Part shown: positions 1-64,000 of the stretch, in pieces
Numbering within the stretch: position 1 is the first letter of the stretch
How the letters are laid out: the number at the start of each line of letters is the position of its first letter
Source of the DNA: Hemileia vastatrix
Taxonomy: Eukaryota > Basidiomycota > Pucciniomycetes > Pucciniales > Zaghouaniaceae
Assembly: GCA_030280995.1 (NCBI GenBank)
Contig: JASXTE010000001.1
Span: 3,963,001-4,027,000 of the forward strand
Length of the DNA: 64,000 bases
Direction of reading: 5' to 3'
Notes under the pieces: generated by a model
What the model saw: the letters and a program-made list of their open reading frames with translations, nothing else
Database searches by the model: none
Told to the model about the DNA's origin: nothing
Position numbers and translations under genes: made by a program

Positions 1-198
1 CAACCAGATCCTTCACTTATGACCCTGGCCCCACTGGGCTTTGGCAAGGAAGCCAAGGAACATCCTCCTCATAGTCAGAATCCAAATCCTTTTCATTGGA
101 TCCCCATTCAGATCATAAGCACCAAAACTTTGTGGGCCCATATCTGCAATTTACTTCTGCATCTTGTGCAGCTCCTTCTTTCTAACTTTCCTCCTGGC
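1..198 (-). pseudogene. gag: E0 Gypsy gag, distal fragment (left of transposon T)
   Basis: Read on the minus strand this fragment encodes a stretch with the motif IADMGPQSFGAYDLNGDPM. E2 has IADMGPPSFGAFDLNGDPM and E1 has MADMGPPSYGKFDLNGEPM at the same place, between the zinc knuckle and the protease. It is the continuation of the E0 gag at 29803-31123: the last codons before T on the right (Lys-Val-Asp) are repeated here by the 9-bp target duplication and the frame then runs on as Ala-Arg-Arg-Lys. There is one in-frame TAA just before the IADMG motif and a frame change further on, so it is not functional. The rest of E0 lies beyond the left edge of the window. Confidence 0.8.
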
Positions 199-207
199 AT
201 CCACCTT
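199..207. repeat. Target site duplication of transposon T, left copy
   Basis: ATCCACCTT, repeated exactly at 29794-29802. Collapsing the two copies rejoins the E0 gag reading frame. Confidence 0.85.
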
Positions 208-208
208 T

Positions 209-251
209 CACAGGGTGAAAAATAATATGACTTGTAGGCAAGTTGTTTTTT
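209..251 (+). repeat. Left terminal inverted repeat of T
   Basis: About 43 bp, matching 29749-29789 in inverted orientation with two transition differences. It contains the inverted pair ACTTG...CAAGT, so the terminus can itself form a small hairpin. Confidence 0.8.
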
Positions 252-1940
252 TGTCCCTCAGACTACCCCCAGATTAACTTCAGTAGTAACTCCAGTAGTC
301 CCACAAGGAGTGTGAAAATTACTAAAATCATTCTCAAAATTTGTTTTGACAGAAAGTAAAAAGGACCTTATCAGTATTTGACCTTATTTTGGTGTTCCAG
401 ACAAGTTTAGGACCATTTTCTTGAATCTAATCACTTCCAATCACTTATTCAACCCTAACTAATCACTCATGATTTCCTGCTTCATCAATCTTCCAACTCT
501 TTACTCCCATGATCTTGAACTGAGACTCTCTCCTATTAATTTAAATATGCTCATATATTTAACTCTACACTTATGCACTGTGACTCCCCTTTCAAAATGC
601 AAGCGCCAAAGAAAAATACCCAGTTTTAGCTTATCTATATATTTTCATTTTTTTTAATTTTTTAATTTCTTGAATTTCAAAGCAATTAGTTGGAAATTTA
701 GACTAACCTAGATATTTTTAATTTTTTAATTTTTTGATTCTTTAATTCTTTTTTTTTAAAAAAAATGGCAGCTTTAACTACTTCAGATATTTTTATTATA
801 ATTTTGTTTTATGAATGTCACAGAATCATTAACTTTCTGTTTAAAATTCTCTGTTTTTTTTCTTCTTTTTCTTCTTTATTTTCTTCTTTATCTTTTTTTT
901 CCTTTAATTGATTTCTATCAGTTGTATCAACATAATCAATTGGGAGTTTAAAATTTCTAAGATTATTTTTTTCATTTTTTGCCTTTTCTTATCAGTTTAG
1001 TTTTAAGATAATTGATGGAAACCTCAAACCATCTTTTACATTTACTTCCTTTTTTTACAAGGTGATGATGTAAAATATGGGAAGAAAAAGAGAATGAAAA
1101 ACTGATGTGCATGAAGTAAGACAAGGGAAGCAAGAGGAGGGGAAAGTAAGAGGAAGGGGAATGTAGGATATATATATATATATGTATATAAGAAGTAAAA
1201 AAACAGCAAGATGTAATGAGAGCCAGTACCAGTTCATATGCTGAAATGATTCTGTGTCTTTTCAGCACGTGATCTTGAATTTTTTCACATGCACCCTTGT
1301 GTGAGATGAATCACAAGTTGCTTCACTTGTGATCTACTTGAACAGATTCCTTACAGCCTCACTCTCAAGTTACATGCTGAAAAGATGCTACCTCTTTTCA
1401 GCACGTGACCTGGTTCTGACTCCCAGGCACTCTTGTGTCAGATTGAAAACAAGTTTCTTGACTTGTGATCCATTTGACCCGTTTCCCAACACCCACATTC
1501 TCAGGGTCACATGCTGAAATAATGCATCATCTTTTCTGGCACAAACCCTGAAAGAAAAAGGGTGCAAGAGGAGGTGATTATGGCAAATGAGGAATATTGG
1601 GAGTATCCTACAGAAGCATGGGGTATTGGGCAGGAGTCATGAGAGTGCAATAAAGCTCAGGATATATAGGGTGAGGAAAATGTCTGAGTATAACCCACAA
1701 GGAGCTATTTGGGGAAAATTGGAACACAAAATACATACATGAAGTTAACTTTAGAATCCCTTCTGAGTAACCAGGGGGCCAAAGAAGGGCTACAGGGGGG
1801 AAAAAGAAAGACTTTTAACAGGTTTGCACATATAATTTCCTTTCCAATTTTTTAAGAGCTACATTACATGATGGAATTATTTAAAAATAATAGAAACCAC
1901 ATACTTTATTTTACTGAATTCACTTGTACTTTGGTAGCAT
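252..1940. other. Left arm of T, non-coding
   Basis: AT-rich with long T and TTTTC runs at 640-960, a (TA)n run near 1169-1190 and a 136-bp tandem repeat at 1238-1540. The short ORFs here show no recognisable protein. No transposase motif seen. Confidence 0.5.
1238..1540 (+). repeat. 136-bp tandem repeat with internal hairpins (2 full units plus a partial)
   Basis: Units begin with ATGCTGAAA at 1238, 1374 and 1511. Each unit contains two inverted pairs. One is GCTGAAAAGA with TCTTTTCAGC (second unit, perfect 10-bp stem). The other is CACAAGT with ACTTGTG. The first pair is followed by an E-box CACGTGA. The units are clearly diverged, so the array is old. Confidence 0.75.
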
Positions 1941-3358
1941 TGTAGAAAGACTCTTACAGTCGCCTTGCTGTAAGCAAAATACGAAGGAGTTGGATAAACT
2001 GAAGGAAACCATGTCCTTCTAAATAAATAAGGGTTGCACAAATAACTAAGCTAGCTAGTCTACTTAAATTAATTAAAAGATATGAAACTCTGATTTTATA
2101 AAAACTTATTGAGATTTGGAAATACAGCTGTTGAGAAAGAAATACTGATTACAACAATTAAGGTGTATCAGAAAAAGATCTGTAAAGCAAGACTTTTATG
2201 TTTTTATAAGATTTTATTTTTAATGAGATATCAATAAAAACAAGTCCCTGAGGTTGAGACCTCTCCAAAGATACCCTATATGTGATGAAAATATTATTTT
2301 TGTGTTGTATTTCAAATGTGGTTGAAAAGTATAAATGTTATAAGGGTATTACAATTTTATTAAAAAAATGTTGAGAAATCTTAAATATGAATGTGGTTGT
2401 TAATTACATCCAAAAACACCCTTCTTATCAAAACTAAAAAGACAAAAACGTGTAGAAACCTAAGATTCCCCCTTTCTATCTGATTCTCCTACTCCTGACC
2501 TTTCCAACAATACCCTACATGCATAGGATCTAAAATAAACTACTGATCTAATAAGCATAATAAATTCTAACCAAATATTGCCACAATAGCCAAATTTTTC
2601 CACAGTCACCAATCTTTGGTACATTGTCCAAACTTTGGTACAGTGACCAAACTTTGGCACAGTGGCCAAACTTTGGAACAGTGACCAGACTTTCCATTGT
2701 GAGCAAATTTTGCCACAATGAGCTCTTTTTTCCATAATGAGCTAATTTTTCCAGAGTGAGCTAAATTTGCCACAGTGAGATAATTTTTCCACCATGACCA
2801 AACTTGGCCACAATGACAGAATTTTTCCAGTACACTTTGCTTTTGCACTGAAAAATCACCAGGGCAAACCATAGAGCACTGGAGCACAGGAGCTCAGTGG
2901 CCATTCCATCAGCACACCATATCCACCAATAATACTATAAGTCACTAAATCAAGTAAAACACTAAGAAAACAGTAAAATATGATAAAAAACCATCAAGAC
3001 ATAAAAGATAGAGAAAAATCTGGGCTATCCAATGATAATAATCACCCTAAAAAATTACAAATATCCAGCCTTATAATCCAGAAAGCTGCTACTAATCTTC
3101 AAAAATAAATCTAAAAGAGCCCCAAAAAATACCCAAAGTTGGAGAATCATCCCAAAAATCCAATATGACCATTTCCAAATACATAAAACCATCAAATCAC
3201 AAGAAAAATACCATCATATAACCATTCCAAAATGCCACAAATCAACCCAAAAATATCCATAATAACCAAATTAACACCTGGTAACACCAAAATTTCCTTT
3301 CAACCAATATTCAATCAAATTTTCACCTAAGTGGAATACCCAGATGTAGAATGCTACA
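1941..3358 (-). repeat. E1 3' LTR
   Basis: TG...CA bounded, 1418 bp, partner at 26982-28363. The region about 2575-2825 is a minisatellite of roughly 19-bp units built on the palindromic core CCAAACTTTGG (for example 2634-2650). The same array, with different copy number, is in every LTR of E1, E2 and E3. The repetitive Trp/Cys/His-rich ORFs on the minus strand here are by-products of that array. Confidence 0.85.
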
Positions 3359-3372
3359 TCCTCCCTCCAATA
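3359..3372 (-). other. E1 polypurine tract
   Basis: On the minus strand the bases directly before the 3' LTR read GGAGGGAGGA, a typical plus-strand primer. The same tract abuts the E2 3' LTR at 8136-8150. Confidence 0.75.
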
Positions 3373-3419
3373 TGGAATGTCCTTATTCTCAACCTTGCAT
3401 AATTTATCACCCAAAATCT

Positions 3420-4245
3420 TCCATCTCTCTCTTTAACCACCATCATCTCCAATCACACCATTAACCAAGTTTATTCTAAATCAACCTTCAATCTCATCAT
3501 TTTAAAATGTCCTTTAAAGAACTAGCTTCTCCATGTGAATTATGTGCTTGCTACCAAGTAACCTGTCTATTGTCTAATCCTGACCTTCCTTAAAAGAATT
3601 TGTTCAAAAAAAAGCTTCCTTATCCAAAGTCCAATCTTCTTCAATAGATCCAGGCCTAATTCAGCCTTCTCAAGATCCAGATCCTATAAATCCAGTTCCT
3701 CCTATAAATTTCACTGAAACAATGTTTCCTGGCTCAAAATGTAAGAGCTGATGATGTTGGTAAAGTGAAGATGGATTATATTAATCATTATCATAATTTT
3801 CATTGCTATCTTTCCCTTGACTTTACTGTTGAGTTGAAGCGTAAAATTTTGACCCATTTTCAAGAGACTCCAGCCAATAATCATGAAGATAGCCTAAAGA
3901 TAAGACTCCTAATGCAAAGCTTTGATAATGATGTCAAACAATTTCAAAGAAATTATATTTTCTAATTAGCTTATTTTGATTAACGTTGTTTTAGCTGGTC
4001 TTCTACAAATTCAAGCTGTTTGTCTCTTCTCCAGCTCTTGATATAAATAATAATAATAATAATAATAACAAAATTTTTTGTGATGATTCCACTACTGAGA
4101 GCAAGGTTTAGGTCCCTTCAGACTCCCAAATACCAGTCTTCCATCTATGTCACAGCATGAGAGAGTGGAACTCCCTAATGAGACAAATACACTTGATTCC
4201 ATTCTCATAGGTCCCCCCACTCAGCCAAATTCTTTGATTCCAATG
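3420..4245. other. Unexplained segment in the E1 3' region
   Basis: E1 and E2 3' regions are alike just after the polypurine tract and again from about 4245 (ATGAGGTCCTCCAA), but this segment of about 0.8 kb has little or no counterpart in E2. It has an (AAT)n run at 4045-4068 and an open stretch of 66 codons at 3765-3965 (+) with no family I recognise. It may be a captured or inserted fragment. Confidence 0.4.
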
Positions 4246-4289
4246 TCACCATGAGGTCCTCCAAGCTTCCACCAAACAGTCTAACACTG

Positions 4290-4552
4290 ACACCACACAA
4301 TATGGGGGGCGGACTTGCTAGCAAGTCCGCAACCTTGGACCCAAACTCACCATAGATTGAACACACATTGAGCTATTGATAAAGGAGCCATACAATCAGG
4401 AATGAACACCACTCAGAAGAACAGTTTTAGGTGGGTGTTCAAGTAGAGTTCAGTATGGGTTCAGTATGAGTTCAGTCTGAGTTCCATCTGAGTTCCATCT
4501 GAGTTCAGGTTGAGGACTTGCTAGCAAGTCCACCCCCTATATTGCGTAGTGT
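4290..4552. mobile_element. MITE copy 1 (terminal inverted repeats)
   Basis: Inverted termini of about 36 bp: the left end reads ACACCACACAATATGG then a G-run, followed by GGACTTGCTAGCAAGTCC. The right end is its complement (ACTACGCAATATAGG...). The GGACTTGC/GCAAGTCC part is a perfect palindrome. A diverged copy is at 62451-62655 and a fragment at 63179-63232. No coding capacity. It is inserted in the E1 3' region. Confidence 0.75.
4447..4513 (+). repeat. 11-bp tandem repeat in the MITE
   Basis: About six units of GAGTTCAGTAT and variants (GTTCAGTCTGA, GTTCCATCTGA). Not visible in the other MITE copies, so it expanded in this one. Confidence 0.7.
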
Positions 4553-4817
4553 GAGGCTTTAAAATAAAACAATAATAAATCCAACTACCACCCTGACGTC
4601 TGATTCCTTCATCACAATTTTCATCCATTTTCTATTCAGAAACCTTTACAAAATACTTTTAGCCAGGCTTCCAATATTTGATTTTAACCTTTTAGACCAC
4701 TTTATAGTGCTACAAATATCACCTAATTAAACCATTATGCCTTGTTAGCACCATTACCACCTAAAATTTTATTCTCCTAAAGCTTAACAGCACCTAAATC
4801 CAACAATGTTTGAGCCT

Positions 4818-5300
4818 CCAGTTTAAAGTCTTGGTGGACAGAGATAAATTAAAAGATTAAATTGAGTTGACCAAATAGATTGACATTCCAGTTTAAAGTC
4901 TTGGTGGACCAAACTTTTAATTGATTGCCAGTTTATAGTCTTAGTGGACTAAAGAACGTTTATGTGCATTGATATAGTGATTTCTTCCTAATTAAGGCCT
5001 AGGCTTGACCAAAGATTAAATAATTTAGATAATCCAGTTTAAAGTCATGGTGGACCAATGAATTTTGACTTTCCAGTTTAAGGTCATGGTGGACCAGTCT
5101 TTTCTAAAAATTAAAAGAAATCTTCATAAATTTTCGGTTTAAAGTCTTGAAGGACTAACAGCATCCAAAGGAGAACCAAATTCTTTAAGAAAATCTTGAA
5201 AACTATCCAGTTTAAAGTCTTAGAAGACTAAAGATCTTGAATAAAAATAAGACCCTAAAGAAAGTCTTGAAAATCAGCCAGTTTAAAGTTTTGTAGGACT
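4818..5300 (+). repeat. Array of eight 22-bp hairpin repeats (CCAGTTTAAAGTC family)
   Basis: Units at 4818, 4888, 4928, 5034, 5073, 5135, 5207 and 5278 share CCAGTTTA[A/T]AGTC, a 6-nt spacer (TTGGTG, TTAGTG, ATGGTG, TTGAAG) and GGAC[T]. AGTC pairs with GACT, giving a small hairpin. The spacing between units is irregular and unique. Further units lie at 5959, 8600, 8896 and 9386. Confidence 0.75.
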
Positions 5301-5599
5301 TACAGATCTTGAAATGGGATCCAATTTTTCTCAAGCTTCACTTGACCCTTTTTCCTGTATAAAATATACTATGAAAGAAATAACCAAAAAGAAAAATTTG
5401 AAAATTAAAAAAAAATTGAGAAAAAATTTTATATTTATATATTTATTTTATTTTTTTATATTATTATTTTAATTTTTTTTATAATAAAAGAGTGAATTTA
5501 GAAATAAAATAAAAATATTGATTTCTAATGAAAGTTTAAGAAAGAAAAATATTTAAAAGAAGATTTTGAAAAATTTGAAAATAAAAATTTAAAATTTAA

Positions 5600-6120
5600 T
5601 AGATGCCCCCAGCCAATTAATGAGCCATACCCTTGACATCATACCCACATCCAAGTGCAACTTGATGTGGTTACACAGTTTTGAGAATTTAAATATGATA
5701 AATTAAATAAAAGTTTTTATATATATTTTTTTAGAAAGTAGAAATTTTTAAATAATGATCACTGGGTAGGCTCCCTCCAATTTGTAAAAATGATTAGAGA
5801 CCACCAGTGAGAATTACCCTTAACCATAATTTTAAAGATGTAAAATATATAAGAAATATATTGAAATCACAAAACAAAAACATAAAAGAGAAAATAAAAC
5901 TAAACAAAATAAAAGAAATCTTGAATCCTGCATTAAGAGAGGTGTCTTTTTGTTTGTTCCAGTTTATAGTCTTGGTGGACTTCCTATAATTCAAAAAACA
6001 AATCCAGGATTCAACTAGAAACAGGGAGAAATTGGTAATGAACATTGTGGGGTAATTGTGTATAGAGAAGCCAGTCCATCAATTACCCCCAAACTTGTCA
6101 ATATTTAATTCAGAAGGTTC
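5600..6120 (-). other. E1 3' non-coding module shared with E2
   Basis: Three blocks are conserved with the E2 3' region. One contains ACATCATACCCACATCCAAG (5637 on; E2 9027 on). The next contains ATGATCACTGGGT (5755; E2 9241). The last is a hairpin of GGGGTAATTG (6049-6058) and CAATTACCCC (6080-6089) followed by CAAACTTG and an AGAAGGTTCCCC motif. The blocks are non-coding in both elements, which suggests RNA-level roles such as packaging or export (inference). Confidence 0.6.
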
Positions 6121-6304
6121 CCCTGTGAAACCCTATACCAATAAAAAATTTATCAATCCAACATATAGCTTCCCCATAATTTTTGTTGCTTTTGAGAGTT
6201 TTAAGAATTTTCAAACGAATGTCTTCATAAATGTCATAAAATTTTGTTAACAGTTTTGTCTCCCATACCACAGTAAAAAAAAGTAATAATTTTAATAAGA
6301 AAGT

Positions 6305-6432
6305 AGTTTATCCTCATTCCGGAGTTAAACTTGATAATGAATGAATTTTTCTGTTTATTTTATCCTCATTGCAGAGTAGATTTTTATAAATTTTAATTAT
6401 TTGTTTAGTTTGTCCTCATTGCAGAGTAAACT
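6305..6432 (-). repeat. Three AGTTTATCCTC hairpins around the E1 pol stop
   Basis: At 6305-6331, 6355-6383 and 6407-6432. In the first, AGTTTA pairs with TAAACT and CCTC with GAG. A fourth copy is at 9673-9699 beside the E2 pol stop. The last E1 copy overlaps the end of pol. Confidence 0.65.
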
Positions 6433-6720
6433 TCTGTCCTTGTAGTACCTCTAGGATAGAACCTCTTTAGTTGATCAGCAGCTACACTCTTTTTTAGTAA
6501 CACTCCATCCAACTCTTCTAAAACATATGAACCGCCAGATACTTGTTCCTTAACTTTATATGGTCCATTCCACCTATCTGCAAACATCTTTCCCCATTGG
6601 CTCTCCAAACTCCTATTATACACCATAACCATATCTCCAGCTTTTAAAGGTTTTCTAAGTCAATGTGCCAACCTCTCATCCCAATATCTTCCTGACTGAT
6701 TTCGGATCTTCATCATCCGC
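6405..6720 (-). pseudogene. pol: E1 pol, integrase C-terminal part (left of E3)
   Basis: Encodes the integrase C-terminal region with WGKMFADRWNGPYKV and KRFYPRG, matching the end of E2 pol (WGKMFADRWNGPYRI, KKFYPRG). On the right it starts where E3 interrupts the gene; the upstream part resumes at 20559. An in-frame stop interrupts LAH-LRK, where E2 has LAHRLRK. No chromodomain is visible after it. Broken by insertion and nonsense. Confidence 0.8.
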
Positions 6721-6782
6721 TGTAGGTAGACTCTTACAGTCCCCTTGCTGTAAGCAGAATCCGAAGGAGTTGGATAAACCGT
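6721..6782 (-). repeat. E3 3' LTR remnant
   Basis: 62 bp matching the outer end of the E3 LTR at 19360 on with few differences. Cut off by the E2 LTR at 6783. Confidence 0.75.
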
Positions 6783-8135
6783 TGTAGAGTAGACTCCTAC
6801 AGTCGCCTTGCTGAAAGCAGAATCCAAGGGAGTTGGAAAAACAAAAAGAAATCCCTGTCCCTCTAAGTAAATGTAAGATTCAATTAACTAAGCTTGAAGA
6901 TATTCTTGAAGATTTGGATAAGTTGAAAATCTGAGAGAAAGATTTTGAAAGTGTTGGAAACCTATAATATAGAAAAAAAAAGTGCAGGATATGATTACAC
7001 CCCCAAAATAAATACCTTATACCAGATTACACTGATACAAGTCACAGGAAATACTTAGAACAAGCCGCAACACTTGCCCCAGAGACTGAAAAGTACAGTA
7101 AAGTACCCCAGAAACTACCCTTGGGATGATCTGTTCAAAGGTGCCTTATTTAAGGTCTGCCCCAGATTTACCCAGTTTCCCACCAAAATTAAAGAGTGTT
7201 CTTTATTATATTTTTATTTTATGAATTTTATAAGAAAAGAAATAAATTTGAGTCACCCAGGATGAGAGCTATCCAATGGTACCCTATATGTTGATATTTT
7301 TTATTATAATTGTTGTTATATGTTAAATATTGTTAATTGTCAAAAAAGACCCTTATTATCGAAACTAAAAAACAAAAAACATGTAGAAGACTAAGATTCC
7401 CTCTTCTATCTGATTCTCCTCCTCCAGACCTTTCCAACAATACCCTACATGCATAGGATCTACAATAAACTATTGATCTAACAAGCATGATAAATTCTAA
7501 CCAAATTTTGCCACAATAGCCAAACTTTTCTGCAGTGACCAAACTTTGCACTGGTGATCAGACTTTTCTACAGTGACCAAACTTTACCACAGTGCCCAGA
7601 CTTTTCTGCAGTGACCAAACTTTGCACTGGTGATCAGACTTTCCCATTGTGAGCAAATTTTGCCATAATGAGCTAATTTGGCCAGAGTGAGTTAATCTTT
7701 TCACCATAACCAAACTTTTCCACAATGACAGAATTTTTCCAGTACACTTCGCTTTTGCACCGGAAAATCACTGGAGAAAACCGGAGTGCACCGGAAAAAA
7801 ATAGCTACTCCATGAGCACACTGCATCCACCAAAAATACCAAGAGAGCCCTAAAAAATCCAGTAAAACCAATACCCAATCCATGAAACCATCAAATAACA
7901 ATAGGAATACCAACATATATCCATTCCAAAACACCATAAATCCTCCAAAAAAAATCACCATAAATACTCCAAAAAATCACCATAAATACTCCAAAAAATC
8001 ACCATAAATCCACCCAAAAAAAATCCAGTTAGCTCCCTTCAACCAAATTAACACCTGCTAACACCAAGATTTTCTTCCAACCAAGGTCCAATCAAATTTT
8101 CACCTAAGTATCCTACCCAGATTTGGAATGCCACA
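6783..8135 (-). repeat. E2 3' LTR
   Basis: 1353 bp. The 19-bp minisatellite is at about 7497-7745. There is a second short tandem of about 21 bp (CACCATAAATACTCC plus an A-run) at 7925-8020. The partner LTR is longer, mainly because it has one more 76-77 bp (4 x 19) minisatellite block. Confidence 0.85.
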
Positions 8136-8150
8136 TCCTCCCTCCAATAT
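8136..8150 (-). other. E2 polypurine tract
   Basis: Minus strand reads GGAGGGAGGA directly before the LTR, identical to E1. Confidence 0.75.
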
Positions 8151-8269
8151 GGAATGTCCCCATTCCATTCTGAATCACATAAAAAACTTTTCCACCATCA
8201 TTTCAATAAAAATTTTGCTTCTAAAGTTGACTCCACTTGATTTTTGATTCTTCAATCCGCTGAGTATGA

Positions 8270-8560
8270 AAGAGTAGGCTTTAAACCCTATTGAGCTAGA
8301 ACTGCAATGATCTAGACACCGTCATGAGGTCCTCCAAACTCCTCTACCATTCACCTCCAACAAAAAAAAATTAAGAGAGTGGGCTTACATCTCCACTGAG
8401 CCAGAACTGCAATGATCTGGACATTTCCATGAGGTCCTCCAATTTCCAAAATCACCAACTATAGAAAAGAAAATTTAGAGAGTGGGCTTTCATCTCCACT
8501 GAGCCAGAACTGCAATGATCTGGACGTCGCCATGAGGTCCTCAAATTTCCAAAAACAACC
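8270..8560 (-). repeat. About 100-bp tandem repeat in the E2 3' region (3 units)
   Basis: Each unit contains GAACTGCAATGATCT, GGAC and CATGAGGTCCTC. The GAACTGC motif falls near 8305, 8402 and 8503. Related single motifs occur in the E1 3' region near 4250. Confidence 0.7.
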
Positions 8561-8564
8561 TCTA

Positions 8565-9692
8565 CTTGAATTTTCTTGAGTAATCAAGCACAAAAATCAC
8601 CAGTTTATAGTCTTAGAGGACTTCCACCTGCATCACAAAACCAATGCTAGAGATCAATCTATAAACAATAAAGCATATAAACAAACTTTGTGGGGTAATT
8701 GTGTATAGAGTTGCCAACTCATCAATTACCCCCAAACTTGCCAATATAAAATCTAGAAGGTTCCCCAATGAACACTTCTAACTAAAAGAAATCCTCCTCA
8801 AATCTTGACAATTATAATTCCTAGTTTTATTGACATCTTCAGTTTTCCATGGTCTTGAAGTTTAGGACCAATCATAAATGATCTTGAAAAGAATTTCAGT
8901 TTTAAGTCTTGATGGACTAGCAGAATAAATAAAATAAATATATAATAAAAGAAAAAGATAAATAAAATTAAAGATAAATAAAAAAATAAAAGATGTCCCC
9001 CAGCCATTTGGATGAGCCAAACCCCTGACATCATACCCACATCCAAGTGCACCTTGATTGTGGATACACAGGAAAGCAAAATTAAAAATATAACATAAAA
9101 TGAAATTTTCGAAAACAATAATTTTTTTATTTTTATTTTTGAAAATTAAATTTTGAAAATAATAATTTTTTTTAAAATTTTTTTTTGAAAATTTGATGAT
9201 TTGAAAAATGATAATTTAATGAAAATCAAGAAAACAAACTAATGATCACTGGGTGGGCTCCCTCCAATTTGTAAAATTGATTGAAGACCACAAGTTATCA
9301 TCCACCCCAATACAAAAAAAAATGAAACAAAACAAAATTCTTGAATCCAGACTTCCAAAAGATTGTGCTATGTTGACGTAAGGTTCCAGTTTATAGTCAT
9401 AGAGGACTACCTATATAACAAAAAACAAAGCCAGGATTCAACTAGAAACAGAGAAGGGTTGGAAACAAACATTATGGGGTAATTGTGAATAGAGCTGCCA
9501 ACTCATCAATTACCCCCAAACTTGCCAATATATAATCTAGAAGGTTCCCCTGTGAACACTCCTAACAAAATTTGTTTCCCCCTCATATTTTCACCACATA
9601 ATAAAATTTTAAAATTGAAGTAATGATTGATTTTTTGAAAGACTGTGAGATTTCCTAAAAGATTTATGTTGTAGTTTATCCTCATTTCGGAG
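8565..9692 (-). other. E2 3' non-coding region with a duplicated hairpin module
   Basis: The module (CCAGTTTATAGTC repeat, then the GGGGTAATTG/CAATTACCCC hairpin, then AGAAGGTTCCCC) occurs at about 8600-8780 and again at 9386-9560; E1 has one copy at 5959-6130. Stems are at 8692-8732 and 9476-9516. Between the copies are the two other blocks shared with E1. The separate ORFs here look incidental. Confidence 0.65.
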
Positions 9693-12600
9693 TCAAACTT
9701 CAGCACTCTTTGTGCCCCTAGGGTAAAACTTCTTCACTTGATCAGCAGCTACCCTCTTCCTTAAGACAACACCATCCAGTTCTTCCAAAACATATGAACC
9801 ACCAGAAACCTGTTCTCAAATCCTATATGGTCCATTCCATCTATCAGCAAACATTTTCCCCCACTGACTTTCCAAACTCCTATTATACACCAACAACATA
9901 TCACCAGGCCTCAAAGGCTTCCTGAGTCTATGAGCCAACCTTTGATCCCAATACCTGACAGACTGATCCCTGATCTTGATCATCCTATTGTCTGCCTTCT
10001 CCAAATATTCTTCCTTCTTTTCTAACTGTTGCATTCTAGCACAGAGCAAATCTTCAGTAGTTTTGACTACATCCCAATCAACACCAAGATAAGATTCAGC
10101 TTCAAGATCAACTGGTAAAACAGCTTTCTGACCAAAAACTAATTCATAAGGAGAATAACCAGTTGTCCTCTTGGTGGTAATCCTGTCAGCAAATAAAACA
10201 AGGGGTAAATAATGCCTCCACTTTTCAGCACTTTTTCCACACATTTTAACCAAAGCATCCTTAATAACTTGATGCCCCCTTTCAACAATTCCTTCTGCTT
10301 CAGGATAATATGGGGTCCCCACCCTAACTTTTGAGCCAATTTTTGAAACAGCTTCCTTGAAGTCTGCACCAAACTTGGAGCCGCCATCAACAGTTACCAA
10401 CTTCATAACACCATACCTATACACCCATTCCTTCATCAAAAATTCTGCTACATTTTTAGCAGATAAACTAATAAGAGGGACAGCCTCAACACAACCAGAC
10501 AAATCATCCCTTGCCACAATCAAGTATTTATATTTACCTTCCTTGATGTGAACAGCATCCAAACTAACCCGTCCAAAGATAGTATTTTCACCAGTAGCAT
10601 TTCCAGGTTCTTTTGGCCTTAAATAACTTCTTCTCTGACATTCTTCACATGACTGAACCCAAGATCTAACAGCCATCTTCATTCCAGGCCACCAAAATCT
10701 ATCAGCAATTAGCTTATAAGTTTCTCCAAAGCCCCTATGCCCTAAATCTTCTTGAAGAGATTTCATCACCAATTCTTGACCTTTTCTTTGAGATACAACA
10801 AATTGAGGATTTGGATGTCTTCTTTTCATCAACCTTCTACCAGAAAAATAAAAACCAGGTGACTTCTTTTTGATAGCCACCCATTCAGCTTCATCACATT
10901 CTTCTTGTTTTCCCAGAGACAACAAATATTTCACCATTAAAAAATAAAACCCAGTCTGGCCCCAAATTTCATCAGAAAAATCCAATAATATAACATCCAA
11001 AGGAACCTCCCTGTCCCAAATATCTCCCACTTGTGAATGAGCAATCATTCTCTGAGCATTCGGCTGTTTGCTGAAATTCACATAATCCACCTCATTCAAA
11101 CATTTTTCCATGCCACCACTATCCTCCTTCAGATCCCAAACATAAACACCATTAACCAACTTCCAATTATCCCAAAAAACCACACCATCCTCATCTAAAA
11201 AAACCTCATGATCAACTAGATCATCAACATCATCAAATTCAACAAAAATAGAACCAGCCAGTTTAACCTCATGGGGGAGGTATGGAAAGTCCTCAGCACC
11301 CTTGGTACTGGCCTTGATTATAGGTATATCTTCATCAAACTCTTCTGAATCGGAATCATCTACTGTAGGTGGTCTTCTTGATAATCCATCAGGCATAGTG
11401 AAATATTTTCCAGGCATGTGCACTAAATCAAATGAAAAATGTTGAATAAAAGCTACCCACCTAGTCATTGGAGCATTAGGTAAACTAGGTGATTTAATCA
11501 TCTGAATTAAAGATTTAGCATCCACTTGAAGTTCAAAATGTTGACCCCATCAGATATTTTGAAGTTTCTTTAAAATTTTTGCCACACCACAGAGTTCCAA
11601 ATTTGGTTGTGAATATCTTGATTCCACCTCAGTAAAAACTACAGATTCATACCTAACTGGTCTAATATAACCACCCTTATCCATCTGAGAAAGCACTGCA
11701 CCAGCAGCCAGCTGACTAGAATCAACGGCTAAATAAATCCTACCAGCTCCTTCACCATAATCCAACTTATGAAGAATAATATCTTCACCAACCACCTTCT
11801 TCAACTTAACAAAAGCTTCTTCACAAGCTTCATCCCAATCCCAATCAGCATCCTTCCTAGTTAACCTTCTCAATGGAGCAGCCAATAATGAAAAATCCCT
11901 AATAAACATCCTAACATAAACACATACTCCCAAAAATCCTCTAACTTCAGTAGTGTTTCTAGGTCTCGGCCAAGATTGAATTTTGTTGACTTTCTTCTTT
12001 GACATGATTCGGCCTTTCCTACACACCACATGACCAAGAATCTCTAAAGCTGGAACACAACAAGAAAATTTAGAACCAGAAATAGTTAAACCAGCTTCTT
12101 CAATCATAAACAACATCATTCCAAAGTTACTGCATACTCCCAAATAAACCTCCTAATACCTGGATTCTCCTCCAACACTTCATTATCATAATCAGTTGAA
12201 GGACCTTTAATTCCACCATCATCAATAAATATACCAGCATACTGTGGAATTTCATCTTGAAGAATCCAAGCCATTTGTGCTTGATAAACAGCAACAGAAT
12301 TAGTAGCACCTTGAGGTAATCTGGTCAGCTGTAACCGTCCAAGAGAAGTATTAAAAGTTGTCAGAGGTCTTGAATCCGGATTTAATTCTCTTTCATCATA
12401 GCCCCCCATAATATCACCCAAACCATAACATACCCTTCCAGAAAAAGCATCAAAAAATTTCTCTGCACTTGGAGGAATACCAGCATCTTTTATAGTCACC
12501 CTATTCAATTCCCTAAGATCATGAACCACTCTAAGCTTTCCATTAGACTTCTTGATACAGAAAACTGGACTTGAATAACTTGATGATGATTGTTCATAAA

Positions 12601-13039
12601 TTCCAGTCCTAATCCTTTCCCTAACAACTTCAATATAATCATCTTTAAGAGCAGCAGGAATTGGAATTGGCTTGAGTTGCCAAGGTTCATGACAAACAAC
12701 TGGAATCTTGTAAGGTTCACCATAAGAATGCTTTAAAACACTCCTCTCTTCTTCCACAAATGCAATAGCCTTCTCCCTCAACACCATCACATCCAACAAC
12801 AAATTTGTCTCCTCACCAGATAGCCAACCCTCTGGCCCAAAATTTACAACACCAATCCTATCAATAGTAATTCTTGACGTTTCAGAAAATTCAGGCGGAT
12901 TCTTTCTTAAAGGAGTTTCATATGGATCTCTTGAAAAAATTGGTCTCTTCAACGGTGGATTCAATCCAGTTGGCAGCGCTTCATTGATTGGTTTAACTTT
13001 CATAGCAACCTTCTTATATTTTGCCGCTTCCACTTCCAC
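9693..13039 (-). pseudogene. pol: E2 pol (RT, RNase H, integrase), frameshifted
   Basis: RT lies in 13039-12116 (KKSNGKLRVVHDLRELNRV, then the catalytic FIDD box IFIDDGGIKGP). A frameshift near 12130 leads to 12143-11550, with the RT end and RNase H (IYLAVDSS, ESRYSQPNLEL). After an in-frame TGA at 11550-11552 the same frame continues to 9816 with the HHCC zinc region (CEECQRR), the integrase D,D,E residues (SLDAVHI; TVDGGSKF; AEGIVERG) and the C-terminal domain. A second TGA after GPYRI precedes the last 40 or so codons. The catalytic residues look intact but the frame is broken at least three times. FIDD replaces the usual Y[V/I]DD, as in other members of this family. Confidence 0.85.
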
Positions 13040-13841
13040 ATGTACTTGAGGAATTGAGCTCCTTTCATCAACAGAATCTTCATCTTCATCAGAATTAAGA
13101 TTAACAGAATTTTTACAAAAAGAATTATTAGAATCAGATAAAGAAATTTCATCAGTTTTATTTTTATTTTTATTTTTTGAAAAAGAATTATTAAAGTTTT
13201 TAGAAACAGAATTATTGGAACTTTAAAAAATATTGTTATCTAGTTTTTCATTATGCAGACAATTTTTAATTTGGTTTTTATTTTTAGAAATAAGAAAAGA
13301 ATAATCAAAAGTATGAAAAGTTGGCAGTCTATCCTCATGCAGGAGGTTACCAGCATGCCAAGTAGGCTCAGCCCTATTGACAATATCTTTACATAAATAA
13401 TTTTTTTGTTGATTTTCATTTATCTTGAGATTTTTTTCTTGATTTTTGTCAAATTGTTTCTTGCTATTCCTAGAAAAACAACCAGGGGTGTCCCCAATGC
13501 TCACATGTGTGGCCATGGTAATGTTTTTGAAAGGTGTAGAAGAGACCCTAGAAGTGCACAATTGGGAGGACTTAATTTTAGACCCATTTCCACCACTCCA
13601 AAACTTTTCCGCTCCAAAAAAATTTTCCCTAAAACATCTTCAGAACTTGAAATAAACTTGAGAGAAAAACTTGAAGAAAAACTGAAACCAGACAAATAAT
13701 TTGACAAAAATTGACATAATAAAGTAATATTATCTACAAAAAGTTGAGATTCCACTTGATATATCTCCACTTGAGCTGACCTACTGCAATCCGGGATTTC
13801 TTCTTGAAGAGAGATTACAGCACTAGACTGATCAGCCCTAT
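13040..13841 (-). pseudogene. E2 protease-RT linker region
   Basis: Same position as E1 23600-24378. Fragments of a shared reading frame are visible (EEIPDCSRSAQVEI here, HEIPDFNTSAHLEI in E1; HEDRLPTF here, QEDRLPAF in E1). The frame is broken in both copies. The 13319-13350 stretch carries one of the CCTC/GAGG hairpins in coding context. Confidence 0.5.
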
Positions 13842-16313
13842 CTACCCTACAAAAGAAGGGCCACCAACAAAATGATCACCACTATCCTCAAATACACCAG
13901 AAGAGGACTTCAAATATTTTCTCTTCCTAATGCAAGTGCAACACTGACATGATGCAGAAACACCAGGCCTAGTTTCCCAACCTTCATCACCTGGGGTTGC
14001 CAACCTCATATTTAACTGCCTCATATCCTCCCCAGTAATCTCCAAACTAATCCCAACACCAGACTGATAACCAATCTTGGCCTCAAAATCCATCAAAAAT
14101 GGCCCTCCTAAAACTGTCTTCACAGCTCCTCTAGCCACATAAAAATGAACTTTTCCAACAGCTCCACCTACACCTAACTTTACATGCTCCCCTGTACTAA
14201 TCAACTCAGTAGCATTCCCACCTATCCCTCTGAGATTTCCTCCAACACCAGCTTTAATTGGCAAATCCAGACTAGTTGCTTGATCAAATGAAATTAAATT
14301 TATTTGTGAGCCTGAATAAACCAATGCCTTCACATCTTTGCCATTCAAAGAAACCACAAAATATCCCAAAGGAGCAGAAAAATGAGTCTCCACCTCATTA
14401 CCAAACTTCTCCACATTTTCACACATATACTCCACCTCACCAGTAGCCACTCTTCTCCTAGTCAAATGCTTCTTCTGCTTTTCAGCAAGGGCTGGACTAA
14501 TAGTGAACAATTCACCCAAAGATAATGGAATCTGAAGCTGATTCACCCTTCCCAAAACAACATCTATAGCATTCTCTTGACCAGAAACCACTGGCCTCTC
14601 ATAATGAGCCTTACTCCTAGCAACCTTTTCCCTAGAAGACTCCTGAGGTCCCACATTACCAACAACATCACACATCTCCACGTCAGAAGTATCCCAATGA
14701 ACCTTTCCATCCACAGAGACCAAACCAGAACCATCAACAGTAGTTCTAACTCCCTCCATTGGCCCACTAGAACTTGGCCTAGGCAAAGAAGCCAAAGGCA
14801 CATCCTCCTCTGTATCTGAACCATCATCCAAAGGCATAGGATCACCATTAAGATCAAAAGCACCAAAACTAGGGGGACCCATATCAGCTATCCCCTTCTG
14901 CATCTGACGAATCTCTTTAGGCGTATAAATCTTCTTGGGATCTTCAGCCTTCTTCAAATCCGCCTTTCCACCTCTTGACCTTAACTGATTAGAAATACTG
15001 CTTCTAGCTTTAGAAGCAGCCACCCTCCTAGCAGCCTCCACATCATATACACCAGCCATACACTCACCACCAGCCTTAACAACCTTTACTAACTCCAAAT
15101 TACCATATGAAGTAGATAAAGTAGCCTTACTAACCTCTTTTTCCTTCCCCTTATCTCCAGAATTATTTACAGTAACAGAAGAAGCCTCAGTAGGCAATTC
15201 CTCAAACATAGCCCTCTTTTCACCCATACTATTCCTCCTCACCAAATCCAAAGGAGCCTGACCTTCACTGGGCTTGATAAAAGATCCACCAGGAAACCTA
15301 AATACCTTTCCATCAAATTATACTCTACCAGCAGCCTGATCCCTATTCAAAGTCCAAAAATCATTAGACTTATGTCCCTTCTGGTTACAGTAGGAACAAA
15401 TCCAAACATCAACAGTACCACAATTCCTCCTATCATAACCTGTACTTGATTAAGATGATGAAGAAGAAGCTGAAAACCTGCTGGCCTTCTGAGTTTCTTG
15501 AACAAAAATTTTCAATTGCTTCGTTAAGTCAGCCAATTGATCCACCATCTTCTTATCCACATTCTTATCCACCTTAGGAACCGGTTTCCCCAACTGAGCT
15601 TTTCTTGCCTCCTGAGCCTTCTTCATAATATTGTTATTATCAGCCAAAACTTCATTAATCTTACTGACATACTGTGTACAGGTTTCTTGATAACTGCCCA
15701 CAGCCAAAAGCTTGAGGTGAGACTCCACCGATTCTTTAACCACCTTAAGAGCAGGCAACTTCTGCACCTCATTAGGTAAGGTTTTCATCAAACACTTCCT
15801 AGACAACTCCTTTAACACATCCATCCTAACATCCCTCCCAAAAGCAGACCAAAATAAATCTTTGACTGCATTTTCATGAGCCAATTCCTATACCTCCACC
15901 AGATATTCCACCACAGTTTGAAAACTAGCAACAAATTTCCTATAACTCACTAAAGAAGTTATTCCACCCTGCACTTGCCATTCTCCAACAACTTTATTTA
16001 AATCCACCATTGAATATCTGACCCCCCATCTGTCCACTATTTCCCTACTAAGCCTTTTCCAATCCCTAGTCTTATAACCCTCCAAACCAGTAATCTCCTT
16101 CTCAACTTCCCTATCACCAATGAAAAAGATTACCTGCTTCACCATATCTAAATGAGAAGCCCCATCAATTCCAGCAGCAGCATCATATCTGCCTAAAAAC
16201 CACTTTACATCATCACCAACAAACTTGGGCCCATCCCAAGTTTGAATCCTTACTGAAGGCCTGACACTATCAGCAGCAGCAGCAATAACACCAGCACCAG
16301 ATGGAGAAGACAT
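13842..16313 (-). pseudogene. gag: E2 gag-protease, three nonsense codons
   Basis: Start chosen at 16313 (MSSPSG) because E1 and E3 start with the same MSS motif after the leader. One reading frame runs to 13842 with in-frame stops at 15888-15890 (TAG), 15450-15452 (TAA) and 15318-15320 (TAA). The N-terminal capsid-like part has WDGPKF, DREVEKE and VDRWGVR. The zinc knuckle CSYCNQKGHKSNDF has lost its last Cys. The protease site reads VYSGSQINLIS where an aspartic protease should have D-S/T-G. A frameshift follows at about 13842. Not functional. Confidence 0.85.
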
Positions 16314-16589
16314 CCCAAAAATCACCAGAAACCAATAAAATCTGCAAGGGTTCAGCCCTTTACCAGACCACCGACAATATTCTACAAAGGTTCAGCCCTT
16401 TACTAGGATAAAACAACAAACAAAAACAAAAACAACAGATCTAGCAAGGGTTCAGCCCTATACCTAGATCCCTACTACCACTGATCCTGTACTGGTTCAG
16501 CCAGTTACCAGAATCACCAAATAACCAACCAGAAAACCAAAATCCAGAAGTCCAACAAGTAAGTTTCGTCAGAAGCTAGAGAATTTGAA

Positions 16590-16606
16590 CACCAGGTTGG
16601 GCGCCA
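16590..16606 (-). other. E2 primer binding site
   Basis: Minus strand reads TGGCGCCCAACCTGGT four to five bases after the LTR. E1 (26961-26977), E3 (19339-19355) and E0 (31196-31212) have related sites. TGGCGCCC is the start of a lysine-type PBS in other retroelements, but the tRNA here is not established. Confidence 0.65.
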
Positions 16607-16610
16607 AAAA

Positions 16611-18027
16611 TGTAGAGTAGAATCCTACAGTCACCTTGCTGCAGGCAGAATCAAAGGGAGTTGGAAAAAAAAAGAAATCCCTGTCACTCTAAGTAAACGT
16701 AAGATTCAATTAACTAAGCTTGAAGAGTTGGATAAGTTGAAAATCTGAGAGAAAGACTTTGAAAGTGTTGGAAACCTATAATATAGAAAAAAAAACAAGT
16801 GCAATAAATGATTACACCCCCAAAACAAATACCTAATACCAGATTACACTGATAAAAGTCACAGAAAATACTTAGAACAAGCCGCAACACTTGCCCCAGA
16901 GACTGAAAAGTACAGTAAAGTACCCCAGAAACTATCCTTGGGATGATCTGTTCAAAGGTGCCTTATTAAAGGTCTGCCCCAGATTTACCCAGTTTCCCAA
17001 CAAAATTAAAAAGTGTTCTTTATTATATTTTTATTTTATAAATTTTTTAAGAAAAGAAATAAATTTGAGTCACCAAGGATGAGAGCTATCCAATGGTACC
17101 CTATATGTTGACATTTTTTATTATAATTGTTGTTATATGTTTAATATTGTTAATTATCAAAAAAGACCCTTATTAACGAAACTAAAAGACAAAAAACCTG
17201 TAGAAGACTAAGATTCCCCTCCTTCTATCGGATTCTCCTCCTCCAGAACTTTCCAACAATTCCCTACATGTATAGGATCTACAATAAACTTTTGATCTAA
17301 CAAGCATGATAAATTCTAACCAAATTTTGCCACAATAGCCAAGCTTTTCTGCAGTGACCAAACTTTGCACTGGTGAGCAGACTTTTCTACAGTGACCAAA
17401 CTTTACCACAGTTCCCAGACTTTTCTGCAGTGACCAAACTTTGCACTGGTGATCAGACTTTCCTACAATGACCAAACTTTACCACAGTGCCCAGACTTTT
17501 CTGCAGTGACCAAACTTTGCACTGGTGATCAGACTTTCCCATTGTGAGAAAATATTGCCACAATGAGCTATTTTTTCCATAATGAGCTAATTTGGCCAGA
17601 GTGAGTTAATCTTTTCACCATAACCAAACTTTTCCACAATGACAGAATTTTTCCAGTACACTTCGCTTTTGCACCGGAAAATCACCAGAGCAAACCAGAG
17701 CGCACCGGAAAAAAAAATGGCTACTCCATGAGCACACTGCATCCACCAAAAATACCAAGAGAGCCCTAGAAAATCCATTAAAACCAATACCCAATCCATG
17801 AAACCATCAAATAACAATAGGAATACCAACATATATCCATTCCAAAACACCATAAATCCTCCAAAAAATCACCATAAATCCTCCAAAAATCACAATAAAT
17901 CCACCCAAAAAAAACTCCAGTTAACTCCCTTCAACCAAATTAACACCCGCTAACACCATGATTTTCTTCCAACCAAGGTCCTATCAAATTTTCACCTAAG
18001 TAGCCTACCCAGATTTGGAATGCCACA
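16611..18027 (-). repeat. E2 5' LTR
   Basis: 1417 bp. Minisatellite at about 17322-17660 with one more 76-77 bp block than the 3' LTR. Confidence 0.85.
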
Positions 18028-19183
18028 ACGGGGTTCTTCTTTCAGCCGCCATATTCCTTCTAACCAAATAAGAAGGTGCTTGTCCATCTCTGGGTTTAAT
18101 GAACGATCCATCAGGAAATTTATAAACCTTTCCATCAAATAAAACTCTTCCAGCATCCAAATCTTTATCTAGAGTAAAACATACTCCAGCTCTGTGCCCC
18201 CTCCTATTACAATAGGAGCACACCTTTGGCTCATCATAGCCACCTCTAAAACAATTTCCACCATTACCATTCCCATTCTTATTATTGCCTGAGAAGCGGT
18301 TTCCATTGCCATTACCATTATAATTTTGATGTTCATATCCTCTAGATTGATAAGATGTTGAAGTTGATGAAGAAGCAATTGGGGCCTTATTGGACTTCTG
18401 AGTCTCTTGGACAAAAATCTTTAATTGTTTAGTTAAATTGGCCAAGTGATTGACCATCTTGTTGTCCACAGTACCCTCAACTTTTATCACTGGTAGTCTT
18501 ATTTGAGCCTTCTTGGCCTCTTGAGCTTTGAACATGATATCGTTATTTTCTGCCAAAACTTCACTAACCTTGCTGAAATATTGAGTGCATGACTCTTGAT
18601 ATTTGTCCAACGCCATTAATTTTAGATGGGCCTGGATATTCTCCTTAATAATTTCCAAAGCCAGCAATTTTTGCTCGCCATTGGGTAGTTCCTTCAAGAC
18701 GTCCATTTGAATATCCCTGCTGCAAGCTGACCAGAACAGATCCTTAGCTTTGTTTTCATGAGCCAATTTGTCTACCAGAATCAGATATTCAACCACTTCA
18801 TCAAGTTTAACGCATAACTTTTTAAAATCAGCCATAGAAGAGACTCCACCCTTTGCCTTCCAATCACCAACAATTTTATTAAGGTCCAAAATAGTAAGTC
18901 TAACACCCCATCTATCAACCATAGCCTTTGACAACTTCACCCAATCCTTTTCATTAAAAGCCTTCATAGAAATGACCTCTTTTTCCACCTCCCTATCAGC
19001 AGTAAAAAACCTAATCTGCTTCACCATGTCCTCATGGGAAGCACCATCAACAGCAGCAGCAGCTTCATACCTGCTAATAAACCATTTAACCTCCTCCCCA
19101 TTAAACTTTGGGCCATCCCAAGAATTGATTCTGAAAGAAGGATTAAGAGGAAGAGAAGATCCAGAAGTAGCAGCAGAAGACAT
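18028..19183 (-). pseudogene. gag: E3 gag, truncated by E2
   Basis: Open for about 385 codons from MSSAATSG to AAERR, then it reads into the E2 LTR. It has WDGPKF, DREVEKE and VDRWGVR in the capsid-like part, an Asn/Gly-rich linker (YNGNGNGNRFSGNNKNGNGN) and an intact CCHC knuckle CSYCNRRGHRAGVC. The start is supported by E1 and E2. Relative to E1 it lacks about eight residues of the SRKDLMKE segment. No nonsense codon is seen up to the junction, so E3 was fairly young when it was cut. Confidence 0.85.
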
Positions 19184-19338
19184 CCCAATAAAGTAAGAAA
19201 ATAATTTAAACTTTTAAAATAAGAAATCCTCTTGCAGGCTAAAGAAATAAATTGATAAGAGTTCCAAAGAATTAGCCTCTTGAAGGCTAAGAAAGTCCTA
19301 GATCCAAGTAAGTCCTAGAAAAAGCTAGAGATTTTGAA

Positions 19339-19355
19339 CCCCATGTTGGGTGCCA
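19339..19355 (-). other. E3 primer binding site
   Basis: Minus strand TGGCACCCAACATGGGG, four bases inside the LTR edge. Confidence 0.65.
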
Positions 19356-19359
19356 AATA

Positions 19360-20554
19360 TGTAGGTAGACTCTTACAGTTGCCTTGCTGTAAGGAGAATC
19401 CAAAGGAGTTGGATAAACCATAGATAACCCTGTCCTTATAAAATAAAATAAGGGTTGCTCAAATAATTAAGCTTACTAGTCTACTTGAATTGATTTAAAA
19501 TATAGATGAAAATCTGATTTTATGAACCCTTATTGAGATTTACAAGTAGCAGCTGTTGAAAGAGAAATACTGATGACAACAATTAAGGTGTACCAGTGAA
19601 AGATCTGTAAAGATAGACTTATATGTTTTTATAAGATTTTATTTTTAATGAGATGACAATAAAAACAAATCCCTATGATGTAGACCTTTCCAATGGTACC
19701 CTATATATAATGAAAATATAATTGTTGTATTGTATTTCAAAAGTGTTAGAAAATATAAATGTTATAAGGGTATTATAATTAATTTTAATTTGTTGTTATA
19801 TGTTAAAAATTATTAATGATCCAAAAAGACTCTCAATATCAAAAACTCAAAGACAAAGAAACCTGTAGTAGACTAATATTCTCCCCCTCCTATCTGATTC
19901 TCCTACTCCAGACCTTTCCAAAAATACCCTACATGCATAGGATCTACAATAAACTATTGATCTAACAAGCATAATAAATTCTAACCAAATTTTGCCACAA
20001 TAGCCAAACTTTTCTGCAGTGACCAAACTTTGCACTGGTGATCAGACTTTTCAACAGTGACCAAACTTTGCACTGGTGATCAGACTTTTCTACAGTTCCC
20101 AGACTTTTCTGCAGTGACCAAACTTTACACTGGTGATCAGACTTTCCCATTGTGAGAAAAGTTTGCCAGAGTGAGCTAAATTTGCCACAGTGAGTTAATT
20201 TTGTCACCATGACCAAACTTGGCCACAATGACAGAATTTTTCCAGTACACTTTGCTTTTGCACCGGAAAATAACCGGAGCAAACCGGAGTGCACTGGAGC
20301 GCACCAGAGCACACCAGAAAAAAAGTGGCCATTCCAAGAGCACACTTCATTCAACAAAAGTACAAATCCTTAAAACCATCAAATCACAAAAGAAATACCA
20401 CATATAAGCATTCCAAAACACCAAAAATTAACCCAAAAAAAATCAAGTTAACTCCCTTCAACCAAATTAACACCTGGTAACACCATGTTTTTCTTTCAAC
20501 CAAGTTCCAATCAAATTTTCACCTAAGTGGCCTACCCAGATTTGGAATGCCACA
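19360..20554 (-). repeat. E3 5' LTR
   Basis: TGTAGGTAG...TGCCACA, 1195 bp, with the minisatellite at about 19982-20245 and a 10-bp GC-richer tandem (ACCGGAGCAA, ACCGGAGTGC, ACTGGAGCGC) near 20260-20320. Confidence 0.85.
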
Positions 20555-20558
20555 CTGC

Positions 20559-23500
20559 CAATATGCCTTTTCTAAGTACTCTTCTTTCTTTTCTAGCTGC
20601 ATCATTCTTGCACATAATAACTCTTCAGTAGTCTTGACTGTATCCCAGTCAACTCCAAGATATGATTTGGCTTACAAATCAACCAGTAAAACAAGTTCAT
20701 AGGGTGAAAATACGGTTGTCCTTTTAGCAGTAATTTGATCAGCAAATAAAACTAAAGGTAAATAACACCTCCAATTTTCAGCACTTGACCCACACATTTT
20801 GACTAAAGCGTACTTAATAACTTGATTACCTCTTTCAACCATACCTTCAGCTTCAGGATAATAAGGGGTTTCTACCCTAACCTTTGACCCAACTTTTGAT
20901 ATAGCTTCTCTAAACTCTGTCCCAAACTCAGGACCTCCATCTACCATTACCAATTTCATAACTCAATATCAATACACCCAATTTTTCAAAATAAATTCTG
21001 CCACATTTTTGGAAGTCAAATTAATAAGAGGCTCTGCCTCTACCCAACCAAATAAATCATCTCTGGCTACAATTAAATATTTAAACCTTCCCTCCTTAAT
21101 ATGAACGGCATCCAAACTAACCCTTCCAAAGAGAGTATTTTTTCTGGTATCATGACCAGGTTCTTTTTTCCTTAAATAACTTCTTCTTTGACATTCTTCA
21201 AATGACTGAACCCACTGTTTAACAGCCATCTTCATGCCAGGCCACCAAAATTGATCAGAAATTCTTCTGAAAGTTTCTTTAACGCCTCTATGCCCAAGAT
21301 CTTTATGCAGTGATTTCAATACTAAATCTTGCCTTTTCTTTTTAGATAAAACTACTTGAGGGTTTGGATACCTCCTTTTCATTAATTTTTGACCGGAAAA
21401 GTAAAACATAGATGAATTCCTTTTTGTAGCCACCCATTCATTGTCTTTTCCTTTCTAAAGTCAATAAATATTTTACCAACAACAAATAAAAACCAGTCTG
21501 ACCCCAGACTTTATCTTGAAAATTAATTAATATTATATCAATGGGCACTTCTCTATCACCAATATCACCTGCACATAAATGAGCCAATAGACATTGACCA
21601 CAAATTTAATTTTTGATTGAACTATGTCAATATTCTTCTTCTAAACCTTTTGATCTCTTAGGAACCTAATTCAAAAATACCTCTTTCTCTTATTCACCCT
21701 TTAAACACATAGATTTGTCCATCCTCTTTTTAACTGAATTATCTAATTCTCCAAAATATAAACCCTTCCTTAACCTACTACTATCCCAAACTACCACTCC
21801 TTCTTCATCTATATACACAACATCTTCTTCTACCTCTTTTTTACCAAATTTATCTACACCAATTTCATCAATTTTATCCTCATAAAAATAATTTTACAGT
21901 TTATCCTCTTGGTGGAGGTCATTGCCATAATAATCTCACACAATAATCCTGCCAGTTTAAACTCATGGGTGAGGTATGGAAAGTCTTCAGCTCCTTTAGT
22001 GCTTGCTTTAATCATAGGTATAAATTCATTGAACTCTTCTGAGTCTGAATCATCTTCAGTGGGTGGTCTTCTTGAAAAAACATCTGCCATAGTGAAAGTT
22101 TTACAAGGATTATAAACTAAGTCAAAAGAAAAATGTTGAATGAATGCTACCCATCTTTTCATAGGTAAATTTGGTAAACTTGGGTAATTAATCATTTGAA
22201 TTAAAGATTTTGTATCCACTTGCATTTCAAGTGTTGGCCCCACAAAAAATTTCGAAGTTTCTTTAAAATTTTTGCCACTCCACACAGTTCCAATTTTGGC
22301 TGACAATATCTTGATTCGACTTTGGTGAATACCACAGATTCATACCTAACTTGCCTAATGTAACCAGCTTTATCCATCTGAGACAAAACTTTCCCTGCAG
22401 CAACCTGACTTGAGTCAACTGCTAAATAAATCCTACCAGCATCTTTTCCATAATCTATCTTGTGCAGGACTAAATCCTTCCCCACAACCTTCTTCAATCT
22501 CTCAAATGCCCTTTCAAACTCTTCATCCCACCCCCAGTCTGAATCCTTTCTCTTCAACCTTCTAAATGGAGCTGCCAATGAAGAAAAGTCCTTGTTAAAC
22601 TTTTGAACATAAACACATACACCTAAAAACCCCCTAACTTTGGTCATATTCTTGGGTCTTGGCCAGGACTGAATTTTATTCACTTTATTTTTGGACAAAA
22701 TCCTACCCTCTCTACATACCACATGACCTAAAATCTCTAAAGCTGGCACACAACATGAAAATTTTGAACCCAAAATATTTAAACCAGCTTCTTCAATTCT
22801 AAATAAGATCCTTTCTGAAGTGATTGAATACTCCCAGATGAATTTTTGTATCCCTGGGCTCTTCTCCAACACTTCATTATTGTAATATGTTGAAGGTCCT
22901 TTAATTCCTCCATCGTCAATAAAGATTCCAGAATATTGAGGAATTTCATCTTGAAGAATCCAAGCCATCTGAACTTGATAAATGGCAACTGAATTTGTTG
23001 CTCCTTTAGGTAATCTTGACAATTGTAATCATCCTAGTGGTGTATCAAAAGTAATGAGAGGCCCAGAGTCTGGATGCAACTCACTCTCATCACATCCCCC
23101 CATAATATCTCCTAATCCATAACACACTCTTCCAGAAAATGCTTCCACAAACTCCTCAGAACTAGGTGGTATCCCAGCATCCTTTATTGTAACCCTATTT
23201 AATTCCCTGAGATCATGAACTACTCTAAGTTTGCCATTCGGTTTCTTGATACAAAATACCAGACTAGAATAACTTGATGATGATTGCTCATACAGTCCAG
23301 TGCAAATCTGTTCTCTAACAAATTCAATATAAGCTTATTTTAATGCAGCCGGAATTGGGATTGGTTTTCGCTGCCACAGTTCATGAAATACCACAGGAAT
23401 CTTGTAACGCTCCCCATAAGAATGCTTCAACTCACCCCTCTCCTCTTCTACAAAAGCAATGGCCTTCTCTCTCTTGACCATCACATCCAACAATGACTTC

Positions 23501-24378
23501 TTCTCTTCTCCAGACAACCGACCATCAGGTCCAAAATTTACATCACCTAATATATCAACAGTGATTCTTCATGTTTCAGAAAATTTTGGTGGATTCTTCA
23601 CCTAGGGAAAATTTAAGGATCTATTGATAGCCTTGGTCTTCTCAAAGGCGGATTTAATTTAGTTAGTAGCAGTTCATTAATTGTCTAGATTTTATTTGCT
23701 ACATTTTTATATTTTGCTGCTTCCACATCTACATAAAATTGAGGTGAAATATTTATTTTTGTGTTGCCATTAAAAATTTTGTTAAAGGAATTCTCTTCAT
23801 CAGCAGAATCAGAATCAAAAATAAGAAGAATGATAATTTATTACATTTTTATATTAAACCTTTTTCCCTTTTCCTTCATCTAATTTATCAACAAATTTTC
23901 CCAAACCTTTAATTCCCTTATCCATCATAAAATCACCTGTAAAAAAAGCTGGCAGTCTATCCTCTTGCTCAAGGACTGGAATCAAATTATCACAAAAACT
24001 GTTTTTTTGTGTTTTAATTATACTAAGATTTTTTATAGAATTTTGATGAAATAATTGCAGTTTACCCTCTTTCTGGAGGTCAGAAAATAAAACATTCCAA
24101 TTTTTATTCAACATAATATTTCCCATCTTCCCTCTTGATCCATTCTTGAATGTGATAAAATAACTTGACAGAGAAGTGAGACAAACCAAAAAATTGAAGA
24201 TATAATGACAATTTAATGTATTATTAACAGAAAATAATTGAGAATCCACTTGAATTATCTCCAAGTGAGCTGATGTATTAAAATCTGGGATCTCATGCTG
24301 GGGAGAGATTTCAACATTAGAGTGATCAGCCCCTGCTACACCAAAAAATGAGGGTCTCCATAATCCCCCTTTAAACAC
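20559..24378 (-). pseudogene. pol: E1 protease-RT linker and pol, part right of E3
   Basis: From right to left: linker (24378-23600), RT N-terminal part (KIPVVFHELWQ), RT core ending in IFIDDGGIKGP and RNase H (IYLAVDSSQ, ESRYCQPKLEL) in one open stretch 23022-22201, then integrase pieces 21433-20672 with SLDAVHI, MVDGGPEF and AEGMVERG, so the D,D,E triad is readable. The zinc motif is damaged (SFEECQRR, Cys to Phe). Many stops and frameshifts. The gene is cut at 20555 by E3 and continues at 6720. Confidence 0.85.
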
Positions 24379-26818
24379 AATTCACCAGAAGCCATCTTTT
24401 TAATACACCACTTTTTGGTGCAAGTACAACACTGACACAGAGTAGTGATCCCTGGCACTGTCTCCTAACCTTCATCTCCAGGAGGTGCCAACTGCACATG
24501 TAGCCTCCTCATATCCTCTCCAGTAATCTCCAAACTAATACCCATGCCAGACTGATAGCCAATCCAGGCCTCAAAATCCATCAAAAAAGAACCACCAAGA
24601 ACAGTTTTAACTTCCCCTCTGGCCACATAAAAGTGAACCTTACTGATAGATCTGCAAATACCTCTGAGGTTTCCACAGTACCAGTCTTAATTGGCAAGCC
24701 TATAATTGTTGCTTGCTCTAAAGAAATTAAATTAATATAAGACCCTGAATTGACCAGGGCCTTCACTTCTTAACCATTAAGAGTCACCACCAGGTAACCC
24801 AGGGGAGCAGAAAAATGTGTTTCAACATCCTCCCCAAACTTCTCAATATTCTCACAAATATATACCGCCTCTCCAGCAGAAACCCGTTGCCTTGTCAGAT
24901 GCTTCTTCTGCTTCTCTGCAAGTGCCGGACTAACAGTGAAAAGCTCCCCCAAAAATAAGGGAGTCTGAAGTTGATTCACCCTATTCAAAACATTGTCCAT
25001 TGCATTTTCTTGACCAGATACTACTGGCCACTTTTACTGGACTTTTGATTTATCAACCTTGGCCCTGGGCACTGCTTGAGGACCCACATTGCCATCTTCA
25101 TTACAAAAATCCCTAGCTCCATCACCAGCTTCTTTCACTAATCCCAATCCGTTGCTAGTCCTTCTTACTCCCTCCATTGGGATGGGACTGCTAAAACTTG
25201 GTCTGGGTAGTGACGCCAAAGGCACATACTCCTCAGAATCCAAATCATCATCTGGCATAGGCTCACCATTTAAATCAAATTTTCCATAACTAGGGGGCCC
25301 CATATCAGCCATCCCCTTCTGAATTCTATAAATTTTGTCCTTAGAGTAAGTTCTTGACTTGTTAATTTCCTTGCCAGGTTTAGCCCTTATTTGGCTCTGA
25401 ATGCTACTTTTAGCTTTAGTAGCAGCTGCTCTTCTAGCATCATTAACATCATATTTTCCAGCCATAAAGTTACCCTCCACTATAGCAACTGTTGCCAGCT
25501 CCAAACCACAAAAAGAAGTTGAAAATGTGGCGTTACTGCCCTCTTCCTCTTTACACTTGTCAGCTTTTCCACCACTTTTACCATCACCATTTTTACCACC
25601 CTTGGAATTATCATCATCATCCTTCAACTCTTCAAACCAGGCTCTTCTTTCAACTGCCATATTCCTTCTAACCAAATTGGAAGGCACTTGTCCATCACTG
25701 GGCTTGATGAAAGATCTATCAGGGAATTTATAAACCTTACAATCAAATAAAACTCTACCAGCAAACAAGTCTTTATCCAGAATGAAACATACTCCAGCTC
25801 TGTGCCCCCTCCTATTACAGTAGGAGCACACCTTTGGCTCATCATAGTCACCTCTAAAACCATTACCACCATTACCATTCCCATTCTTATTATTGCCTGA
25901 GAAGCGGTTTCCATTTCTATTGCCATTATAATTTTGACGTTCACATCCTCTAGATTGATAAGAGGTTGAAGTTGATGAAGAAGCAATTGGGGCCTTATTG
26001 GACTTCTGAGTCTCTTGGACAAAAATCTTTAATTGTTTAGTTAAATTGGCCAAGTGATTGAACATCTTGTTGTCCACAGTACCCTCAACTTTTATCACCG
26101 GTAGTCTTATTTGAGCCTTCTTGGCCTCTTGAGCTTTGACCATGATATTGTTTTTTTCTGCCAAAACTTCACCAAACTTGCTGAAATATTGAGTGCATGA
26201 CTCTTGATATTTGTCCAAAGCCATTAATTTTAGATGGGCCTGGATAATCTCCTTAATAACCTCCAATGCTGGTAATTTTTTTTTGCCATTGGGTAGTTCC
26301 TTCATTAAATCCTTTCTTGAAAGTTCCTTCAAGACGTCCATTTGAATATCACTACTACAAGCTGACCAGAAAAGATCCTTGGCTTGGTTTTCATGAACCA
26401 ATTTGTCCACCAGAATCAGATATTCAACTACTTCATTGAATTAAACGCATAACTTTATAAAATCAGCCATAGAAGAAACTCCACCCTTTGCCTGCCAATC
26501 ACCAACAATTTTATTAAGGTCCAACATAGTAAGTCTAACACCCCATCTATCAACCATAGCCTTTGACAAATTCACCCAATCCTTGTCCTTAAAAGCCTGC
26601 ATAGCAATGAAATCTTTTTCCACCTCCCTATCAGCAATAAAAAACCTAATCTACTTCACAATGTCCACATGAGAAGCACCATCAACAAAAGCAGCAGCTT
26701 TATACCTAATAATAAGACATTCAACCTCCTCCCAATAAAACTTTGGGCCATCCCAAGAAACAATCCTGAAAGAAGGAGTAAGAAGAAGAGAAGAACAAGA
26801 GGCAGAAGCAGAAGACAT
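24379..26818 (-). pseudogene. gag: E1 gag-protease
   Basis: Start at 26818 (MSSASAS). The longest open part is 26410-25034 with the capsid-like C-terminal half, the Asn/Gly linker and an intact knuckle CSYCNRRGHRAGVC, followed by IQKGMADMGPPSYG. Stops occur near 26650, 26445 and 25035. The protease site reads VNSGSYINLIS, with Asn in place of the catalytic Asp. Close relative of E3 gag. Confidence 0.85.
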
Positions 26819-26960
26819 CCCAATAAATTAAGGAAAGCATTTAAACCGTTAAAAATAAACAAGCCTCTTGCAGGCTAGGATAGAAAATTCAATAAGAGCT
26901 CCAAAGAATATGCCTCTTGCAGGCTAAGAAAGTCCTAGAAAAAGCTAGAGATTTTGAAAA

Positions 26961-26977
26961 CCCCATGTTGGGCACCA
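26961..26977 (-). other. E1 primer binding site
   Basis: Minus strand TGGTGCCCAACATGGGG shortly after the 5' LTR. Confidence 0.6.
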
Positions 26978-26981
26978 CCTA

Positions 26982-28363
26982 TGTAGAAAACCTCTTACAG
27001 TCACCTTGCTGTAAGAAGAATCTGAAGGAGTTGGATAAACCAAAGAAAACCCTGTCCTTCTAAATAAATAAGGGTTGCAAAAATAACTAAGCTAGCTAGT
27101 CTACTTAAATTAATTAAAAAATATGAAAAACTGATTGTATAAATGCTTATTGAGATTTGGAAATACAGCTGTTGAGAAAGAAATACTGATTACAACAATT
27201 AAGGTGTATCAGTGAAAGATCTGTAAAGAAAGACTTTTATGTTTTTATAAGATTTTATTTTTAATGAGATAACAATAAAAACAAGTCCCTGAGGTTGAGA
27301 CCTTTCCAAAGATACCCTATATGTCATTAAAATTTTATTGTTGTGTTATATTTTAAATGTGGTTAAAAAGTATAAATGTTATAAGGGTATTACAATTTTA
27401 TTAAAAAAAATGTTGAGAAATGACAAATATGAATGTGGTTGTTAATTACATCAAAAAACACCCTTCTTATCAAAACTGAAAAGACAAAAAAGTGTAGAAA
27501 CCTAATATTCCCCCCTTTCTATCTGATTCTCCTAATCCTGACCTTTCCAACAATACCCTACATGCATAGGATCTACAATAAACTACTGATCTAATAAGCA
27601 TAATAAATTCTAACCAAATATTGCCACAATAGCCAAATTTTTCCACAGTCACCAAGATTTGGTACAGTGTCCAACCTTTGGTACAGTGACCAAACTTTGG
27701 CACAGTGACCAAACTTTCCCATTGTGAGCAAATTTTGCCACAATGAGCTCTTTTTTCCATAATGAGCTAATTTTGTCAGAGTGAGATAAATTTGCCACAG
27801 TGAGATAATTTTGCCACCATGACAGAATTTTTCCAGTACACTTTGCTTTTGCACTGGAAAATCACCAGAGCAAACAAGAGAGCACCGGAGCACTGGAGCT
27901 CAGTGGCCATTCCATCAGCACACCATATCCACCAATAATACTATAAGTCACTAAATCAAGTAAAACACTAAGAAAACAGTAAAATATCATAAAAACCATC
28001 AAGACATAAAAGATAGAGAAAACTCTGTGCTATCCAATGATAAAAATCACCTTCCTAAATTCTAAATATCCAGCCTTATAATCCAGAAAGCTGCTACTAA
28101 TCTTCAAAAATAAACCTAAAAGAGCCCCAAAAAATACCCAAAGTTGGAGAATCACCCCGAAAATCCAATATGACCTTTTTAAAATCCATAAAACCATCAA
28201 ATCACAAGAAAAATACCATCATATAACCATTCCAAAATGCCACAAATCAACCCAAAAATATCCATAATAACCAAATTAACACCAGGTAACACCAAAATTT
28301 CCTTTCAACCAATATTCAATCAAATTTTTACCTAAGTGGCATACCCAGATGTGAAATGCCACA
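26982..28363 (-). repeat. E1 5' LTR
   Basis: 1382 bp, TGTAGAAA...TGCCACA. Minisatellite about 27609-27850, shorter than in the 3' LTR. Partner 1941-3358. Confidence 0.85.
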
Positions 28364-29744
28364 GTATATGTCAGGTTTTAGAATATTTAATCATTAATCA
28401 TGTAAACCAAATTTATTACAAAATCATCGCAATGTTTTTTAACTCTGGACTTGTCATAGTGTCAAAAGTTCTGTCCTTCAAAGGGAATATCATCCTTTAT
28501 GAGGGTGTGGCACTGTGGATTAGAAAGTGCTATAGATGAACTAAATATTTGACTATCTGAAGAGTTATCAAGGCATTAGAACACAAAGTTTCAAGATTGT
28601 TGTGAGTGAGATGGAGGACAAAAATTTATTACATGAAATACACCATATACTTAAGACAAAGTGTTCAGAGCACTGTATATATAATCATCTCATTATTATC
28701 AAATATATGATGTTTTTTAAATGGAGACAGAACCCAACCAGCCAACATGCCCTTGAAAATATGACCTACAGACTTTATCAAAATTGAAAATTATTCAATA
28801 AATCAGCCATCATGATATATAATCAAGTATTTTATTTTAGTGATGATAATATTGATATAACTGCACCCAACATGTACTCATAATAAAAGTTTAAAATTTT
28901 AATTACTTAATTTATACTTGACTAGCATTAATGCAAGTCAAGTTTAAAATTATCTTGACAGTTTTAAAATAGAGCCAACTTCAAAAGCAAACAAAATGAA
29001 ATGTCAATATTGAAAATCATTCAATAATATTAAGGAGTAATGACAATACTGAGAAAAGACCATGGCACAGCTCAATCAAATACCAACTGACCAAAAGTCA
29101 TTTCAATATTAAAGAATCATATTAAATTATGGGCACCAACCATAATTCTGCACTTCTGATTTCCACTGCCCAAAAATGAATGCACACAGCATTCTTTTAC
29201 TGCTTGACCTTATCTTTTATTCCCCATACTACTAGTCAAGTGTAAAAATTCATGAGGGCGATTGTGATTTTGGTTTGACAGTCATATTCATGACCAAATA
29301 AGATTTCATATTGAATACATGTATATTATGCATATGAAATATGCATATTATAACCATATTGCATAAAATATTTTTTGAATATTGAATATGCATATTTTTC
29401 ATTTTTCATATGCATATGCATATTTTTGCATTTTGAATATGCATATTTTGAATTTTGCATATGCGTCTTTTTTGCAAATTTTTTACATATATTGTTTATA
29501 TTGGATATGCATTCTGCATCTATATTTAGTATGCAATATGAATGATTATTAAATATGCATTTTGCTTGCATATTGAATATTAAATAAAGTATATGTCATA
29601 TTTCCTTAAATCATGCTTTTGGAAGGGGGTGGTAGCAAAGAAATATACAAGTGTTTCCAAAATATCTTTACTTAATGTATTTCTACTCATATACCCCTCA
29701 AAAAGGTTCCTCAAGGATTACATCATGGGCTACTATGAGATCAC
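28364..29744. other. Right arm of T, non-coding
   Basis: AT-rich; short ORFs at 28336-28787 show nothing recognisable. Contains the ATGCAT-rich block at 29322-29585. No transposase seen. Confidence 0.5.
29322..29585. repeat. Block of ATATGCATAT palindromes
   Basis: About ten variants of the self-complementary ATATGCATAT / AATATGCATATT in some 260 bp, irregularly spaced by T-rich sequence. Low complexity but non-random. Confidence 0.6.
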
Positions 29745-29748
29745 TAAA

Positions 29749-29793
29749 AAACAACTTGCCTACAAGTTGTATTATTTTTCACCCTGTGTTTGG
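29749..29793 (-). repeat. Right terminal inverted repeat of T
   Basis: Complement of 209-251 with two transitions. Here the pair ACAACTTG and CAAGTTGT with loop CCTA is a perfect 8-bp hairpin. Confidence 0.8.
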
Positions 29794-29802
29794 ATCCACC
29801 TT
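29794..29802. repeat. Target site duplication of T, right copy
   Basis: ATCCACCTT, identical to 199-207. Confidence 0.85.
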
Positions 29803-31123
29803 GGGAGCCTTGGGCTTAGGCTAAGCCTGTGAAGTGCTCTTGGGACTATCCACTCTCCCAGAATCAACATAATAAACACCAGCCAAACATTCCCTCTTTG
29901 ACTGTGCTTCACAAGAATACAGATCCAAACCACCATAAGAAGTATTTAAAGAGACCTTATTGACCTCCTTCCACTTCTCCTTGACATCAACACATTCCTT
30001 GCCAGAAGACTTCCCCTGATCTGAAATCTTCTCAAACCTTGGCCTCCTCTGATTGAGACCACTCCATCTCCTGACCAGATTAACAAGAGCCTTCCCCTCA
30101 CTGGGCTTCACAAATGAACCATCAGCGAACTTGAACACCCTGCCATCAAACTCCACCTTTCCCTCTGACACATCTCTTTTCAGATCCCAAGAATCATTTG
30201 ACCAGTTCCCCCTCCTACTACAATAGGGGCACACCCAAGGATAACTACCACCACCTGCTCTCCTTTTAAAATGCTTGGCCTGCTGCATTGAGGCCCTATT
30301 CACCTTCTGAGTTTTCTGAACAAAGATGTGCAACTGCTTGGTCAAGTCCATCAGTTGCTCCATCACTGGGCCCTCTCCTCTTTGGGAAAATTCACCACCT
30401 TCTTCTCTTCCTTCTTCATCTTAACTTCCTCCTCAGCCAAAGCCTCACTGAATTTGCTGACATTTTTGGCACACCCCTCCTGATAGTTTTCCACAGCCAA
30501 TAACTTTAAACAGGCCTCCAAAGCCTCTTTCACCTTATCCAAGGTAGGAAACTTCTAACCCCCATTATCCAGATTCTTCATCACTTCCTTCCTTGAAAGC
30601 TTCTTCAATACATTCATCCTGACATTCCTGGCTAGGGCAGACCAAAAACATCCTTGGCAGCATTTTCATGTGCCAACTCCTCTACTTCCACCAAATACTC
30701 CACTACAGGGTCAAACTGAAACAGAAACTTCCTGTAACTGTGCAGGCTACCCAAACCACCATAATATTTCCATTCACCGAGAACCTTATTCAGATCCACC
30801 ATTGTGAACCTGACACCCCATCTATCCACCATCTCCCTGCACAAAAACTTCCAATTCCTCTTCTTGTAGCCAGACATGGCTACCACCTCCTTCTCCACTT
30901 CCCTATCACCATTGAAGAAAATAATTTTCTTCACCATATCCAGGTAAGAAGCACCACCGACACTAGCAGCAGCCTCATACTTCTACAGAAACCACTTCAC
31001 ATCTTCATTATTAAACTTGGTAACATCCCAATTTTTGATCCTAACACACTCACTAACTATCACAGCAGGAGGACCTCCCTCCCCAATGACAGTCACCATA
31101 AGAATAGAGGAACTAGAAGCCAT
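29803..31123 (-). pseudogene. gag: E0 Gypsy gag, proximal part (right of T)
   Basis: Start at 31123 (MASSSS). Capsid-like motifs DREVEKEV and VDRWGVRF, then a degraded knuckle CPYCSRRGNWSNDSW in which the His and the last Cys are replaced. Nonsense codons near 30981 and 30555, a frameshift near 30655 and a TAG shortly before T. It resumes at 198-1. More diverged from E1-E3 than they are from each other, and the oldest layer of the stack by position. Confidence 0.8.
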
Positions 31124-31195
31124 TCCTTCAGACCAAAATAACCAAAAAGGGCCGACCAAAGACAACAGACACTCCAAAGAACTAGCAGGTTAAAA

Positions 31196-31212
31196 CCCCA
31201 TGTTGGGAGTCA
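31196..31212 (-). other. E0 primer binding site
   Basis: Minus strand TGACTCCCAACATGGGG, aligned with the E1 and E3 sites; the first bases are altered. Confidence 0.5.
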
Positions 31213-31216
31213 GAAA

Positions 31217-31780
31217 TTTAGATCATCCTATAGTGCTAACTATAAGCCTTGACCAAGGGAGTTGGTATGGATAACAAGAATTGTTTCTGAAAATTGAGTG
31301 ATCTTTTATAAATTCAAGTAAACTGAGAAATCCGGGAAAGGTTGTGCAAGATATCTGTTTAAAGCATATTTCAGGAATGTTGTAAGGACACTCAAGGTTA
31401 AATTGTGGTTGGTGTTGTATGGAAGGTGTTCAGGAATATAAGTAGCGATTATCCAGCATGTAACACATGTAAGCCAAGTCAAGTTCAGCATTGGAGTTGG
31501 TAGCAGAGTTAACCAATAGATCCAGGGCTAGAGTGGTAACAGTGATTTCTAGTTGAAAATGGACAGAAAGAGGCATGTTAGTAAATGGTAATGAAGACCA
31601 AGGGTGAGTGTATGATGAAGGGGCTGCTTAAGTGGTGGGAAGTCATGTTTTTCACCTTTTGAATAATAAGCCCTTGAGAATTAGGTGAAGAAAATCTTAG
31701 TAGATGGTGTGTATTTACCTAGTGCTGACTAATCAAGATGAAGGAGAGAAGTGTTTTCATGGCTTATTTTTCCCAAAAAA
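31217..31780 (-). repeat. Probable E0 5' LTR, U5 side (outer end not found)
   Basis: Starts TTTAGATCATCCTATAGTG and contains AAGGGAGTTGGTATGGATAAC, resembling the LTR edge of E1-E3 (AAGGAGTTGGATAAAC). The far end is not recognisable, and it may extend through the hairpin array. Confidence 0.4.
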
Positions 31781-31781
31781 A

Positions 31782-31805
31782 GGTGTGTTTGACCTCAAAC
31801 ACACC
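31782..31805. repeat. Perfect 10-bp hairpin
   Basis: GGTGTGTTTG, loop ACCT, CAAACACACC. Confidence 0.75.
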
Positions 31806-32100
31806 ATCACCATACACTTGTCCAGGGCAGCTGTATTTAATTTTCTAATGGTGAGTTTGGTACTAATTTGTGGCATCTTTATTTGGAATATTTGATAAAG
31901 TTTGAGACCCCCTTATATACTCCATCTCATATTGTTTTCATAGAAAATCTCTATTTTTCTAGAACTCTCCTTATCAGCAATGGCCCATTTTTTTTGAGCC
32001 ATTAATACCTTCATCAATTCTCTACCACTCATAGTTCTTAATATATCAAATAATATGAATTTTATATTTCCACTAATTTTTTTTTCAAGATTCCAAATGT

Positions 32101-32600
32101 CAGATAACACTACCAGCAAGAGGAATCCTGGCTGGTAGTAATCTGATAATGCATAAAAAAACCCCCAAGCCACAGAAAGTGGCTCAGGTTTGAATAAAAA
32201 ATGATTTTTCACATCCAGCTTTAAGCTGCCTGCATTTAATTAAAATAAATTACCAAAGCCACTTTTAAGGGCTTTGGATAATTTAATAATACATCCTACA
32301 GGCAGTTTAAAACTTCCTGCAAGATATTTTCTTTAAAAGCAAACAAAGTTTCATGCAGAAACTTTGCCTGCTTTTTTTTATATTATTGACCTTCAGCCAG
32401 TTCAAAACTGGCTGCAGGTTTTTTTTAAAGCAACCAAAGTCACTTTTAGTGACTTTGGAATCAGATATTTTTTTATCTCCCAGCCAGATAACACTGGTTG
32501 GGAGTTTATTGGTGATATTTAAGCAGCCATTTTGCTTAAGGAAAAATCAGCCGCTTAGAAAATATACTACCAGCCAGGGGGAGCCTGGCTGGTAGTAATA
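32101..32600. repeat. Array of ten or more short hairpins
   Basis: Consecutive inverted pairs: 32110-32138 (CTACCAGC/GCTGGTAG), 32168-32184 (AGCCAC/GTGGCT), 32216-32228 (CAGCTT/AAGCTG), 32253-32277 (CCAAAGCC/GGCTTTGG), 32299-32319, 32344-32366 (CAAAGTTTC/GAAACTTTG), 32394-32414 (CAGCCAGTT/AACTGGCTG), 32434-32458 (CCAAAGTCACT/AGTGACTTTGG, perfect), 32477-32504 (CTCCCAGCCAG/CTGGTTGGGAG), 32519-32539 (TTAAGCA/TGCTTAA), 32567-32595 (CTACCAGCCAGG/CCTGGCTGGTAG, perfect). Loops are usually 3-8 nt. The first and last hairpins are near copies of each other. Confidence 0.85.
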
Positions 32601-33074
32601 TATTATTTCAAAAAAATAAACCCCATCTAACTATTCACTCACTTTGGCTGCTCTGATCATATCAGTCAAAAGTTAGTCCAACAAATCAACAAGTTAAAAC
32701 AAGAAGGTAAAAGTTATAAATTAAAAAAACTTTTAGGTAGATCAAAAATTATGGGGATTTTTAAAGTCATCAAGTATTTATTATTCTTTCATAATTTTCT
32801 AATAAATAAATCTGATATTTCAATTTATTAAAGTAAAGTAATGGGTCAACAACATTGTGTTTTATAAATGGTAATCATAACAAAATTAATTTTCTTATAT
32901 GGTGTTCCTCTAGGCTATACCTGTGGAAAGTCCCAAACTTAGTCTCTAGACTTGATTTGAATTTTGGCTTGAGGAATTGTCATTAATTTAAAACAAGTAA
33001 ATTTACCTAATCTTCTTTTTATTTCTTTATTGTTTTATGTAATTATGTTAAATTTTTGTGACTTGCACCCCTTA
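32601..33074. other. AT-rich sequence, nothing recognised
   Basis: No gene, repeat or RNA recognised. It is the left flank of E5 and ends with CCTTA (33070-33074), the E5 target site. Confidence 0.5.
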
Positions 33075-33366
33075 TGTCAGCCAGGCTATACCAGGAGCCC
33101 AGTAAATTGTATGTTAATCTATTGGAGCTTAATGAGGGCAAAACATTATGCATTTTATGTATATAAATTAATATTATATTGCATAATAAAATTATATAAA
33201 AATTGTATTATAATATAACTAAAATAAGGGTTATATTAAATTTATTATTAAATAAATTATAGATAAAACTAAAACTCATTAAATACTTTATATTCTATAA
33301 AATGTTGGCGCATTTTTCATGTATTTAATACTAATAAATTATTAATTAATTTATTAAATATATTAT
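33075..33366 (+). repeat. E5 5' LTR, first part
   Basis: Matches 50044-50334 closely. Interrupted by E4 after ATTAT (33362-33366). Confidence 0.9.
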
Positions 33367-34176
33367 TGTCAGCCAGGCTACTAGACTTACCCAGTGAAAT
33401 AATTAATTATTTACTGGATGAAGCCGCACCTTATCATTTTAATTATTATTTAATTATAATTTAGTTACATTAAAATTAGTTATAATAAATTAACTAATTA
33501 CAGAATGATAAAATTAAAAAATTAAATAAATAATTAAAATTAAAAATATAAAATTGTCCCTTATATTTTTCTCTAACACCGCGCTCATTTGACAGGTTGG
33601 AAAAAATAATAATTTATATTAAAAAATAGATATTAAGATAAAATAAGATTTTAATATTTAAATAATATTAAATATATACAAAAAATTCAAATTTCTTATT
33701 TAGAATTGACTTCTACAGTAAATATTAAATAAATTGATGTATTTCTTACATACTCTGTAAATACATCTTTTTGAAGCCTTCTTTTTAGAAGAACTTTATT
33801 ATTTGAAATAATCCTTCTGGAATATTCTTTTCTCTCTCTCATACTACTGTTTTTAGAATTTGATTGCCGTGCTTTGTCTCTCCTTTGCCTATATAAGGCC
33901 TCTCTTTTTGTTGTCTTTTAATCATTCTATTACCAACTTACTTATTACTACAACTACAATATAACACTTATTTCTTATAATTTATATCTTAAGTATTTAC
34001 AAGGACGTAATTCTAATCTATAACTTATATAAATATTTTAAATCTACCTCTTATTATTGAGTAAACATCATCTTTGATTGAGAAATACGTACTAAATTAT
34101 TGAGAGTCCAATAAATCCTTGAAATCTTCTTACAAACTCCATACCAAAGCTTCTAGACCAAAAGTGAACCTTGAAA
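33367..34176 (+). repeat. E4 5' LTR with TATA box
   Basis: TGTCAGCCAGGCTACTAG...TTGAAA (the 3' copy ends TTGACA). A TATA box CTATATAAG lies at 33889-33897 in a short GC-richer context (GCCTATATAAGGCC). The same box in the 3' LTR is at 41923-41931. Confidence 0.88.
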
Positions 34177-34195
34177 ATTAGGATCCTTTCCAAAA

Positions 34196-34345
34196 TATCG
34201 ACGGCGCAACGTTACTTGAGGCGTAATCGTGGGGACCATCGGCGTACAAGTACCTGTAAAGGACGAGTGGAGGCGAGAAAACGACGAACGTCATACGTCA
34301 CGTGATAAAAGTTTTTGCTGCGAACGGGAATCGAACCGCGCTCCA
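34196..34345 (+). other. CpG-dense patch in the E4 leader
   Basis: I count 20 CpG in about 150 bp, against almost none in the kilobases around it. It begins just after the LTR and ends in the tRNA-like segment. E5 has a weaker version at 43215-43325. Confidence 0.75.
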
Positions 34346-34373
34346 AAACTTAAGTTCATATACTGACTAAAGA
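34316..34373 (-). other. Antisense tRNA-like 3' end in the E4 leader
   Basis: The minus strand reads GGTTCGATTCC (a consensus T-loop / Pol III B box) followed by CGTTCGCAGCA and a T-run. E5 has GTTCGAAAC then ACGGTCGCAGCA and a T-run at 43291-43310. The T stem is imperfect and no 5' acceptor strand is found, so it is not an intact tRNA gene. On the sense strand it could be a displaced primer binding site. Confidence 0.5.
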
Positions 34374-34549
34374 TCATATATATTGTGGTAATTATTGTTA
34401 TTACTATTTGTGGGTTACTCTTCACTCTTCATTCGCTACGTATTTCCTTTTACTCAGCACTCTGTAAGTGGCATTAATTTGCTCATTTTGCAGGGGGAGG
34501 TGTCTGGTAATTTGAAATTTAGTTTTATTATTATATTTTTTTTTATTTT

Positions 34550-35240
34550 TCCTGGTTGACCATAATAGAGCAATAACTGTTCTTAGTCCCAGAAGTAATA
34601 AAATAATTATATTTTAATATTAATTATTATCATTTTTCAGTTGACAATTGTCCTGATTAATTTGAATTTTAATTGTTCCAGTTGACAAATTGTCCTGACA
34701 ATAATATTTTTTTTATTAATAGAATAATTATATTTTAATATTAATTATTATAATTTTTCAGTTGACATTTGTCCTGATTAATTTAAATTTTAATTGTTCC
34801 AGTTGACAAATTGTCCTGACAATAATATTTTTTATTAATAAATAATTCACATTTAATTACTTCAGTTGACTTTGAGTCCTGGTAATCCAATAAATCTTTT
34901 TAATTAATAAAATTCATATTTAATTACTTCAGTTGACATTAAGTCCTTGTAGTTAAGTGATCAGTAATAAAATTTTAAAACAAAACTTCATATTTAATTA
35001 CTTCAGTTGACATTAAGTCCTGGTAGTTAAGTGATCAGTTAAAATAATTTTTTTTTAATTAATAAAGATTCATATTTGATTATTTCAGTTGACAATAAAT
35101 CCTGGTAATAAATTAGTTGATTTAAATCCTGAAAATAAAAAATTAATAGAAATTCTAATTTATTTATACAGTTTATTGTATTATCCTGGTTTTAAATTTT
35201 TTTATTTATTAATTTTATTTAAGTTGATTTTTATCCTAAA
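34550..35240 (+). repeat. E4 leader hairpin repeats (CAGTTGAC...GTCCTG)
   Basis: About eleven units at 34638, 34679, 34759, 34800, 34863, 34930, 35004, 35086, 35114, 35171 and 35220: CAG TT GAC, 4-6 nt, GTC CTG. CAG pairs with CTG and GAC with GTC. A longer version (CTGGTTGAC ... AGTCCCAG) is at 34550-34594, and E5 has three like it at 43500-43720. Later units decay towards the gag ATG. Confidence 0.75.
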
Positions 35241-35343
35241 AAGATTTTTTTTATTATTTTTATTTTATTTCTGTTAAATAAAAAATTTAAAATAAAGACT
35301 AATTAATTTTTTTCTCTTTCCTTCATTTCAGTAGAATCTTAAA

Positions 35344-38300
35344 ATGACTGACCAAAGTGGTTTTGCTGCACGTGAAGAAGAACTAGACTTAATTGATTAT
35401 GATGATCCTACTTCTGTAATTTCTCCTTTAACAAGAAGAATTTCTCATACTAATAAATCCTTGCCCCAAACAGGATGTAGAGATGGAAGAAGTAGAAATC
35501 CTAGAGGACAATACTCAGGATCAGAAGCCCATGACGAACCCACCAGAAGAGCTTCCAAAAGGCTTCAGGATAAAAAATATGCCATTGTCTCAGCAGGTAA
35601 AGAATCTGTCTACCCACATAAAGGAGTTAAGGACAGACAGCTTGAGACTAAAGGTAAGGGTAGATGCCTTGGAAGAAAAGGTGAGAAGAACAGATACTTT
35701 TCTCCAAGAGAAGAAGAAACCTCTTTCTCCCAGGGATCAACAACAATTGGCTCCCCAATCCCAAAAGATGGTGGAAGTGTCCAAGTGGCAGTGGGACTGG
35801 CTCAACACTCAGTGGGACTACTTGGCTCAAAACCAGCATCAGTTACCTCAGGTAGGTCCATCAAGGCCCACCCAGGCCAACCCCACTCCTCCCCACCCTT
35901 ATCAAGGAGGCAAAAGAAGAAGGAAGCCCAATATGGTGATACCCAGCAAACCCTGGTACGTCCCTCTATTGATTCTCAAGTGCCTTTTCTTGTGGCTGAC
36001 TCTGTTCTTTCAGGTAAATCTGGAAGGCAGGATGAAACCTTGAGACCTATAGAGGCTGGGAATAGTAGCCAGATATCTCATGTATCTAATCCATTACTTT
36101 TAATTGCTACCTCAATGATTAATCCTGATATGGCTGTGATTGATGATACTCTTGACCCTGAGTTCTATGAGATTCTGGAAAGTTACTCAGTTTCCTTATT
36201 GAGAAACACTCCAGATGTAGCAAGAATTAATTATGAGCACTTGAGAGATATTATTGCCAAGCAAAATCATATAATGAACAATATGCAATTGACTCAGAGA
36301 TATAATAGTTTGTTAACTGATCAGGGTTATCAAGCATTAAGGAGTGAAGCACAGAGAGTCTCTGATGAATTGTCTCATTACAAAGCAACCCATGAAAAGA
36401 AAGTTGCTTTATGGAAAAATATAAAAAATGATTTGTCTAAACTAAAAGATACTGTATCTTCCTGTTGCCAGGAGGTAGAGATAGATAAGATAAATCTGAA
36501 AAGATTGAATGACCATTTTTCATCTTTTCAACATAAGAATCAATTATCTTTTGCAACTATCAATGAGAGTTTATCTAGTCTTCCAAGAATGAAAACAAGA
36601 AAAACAACTATTGAAGAAAAATTGAACTCATTGTTAAATGACCAAAAATATTCTGACATTTCTGTGAAGGAACATATAGTGCAGGATGCTCAAATGGTAC
36701 CTGTGGCTAGTTCATGTAAAATAAAAATAGATCCAGAAATACCTGTTGAAAACACTGAGTTTCCATCAAAAAATGATGATGCATCAGGATCTGCAACAGA
36801 ATGATTAAACAATGAGATTTCAGCACAATTAGAGAAATTACAGCTACTTCTTACTCAGAAACAAGCTAGTACTAAGGAGACTCCTTCAAATCAAAAGAAT
36901 TGGCCAAAACTTGACCAGTACCCAACATTTGATGGTGATTCTTCCTCTGATTGGCAACAATTTATTTGCAGAATTGATAACTTAAAAAATTCTTACAAAC
37001 TCCCAGATGAGGAAATTGTGTCCAAGTTAATTTCTTTGTTTACTAATGTTGCCCTGATGTGGTATGAATCTGTTCTCCTGGATGGGAATGACTACTCATG
37101 GGAGGATTGGAAGAAATTAATTAAAGCACAATTTGGTGGCTCCAAGTTCAGAATGGCTCAACAAAGGCAGTATGAGGAAACTAGATATAGCTCTTCTACT
37201 GATAAACCTATTAGGTTTTTAATGAAACTTGTAAAAATCTTAAGGGCAATGGACCCAAATATGGAGTTTGATTTATGGAAGGACAGGATCCTCTATAAAT
37301 TACCAATGTCTCTGAGAGACTTGATAGTGGCTAGGACTGAGTTCTCCAAAAAACCCTCTTCTTTCATTAATACTTGCAATGAGATACTTTTAAAAAATAA
37401 GTATGATGCAAGAAGATTCATTCCTAGGACCCCTTTGGAGAAACCCTCCACTTACCAACAAAAACCTTTAGAAAAGGTTGGTAAACCTTCTGCCCCTGTT
37501 GCACCAAAGAAGTATGCAACAAACACTTGCTTCAAGTGCAACAAGCCTTGGCAGAAAGGCCATGTTTGTGACAAGAAGATAAATCTTGTAGAACAAACAG
37601 AGGAGCATGCTGATGACACAGTGGCACTGGACGATACATCAAGTGATTGTGCCAGCAATATTTCATATGAATCTCAACAAGAAATCTTGATGCTGGAAGA
37701 AGATATTCATTATTTAAATACTATTGACATTGATAATAATGATTTATCTAAAGTTGAGGATGCTGAGATAATAAGGAACATTGAGGATAACTCAATTGTT
37801 ATTGCCCCTCTTAAGGCACCAGTCTTGATCAATGGAACCAGCATTGAAGTTGTTCTGGATTCTGGAGCTGGAGGAAGTGTAGTATCTGAAAGAGCACTTG
37901 CTTCAGTAGATCAAGACTATAAATCTAAACTGATGCCTATCATTTCTGAAAATTGGAGAGGGTATGACTCTGTTTTGTCCCCCATTGGTAAATACAAAGC
38001 CACAGTGTTTTTTAAATATAACCATGGTTTTGTAAGAGCTATTTGTGATTTTGTTGTCATGAAAAATGATAACTTGAGCAATTGGTTTATTGTAGGGAAT
38101 GATATTTTAACCAAGTATGGCATAAAATTGGATCCTTCAAACCAATTTTTCACAATGGGGATGAATGGGAAGAGAAAATTTAAAATTTCCTCCCCTAAAA
38201 AATTATTAAACCCAGAATGGAACACATGTAATTCTGTGGTTCAATATAAAGGAAGATCTACAAAGGAAATGCATGCCCTTATGTCTGAAATTGACAATTC

Positions 38301-41300
38301 TTCTTTTGGAGAACAACTTTCTGGTGAGGATAAAGATTCCATCATTAACTTGATAAAATCTTTTCCTATGGCCTTTGCTCATGGGTCACATGAACTGGGA
38401 TTAGTTAAAGAGGAAATGAAACTTTCATTGTCTTGCCCATTAACTGATACACCACCTAGTTTAAAGAAGAAGCCTTATCCTGCTTCTCCCACAAAGAGAA
38501 AAGATATTGAAGATAATATCTCTACCCTTTTAAAAATGAATATTATTGAAAAGGTAGTTGAAACACCTAAATATTGTGTTATCTCACCTGTCCTAATTTC
38601 TTATGAGAAAGATAAAGCCAGGTTATGTGGTGATTATAGAGCACTAAGCACTTATACTGTTGATGATATCTATCCTTTACCTAGAATCAGCTCTATACAT
38701 GCTACTTTACAGGGTGCTAAATATATCAGCTGTTTGGATGGTAATAAGGGATATCACCAGGTACCTGTTGAGAAAAATTCTCAGAACTTTCTGATGATTG
38801 CTACTCATATGGGTATTTATAAGTATATTAGGATGCCATTTGGCCCTAAAAATTCCCCTTCAGTTTTCCAAAAAGTAATGGATAACACATTCCATCAAGA
38901 GATAATTGAAGGATGGCTGATGGTTTATATTGATGATATCATTATATTCTCAAAAACATTTGAGGACCATCTTAAACACCTGTGTAAAGTATTTCAGAAA
39001 ATGGATGAAATAAATATGACACTTGCTTTGAAGAAATGTAAATTTGGTTTCCATTCTTTAAAAGTTCTTGGTCATGTTGTTTCAGGCTTACAGATATGTG
39101 TTGACCAGAACAAAGTGGCAGCCATACAACAGGTGAAAGCTCCTACAACAGTGAGAGAGCTCCAAAGTTTTTTGGGAATGTGTGGATACTATAGACAGTA
39201 TATTAAAAATTACCAAGTCATAGCTTTACCCCTTACCCAATTAACTAGAAAGGATTTTGCTTTTGTCTGGAATAGTGAAAGACAAAGAGCCTTTGACACT
39301 ATGAAGCACTGTTTGATGTCAGCACCAATTCTTGCTTTACCTGACTTTGATCAACCATTTGTTTTGTACACTGATGCCAGTTTCATTGGTCTTGGTGCTT
39401 CCCACCATCAAAAACAAGTGATAAATGATAAAGTTTCAGAAGTAGTAATTTGTTATATTTCAAGAACCTTGAGAAATAGTGAATTGAAATATGGTGCTAC
39501 CCAATTAGAGTGTTTAGCTGTAGTATGGGCTCTAGAAAAGCTTCATTATTACCTAGATGACCAGAAATTTGAACTTGTCACTGACTGCAGTGCAGTTAAA
39601 TCCCTTTTAAACTTGAAAACACCTAACAGACATATGTTTAGATGGCAGCTGGCTGTTCAAGAGTAGAGAGGGAGAATGACAATTATTCACAGGGCTGGTA
39701 TTGGTCACTCAAATGTGGATATGTTATCAAGGTTAACTTTACCAAATGATGACTCTAATCCTGCTTATGATCCTGAGGATGAAATTATTCATATCCATGG
39801 GATATATGTGGTTGATATGGAGGAAGAGCTATTACATCTTATTCTGGAATCATATGATAAGGACACTGACTTGAAAAATTTATGCACCATATTAAATGAT
39901 CCAAAGAATGCTTCAATACAAGCATTAATTAAAACCCTTCCACCAAAGTACCAAAAAGCTTTGGAAAAAGGTAAATTTTCAATTGATGAAGGATATCTAT
40001 ATTATAGAAGAAAGTTGAGTAATGTTATTGTTATTCCTCCTTCTATGAAAGAAATCATCTTGAAAATTTGTCATGATGACATATTAGCTGGACATTTTGA
40101 TTTTGACAAAAAAGTGATCAGAATTAAGAACACTGCTTGGTGGGCTAATATGTCTGAAGACACAAAATTATATGTTGAATCTTGTGATTCTTTCCAAAAA
40201 TCAAAAAGATTAACTGGTAAAAGAGCAGGATTAATGCAACATATTGAACCTTCTGATGCTCCATGGCAAATAATAAACATGGATTTTGTAACAGTATTAC
40301 CTATTGCTGGTAAAGACAGTTATAACTCTTGTTGGGTTATTGTGCACAGATTCACAAAAATGTGTAAATTTATCCCTACCCACAAGGATGTTTCCACTAA
40401 AGAATTAGCTTTCTTATGGTGGTCTCATATGTTTAATACTGCTGGTTTTCCTAAAGCCATAATCTCTGACAGAGACCCTAAATTTACTTCTGAATTTTGG
40501 ATGTCTCTGATGGATGTTTGTGGTTGTGATCTGAAACTTTCTACTGCCCATCACCCTCAGACTGATGGTTTAGCTGAAAGAATGATTCAGAATTTAGAGG
40601 ACATGATAAGAAGATATTGTGCCTTTGGCCTTGAGTATAAAGATAATGACAGATTCACTCATGATTGGGTTACCTTACTTCCTGGGTTAAAATTTGCTTA
40701 TAATAGCACTGTTCATTCTGTTACTCAAAGAAAGCCTTTTGAGCTCTGGCTTGGATATGTTCCTAATACTCCTGCCCAAATTCTCAATAACAAAATACCT
40801 AAATTGGATATACATCCTGGTGTAAAATCTTTTCTTCAAATGCAACAACTACGTAGAAATCATGCTCAAAAATGTATTGAAAAATCATTTGAATATGAGA
40901 AGAAAAGATGGGACAAATCCCATAAAGAATACACTTATAAAAAGGGTGATGAAGTGTTGATTTCTACAGTCCATTTCAACTTACAAGGTAATAAAAAATT
41001 GAAAGATCCATTTGTTGGTCCATTTGTTTTCAGAAGAATGATTGGAGATAATGCAGTTGAAGTTATTCTGTATTCTCCATATGACAGAAAACATCCTGTT
41101 TTTCCAATATCTCTTTTGAAACCTTACACATCCAATAGTGATTTATTTCCAAAAGGAGGGTTAGACCAAAGAAAACCCCAAATGAAATCACTGAAATAGC
41201 AGAAATTGAAAAAAATTTAAATGACAGAATAGTCACTGCTGAGAAAGGTACAGAATACTTATTGAGATTCAAGAATAAATCATCTGAATATGATTATTGG

Positions 41301-41366
41301 ATACCTGGGAAGGAGATATCTAATCTTCCTACTCTACTAAAAAAGTATAAAAAGAAAAAATCATAG
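35344..41366 (+). pseudogene. gag-pol: E4 gag-pol (chromovirus), three lesions
   Basis: One reading frame from 35344 carries gag, a CCHC-type knuckle CFKCNKPWQKGHVC, protease LDSGAGGSVVS, RT with YIDD (38929-38943), RNase H (LYTDAS), integrase (HHCC region with damaged CDSF; MDFVT; ISDRDPKF; HHPQTDGLAERM) and a chromodomain. In-frame TGA at 36802-36804 and TAG at 39664-39666 (E6 has Tyr there) interrupt it, and a one-base frameshift near 41155 moves the chromodomain into another frame that ends at 41366. Otherwise open; a recently inactivated copy. Confidence 0.9.
35483..36043 (+). CDS. Overlapping +1-frame ORF inside E4 gag
   Basis: 186 codons, in the +1 frame relative to gag, starting 139 nt after the gag ATG (the same distance as in E5). 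The protein has a Lys-rich, Leu-patterned, coiled-coil-like part (NLSTHIKELR, RVDALEEKV), the motif KWQWDW, a Pro-rich stretch and a basic end HPYQGGKRRRK. E5 and E6 encode similar proteins at the same place. In E5 and E6 the ORF stops directly after Pro-Trp; here that stop reads TAC, so the frame runs on for some 29 codons. Function unknown; a small nucleic-acid-binding accessory protein is a guess. It could be expressed by leaky scanning. Confidence 0.5.
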   Translation: MEEVEILEDNTQDQKPMTNPPEELPKGFRIKNMPLSQQVKNLSTHIKELRTDSLRLKVRVDALEEKVRRTDTFLQEKKKPLSPRDQQQLAPQSQKMVEVSKWQWDWLNTQWDYLAQNQHQLPQVGPSRPTQANPTPPHPYQGGKRRRKPNMVIPSKPWYVPLLILKCLFLWLTLFFQVNLEGRMKP

Positions 41367-41400
41367 CATTTTTTTTTATTGTTTTTTTAGAGTGAGGGAG

Positions 41401-42210
41401 TGTCAGCCAGGCTACTAGACTTACCCAGTGAAATAATTAATTATTTACTGGATGAAGCCACACCTTATCATTTTAATTATTATTTAATTATAATTTAGTT
41501 ACATTAAAATTAGTTATAATAAATTAACTAATTACAGAATGATAAAATTAAAAAATTAAATAAATAATTAAAATTAAACATATAAAATTGTCCCTTATAT
41601 TTTTCTCTAACACCGTGCTCATTTGACAGGTTGGAAAAAATAAAAAGTTATATTAAAAAATAGATATTAAGATAAAATAAGATTTTAATATTCAAATAAT
41701 ATTAAATATATACAAAAAATTCAAATTTCTTATTTAGAATTGACTTCTACAGTAAATATTAAATAAATTGATGTATTTCTTACATACTCTGTAAATACAT
41801 CTTTTTGACGCCTTCTTTTTAGAATAACTTTATTATTTGAAATACTCCTTCTGGAATATTCTTTTCTCTTTCTCATACTACTGTTTTTAGAATTTGATTG
41901 CCGTGCTTTGTCTCTCCTTTGCCTATATAAGGCCTCTCTTTTTGTTGTCTTTTAACCATTCTTTTACCAACTTACTTATTACTACAACTACAATATAACA
42001 CTTATTTCTTATAATTTATACCTTTAGTATTTACAAGGACGTAATTCTAATCTATAACTTATATAAATATTTTAAATCTACCTCTTATTATTGAGTAAAC
42101 ATCATCTTTGATTGAGAAATACGTACTAAATTATTGAGAGTCCAATAAATCCTTAAAATCTTCGTACAAACTCCGTACCAAAGCTTCTAGACCAAAAGTG
42201 AACCTTGACA
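41401..42210 (+). repeat. E4 3' LTR
   Basis: 810 bp, same length as the 5' copy. Confidence 0.9.
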
Positions 42211-42215
42211 ATTAT

Positions 42216-43200
42216 AGTTAAAAATTCAAAATTTTAACTTATAATATAATTAAATAAATAAATTAAATTATAGTATTAAAATAAAACTTTTATATCATAT
42301 GAATTATGAATATTGAGCAATTTCTTGACTCATAATTATGTCATTAAGGTATTAAATTAGTCAAAACATTTTATTAAATTAATTACTAATGTTGTATTCT
42401 AAAATTTAGTAATAATATTAAATTAATAAATTGTTTTAACCTAATTTATATCTTACACTAATAAAATGGGTTATATTATTTAATATCTTATGTTCCAGAC
42501 TTAATTAATTAATTACACTAATTATTTTATTAAAATATTTTAATTTTTATGTCTCACTTAAAATGGGCTATTATCAAACGTGTTATAAATTGAATTAGTT
42601 AATACTTCAAGTGTTTCAATCTTATTTAATTACTCACTTATTTTTAAAGATTTGTTTGGGGTTAAATTGGTGGAATTTTTGGGCTCTTACTTATTTTTTA
42701 ATTAATTGTTTTATATTTTTCCCTTACAGATTTGGTACACTTAAATTTAACTCTTACTTATTTATTATCTTCTTTTTTATAGGATATAATTTCTTGTGGC
42801 GCTTCAGAGGGCCTTGGAAAACCCCCTGTAGCTCTATCACTTATTATACACCCAAACTTGAATATATTTTTTAATATAATATGTTTATTATTATTTTTAT
42901 TAGTATTACAATTCTAATTTAAATTTTATATAAATAACTACAGGTTGAAATAGTCTAATAGTAATAATAGTTTCTTCTGCGCAGAGAAAGTAATACTTAT
43001 TTTAAATAAATATATTATAATTTAATAAGCCTCACTTTTGTGTCAAAACCCAAGAAACTCTTGTCGCTTTCATCTTTTCTAAAATAACTATATTAATTTA
43101 TTAATTAGTTTCTCTACCTTCTAAACTTTTACCTATTTTTCCTCCTCCTCTTCTCTGTTCCCTCCATTTTCTTCTCCTTCTTCTAGACAACGGGCCCACA
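42216..43200 (+). repeat. E5 5' LTR, second part
   Basis: Continues 33366 after the E4 TSD and matches 50340-51339. It lacks an 18-bp segment with the TATA box that is present in the 3' LTR at 50934-50951. Confidence 0.9.
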
Positions 43201-43883
43201 CTTGAGAGCCTTTCCGAATGACGATGACAATACCAATACTTGCGACAAACGACATAACACACGGACCACCCAGCCAAAAAAGTAAACTTTTGCTGCGACC
43301 GTGTTTCGAACTTGGGTTCGATCATTTAGGTTTATATTAAATTAATTAATATATTATTTTGAAGTGATTTTACAATCACTATAGTAAGTTAACCTTTGCA
43401 CTTCTTACTCATATTATTATATTTTTACTGAAATAACAGTGTTTGTGGCTTAATTGCTGATTCACTGAGTGTCAGTGTTCATTATTTTTTAATTTTTTTT
43501 CCTAGTTGACCATGATAGAGTAAAACTCTTAGTCCTAGAAGACAATTAATATTTATTAAATTATTAAATTAATTTTATTATTATTTTTTGTATATTGGTT
43601 GACCATAATAGTTCTCAGTACTTAGTCCCAATTTTACCATTATATTAATTTTTGGTATTAATTATTTTGGTTGACTTATTAAACCTTTATTGGTTGGTCC
43701 CATTTTAATTACTGTTAATTCTTAATAAATAATTGTAAGTACATTTATTTGTATTACATTTTTGTTAATTAATTAATTTTTTGATAATAATTAAATTTTT
43801 TTTTGTTGTTAAAATTCAATAATTTTTTTTTTGAAATAACAATTTGAATCATTATATAATTTGATTCTATTTTAACAGTTGAA
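43201..43883 (+). other. E5 untranslated leader
   Basis: Starts CTTGAGAGCCTTTCC. Contains a CpG-richer patch and a tRNA-like antisense end at 43291-43330, then three long-loop GTTGAC...AGTCC motifs and T-runs up to the gag ATG. Confidence 0.6.
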
Positions 43884-46800
43884 ATGTCCATTAGTTTGGC
43901 TAACAGCATGGATAACTTACATGTGGATGAAATTGAAGTGGATAATGACACTGAATCTGTAGGTTCCTCTAAATTAACTTACAAAAGTTATTCAGCTGAC
44001 AAAAAACCTTCAGGACATAGAAATGGTAAGAGAAGTGGTAAACCCCCCTCACCAAACACCTCTGAAAGAAGTAAAACCTCTAATAAATCAGGACAATCAA
44101 CTCAAAGGTATAAAAATAAAAAAGATACCTCTAACCCAACAGGTAAACAATCTGTCCAGTCACATCAAAGAACTGAAGGCAGAAAGCATGAAGGGCAAGG
44201 CAAGGGTAGACACACTCTGGAAGCAGATGCAGGAATTATTAAATCCCAAACAGGCTCAAACTCCTCATTTCACAGCCTCTCAGCCTCAGCCTCAACCTCA
44301 GCCCAATCAGGTACCCAGCTCCTTCACACAAAATCAAAGCACTCTGCAATTGGAACAGTGGAAATGGGATTACTTGATGAGCCATTACCAACAGAATGTT
44401 CAGCAACCAGCTCAACACCCTGGCCCATCCAGGACACCAACCTACTATCCATCTCCTCAGCCCCATCCTTATCAGGGAGGCAGAAGAAAGAAGGCACAGG
44501 GGAAGTTTCCTCCCTTACCATGGTGAGTAATTTGTTTGATAAACATGTTGGTATGTATAATAACAAAGCTTCTTCAGGTAATATTGTGGATTCTGGTGAA
44601 AGAAAAGTCAAACCTTTAAAAAGACAACTTCCTTTAATGAGTAGCCCCAATGATGTAATTAGAAAATTATCATTTGATGAACCTTTACATTTGACTTCTA
44701 CTTCTTTAATTAATCCTTCTCTTACAATTAAGAATGACTCTGTTTCCCCTGAAGTCTATACCTTAATTGAGAAAACTTCTGGAGAAATATTGAAAGATAC
44801 CCTTGATTTTAATGTTGTAAAAGACAAAAATTTAAGAGATGTGTTAATACATGAGAGTGATAGATTAAATAATTTGCACTTACATTGTAAAGTAACTTCT
44901 TCTGTACAAGATACAGCTTATTTTAAAATCAAAGAAACCTTGAATATTGTTCATGGCTAACAAAAACAAATAAGGAGTGACCATAGATGTATCTCAGATA
45001 AGAATATCAATCTGCATAAACCCTTGAGTGAATTGAAACCCCTTATCGAGGAAAATTATTCATTGAAAAATGAAATTAAATATCTACAAAATGAGTTTAA
45101 AAAGCTAAAAAATGATTTCTATGCACTGAGTGCCAAACACACAGTTTCTGAGGAAAGAAATGTTTTATCTCTTGCAAAAGTAAATGACCAAATGTCTGAA
45201 ATTCCAAGGATAAGAAACTATGTGTCTGACCTGCAGGAAAAATTTTCAACCTTAACCATCAATAATTATGGTATAAATGAGAATTCTGCCCATAAGCTGC
45301 ATAATAATAAAGAAAAAGAACCTGAACAGAGTTCCTCCTTTCTTCCTCATACTTCAGCCATTAAACAAACTGAAAATGAGTCTGTAAAATCTTTTGCTAC
45401 TAGCAAAAAATCTTGTGATGGTCATGTACCAGCTGTTTCTGTAAATAATGAAATTTATGAACACCTGGCTAAAATTCAGGAATTATTAATGATGAATAAT
45501 TCAAACCAAAAAATGGACCATCCCAGTAGTCAGAAAAATTGGCCTGAATTGGACCAATATCCTACCTTTGATGGTGATTCTTCTTCTGATTAGCAACACT
45601 TTATCCAAAGAATTGATAATTTAAAGAGATCTTATAAACTACCTGATGAGGAAATTGTTTCTAAGCTAATTTCTTTATTTTCCAATGTAGCTTTGATGTG
45701 GTATGAATCTGTTCTTTTAGATAACAATTATTATACATGGAATGAATGAAAATCCTTGATTGAGAATCAGTTTGGTGGTTCAAAATTCAGGTTGGCTCAG
45801 CAAAGACTGTATGAGAATACTAGATATGTATCCTCCTCTGTTGAAAAACCCATTTTTTTTCTTATGAAAGTAACAAAAATCCTGAGAGCAATTGATCCAA
45901 AGATGGATTATGATAGTTGGAGAGATAAAATCTTGTATAAATTACCAAATTCTCTTAGAGATTTAATTGTAGCTAGAACTGAGCATGTGAGGGAAAACTC
46001 TTCTTTCATTAATATCTGTAATGAGGTACTACTCAAACATAGATATGAACCAAATAATTACATTGTTAAATCTTATCATGATCAAAATAAACCATCTACC
46101 AAGCCCCCAGAAAAATCTGGTAAACCCTCTGCCCCAGTTGCACCTAAAAAATATGCAACAAATTTTTATTATAAATGTAACAAACCATGGAAGAAAGGTC
46201 ATGTTTGTGACAAGAAAATTCATCTTGTTGAACAAAATGAAGACACTGATGAAGCTGAAATCGATATCAATAATTCTTCTAGTGACTGTGAAAGTAATAT
46301 CTCCTATGACAATGACTCTGTTAAAAATGTTTTAATGTTGGAACAGGATGTCCATTATTTAGATAATATATCTGAAGAATGTGTATTGGATTTATCTTCA
46401 GTGGAAAATTCTGAAATAATTAAAGATATTACTAACAGTTCTATAGCCATATCCCCTTTGAAAGCACCTGTTATCATTAATGGTAAAAATGTTGATGTAG
46501 TTCTTGACTCTGGTGCTGGAGGAAGTGTAGTGTCTGAAAAAGCTTTAGCTTCAGTAGATAAGGATTATTTGAGTAAATTATTACCTATAACTTCTGAAAA
46601 ATGGAGAGGGTATGGTTCTACTTAATTCCTATTGGAAAATACAAAACCTCTGTATTCTTCAAATATAATGGTGGTTTTTTCAGAGCTATTTGTGAATTGT
46701 TGTCATAAAAATGATAATTTAAGCAATTGGTTTATTGTGGGTAATGATATTTTAACCAAGTTTGGTGTGAAATTGGACCCAGCAAATAATTGCTTCACCT

Positions 46801-49800
46801 TGGGATTGAATGGCAAAAGGAAATTCAAAATTTTCTCCTCTAGAAAAACTTCTAGGCATCTGTTAAAGTCTTATAACTCACTGATCCAGTGAAAAGGCAG
46901 AACAACAATTGAATTGGATGATTTATTAAATGAAATAAATACTGCTTCTTTTTGGTGATCAGTTAACTAGTGAACAAAAGGATTCTATTATTGCCTCAAT
47001 TACCTCTTTCCCTATGGCTTTTGCTCATGGTTTTCATGTCTTAGGAAGTGTTCAGGAAGAAATGAAAATTACCTTATCCTGTAACTTGAGTGATATTCCT
47101 CCTAGTCTTAAGAAAAAACCATATCCTGCTTCTCCAACAAAAAGAAAGGATATTGAAGATAATATTGCCACATTATTAAAAATGAATATCATTGAGAAAG
47201 TGGATGTCACCCCCAAATATTGTGTCATCTCCCCAGTTTTAATTTTTTATGAAAAAGATAAGGCTAGATTATGTGGAGATTACATAGCATTAAACACTTA
47301 TACTGTTGATGATATTTATCCTTTACCCAGAATTAATTCAATACATGATACCTTGCAAGGTGCAAAATTTATTAGTTTTCTGGATGGTAATAAAGGGTAT
47401 CATCAAGTTCCTGTGGAGAAAAATTCTCAAAATTTTTTGCTTATTGCTACTCATGTGGGAATATATAAGTATTTTAGAATGCCGTTTGGCCCTATCAATG
47501 CTTCTTAGTTTTTCAAAAAGTCGTGGATAACACTTTCCATCAGGAAATAATTGAGGGATGGCTCATGATGTATATTGATGATATCATAGTTTTTTCTAAA
47601 ACTTTTGATGAACATATGGTTCATTTAAATAGGTTTTTCAAAAAATGGATTAAATCAATATGATTTTGTCCTTGAAAAAGTGTTAATTTGGTTTTCAATC
47701 TTTAAAAGTCCTTGGCCATGTTGTGTCAGGCCTACAAATTTGTGTAGACCACAACAAAGTTGCTGCAATTCAAAATGTGAAGGCACCAACTTCTGTAAGA
47801 GAAATTCAAAGTTTTTTGGGTATGTGTGGCTATTATAGACAATATATTAAAAATTATCAGGTCATAGCCTTGCCTCTTACCAAACTAACTAGGAAAGATG
47901 TTGCATTCATCTGGAATATTGACTGTCAAAAAGCTTTTGATACATTAAAATGTTGCTTAATGACAGCCCCTATCTTAGCTCTTCCAGATTTTAACAAACC
48001 ATTTGTCCTGTATACAGATGCTAGCTTTGTTGGTCTGGGTGTGCCCTTCACCAGAAACAAATTATTAATGATAGATCCTCATAGGTTGTAATTTGTTATA
48101 TTTCAAGAACCTTGAGAAATAGTGAATTGAAATATGGTGCCACTCAATTAGAGTGCTTAGCAGTTGTTTGGGCTCTTGAGAAGCTTCATTTCTATCTAGA
48201 TGACTAAAAGTTTGAATTGGTAACTTACTGTAGTGCTGTAAAGTACCTCTTAAACCTGAAAACACCTAATAGACATATGTTCAGGTGGCAACTTTCTTTT
48301 CAAGAATACAGAGGAAGAATAAAAATTATCCATAGGTCTGGAAATGTTAACTCCAATGTTAATATGCTGTCCAGATTGCCTCTGCTAAATAATGACTCAA
48401 ATCCTGCTTATGTACCTGAATATGATACTGTTCATATCCATGGTATATTTATAGTTGATATGGAAGAAGAGTTATTGCAATTAATACTGGATTCATATGA
48501 TAAGGATTCTGATTTAAATAAATTGGTTACTATCTTAAATGATCCTAAAAATGCTTCAATTCAAGCATTGATTAAAACTCTTTCTGCAAAGTATCAAAAT
48601 GCTTTGAGTAAAGAAAAGTTTTCTATTAAAGATGGTTATATATATTATAGAAGAAAACTTACTAATGTAATTGTAATTCCTCCTTCTATGAAAGAAACTA
48701 TCCTCAAACTTTGTCATGATGACATATTAGCTGGTAATTTTGATCTTGAAAAAACATTAATTAGAATCAAAAACACTGCTTGGTGGGCTAATATTTCTGA
48801 AGACACAAAATTATATGTTGAATCTTGTGATCCCTGCCAAAAATCTAAAAGGTTGACAGGTAAAAGAGCAGGTTTATTACAACATATTGAAGCACCTAAT
48901 GCTCCTTGGCAAATAATCAACATGGATTTTGTCACTGGTCTTCCTTTTGCAGGTAAAGACAGCTTTAACTCTTGTTGGGTAATAGTAGATAGATTCACAA
49001 AAATGTGCAAATTTATTCCCACCCACAAAGATGTATCCACAAAAGAATTAGCTTTCTTATGGTGGTCTTCCATGTTTAATCTTATTGGTTTTTCTAAAGC
49101 CATTATATCTGATAGAGATCTTAAATTTACTTCTGAGTTTTGGACCTCTTTGATGGATATTTGTGGCTGTGAGCTAAAATTGTCTACAGCTCACCATCCT
49201 CAGACTGATGGTCTAGCTGAGAGAATGATTCAAACTCTGGAAGATATGATTAGAAGGTATTGTGCCTTTGGTTTAGAATATAAAGACAATGACATATTTA
49301 CTCATGACTGGGTCACTCTATTACCTGGTCTTGAATTTGCATATAATAGCACTGTTCATTCTGTCACTGAGAAAATGCCTTTTGAGCTTTGGTTAGTTTA
49401 TGTCCCAAATACTCCTGCTCAGATTCTCAATAATAAATTACCTAAGTTGGAACTACACACTGGTGTAAAATCTTTTATGCAAATGAAACAGCTATGCAGA
49501 AAACATGCTCAAAGCTGTATTGATAAAGCATTTGAATATGAAAAGAAAAGATGGGATAAATCCCATAAGGAATACACATTTAACAAGGGTGATGAATTTT
49601 TGATATCTACTTTCCATTTCAGTTTACAAGGTAACAACAAATTAAAAGATCCTTTTGTAGGACCATTTGTTGTTAAAAGAATGGTTGGAGATAATGCAGT
49701 AGAAGTTGTATTGTATTCTCCATATGATAGGAAACATCCTGTTTTTCCCATTTCTTTGATTAAGCCTTATACTTCCAAAAGTAATTTATTTCCCAAAAGA

Positions 49801-50010
49801 AGAAGAAGACCTAAGAAAAACCCTCAGGAAGTCACAGAAACTGCAGAAATTGATGAAATTCTCAATGATAGAATTATCACTTCTGAAAGAGGTACTGAAT
49901 ATTTATTGAGATATAAGAAAAAATCATCTAAACATGATGAATGGATACATGGCAAGGAGATTTCAAATCTTCCTACTCTGTTAAAAAAGTACAAAAAGAA
50001 AAAATCTTAG
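43884..50010 (+). pseudogene. gag-pol: E5 gag-pol (chromovirus), heavily mutated
   Basis: The same domain order as E4 and E6. Gag 43884-45593 has a stop at 44958. Trp codons became stops at 45591-45593 (TAG) and 45747-45749 (TGA). The knuckle reads YYKCNKPWKKGHVC, losing its first Cys. Protease LDSGAGGSVVS is intact. Frameshifts or stops follow near 46622, 46890, 46950, 47507, 47640, 48090 and 48207; the RT box MYIDDIIVFS is readable near 47570. The integrase-chromodomain part 48217-50010 is open, with HHPQTDGLAERM and the chromodomain. The intact 3' end contrasts with the ruined RT region. Confidence 0.9.
44023..44526 (+). CDS. Overlapping +1-frame ORF inside E5 gag
   Basis: 167 codons in the +1 frame, starting 139 nt after the gag ATG. 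It shares with E4 and E6 the patterned segment IKKIPLTQQVNNLSSHIKEL, the motif QWKWDY, a Pro-rich part and the basic end HPYQGGRRKK, and stops after Pro-Trp (TGG TGA). It stays open although the main frame of E5 collects many stops elsewhere. Function unknown. Confidence 0.5.
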   Translation: MVREVVNPPHQTPLKEVKPLINQDNQLKGIKIKKIPLTQQVNNLSSHIKELKAESMKGKARVDTLWKQMQELLNPKQAQTPHFTASQPQPQPQPNQVPSSFTQNQSTLQLEQWKWDYLMSHYQQNVQQPAQHPGPSRTPTYYPSPQPHPYQGGRRKKAQGKFPPLPW

Positions 50011-50043
50011 TATTTTTTTTATTGTTTTTTTAGAGTGAGATAG

Positions 50044-51339
50044 TGTCAGCCAGGCTATACCAGGAGCCCAGTAAATTGTATGTTAATCTATTGGAGCTTA
50101 ATGAGGGCAACATTTTATGCATTTTATGTATATAAATTAATATTATATTGCATAATAAAATTATATAACAATTGTATTATAATATAACTAAAATAAGGTT
50201 TATATTAAATTTATTATTAAAAAAATTATAGATAAAACTAAAACTCATTAAATACTTTATATTCTATAAAATGTTGGCGGATATTTTATGTATTTAATAC
50301 TTATAAATTATTAATTAATTTATTAAATATATTATAGTTAAAAAATCAAAATATTAACTTATAATATAATTAAATAAATAAATTAAATTAAAGTATTAAA
50401 ATAAAACTTTTATATCATATGAATTATGAATATTGAGCAATTTCTTGACTCATAATTATGTCATTAAGGTATTAAATTAGTCAAAACATTTTATTAAATT
50501 AATTACTAATGTTGTATTCTAAAATTTAGTAATAATATTAAATTAATAAATTGTTTTGACCTAATTTAATTCTTACACTAATAAAATGGGCTATATTAAT
50601 TAATATCTTATGTTCCAGACTTAATTAATTAATTACACTAATTATTTTATTAAAATAGTTTAATTTTTATGTCTCACTTAAAATGGGCTATTATCAAACG
50701 TGTTATAAATTGAATTAGTTAATACTTCAAGTGTTTCAATCTTATTTAATTACTCACTTATTTTTAAAGATTTGTTTGGGGTTAAATTGGTGGAATTTTT
50801 GGGCTCTTACTTATTTTTTAATTAATTGTTTTATATTTTTCCCTTACAGATTTGGTACACTTAAATTTAACTCTTAATTATTTATTATCTTCTTTTTTAT
50901 AGGATATAATTTCTTGTGGCGCTTCAGAGGGCCCCTTGCCTATATAAGGGCCTTGGGAAACCCCCCGTAGCTCTATCACTTATTATACACTCAAACTTGA
51001 ATATATTTTTTAATATAATATGTTTATTATTATTTTTATTAGTATTACAATTCTAATTTAAATTTTATATAAATAACTACAGGTTGCAATAAGTCTAATA
51101 GTAATAATAGTGTTTTCTGCGCAGAGAAAGTAATACTTATTTTAAATAAATATATTATAATTTAATAAGCCTCACTGTTGTGTCAAAACTCAAGAAATTC
51201 TATTCGCTTTCATCTTTTCTAAAATAACTATATTAATTTATTAATTAGTTTCTCTACCTTCAAACTTTTTCCTATTTTTCCTCCTCCTCTTCTCTGCTCT
51301 TTCCATTTTCTTCTCCTTCTTCTAGATGACTGGCCCACA
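50044..51339 (+). repeat. E5 3' LTR
   Basis: 1296 bp. TATA box CTATATAAG at about 50940-50948. Polypurine tract AGAGTGAGATAG just before it. Confidence 0.9.
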
Positions 51340-51344
51340 CCTTA

Positions 51345-51626
51345 CATCAATAAAATTCAGGGGAGATTATTACCTAATTTTCAAATCTGAAATGAAATTT
51401 ATTTAAAATGATATAGAATTTTATTTTAATAACACTATTTAGAAATTCAAACTGGTGGTGAGATGATAAAAGTATGTTGTTGATGAGGATTTTCACACAG
51501 GTGTCAGTATTATTTTACCATCTGGAATTCCAAAAGTGCAATACTTTAGATTCAAGTAAGGACAAATGATGGTATTAGAATCTCATGATATAAATACTTT
51601 TGATAAAACTAAAAGTAATTATTAAA
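51345..51626. other. No gene recognised
   Basis: AT-rich flank right of E5; nothing recognised. Confidence 0.4.
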
Positions 51627-52097
51627 TTAGGAACTAAAAAGAATATCCAGTTCCTCATAGAGAGGACACAAGACATTGAGATTGTTGGAAACAGTAGTAA
51701 TTCCATTCTCCAAATCATAATCATCAATACAAAAGTCAGTGGAAGTGAAAGTAAAATGGGCCTTTTTATATTTTGATTTATAAGTTTTTAACCTCTCCTT
51801 CATTTTCTTAGAATTGATGTCAATTCTCCCTTTTTTTCTTTTTTAATTCATTTCCCATCAACAAGAAGACATTGATCTTTGATGAATGTGGACTTCGTGT
51901 TTGGTTAGTATTCTCACATCCAAAAGATGCATCATAATTTAATTTAATTTTGACGAAGTTGATGATGATGAGATAATCTTCATTTTTTAGCTTTTCATAC
52001 TTTAATTTCTCAGGTGATGGGCTTGCATTGCAGGAAGAACTTTGTGATGAAGCATTTTTTGAGTTTCCTTTTGATTGTTGGATTTTCCAGGAGACAT
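51627..52097 (-). pseudogene. Decayed Myb/SANT-like protein fragment
   Basis: Reading the minus strand across frames from an ATG at 52097 gives MSPGKSNNQK, then YEKLKNEDYLIIINFVKIK and PHSSKINVFLLMGNELKKK, then KMKERLKTYKSKYKKAH and DDYDLENGITTVSNNL-NVLCPLYEELDILF. The order (Trp/Asp-rich SANT-like part, then KER.K.YK..YK, then D-x-x-x-G-I-x-T-I-x-x-x-L-x-x-x-C-P-x-Y-x-x-M/L-D-x-L-F) resembles a large family of Myb/SANT-like proteins in rust genomes. At least two frameshifts. Family assignment is from memory of the pattern and is tentative. Confidence 0.45.
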
Positions 52098-52734
52098 TAT
52101 GAAACTTTTACATTACAAGAAAAGAGATTAAGAGGTTGAAAACATAAAAAAAGAGGAAAAAAACATTCCTGGTTAAAACATTTCAATAAAATGTTTAAGA
52201 TCTCAGTGAGGGGTGTGTGCCAAGTATTGATGAGAAGATGGAGATCTGGGTGTCACATGTGAAAGGAGCAGGGTGTGAAAGGAAGAGATTTTGGGGCTCA
52301 CATGTGGTTTTGAAAAAAAATTGTGGGAAAAAAGCTGTTTTGAGGTCATTATTGACACCCATTTTTAAAACAAGTGATATTTTTGAGAAATTTAAGTGCT
52401 TATTTTTAAGTACTGATTTGGTTTGAAATCCATAATTAATTTAATTGTGAATTTTCCAGAACTGACACCCACTATTATGTGGGTATTTTTTATATTTTAT
52501 TACTTTTTAATCTTTAAATTTCAATATATATAGATAACAATCAATACATCTGTATGTTGAGTTACTAAACATTTATACAAATCCATACACCATAATTAAA
52601 ATATACTTGATATTATAAATTAAATATACAGCTTTTGTATCATTTGTATAATGCTGATTTATGTCTAATAATACTTAGGAGTTAATTGTTTAACCTTATA
52701 TATTTCATGTTTCAGGAAATATTTATGGCACTAA
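52098..52734. other. No gene recognised
   Basis: AT-rich; a small inverted pair CCCAC/GTGGG near 52467. Nothing else recognised. Confidence 0.4.
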
Positions 52735-52762
52735 ACTCTGTTCTTTGCCTAAAGAACAGAGT
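52735..52762. repeat. Perfect 12-bp hairpin
   Basis: ACTCTGTTCTTT, loop GCCT, AAAGAACAGAGT. Followed by a pyrimidine-rich stretch to 52986. Confidence 0.85.
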
Positions 52763-52986
52763 CCATCCTCCTATTCTCACACTTATTTTTCATAAATCCT
52801 TACCCCTTTCAATTAAATCAACACATTTTCTTCTTCCCTCTGCAGCCTTTCTTCTCCCTACCCCACCAAACCCCATTGAACGCCCTCCCCTTTTGCATCA
52901 CATTCTATCCCTCCCAATACTTCTGAGACCCTTTATATATACTCTAAATCATTTCCAAACCATTTTTCTACCCCACATACCCTCTC

Positions 52987-54163
52987 TGTCAGTACAGTCT
53001 AGTATATAAGTATGATATAATAGTGTTATTTTATGGTCCTACTACTTATTAATAAATGATTTAGTGATTAAACCTCAGGGGAAGACTAATAGAATAGTTA
53101 TACTCAAGTTAAACTCACAATACTTGGATTTAAATGCGTGCTAGTGGTGGAAAATAGAAGGATAAAATATAGTTATAGCTTTTATAAAGATAATATCAAT
53201 TTATAAGGGCTTTATAATATATTTCTAGATGTTAATAATTGTAGTGTAGTGTTTATTTGAAGTGTAGTAATTGAATGATTATAATAAACCGTCAAAATCC
53301 CTCCTTACTTATACCCAAATCCACTGGAGTGCACAGACCTTCAATCCAGATGATGTCACTGCTATCCCCGGCAATTACAGCACTGTGAGGGCCCATCACC
53401 TCCCCATGGCGTCCACTTCAAGCAGTTTCAACACCCAGACCTCCAGTAAGGACCCTCCATCACTATTAATAATAACACAGAGTCATACCATAAATAGAAA
53501 TCCCAGATAAAAGCAGATACCATAAAGAAACAGGTAAAATAAAAGATCAAAAAGAGATTTAATGAAACTAAAAGCATATAAAGGAAACAAATAAAATGTC
53601 CAAGCCCCCAATAACATCCCCAAGCATCCACATTAACCCAAAAACATATTTCCAACCCATAAATCCGTGAATAACCATCCAAGGAAGTAATTTTAGTTGT
53701 CCAAACTGGGTGTATGCGCCTGATATAGGTGTCTATGCTTCTGTAGGCGTTGTGAGTCCACTGATTTCGTCCATATGACCTAAAATAAGCAGAAAAACAA
53801 AGGTTATAGGCTATTAAGGGGCTAAAACCCACTTATATACCTAAATATACATAATATACTGCATATTTCACTGAATATGAGATTTATGTATACATATAAG
53901 CTTATGTATGTCAATAATTACTTCATATCACTTAAGATAAGTATATTATGACTCCATTAACACCTTAATAAGTATTATTAGGCCATGGATAAGCTATTTA
54001 AACTATTATAAATTATATAATAGAATAATAATTATATATATATATAATAAAATAATATATATTATTATTTTAACCTTATTTTTAAGATATAAGCTTAATC
54101 TAGTTAAGGTTATCTTATTTTAAGCATAAGAAATACTCAGTCCTAAGGATATTTAGGCTGACA
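52987..54163 (-). repeat. E6 3' LTR
   Basis: 1177 bp, partner 60658-61834. Confidence 0.93.
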
Positions 54164-54175
54164 CTCCCTCACTCC
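54164..54175 (-). other. E6 polypurine tract
   Basis: GGAGTGAGGGAG on the minus strand next to the LTR; same core as in E4. Confidence 0.8.
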
Positions 54176-54278
54176 AAAAAAACAATAAAAAAAATGTTAA
54201 GACATTTTAATTAATCTTAAGGAATGAAATAATAAAATAAAAAATAATTTTTATAATACATATACTGAATGAACAGTA

Positions 54279-57200
54279 TTATTTAGATTTAAATTTTTTC
54301 AAGAGATTTTTAAGATCAGAGATTTCATTTTCTGGAATCCACTGGTCATATTCACTTGATTTATTTTTAAATCTTAGTAGATACTCAACTCCCTTTTCTT
54401 TTGTAAGGTGTCTCTTTTTAAGTATCTTTTCAATTTCTGCTTTTTCCACTATTTCTTCAGGTTGCTGTTTATGCCTTCCTGATCTTCTTGGAAAGAGAGC
54501 AGTATCATTAGAATGGTATGGTTTTATAAGAGAAATAGGAAATACTGGATGTTTTCTATCATAAGGTGCATATAGAATAACCTCAACAGCATTATTACCA
54601 ACCATCTTTTTAACTACAAATGGTCCAATGAATGGATCCTTCAATTTAACATTACCATTTAAATTGAAATGTAGCGTTGAAATAAGGACTTCATCACCCT
54701 CTTTGAACATTTGTTCTTTATGGGCTTTATCCCATCTTTTCTTTTCATACTCAAAAGCCTTATTTATACATTCTTGAGCATGTTTTCTGCATAGTTCCTG
54801 CATCTGAAGAAAAGATTTAGTACCTGGATGAATATCCAATCTAGGTAACTTATTAAGAGTTTTAGCAGGGGTATTAGGTACATAACCCAACCATAACTCA
54901 AATGGCTTTTTGCCAGTGACAGAATGTACTGTACTATTATATGCAAATTCTAAACCTGGGATAAGGGTTACCCAATCATGCGTGAATTTGTCATTGTCTT
55001 TAAAATTAAGACCAAAAGCACAGTATCTTCTTATCATATCTTCTAAGGTTTGTATCATTCTTTCTGCTAGCCCATCAGTTTGTGGATGGTGTGCTGTAGA
55101 AAGTTTTAATTGACACCCTGAAACATCCATAAGTGACGTCCAGAACTCAGAAGTAAATTTAGGATCTCTGTCAGAAACTATTGCTTTGGGGAAACCTGCT
55201 GTATTTAACATTTGTGTCCACCATAAAAAAGCTAAGTCCTTTGCAGAAACCTCTTTGTGGGTAGGAATAAATTTACACATCTTTGTAAATCTATCTACAA
55301 TTACCCAGCAGGAGTTATAACTCTTATGCCCTGCTATTGGCAAACCTGTTACAAAGTCCATGTTAATGATTTCCCATGGAGCTTTTGGTTGCTCAATTTG
55401 TTGTAATAAACCAGCTCTCTTTCCTGTTAATCTTTTAGATTTTTGACAAGAATCACATGTTTCAACATATTTCTGAACATCCTCAGACATGTTAATCCAC
55501 CAAGCTGTGTTTTTTACTCTGGTTAATGTTTTATGGTAGTCAAAATGACCTGCTAATATATCATCATGACATATACTTAACATTAACTCCTTCATTGAAG
55601 GGGGAATTACAATTACATTACTTAATTTTTTCCTGTAATATATAAAACCATCCTCAATGGAAAACTTTCCTTTCTCTAATGCCTCTTTATACTTATCTGG
55701 TAATGTTTTTATTAAAACATTCATTGAAGCATTAGATGGATCATTTAATATTGTAGTTAATTTACTTAAGTCAGGATCTGAATTATAATTATCAAGAATT
55801 GATTGCATAAATTCATCCTCAAGATCTACAATATAAATGCCATAAATGTTAATAATCTCTGATTCAGGAACATAAGCAGGATTATCATCATTATTAGGCA
55901 GAGGTACTCTAGATAACAGATCTACATTAGAGTGCAAGGTTCCTGCTCTATGTGTAATAGTCATCCGTCCTCTGTATTCTTGTACAGCTAATTGCCATCT
56001 AAACATGTGTCTATTAGGAGTTTTCATGTTTAAGAGTGACTTAACTGCACTACAGTCAGTTATTAACTCAAATTTTTGGTCTTCAAGGTAATAATGTAGC
56101 TTTTCAAGAGCCCATACTACTGCCAAACATTCAAGTTGAGTAGCACCATATTTTAATTCACTACTTCTCAGAGTACGTGAAATATAGCAGATTACTACTT
56201 CTGACATTTTACCTTCAATAAGTTGTTTTTGATGCAAAGCAGCACCCAGTCCAATAAAACTTGCATCTGTATATAATACAAAAGGTAATTGGAAATCTGG
56301 TAATCCCAAGATAGGAGCTGTCATTAAGCATTCTTTCAACTTATTAAAAGCTTGTTGTCTTTCATTATTCCAAATGAAAGCTTCTGATTTCTTTATCAGT
56401 GTGGTCAGTGGTGCAGCAATTGATTGGTAGTTTTTTATATATTGTCTATAATAACCACACATTCCAAGAAAAGATTGTACATCCTTCACATTTTGAGGAA
56501 TGCCAATATTCTTTATTGCAGCCACTTTATTTTGGTCTACACATATTTGTAAGCCAGATACAATATGACCAAGCACTTTTAAAGATTCAAACCCAAATTT
56601 ACATTTTTTCAATGCAAGGGTCATTTTTATTTCATCCATTTTCTGAAATACTTTCCTTAAATGGATTAAGTGTTCATCAAAAGTTTTAGAGAACACTATG
56701 ATGTCATCAATGTATACCATTAACCATCCCTCAATCATTTCATTATGGAATGTTATATCCATTAACTTTTGAAATACTGATGGAGCATTCTTTGGTCCAA
56801 ATGGCATTCTGACATACTTATAAATTCCCATGTGTGTTGTTATCAACAAAAAGTTCTGTGAATTCTTTTCAACAGGAATTTGATGGTACCCTTTATTTCC
56901 ATCTAGGCAACTTATATATTTAGCACCTTTAAGGGTAGCATGTATAGAGGCAATCCTTGGCAAGGGATAAATATCATCTACTGTAAATGTATTTAATGCT
57001 CTATAATCACCGCACAGTCTTGCTTTATCTTGTTCATAAGAAATCAGCACTGGTGATATTACACAATATTTTGGTGTTGTTTCAACCTTCTCAAGAATGT
57101 TCATCTTTAATAACATCTTAATATTATCCTCTATGTCTTTCCTCTTCATTGGTGAAGCAGGATATGGTTTCTTTTTAAGACTAGCAGGAATATTATCCAT

Positions 57201-60146
57201 GTCACAGGTTAAACTAATTTTCATTTCATGATCTTTTACAAGGCCAAGTTCATTTGTACCATGTGCAAAAGCCATTGGAAAAGCTTTAATTAATTCCAAA
57301 ATATTATCTTTCTCAGTTTCACTTATCTGAGTGCCAAATGATGCTTTTGAAATTTCTGTTTCCAGAAGTTCCATCTCATTGGATTCTCTTCCTTTAGACG
57401 GAGAATTTGTTACTGACTCAATGTGTAAGACTGTGTTAAAAGAATTTATTTTAAATTTCCTTTTACCATTCATGCCAATTGTAAAATTATTATTAGCAGG
57501 GTCTAATTTTACACCAAATTTAGTCAGAATATCATTTCCAATGATAAAACAGTTACTACAATTTGTATTATCCATTACTACAAAGTCACAAGTTACCCTT
57601 ACATAACCATGTTGGTGTTTAAAGAAAACAGCAGCTTTGTATTTACCAATGGGGTGTAGTACTGATCCAAAACCTCTCCAATTTTTATTCTGAAGTGGTT
57701 CAAGCTTAAACTTGTAGTCACTATCAATTTTCTGTAATGTATTAGTGGAAACAACTGAACCAGCAGCTCCTGTGTCCAATACTATATTAACATTTTCACC
57801 AGAAATGATAGCTGGAACCGTGATAGGTGTCATTTTAAAGTTATCAGCTTGTATATCCTTAATGATTTCAGCATCCTCAAAATTCATTAAAGATTCATTT
57901 GAGTCCATATTTAATATTGGATTTTCAAAGATGGACAAATCATCTTCCAACATACAGACTTCATTTTCATCACTATATGAGATATTGCTGTCATAATCAC
58001 TTGATTCTTTACTTTTTTCAGTTTCAGTTTCAGATTCACATTGATTTTCAACAATATTTATGTTTTTCTCACATTTGTGACCTTTTACCCAAGGTTTGTT
58101 ACACTTATAACAAGTATTTGTTTCATACTTTTTAGGTACTACAGGTGCAGTAGGTTTTTTCTGCTTCTCCTGAAGTGTTTTTGAATTCTGAGATTTTACA
58201 GGTTCAACATTTTGTTTATAAGTGGAATACCTTGATTCATACTTATGGTTCAATAATATTTCATTGCAAATATTAATAAAATCAGAATATTCAGTAACAT
58301 TAAATGTTCTAGCTACAACAATATCTCTGACAGATATAGGTAATTTGTAAATTATCTTATCTTTCCATAAGTTAAAATCCATATGAGGCTCAATGGCTTT
58401 TAAGATTTTGTTTAAAGTCATTAAAAATACCATAGGTTTGTCACCATTCAACGGATTATACCTAGTTTTCTCATACAGTCTCTGCTGAGTAAGCCTGAAT
58501 TTAGAACCTCCAAATTGTTTTTCAATAAGTTGTTTCCATTCAGCCCAAGAGTAGTCTCTACCCTCACTTAAGACAGCTTCAAACCATAATAAAGCAACAT
58601 CCTTAAATAAAGAAATTAATTTTGATGTTATCTCTTCATCTGGTAACTTATATGAGAATTTCAAGTTGTCAATTCTTTGAATAAAATGTTGCCAATCAGA
58701 GCTGGCTTCCCCATCATAAGTTGGGTACTGATCTATCTTAGGCCAGTTCTTCTGATTGGATTTTATCTCACTAATCTTAGGTAAATTCAACAACTCATTT
58801 ACTTTTGATAAATGGTCTTGTATTTCTTCCTGCACGGATTTGTGACTTACATTTTCAGATTTGACACTACCACCAGATGGTTTTAATTGTGGTGGTACAG
58901 GGAAGGAATGAGATTCACTTTTGCCAATGAAAGGATTATTATTATATTGATTATACTTATGATTATCCTGGTTCATTAGTAGATTGGCAGTTTCAATCTC
59001 AACTTTAGTTAATCTTTGTAGCAGCTCAGAGACACTTTGATTTGTCTGTGCAAAAGATAACTTTGTTCTTGATTCAGTTTTTAATAAGTGTGTTTCATAT
59101 AATTTTTCTAACTCACAAAATTTGTTTGAAAGGTCATTATATTTATTACTTAATGAATCATATTTAAGAGTTAGAGACAAATGTTCCTTCTCTAATTCTT
59201 TATTACGTGTTGCTAATTGAGAAATGTTCAATGTTAAGGATGAAATTGTATCACTAGTGAGCTTAACTGTCTGTTCCTCACAATCAGTCATTCTATTCCA
59301 CAATGCTGAAACAATTCTATGGACAGTTGGGTTATTGTTAAAATATTCCATGTCCTCCTTTTCAATTCTCTCACTCTCCTGTGAACTACTCATCTCACTA
59401 GTAGGTGGTTGCAACTGAGGATTAACTGTATTATCATTGTATATAGTACTGTTATTATGGATAAAAGACAAGTCAGGTGTATCTACTCTAAAACCCAAAT
59501 TTCTTAAATCCTCCTCTATTTTTTGTACAGATTTAACATCAATAGAATTACCTATATTGTAATTATCAGTATTATGTTTAATCTGAGGGGGTAAGTTACT
59601 TACCAAGGGATGGTTGCCAGGCCTGATTTTTGGCGCTTTTTTCCCTTGTAAGGGTGAGCTGAGGAAGTCAGATGAGGGGGTGGATCCCTGTTGCAACTGT
59701 GGCTTGTCCACTGTTGGTGAAACCAGTCCCATTTCCATTTGTCTACCAGGATTTTCTCCTGGGAGTGAGTGGACCCTCCTTGGGTAGGGGGTTGCTGATT
59801 TGATTGACTGGGCTGGCCTCCCTTTAATTCTGCCATTGCCTGATTCATCTGCTGAAATCCTACCTTGCAATTGTTTTGCAACTGCTCTACTTCTTTGAAC
59901 ATGAGAGATTTTGATTCCTCTAGCTTCAGAACCTGTTTGGCCAGGTGGGACAGTTGATCCTGAAGAGGAGGAGACGTCTTTTTGATAGTTATCTTTTTTA
60001 AAAGGGCGTCCTTTTCCTCTACACTCATGCTTTCTGGTTGGGGGTACTGTTGTCCCTCCATGGTGATGTCCTGGAAAGTTTTTATTAGCTTTAGACCTGG
60101 TATTATAAGCAGGCTGTTCACTTACACTATCCTGAGGAGCACTCAT
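54279..60146 (-). CDS. gag-pol: E6 Gag-Pol polyprotein, intact 1955 aa
   Basis: One frame with no stop. Domains in order (rough residues): basic Ser/Gly-rich N-terminus 1-200; coiled-coil-like 290-400; capsid about 470-640 (WPKIDQYPTYDGEASSDW start); knuckle CYKCNKPWVKGHKC about 680; protease LDTGAAGSVVS about 790; RT with YIDD about 1145; RNase H (LYTDAS) about 1293; integrase HHCC about 1527-1568 (CDSCQKSK); D,D,E about 1598, 1658 and 1695 (MDFVTG, VSDRDPKF, DGLAERM), the last two some 36 apart; chromodomain about 1902-1954. All catalytic residues I looked for are present. Gag and Pol are fused in one frame, as in several fungal chromoviruses. The first 180 codons overlap a +1 ORF. Confidence 0.93.
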   Translation of the reverse strand: MSAPQDSVSEQPAYNTRSKANKNFPGHHHGGTTVPPTRKHECRGKGRPFKKDNYQKDVSSSSGSTVPPGQTGSEARGIKISHVQRSRAVAKQLQGRISADESGNGRIKGRPAQSIKSATPYPRRVHSLPGENPGRQMEMGLVSPTVDKPQLQQGSTPSSDFLSSPLQGKKAPKIRPGNHPLVSNLPPQIKHNTDNYNIGNSIDVKSVQKIEEDLRNLGFRVDTPDLSFIHNNSTIYNDNTVNPQLQPPTSEMSSSQESERIEKEDMEYFNNNPTVHRIVSALWNRMTDCEEQTVKLTSDTISSLTLNISQLATRNKELEKEHLSLTLKYDSLSNKYNDLSNKFCELEKLYETHLLKTESRTKLSFAQTNQSVSELLQRLTKVEIETANLLMNQDNHKYNQYNNNPFIGKSESHSFPVPPQLKPSGGSVKSENVSHKSVQEEIQDHLSKVNELLNLPKISEIKSNQKNWPKIDQYPTYDGEASSDWQHFIQRIDNLKFSYKLPDEEITSKLISLFKDVALLWFEAVLSEGRDYSWAEWKQLIEKQFGGSKFRLTQQRLYEKTRYNPLNGDKPMVFLMTLNKILKAIEPHMDFNLWKDKIIYKLPISVRDIVVARTFNVTEYSDFINICNEILLNHKYESRYSTYKQNVEPVKSQNSKTLQEKQKKPTAPVVPKKYETNTCYKCNKPWVKGHKCEKNINIVENQCESETETEKSKESSDYDSNISYSDENEVCMLEDDLSIFENPILNMDSNESLMNFEDAEIIKDIQADNFKMTPITVPAIISGENVNIVLDTGAAGSVVSTNTLQKIDSDYKFKLEPLQNKNWRGFGSVLHPIGKYKAAVFFKHQHGYVRVTCDFVVMDNTNCSNCFIIGNDILTKFGVKLDPANNNFTIGMNGKRKFKINSFNTVLHIESVTNSPSKGRESNEMELLETEISKASFGTQISETEKDNILELIKAFPMAFAHGTNELGLVKDHEMKISLTCDMDNIPASLKKKPYPASPMKRKDIEDNIKMLLKMNILEKVETTPKYCVISPVLISYEQDKARLCGDYRALNTFTVDDIYPLPRIASIHATLKGAKYISCLDGNKGYHQIPVEKNSQNFLLITTHMGIYKYVRMPFGPKNAPSVFQKLMDITFHNEMIEGWLMVYIDDIIVFSKTFDEHLIHLRKVFQKMDEIKMTLALKKCKFGFESLKVLGHIVSGLQICVDQNKVAAIKNIGIPQNVKDVQSFLGMCGYYRQYIKNYQSIAAPLTTLIKKSEAFIWNNERQQAFNKLKECLMTAPILGLPDFQLPFVLYTDASFIGLGAALHQKQLIEGKMSEVVICYISRTLRSSELKYGATQLECLAVVWALEKLHYYLEDQKFELITDCSAVKSLLNMKTPNRHMFRWQLAVQEYRGRMTITHRAGTLHSNVDLLSRVPLPNNDDNPAYVPESEIINIYGIYIVDLEDEFMQSILDNYNSDPDLSKLTTILNDPSNASMNVLIKTLPDKYKEALEKGKFSIEDGFIYYRKKLSNVIVIPPSMKELMLSICHDDILAGHFDYHKTLTRVKNTAWWINMSEDVQKYVETCDSCQKSKRLTGKRAGLLQQIEQPKAPWEIINMDFVTGLPIAGHKSYNSCWVIVDRFTKMCKFIPTHKEVSAKDLAFLWWTQMLNTAGFPKAIVSDRDPKFTSEFWTSLMDVSGCQLKLSTAHHPQTDGLAERMIQTLEDMIRRYCAFGLNFKDNDKFTHDWVTLIPGLEFAYNSTVHSVTGKKPFELWLGYVPNTPAKTLNKLPRLDIHPGTKSFLQMQELCRKHAQECINKAFEYEKKRWDKAHKEQMFKEGDEVLISTLHFNLNGNVKLKDPFIGPFVVKKMVGNNAVEVILYAPYDRKHPVFPISLIKPYHSNDTALFPRRSGRHKQQPEEIVEKAEIEKILKKRHLTKEKGVEYLLRFKNKSSEYDQWIPENEISDLKNLLKKFKSK
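59600..60061 (-). CDS. Overlapping +1-frame ORF inside E6 gag
   Basis: 153 codons from an ATG in a strong context (ATCACCATGG), in the +1 frame relative to gag, 85 nt after the gag ATG. It has a patterned helix-like part (DQLSHLAKQVLKLEE, FKEVEQLQ), a Gln/Ser/Pro linker, the motif KWKWDW and a basic end HPYKGKKRQK, and stops after Pro-Trp (TGG TAA). E4 and E5 have related proteins in the same frame and place, although their gag-frame sequences here are hardly alike. Function unknown. Confidence 0.55.
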   Translation of the reverse strand: MEGQQYPQPESMSVEEKDALLKKITIKKTSPPLQDQLSHLAKQVLKLEESKSLMFKEVEQLQNNCKVGFQQMNQAMAELKGGQPSQSNQQPPTQGGSTHSQEKILVDKWKWDWFHQQWTSHSCNRDPPPHLTSSAHPYKGKKRQKSGLATIPW

Positions 60147-60657
60147 ATTGTTCAGAATAACAATATTTTACGTCTACAAAAGGAAAAAACTCTGTGGAAT
60201 TAGTAGACAAAAGATATTAGTAATTATATTACTAATAAAAAAGCAATGGAGCTTACCCTGAATTTATATCTTTATTTATTTAAATAAAATATAAGAAAAA
60301 TTCGAAAAAATCTGTTAAAAATATAATAATAAGTTTAACTAGACCTCTATAAGGGTGAATAATTAGCTTACCAAGCTTTAGCCAAATACCAATTTTATTG
60401 GGTGTTATATTGGTGTCCAAATACCAAGTGAAATTGGGTTTATATTGGGTACAGTTACTACTGTAAATATCTAATTTTTATGATAAAAAATTAGTACAAT
60501 TATTATAAGGATTCTTTTCCGCAATCAATGAGTTATGATGACCCACTAATATGCAGCAGACCCAAATATTTGGTTAATTTTGAGTTGTACTAAGGTAAAA
60601 ATCACGTCCCAAGGCTTACACTAAATAATAAGTAAAATATAAGGAAAGACCCCCAAT
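60147..60657 (-). other. E6 untranslated leader
   Basis: About 510 bp. It starts (minus strand) ATTGGGGGTCTTTCC after the LTR. Several CCAAATACCAA/TTGG pairs at 60380-60460 suggest secondary structure. No clear tRNA-like PBS. Confidence 0.55.
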
Positions 60658-61834
60658 TGTCAGTACAGTCTAGTATATAAGTATGATATAATAGTGTTAT
60701 TTTATGGTCCTACTACTTATTAATAAATGATTTAGTGATTAAACCTCAGGGGAAGACTAATAGAATAGTTATACTCAAGTTAAACTCACAATACTTGGAT
60801 TTAAATGCGTGCTAGTGGTGGAAAATAGAAGGATAAAATATAGTTATAGCTTTTATAAAGATAATATCAATTTATAAGGGCTTTATAATATATTTCTAGA
60901 TGTTAATAATTGTAGTGTAGTGTTTATTTGAAGTGTAGTAATTGAATGATTATAATAAACCGTCAAAATCCCTCCTTACTTATACCCAAATCCACTGGAG
61001 TGCACAGACCTTCAATCCAGATGATGTCACTGCTATCCCCGGCAATTACAGCACTGTGAGGGCCCATCACCTCCCCATGGCGTCCACTTCAAGCAGTTTC
61101 AACACCCAGACCTCCAGTAAGGACCCTCCATCACTATTAATAATAACACAGAGTCATACCATAAATAGAAATCCCAGATAAAAGCGGATACCATAAAGAA
61201 ACAGGTAAAATAAAAGATCAAAAAGAGATTTAATGAAACTAAAAGCATATAAAGGAAACAAATAAAATGTCCAAGCCCCCAATAACATCCCCAAGCATCC
61301 ACATTAACCCAAAAACATATTTCCAACCCATAAATCCGTGAATAACCATCCAAGGAAGTAATTTTAGTTGTCCAAACTGGGTGTATGCGCCTGATATAGG
61401 TGTCTATGCTTCTGTAGGCGTTGTGAGTCCACTGATTTCGTCCATATGACCTAAAATAAGCAGAAAAACAAAGGTTATAGGCTATTAAGGGGCTAAAACC
61501 CACTTATATACCTAAATATACATAATATACTGCATATTTCACTGAATATGAGATTTATGTATACATATAAGCTTATGTATGTCAATAATTACTTCATATC
61601 ACTTAAGATAAGTATATTATGACTCCATTAACACCTTAATAAGTATTATTAGGCCATGGATAAGCTATTTAAACTATTATAAATTATATAATAGAATAAT
61701 AATTATATATATATATAATAAAATAATATATATTATTATTTTAACCTTATTTTTAAGATATAAGCTTAATCTAGTTAAGGTTATCTTATTTTAAGCATAA
61801 GAAATACTCAGTCCTAAGGATATTTAGGCTGACA
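60658..61834 (-). repeat. E6 5' LTR with TATA box
   Basis: 1177 bp. The minus strand has TATATAAG at 61503-61510 as a promoter candidate. Confidence 0.9.
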
Positions 61835-61839
61835 CTCTC

Positions 61840-62450
61840 TAACCCCTCTTTCCAGCCTCCCTAACCCTTTTTTCCAGATTAGTTTGATATTCAATTCCTC
61901 CCATTTACCTTGTCTCCCTAGCACTTGAATCAAATTTTCCACCCTTTCTATCCAGTCACTATTTTTTCCTATAAAGATAATTTGTTGGTGAAGATTAAGC
62001 AAAAAATGGAACTGAATAGAGAAGAGTGGAGAGAGGTGGATAGGGGTAAAAAAGGATGAAGAGGGGAGCTCAAAGAGTGGGGAAAAGACGAGAATAGAGG
62101 AGAAAGGAAGATGCTAGAGGGGAAGGAGTATGATATTATTGAGAGAGAGTAAAAAAAGATGGTGAAAGAGGATATTGACACAATATAAATATTTAAGGAA
62201 CAATAAAAAATAAAGATAAAAAATAGTTTTCACAGAGTAGGCATAGTATATCCCTGAATCCAAAGAACCCACAAGTCATATCATTTTCTTTTCTTCAGTT
62301 TCTTAAAACAAATAAAAATTTAAATTTAAATATTTTGAAATTTTGAGGATGAAGGGAAATAAATTTTGATAAATATTAGTATGAAAGTTTTTTTATTTAA
62401 TGGTAGAATATAGTATGTGTATTGATTTGAGAAATAATATGTGTAACTCA
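61840..62450. other. No gene recognised
   Basis: Pyrimidine-rich at first (continuing the E6 target), then purine-rich at 61990-62170 and AT-rich. The short ORFs are low complexity. Confidence 0.4.
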
Positions 62451-62655
62451 TGTTGAAATATAGGGGGTGAACCTTCTAGCAAGCCCCCAACCTAAAATCT
62501 ACTTGAAAAACCACCTAAAAATATTCTGCTTAGTGGTGTTCATCCTTGATTGAATGGTTCATTTTTCTGTGGCTCACTGTGTGTTTTCATTCTCTGGTGA
62601 TTTGGGTCCAAGGTTGGAAATTTGAAAGCAAGTCCACCCTCTATATTTTGTGGTT
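62451..62655. mobile_element. MITE copy 2
   Basis: Ends AAATATAGGGGGTGAACC and GCAAGTCCACCCTCTATATT. The inner sequence (TGGTGTTCATCC, TTTGGGTCCAAGGTTG) matches copy 1 in inverted orientation. Confidence 0.65.
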
Positions 62656-63178
62656 ACTAGAGTCTTTTATACATATTTTAAAAGATTTTTGTGTCTTTTT
62701 AAGATATTTTAATGATTTATAAGATTTGATACTATCTATTCATAAAATAATTATATATATATATGTAATACTGGAAAATAATACAATGAATAATATTAAT
62801 GCACACAATGATTTTTTATAATTAAATTCACATATTATACATTAATATTTATCCATGTATTTCTGGCCAAAGAGACTTATATAGTTATGTCAGATTTATT
62901 ATTATTTGATATATAATTTAGAAGGTTTCTGAAAAAGTGGAAAGAAACTGCTTAAGTAGCTTAAAAAATTAATTTTTTCAGAATAAATTTAGTTTTGTCT
63001 ACATTAAATTTAAATTTCTTAAAAAAAATCACATTCTTCATCTTTCAAGATTGCTTCAAAGTATTATTACATATGCTTCATTAAATTTTAAAGTTGCATT
63101 CATGTTGAGTTCATCAAAATGTCAATATTTTTTATTTGTGGTTTCATCACTACCTCAATGTGGGTTAAATTTGATATA
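62656..63178. other. AT-rich, no gene recognised
   Basis: (TA)n near 62752. From about 63100 there is weak similarity to the MITE interior. Confidence 0.4.
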
Positions 63179-63232
63179 CATTTGGGTACAAGGTTGTGGA
63201 CTTTCTAGCAAGTACATTCCCCATATTGCATG
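63179..63232. mobile_element. MITE copy 3, terminal fragment
   Basis: TTTGGGTACAAGGTTGTGGA, then CTAGCAAGT and CCCCATATTGCATGGTGT, the right end of the same MITE family. Confidence 0.6.
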
Positions 63233-63326
63233 GTGTAACCCTTACTGTTGGTTGTCCCAATATAGTCAGTCTAGTTAGTCTCACTGCTGTATCAGCATAG
63301 TTAGTCTTGTCTTAGGCTAGTGTCAG

Positions 63327-63344
63327 TAGTAGTAGTAGTAGTTG
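63327..63344 (+). repeat. (AGT)n microsatellite
   Basis: About six AGT units. Confidence 0.8.
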
Positions 63345-64000
63345 GCCTTCTTAGGTCCTATAACTTTTTTCAATCTATAACTGGTACACTACAAAAGAAT
63401 CATGAACCCTACAATTCAAGCCAATGCAGCACTCCTCAATGAAATGCTAGAGCAGATGGCACACTTTTGAAAATAAAACAACAGACACATTGTGGTAGTC
63501 TAAAGCTTAGTAGAGCACTTAAGTTTATTATAAATTAATTTTAGAAAATTATTACTGAGATTTGAAAGGCCAATCTAACTTAAAATGGTTAATTTAAAGA
63601 AATTGAGTATTAAAAGTGGTTAAAAAGGGTTAATTTTACAAGTCAAGATTTAACTAATAATTACTGGACAGGAAATGCAAGTATAGTTTTAAAAGTGCCT
63701 GGAAATTAAATTATGGAGTCTCAAGAACCTTTGGGAGTTTTTGTGGAATTTTCACTAATTTTCTACTATTTTTAATAATTTTATAAACTGTTTTTTGGTA
63801 TTTTTGATTTTTCATAATTTGCTTAACTTTGATACTTTTTTACTAGGTTAAGATGGCTGCGTAGGTTACAAAAATTAGAATGGATTATAATGTGGAAGTA
63901 GTTCAATCATCTTTAGCTTTTCTAAATTTTTGTATTAATATTTTAAAGTTTCTAATTGATTTTGGAAGTCTTTACAAGCTCTGTAATGCTCCGGAGAGCT
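63345..64000. other. No gene recognised
   Basis: AT-rich sequence to the window edge; nothing recognised. Confidence 0.4.

What the first reader, a model, noticed from the sequence alone, without database searches (positions are those of the whole stretch)
59600..60061. Conserved overlapping +1-frame gene inside gag of three chromoviruses
E6 (59600-60061, -), E4 (35483-36043, +) and E5 (44023-44526, +) each have a long ORF in the +1 frame inside the first part of gag. The encoded proteins share order and motifs: a patterned IKEL/LxxL segment, K/Q-W-K/Q-W-D-W/Y, a Pro-rich linker, HPY-K/Q-G-basic, and an end at Pro-Trp. The gag frame over the same bases is poorly conserved between elements, so selection seems to act on the hidden frame. 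Its offset from the gag ATG is identical in E4 and E5 (139 nt). I know of no described accessory gene of this kind in fungal Ty3/Gypsy elements.
Basis: partly seen in the sequence, partly recalled or inferred. Interest (0 to 1): 0.87.

Follow-up and report, generated by a model that had tools for sequence, protein, structure and literature searches.

The report
Spliced second gene inside retrotransposon gag
Three families of virus-like jumping elements in this genome appear to use optional splicing to read a second, conserved protein out of the stretch that also encodes their capsid protein, a trick known from complex retroviruses and one worm element.

Summary
E4, E5 and E6 each carry a conserved +1-frame protein under the start of gag. 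It is best read not as an ORF begun at an internal ATG but as exon 2 of a spliced gene sharing the gag ATG.

Intron 1 (55-58 nt) joins the first 7-25 Gag codons to the +1 frame; its acceptor lies nine bases before the internal ATG in all three elements. Intron 2 (52-58 nt) sits exactly at the conserved Pro-Trp end and leaves W-stop after splicing.

The genome itself supplies the evidence. Places lacking intron 1 occur in all three families (6 E6-type, 28 E4-type, 2 E5-type; reversed-pattern controls 0). Some also lack intron 2 or leader introns, and one copy lacking four introns is a complete LTR insertion with a target-site duplication: a reverse-transcribed spliced RNA.

Both frames are kept open in the window elements. 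Unspliced RNA would make Gag-Pol, spliced RNA a 163-195-aa coiled-coil protein with a basic tail. A CERV/Rev-like role in handling the element's own unspliced RNA is my best single guess, untested.

The parts
60126..60146 (-). E6 exon 1 coding part (gag ATG to AGT, 7 codons), shared by Gag and the accessory protein
   Evidence: Joins in frame to exon 2; adjoins exon 2 in intron-less copies L041-L046
60071..60125 (-). E6 intron 1, 55 nt, GTAAGT...GCTAAT...CCAG
   Evidence: Absent exactly in the 6 genomic places found with the junction pattern, reversed control 0
59604..60070 (-). E6 exon 2: +1-frame coding (coiled coil, KWKWDW, HPYKGKKR, ends IPW); contains nearly all of the given ORF
59552..59603 (-). 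E6 intron 2, 52 nt, GTAAGT...ACTGAT...ATAG; splicing leaves TGG TAA
   Evidence: Absent in L042/L067, 1 of the 6 E6-type intron-1-less copies
60312..60371 (-). E6 leader intron A, 60 nt, GTAAGC...ACAG
   Evidence: Absent in L042 and L045; ends read
60192..60256 (-). E6 leader intron B, 65 nt, GTAAGC...ACAG
   Evidence: Absent in L042 and L044; L045 lacks 83 nt from the same donor to a later acceptor
54279..60146 (-). E6 gag-pol single ORF, 1955 aa, with RT, RNase H, integrase and chromodomain; protease matches below cut-off
35344..35415 (+). E4 exon 1 coding part (24 codons)
   Evidence: junction copies
35416..35473 (+). E4 intron 1, 58 nt (window copy GTAATT; GTAAGT in 29 of 30 copies of one sample, the window copy being the thirtieth)
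   Evidence: absent in 20 of 20 mapped junction copies, of 28 places found
35474..35955 (+). E4 exon 2, +1 frame, ends SKPW after splicing
35956..36013 (+). E4 intron 2, 58 nt, GTACGT...GCTGAC...TTTCAG
   Evidence: Absent in 6 of 20 mapped intron-1-less copies (two of them identical over the exons compared) and in 2 of 39 gag-core-chosen copies that keep intron 1
43884..43958 (+). E5 exon 1 coding part (25 codons)
43959..44013 (+). E5 intron 1, 55 nt, GTAGGT...AGCTGAC...TTCAG
   Evidence: Two E5-type places lack 55 nt here
44014..44522 (+). E5 exon 2, +1 frame, ends LPW
44523..44577 (+). E5 intron 2 (predicted), 55 nt, GTGAGT...TTCAG
   Evidence: By homology; donor GT in 7 of 8 and TCAG|GTAAT in 8 of 8 further copies; no search for intron-2-less E5 copies was made

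Best explanation
Each element makes two proteins from one 5' region by optional splicing. Supported by DNA: unspliced sequence keeps gag open from the gag ATG; removal of intron 1 joins the first 7 (E6), 24 (E4) or 25 (E5) Gag codons to the +1 frame, and with intron 2 removed the reading ends at W-stop; spliced forms exist as reverse-transcribed copies. The spliced product is 163 (E6), 185 (E4) or 195 (E5) aa: short shared N-terminus, one long coiled-coil helix, a Trp-rich helix (W-K/Q-W-D), a Pro-rich linker, the motif HPY-[KQ]-G followed by basic residues, and Pro-Trp at the end. Inferred: that both RNAs are translated, and that the protein is a nuclear-acting regulator that oligomerises through the coil, binds nucleic acid through the basic tail, and lets the element's own intron-containing RNA leave the nucleus or escape splicing, so that Gag-Pol can be made and full-length RNA packaged. 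I put the spliced-gene structure at about 0.95 and the CERV/Rev-like role at about 0.3; the confidence below is for the structure plus a protein product.
For: Introns 1 and 2 computed in all three elements, all six lengths 1 mod 3. A frame-joining intron with its acceptor exactly 9 nt before the +1 ATG arises in 0, 1 and 5 of 20000 dinucleotide shuffles of the E4, E5 and E6 stretch before that ATG (the splice patterns counted were chosen after seeing the introns). Intron-1-less places: 6 E6-type, 28 E4-type, 2 E5-type, reversed control 0 in each of these searches. The 6 E6-type copies show four different sets of removed introns, so several events. L067 is LTR-to-LTR, lacks four introns and has target-site duplication CATAC; L070 lacks intron 1 and has CTGTT. 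Splice signals kept in E4 copies chosen by the gag core: GT at donor 1 in 38 of 38 and AACAG at acceptor 1 in 38 of 38 with data. +1 protein conserved between families. Leaders poor in ATG (0 in 511 nt of E6, 0 in 1163 nt of E4, 3 in 682 nt of E5; shuffle means 6.7, 16.4, 11.6) fit scanning of unspliced RNA to the gag ATG. Coiled-coil register: a/d hydrophobic fraction 0.77-0.82, reached by 1-11 of 5000 shuffles; AlphaFold helix 37-73 of E5 at pLDDT about 90.
Against: No RNA, peptide or ribosome data. Intron-less copies are rare among those sampled without selection (intron 1 missing in 0 of 38 with data, intron 2 in 2 of 39), so splicing may be infrequent or spliced RNA poorly packaged. Within-family selection on +1 is weak, and about 65 of the 150 best E5 copies have +1 stops (my count of the listing). 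Donor 1 is broken in 2 of 8 E5 copies. No Pfam domain above cut-off. The structure is of low confidence outside one helix (mean pLDDT 60, pTM 0.25). Nothing tests nuclear location, RNA binding or export. In E5 and E6 the protein ends at PW whether or not intron 2 is removed, so the purpose of intron 2 is unexplained. The first E5 junction search, with the window copy's own letters, gave 0 places.
Confidence: 0.9

Rival explanations
1. The +1 protein is translated from unspliced RNA by leaky scanning past the gag ATG to the internal ATG; the introns are incidental.
For: E6 has CACCATGG at the internal ATG, its gag ATG has A at -3 but no G at +4, and no ATG lies between the two. In E4 and E5 the internal ATG is also followed by G.
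Against: Splicing at these sites has occurred in all three families and joins the gag ATG in frame to exon 2. Exon 1 of E4 and of E5 contains further ATGs before the internal one. The acceptor at a fixed 9 nt from the internal ATG would be unexplained. Both routes could coexist.
Confidence: 0.08
2. The spliced protein is real but does another job: a structural or RNA-chaperone partner of Gag, or a copy-number control or restriction protein of the element, rather than an RNA-export factor. (Shares the gene structure of the best explanation; differs in function.)
For: A coiled coil and a basic tail fit many roles; it shares its N-terminus with Gag; the families look very large (15795-19243 first-look candidates per query, only 150 scored each).
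Against: None direct. An element that needs intron-retained RNA in the cytoplasm has an evident need for an export or anti-splicing factor, and a functionally studied Ty3/Gypsy parallel (CERV) does that (PMC10309623, passages, section 9).
Confidence: 0.5
3. Splicing here is an accident or a host defence by-product; the spliced RNA has no protein role and the +1 frame is open by overlap with gag.
For: Within-family selection is weak; +1 openness is not rare under gag-synonymous shuffles for E5 and E6.
Against: Between families the +1 frame is by far the better conserved frame, with codon position 3 the most variable; splice sites, phase and the W-stop junction are shared by three diverged families.
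Confidence: 0.03

Closest known systems
CERV of Cer1 (Ty3/Gypsy element of C. elegans), PMC10309623
   Same: Spliced mRNA that starts in gag and then switches to another frame; potential leucine zipper; candidate basic NLS (KRKK); accessory to an LTR retrotransposon that must export unspliced RNA (passages, section 9).
   Different: [quoted passage not shown] Here 163-195 aa, wholly inside the first part of gag, no globular domain predicted. No sequence comparison with CERV was run.
Rev/Rex of complex retroviruses
   Same: Small regulator made from spliced RNA of an element that also uses its unspliced RNA (Rev: passages of PMC10309623; Rex: abstracts listed). Basic and oligomerisation segments of Rev and its overlapping frames are recalled.
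   Different: No evidence here of RNA binding, an export signal or function; different gene position.
shGAG of Arabidopsis Ty1/Copia EVADE, PMC8892269
   Same: Optional splicing in an LTR retrotransposon makes a second, separately translated mRNA; intron-retained full-length RNA is enriched in the nucleus (passages).
   Different: There splicing plus early termination gives more Gag; here splicing changes frame and gives a different protein.
Additional ORFs of plant LTR elements, PMC7264820
   Same: Extra conserved ORFs in LTR elements, with splicing reported for some (passages).
   Different: [quoted passage not shown]

Membership tests
Chromovirus (Ty3/Gypsy LTR element with chromodomain) | Pol with RT, RNase H, integrase in that order and a C-terminal chromodomain | tested here: met
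   E6: RVT_1, RT_RNaseH, Integrase_H2C2, rve, Chromo above cut-off; protease hits (RVP and others) below cut-off. E4 and E5 pol were not scanned.
Chromovirus (Ty3/Gypsy LTR element with chromodomain) | Two LTRs and target-site duplication | tested here: met
   Repeat pairs for E4, E5, E6 at 97.8, 95.2 and 99.7%; E6 flanked by CTCTC, L067 by CATAC, L070 by CTGTT. LTR ends of E4 and E5 not resolved.
CERV-type spliced accessory gene | Spliced from gag start into another frame | tested here: met
   (from genomic copies, not RNA)
CERV-type spliced accessory gene | Large protein with globular domains, part encoded downstream of pol | tested here: not met
   163-195 aa, all within the first 0.7 kb of gag; only helices predicted in the E5 model
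CERV-type spliced accessory gene | Sequence homology to CERV | not tested
   CERV sequence not in hand
CERV-type spliced accessory gene | Needed for export of genomic RNA | not testable with these tools
   needs RNA localisation
Rev/Rex-like regulator | Basic RNA-binding/NLS motif plus oligomerisation domain | tested here: inconclusive
   Basic residues after HPY-[KQ]-G near the C-terminus in 3 of 3; coiled-coil register; no binding data
Rev/Rex-like regulator | Leucine-rich nuclear export signal | not tested
   no predictor used

The most novel reading that the evidence does not exclude
The many copies in one genome, including retro-copied splice forms, would make it a natural laboratory for this.
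Probability: 0.3. Interest if true: 0.9.

Novelty: new variant of a known kind. Interest (0 to 1): 0.78.

Why it matters
LTR retrotransposons are usually annotated as gag plus pol; a survey of fungal elements says that they usually encode these two ORFs (PMC3248453, passages). A conserved spliced accessory gene hidden in gag of abundant elements would mean that part of their life cycle has gone unseen, that gag annotations in such elements mix two genes, and that retro-copied splice forms in assemblies can reveal splicing of transposon RNA without any RNA data. It would give a further setting, besides complex retroviruses and Cer1, in which to ask how a retroelement exports intron-containing RNA.

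Tried and rejected
Internal-ATG gene by leaky scanning as the sole route: set aside once junction copies were found. Return of the spliced frame to gag by intron 2: intron 2 is 1 mod 3 in all three elements and gives W-stop, so there is no fusion to the Gag core. First E5 junction pattern, from the window copy: 0 places. Eight further E5 copies showed that the window copy differs from them there, and the second pattern found 2. First selection count in 30 E4 copies (4 observed against 15.9 expected gag-synonymous/+1-changing variants) is biased, because those copies were ranked by the +1 protein; the sample of 40 chosen by the gag core (39 used, L097 dropped as unalignable) gives a weak skew (expectations with transitions weighted 4:1, while the sample's own ratio is nearer 1.7). 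Protein database: no homologue of the +1 protein (9 and 657 candidates), but E6's gag core and protease region has no hit there either (6337 candidates), so this says nothing about distribution. Viral contigs: 599 pattern matches, none a relative. Pfam: nothing above cut-off for the +1 proteins. The structure was not searched against libraries because only one helix is confident. A count of unspliced E6 copies as denominator was asked and never answered. A 67-nt deletion in L056 starts at an AGGTAA and does not end in AG; it was not taken as an intron.
Full report
What is there. The window holds three related Ty3/Gypsy-type elements, E4 (+), E5 (+) and E6 (-), with terminal repeat pairs of 97.8, 95.2 and 99.7% identity. 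E6 has an uninterrupted 1955-aa gag-pol ORF with RT, RNase H, integrase and chromodomain; in E4 and E5 the gag-pol reading is broken into several ORFs. Under the first 0.6 kb of gag each has a long +1-frame ORF. The three +1 proteins align well with each other (E4-E5 score 241, z 27.6; with E6 118 and 122), the gag frame over the same bases poorly (82, 53, 54), and the third frame scores 47, 46, 31. Nucleotide identity by +1 codon position is .58/.66/.38.40/.55/.34 and .47/.57/.27 for the three pairs, the pattern of a coding frame.

Gene structure. Reading the DNA, the ORF is bounded by splice signals. Nine bases before the internal ATG of all three lies an acceptor (AACAG|GATG in E4, TTCAG|GACA in E5, CCAG|GACA in E6) preceded by a branch-point-like CTAAT or CTGAC, and upstream of it, in the gag frame, a donor. 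Removing this intron of 58 (E4), 55 (E5) or 55 nt (E6) joins gag ATG codons to the +1 frame...DDPTS|DVEM...DTES|DIEM, MSAPQDS|DITM. The conserved Pro-Trp end is itself a donor, G|GTACGT, G|GTGAGT, G|GTAAGT; removing 58, 55 or 52 nt there leaves TGG TAA in all three. All six introns are 1 mod 3. In dinucleotide shuffles of the sequence before the internal ATG, a frame-joining intron with its acceptor exactly 9 nt before the ATG appears in 0, 1 and 5 of 20000, and one at any place in 36, 38 and 95 of 20000 (E4, E5, E6). The patterns counted were chosen after seeing the introns.

Evidence from the genome. The window lies in a 747.6-Mb assembly without a name. A search for the predicted exon1|exon2 junction of E6 (up to 2 mismatches) gave 6 places, for E4 (up to 3 mismatches) 28, and for the E5 family (up to 3) 2; the reversed patterns gave 0 in each case. 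An earlier E5 pattern with the window copy's letters gave 0. Mapping the 6 E6-type and the first 20 of 28 E4-type places to the window copies shows that each lacks intron 1 (in L064 and L065 the aligner puts the same 58-nt gap one base earlier). In the E6 type one (L042) also lacks intron 2 and two leader introns, L044 lacks one leader intron, and L045 lacks one leader intron plus a leader stretch that runs from the other leader donor to a later acceptor. In the E4 type 6 of 20 also lack intron 2, two of which (L061, L062) are identical over the exons compared and count once. The two E5-type places lack 55 nt at this site, with ambiguous gap placement. L067, the longer stretch around L042, is an LTR-to-LTR element lacking four introns and otherwise full length, with a 5-bp target-site duplication CATAC; L070 lacks intron 1 and 1.3 kb of pol and has CTGTT. 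Target-site duplications were not looked at for the E4- and E5-type copies. So spliced RNAs of these elements were reverse transcribed and, in the two cases examined, integrated by the usual LTR route. In 39 E4 copies chosen by the gag core, 2 (L072, L099) lack intron 2 but keep intron 1, and 0 of 38 with data lack intron 1.

Conservation of the signals inside families. In 30 E4 copies ranked by the +1 protein, donor 1 is GTAAGT in 29; the window copy is the exception with GTAATT. In the gag-core sample donor 1 begins GT in 38 of 38 (GTAAGT in 34) and acceptor 1 is AACAG in 38 of 38; donor 2 begins GT in 35 of 37 and acceptor 2 ends AG in 36 of 37 (my counts, leaving out L097, and L109 or L072 and L099 where they have no data). 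In 8 E5 copies acceptor 1 is intact in 8, donor 1 in 6, donor 2 in 7, acceptor 2 in 8.

Two frames at once. If only the +1 frame mattered, frame 0 should collect stops. Shuffling synonymous codons of the +1 frame leaves frame 0 open in 0, 0 and 2 of 5000 trials (E4, E5, E6), so frame 0 is kept open too. The leaders between LTR and gag ATG hold 0 ATG in 511 nt (E6; shuffled mean 6.7), 0 in 1163 nt (E4; 16.4) and 3 in 682 nt (E5; 11.6), as expected if ribosomes scan unspliced RNA to the gag ATG. In the gag-core sample, shared variants fall at gag codon positions 1, 2, 3 in 28/160, 10/161, 23/161 sites, lowest where a change alters both frames; the direct contrast of frames is weak (35 against 49, p = 0.029; 17 against 20 for shared variants, p = 0.41). 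Stops occur in exon 2 of the +1 frame in 7 of 39 and in the gag frame (first 670 nt) in 11 of 39, some of these copies being incomplete. Among the 150 best-scoring copies per family, stops inside the +1 match are listed in 0 (E6), 6 (E4) and about 65 (E5; my count). Many copies, of E5 above all, are simply decaying.

The protein. Spliced lengths are 185 (E4), 195 (E5) and 163 aa (E6). A helix of about 37 residues has a coiled-coil register (a/d hydrophobic fraction 0.82, 0.82, 0.77; reached by 11, 1 and 11 of 5000 shuffles for E5, E4, E6) and, in the E5 model, pLDDT near 90; a second helix carries the Trp motif and the rest is disordered. Near the C-terminus all three have HPY-[KQ]-G followed by basic residues. 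There is no Pfam family above cut-off. The protein collection used gave no relative, but E6's gag core and protease region has none there either, so distribution outside this genome is unknown.

Mechanism. Supported from DNA: optional splicing that decides between Gag-Pol and a different protein with the same first residues. Inferred: that both are made, and that the second works on RNA in the nucleus. The argument is need and analogy. The element must send intron-containing RNA to the cytoplasm. Cer1 of C. elegans, also Ty3/Gypsy, does so with CERV, made by splicing from gag into another frame, with a potential leucine zipper and a candidate basic NLS; a CERV stop mutation abolishes detectable cytoplasmic genomic RNA (PMC10309623, passages and section 9). 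In Arabidopsis EVADE intron-retained RNA is enriched in the nucleus (PMC8892269, passages). The protein here is smaller, differently built and placed, and not shown to be related to CERV. I give this role about 0.3; other roles for a coiled-coil, basic-tailed Gag partner remain open.

Novelty. Six searches of the held library (listings and abstract starts seen) turned up no spliced accessory gene in fungal LTR elements. A survey of fungal LTR elements says that they usually encode gag and pol, with no occurrence of 'intron' or 'splic' in its text (PMC3248453, passages). [quoted passage not shown]). The kind (spliced overlapping accessory gene of an LTR element) is known; this instance, wholly inside gag and revealed by retro-copied splice forms, is a new variant.

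Noticed in passing
G000:C631:36200079-36248975; G000:C84:15397760-15414084: Gag-core or +1 matches at exact spacings, seven E4-type copies 8033 nt apart and three E6-type copies 7933 nt apart, look like tandem arrays of one element.
   Followed up: no
window 34181-35343 and 60147-60657: The long leaders of E4 (1163 nt) and E6 (511 nt) contain no ATG at all, against 16.4 and 6.7 expected from shuffles.
   Followed up: yes
L045, leader about 28 to 110 nt before the gag ATG: An E6-type intron-less copy lacks 83 nt from the donor of leader intron B to a later acceptor (TTGTAG), suggesting alternative 3' splice sites.
   Followed up: partly
window 9816-26410: Other Gypsy-like ORFs on the minus strand, with a different gag, gave no significant match to the spliced proteins.
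   Followed up: no
window 42200-42220 and 50325-50340: The LTR ends of E4 and E5 are not clean at their shared border (both places carry ATTATAGTTA); possible nesting, not resolved.
   Followed up: no
L070, pol region: An intron-1-less E6-type copy also lacks 1.3 kb of pol (about 2999-4297 from the gag ATG), perhaps a template jump or a further splice.
   Followed up: no
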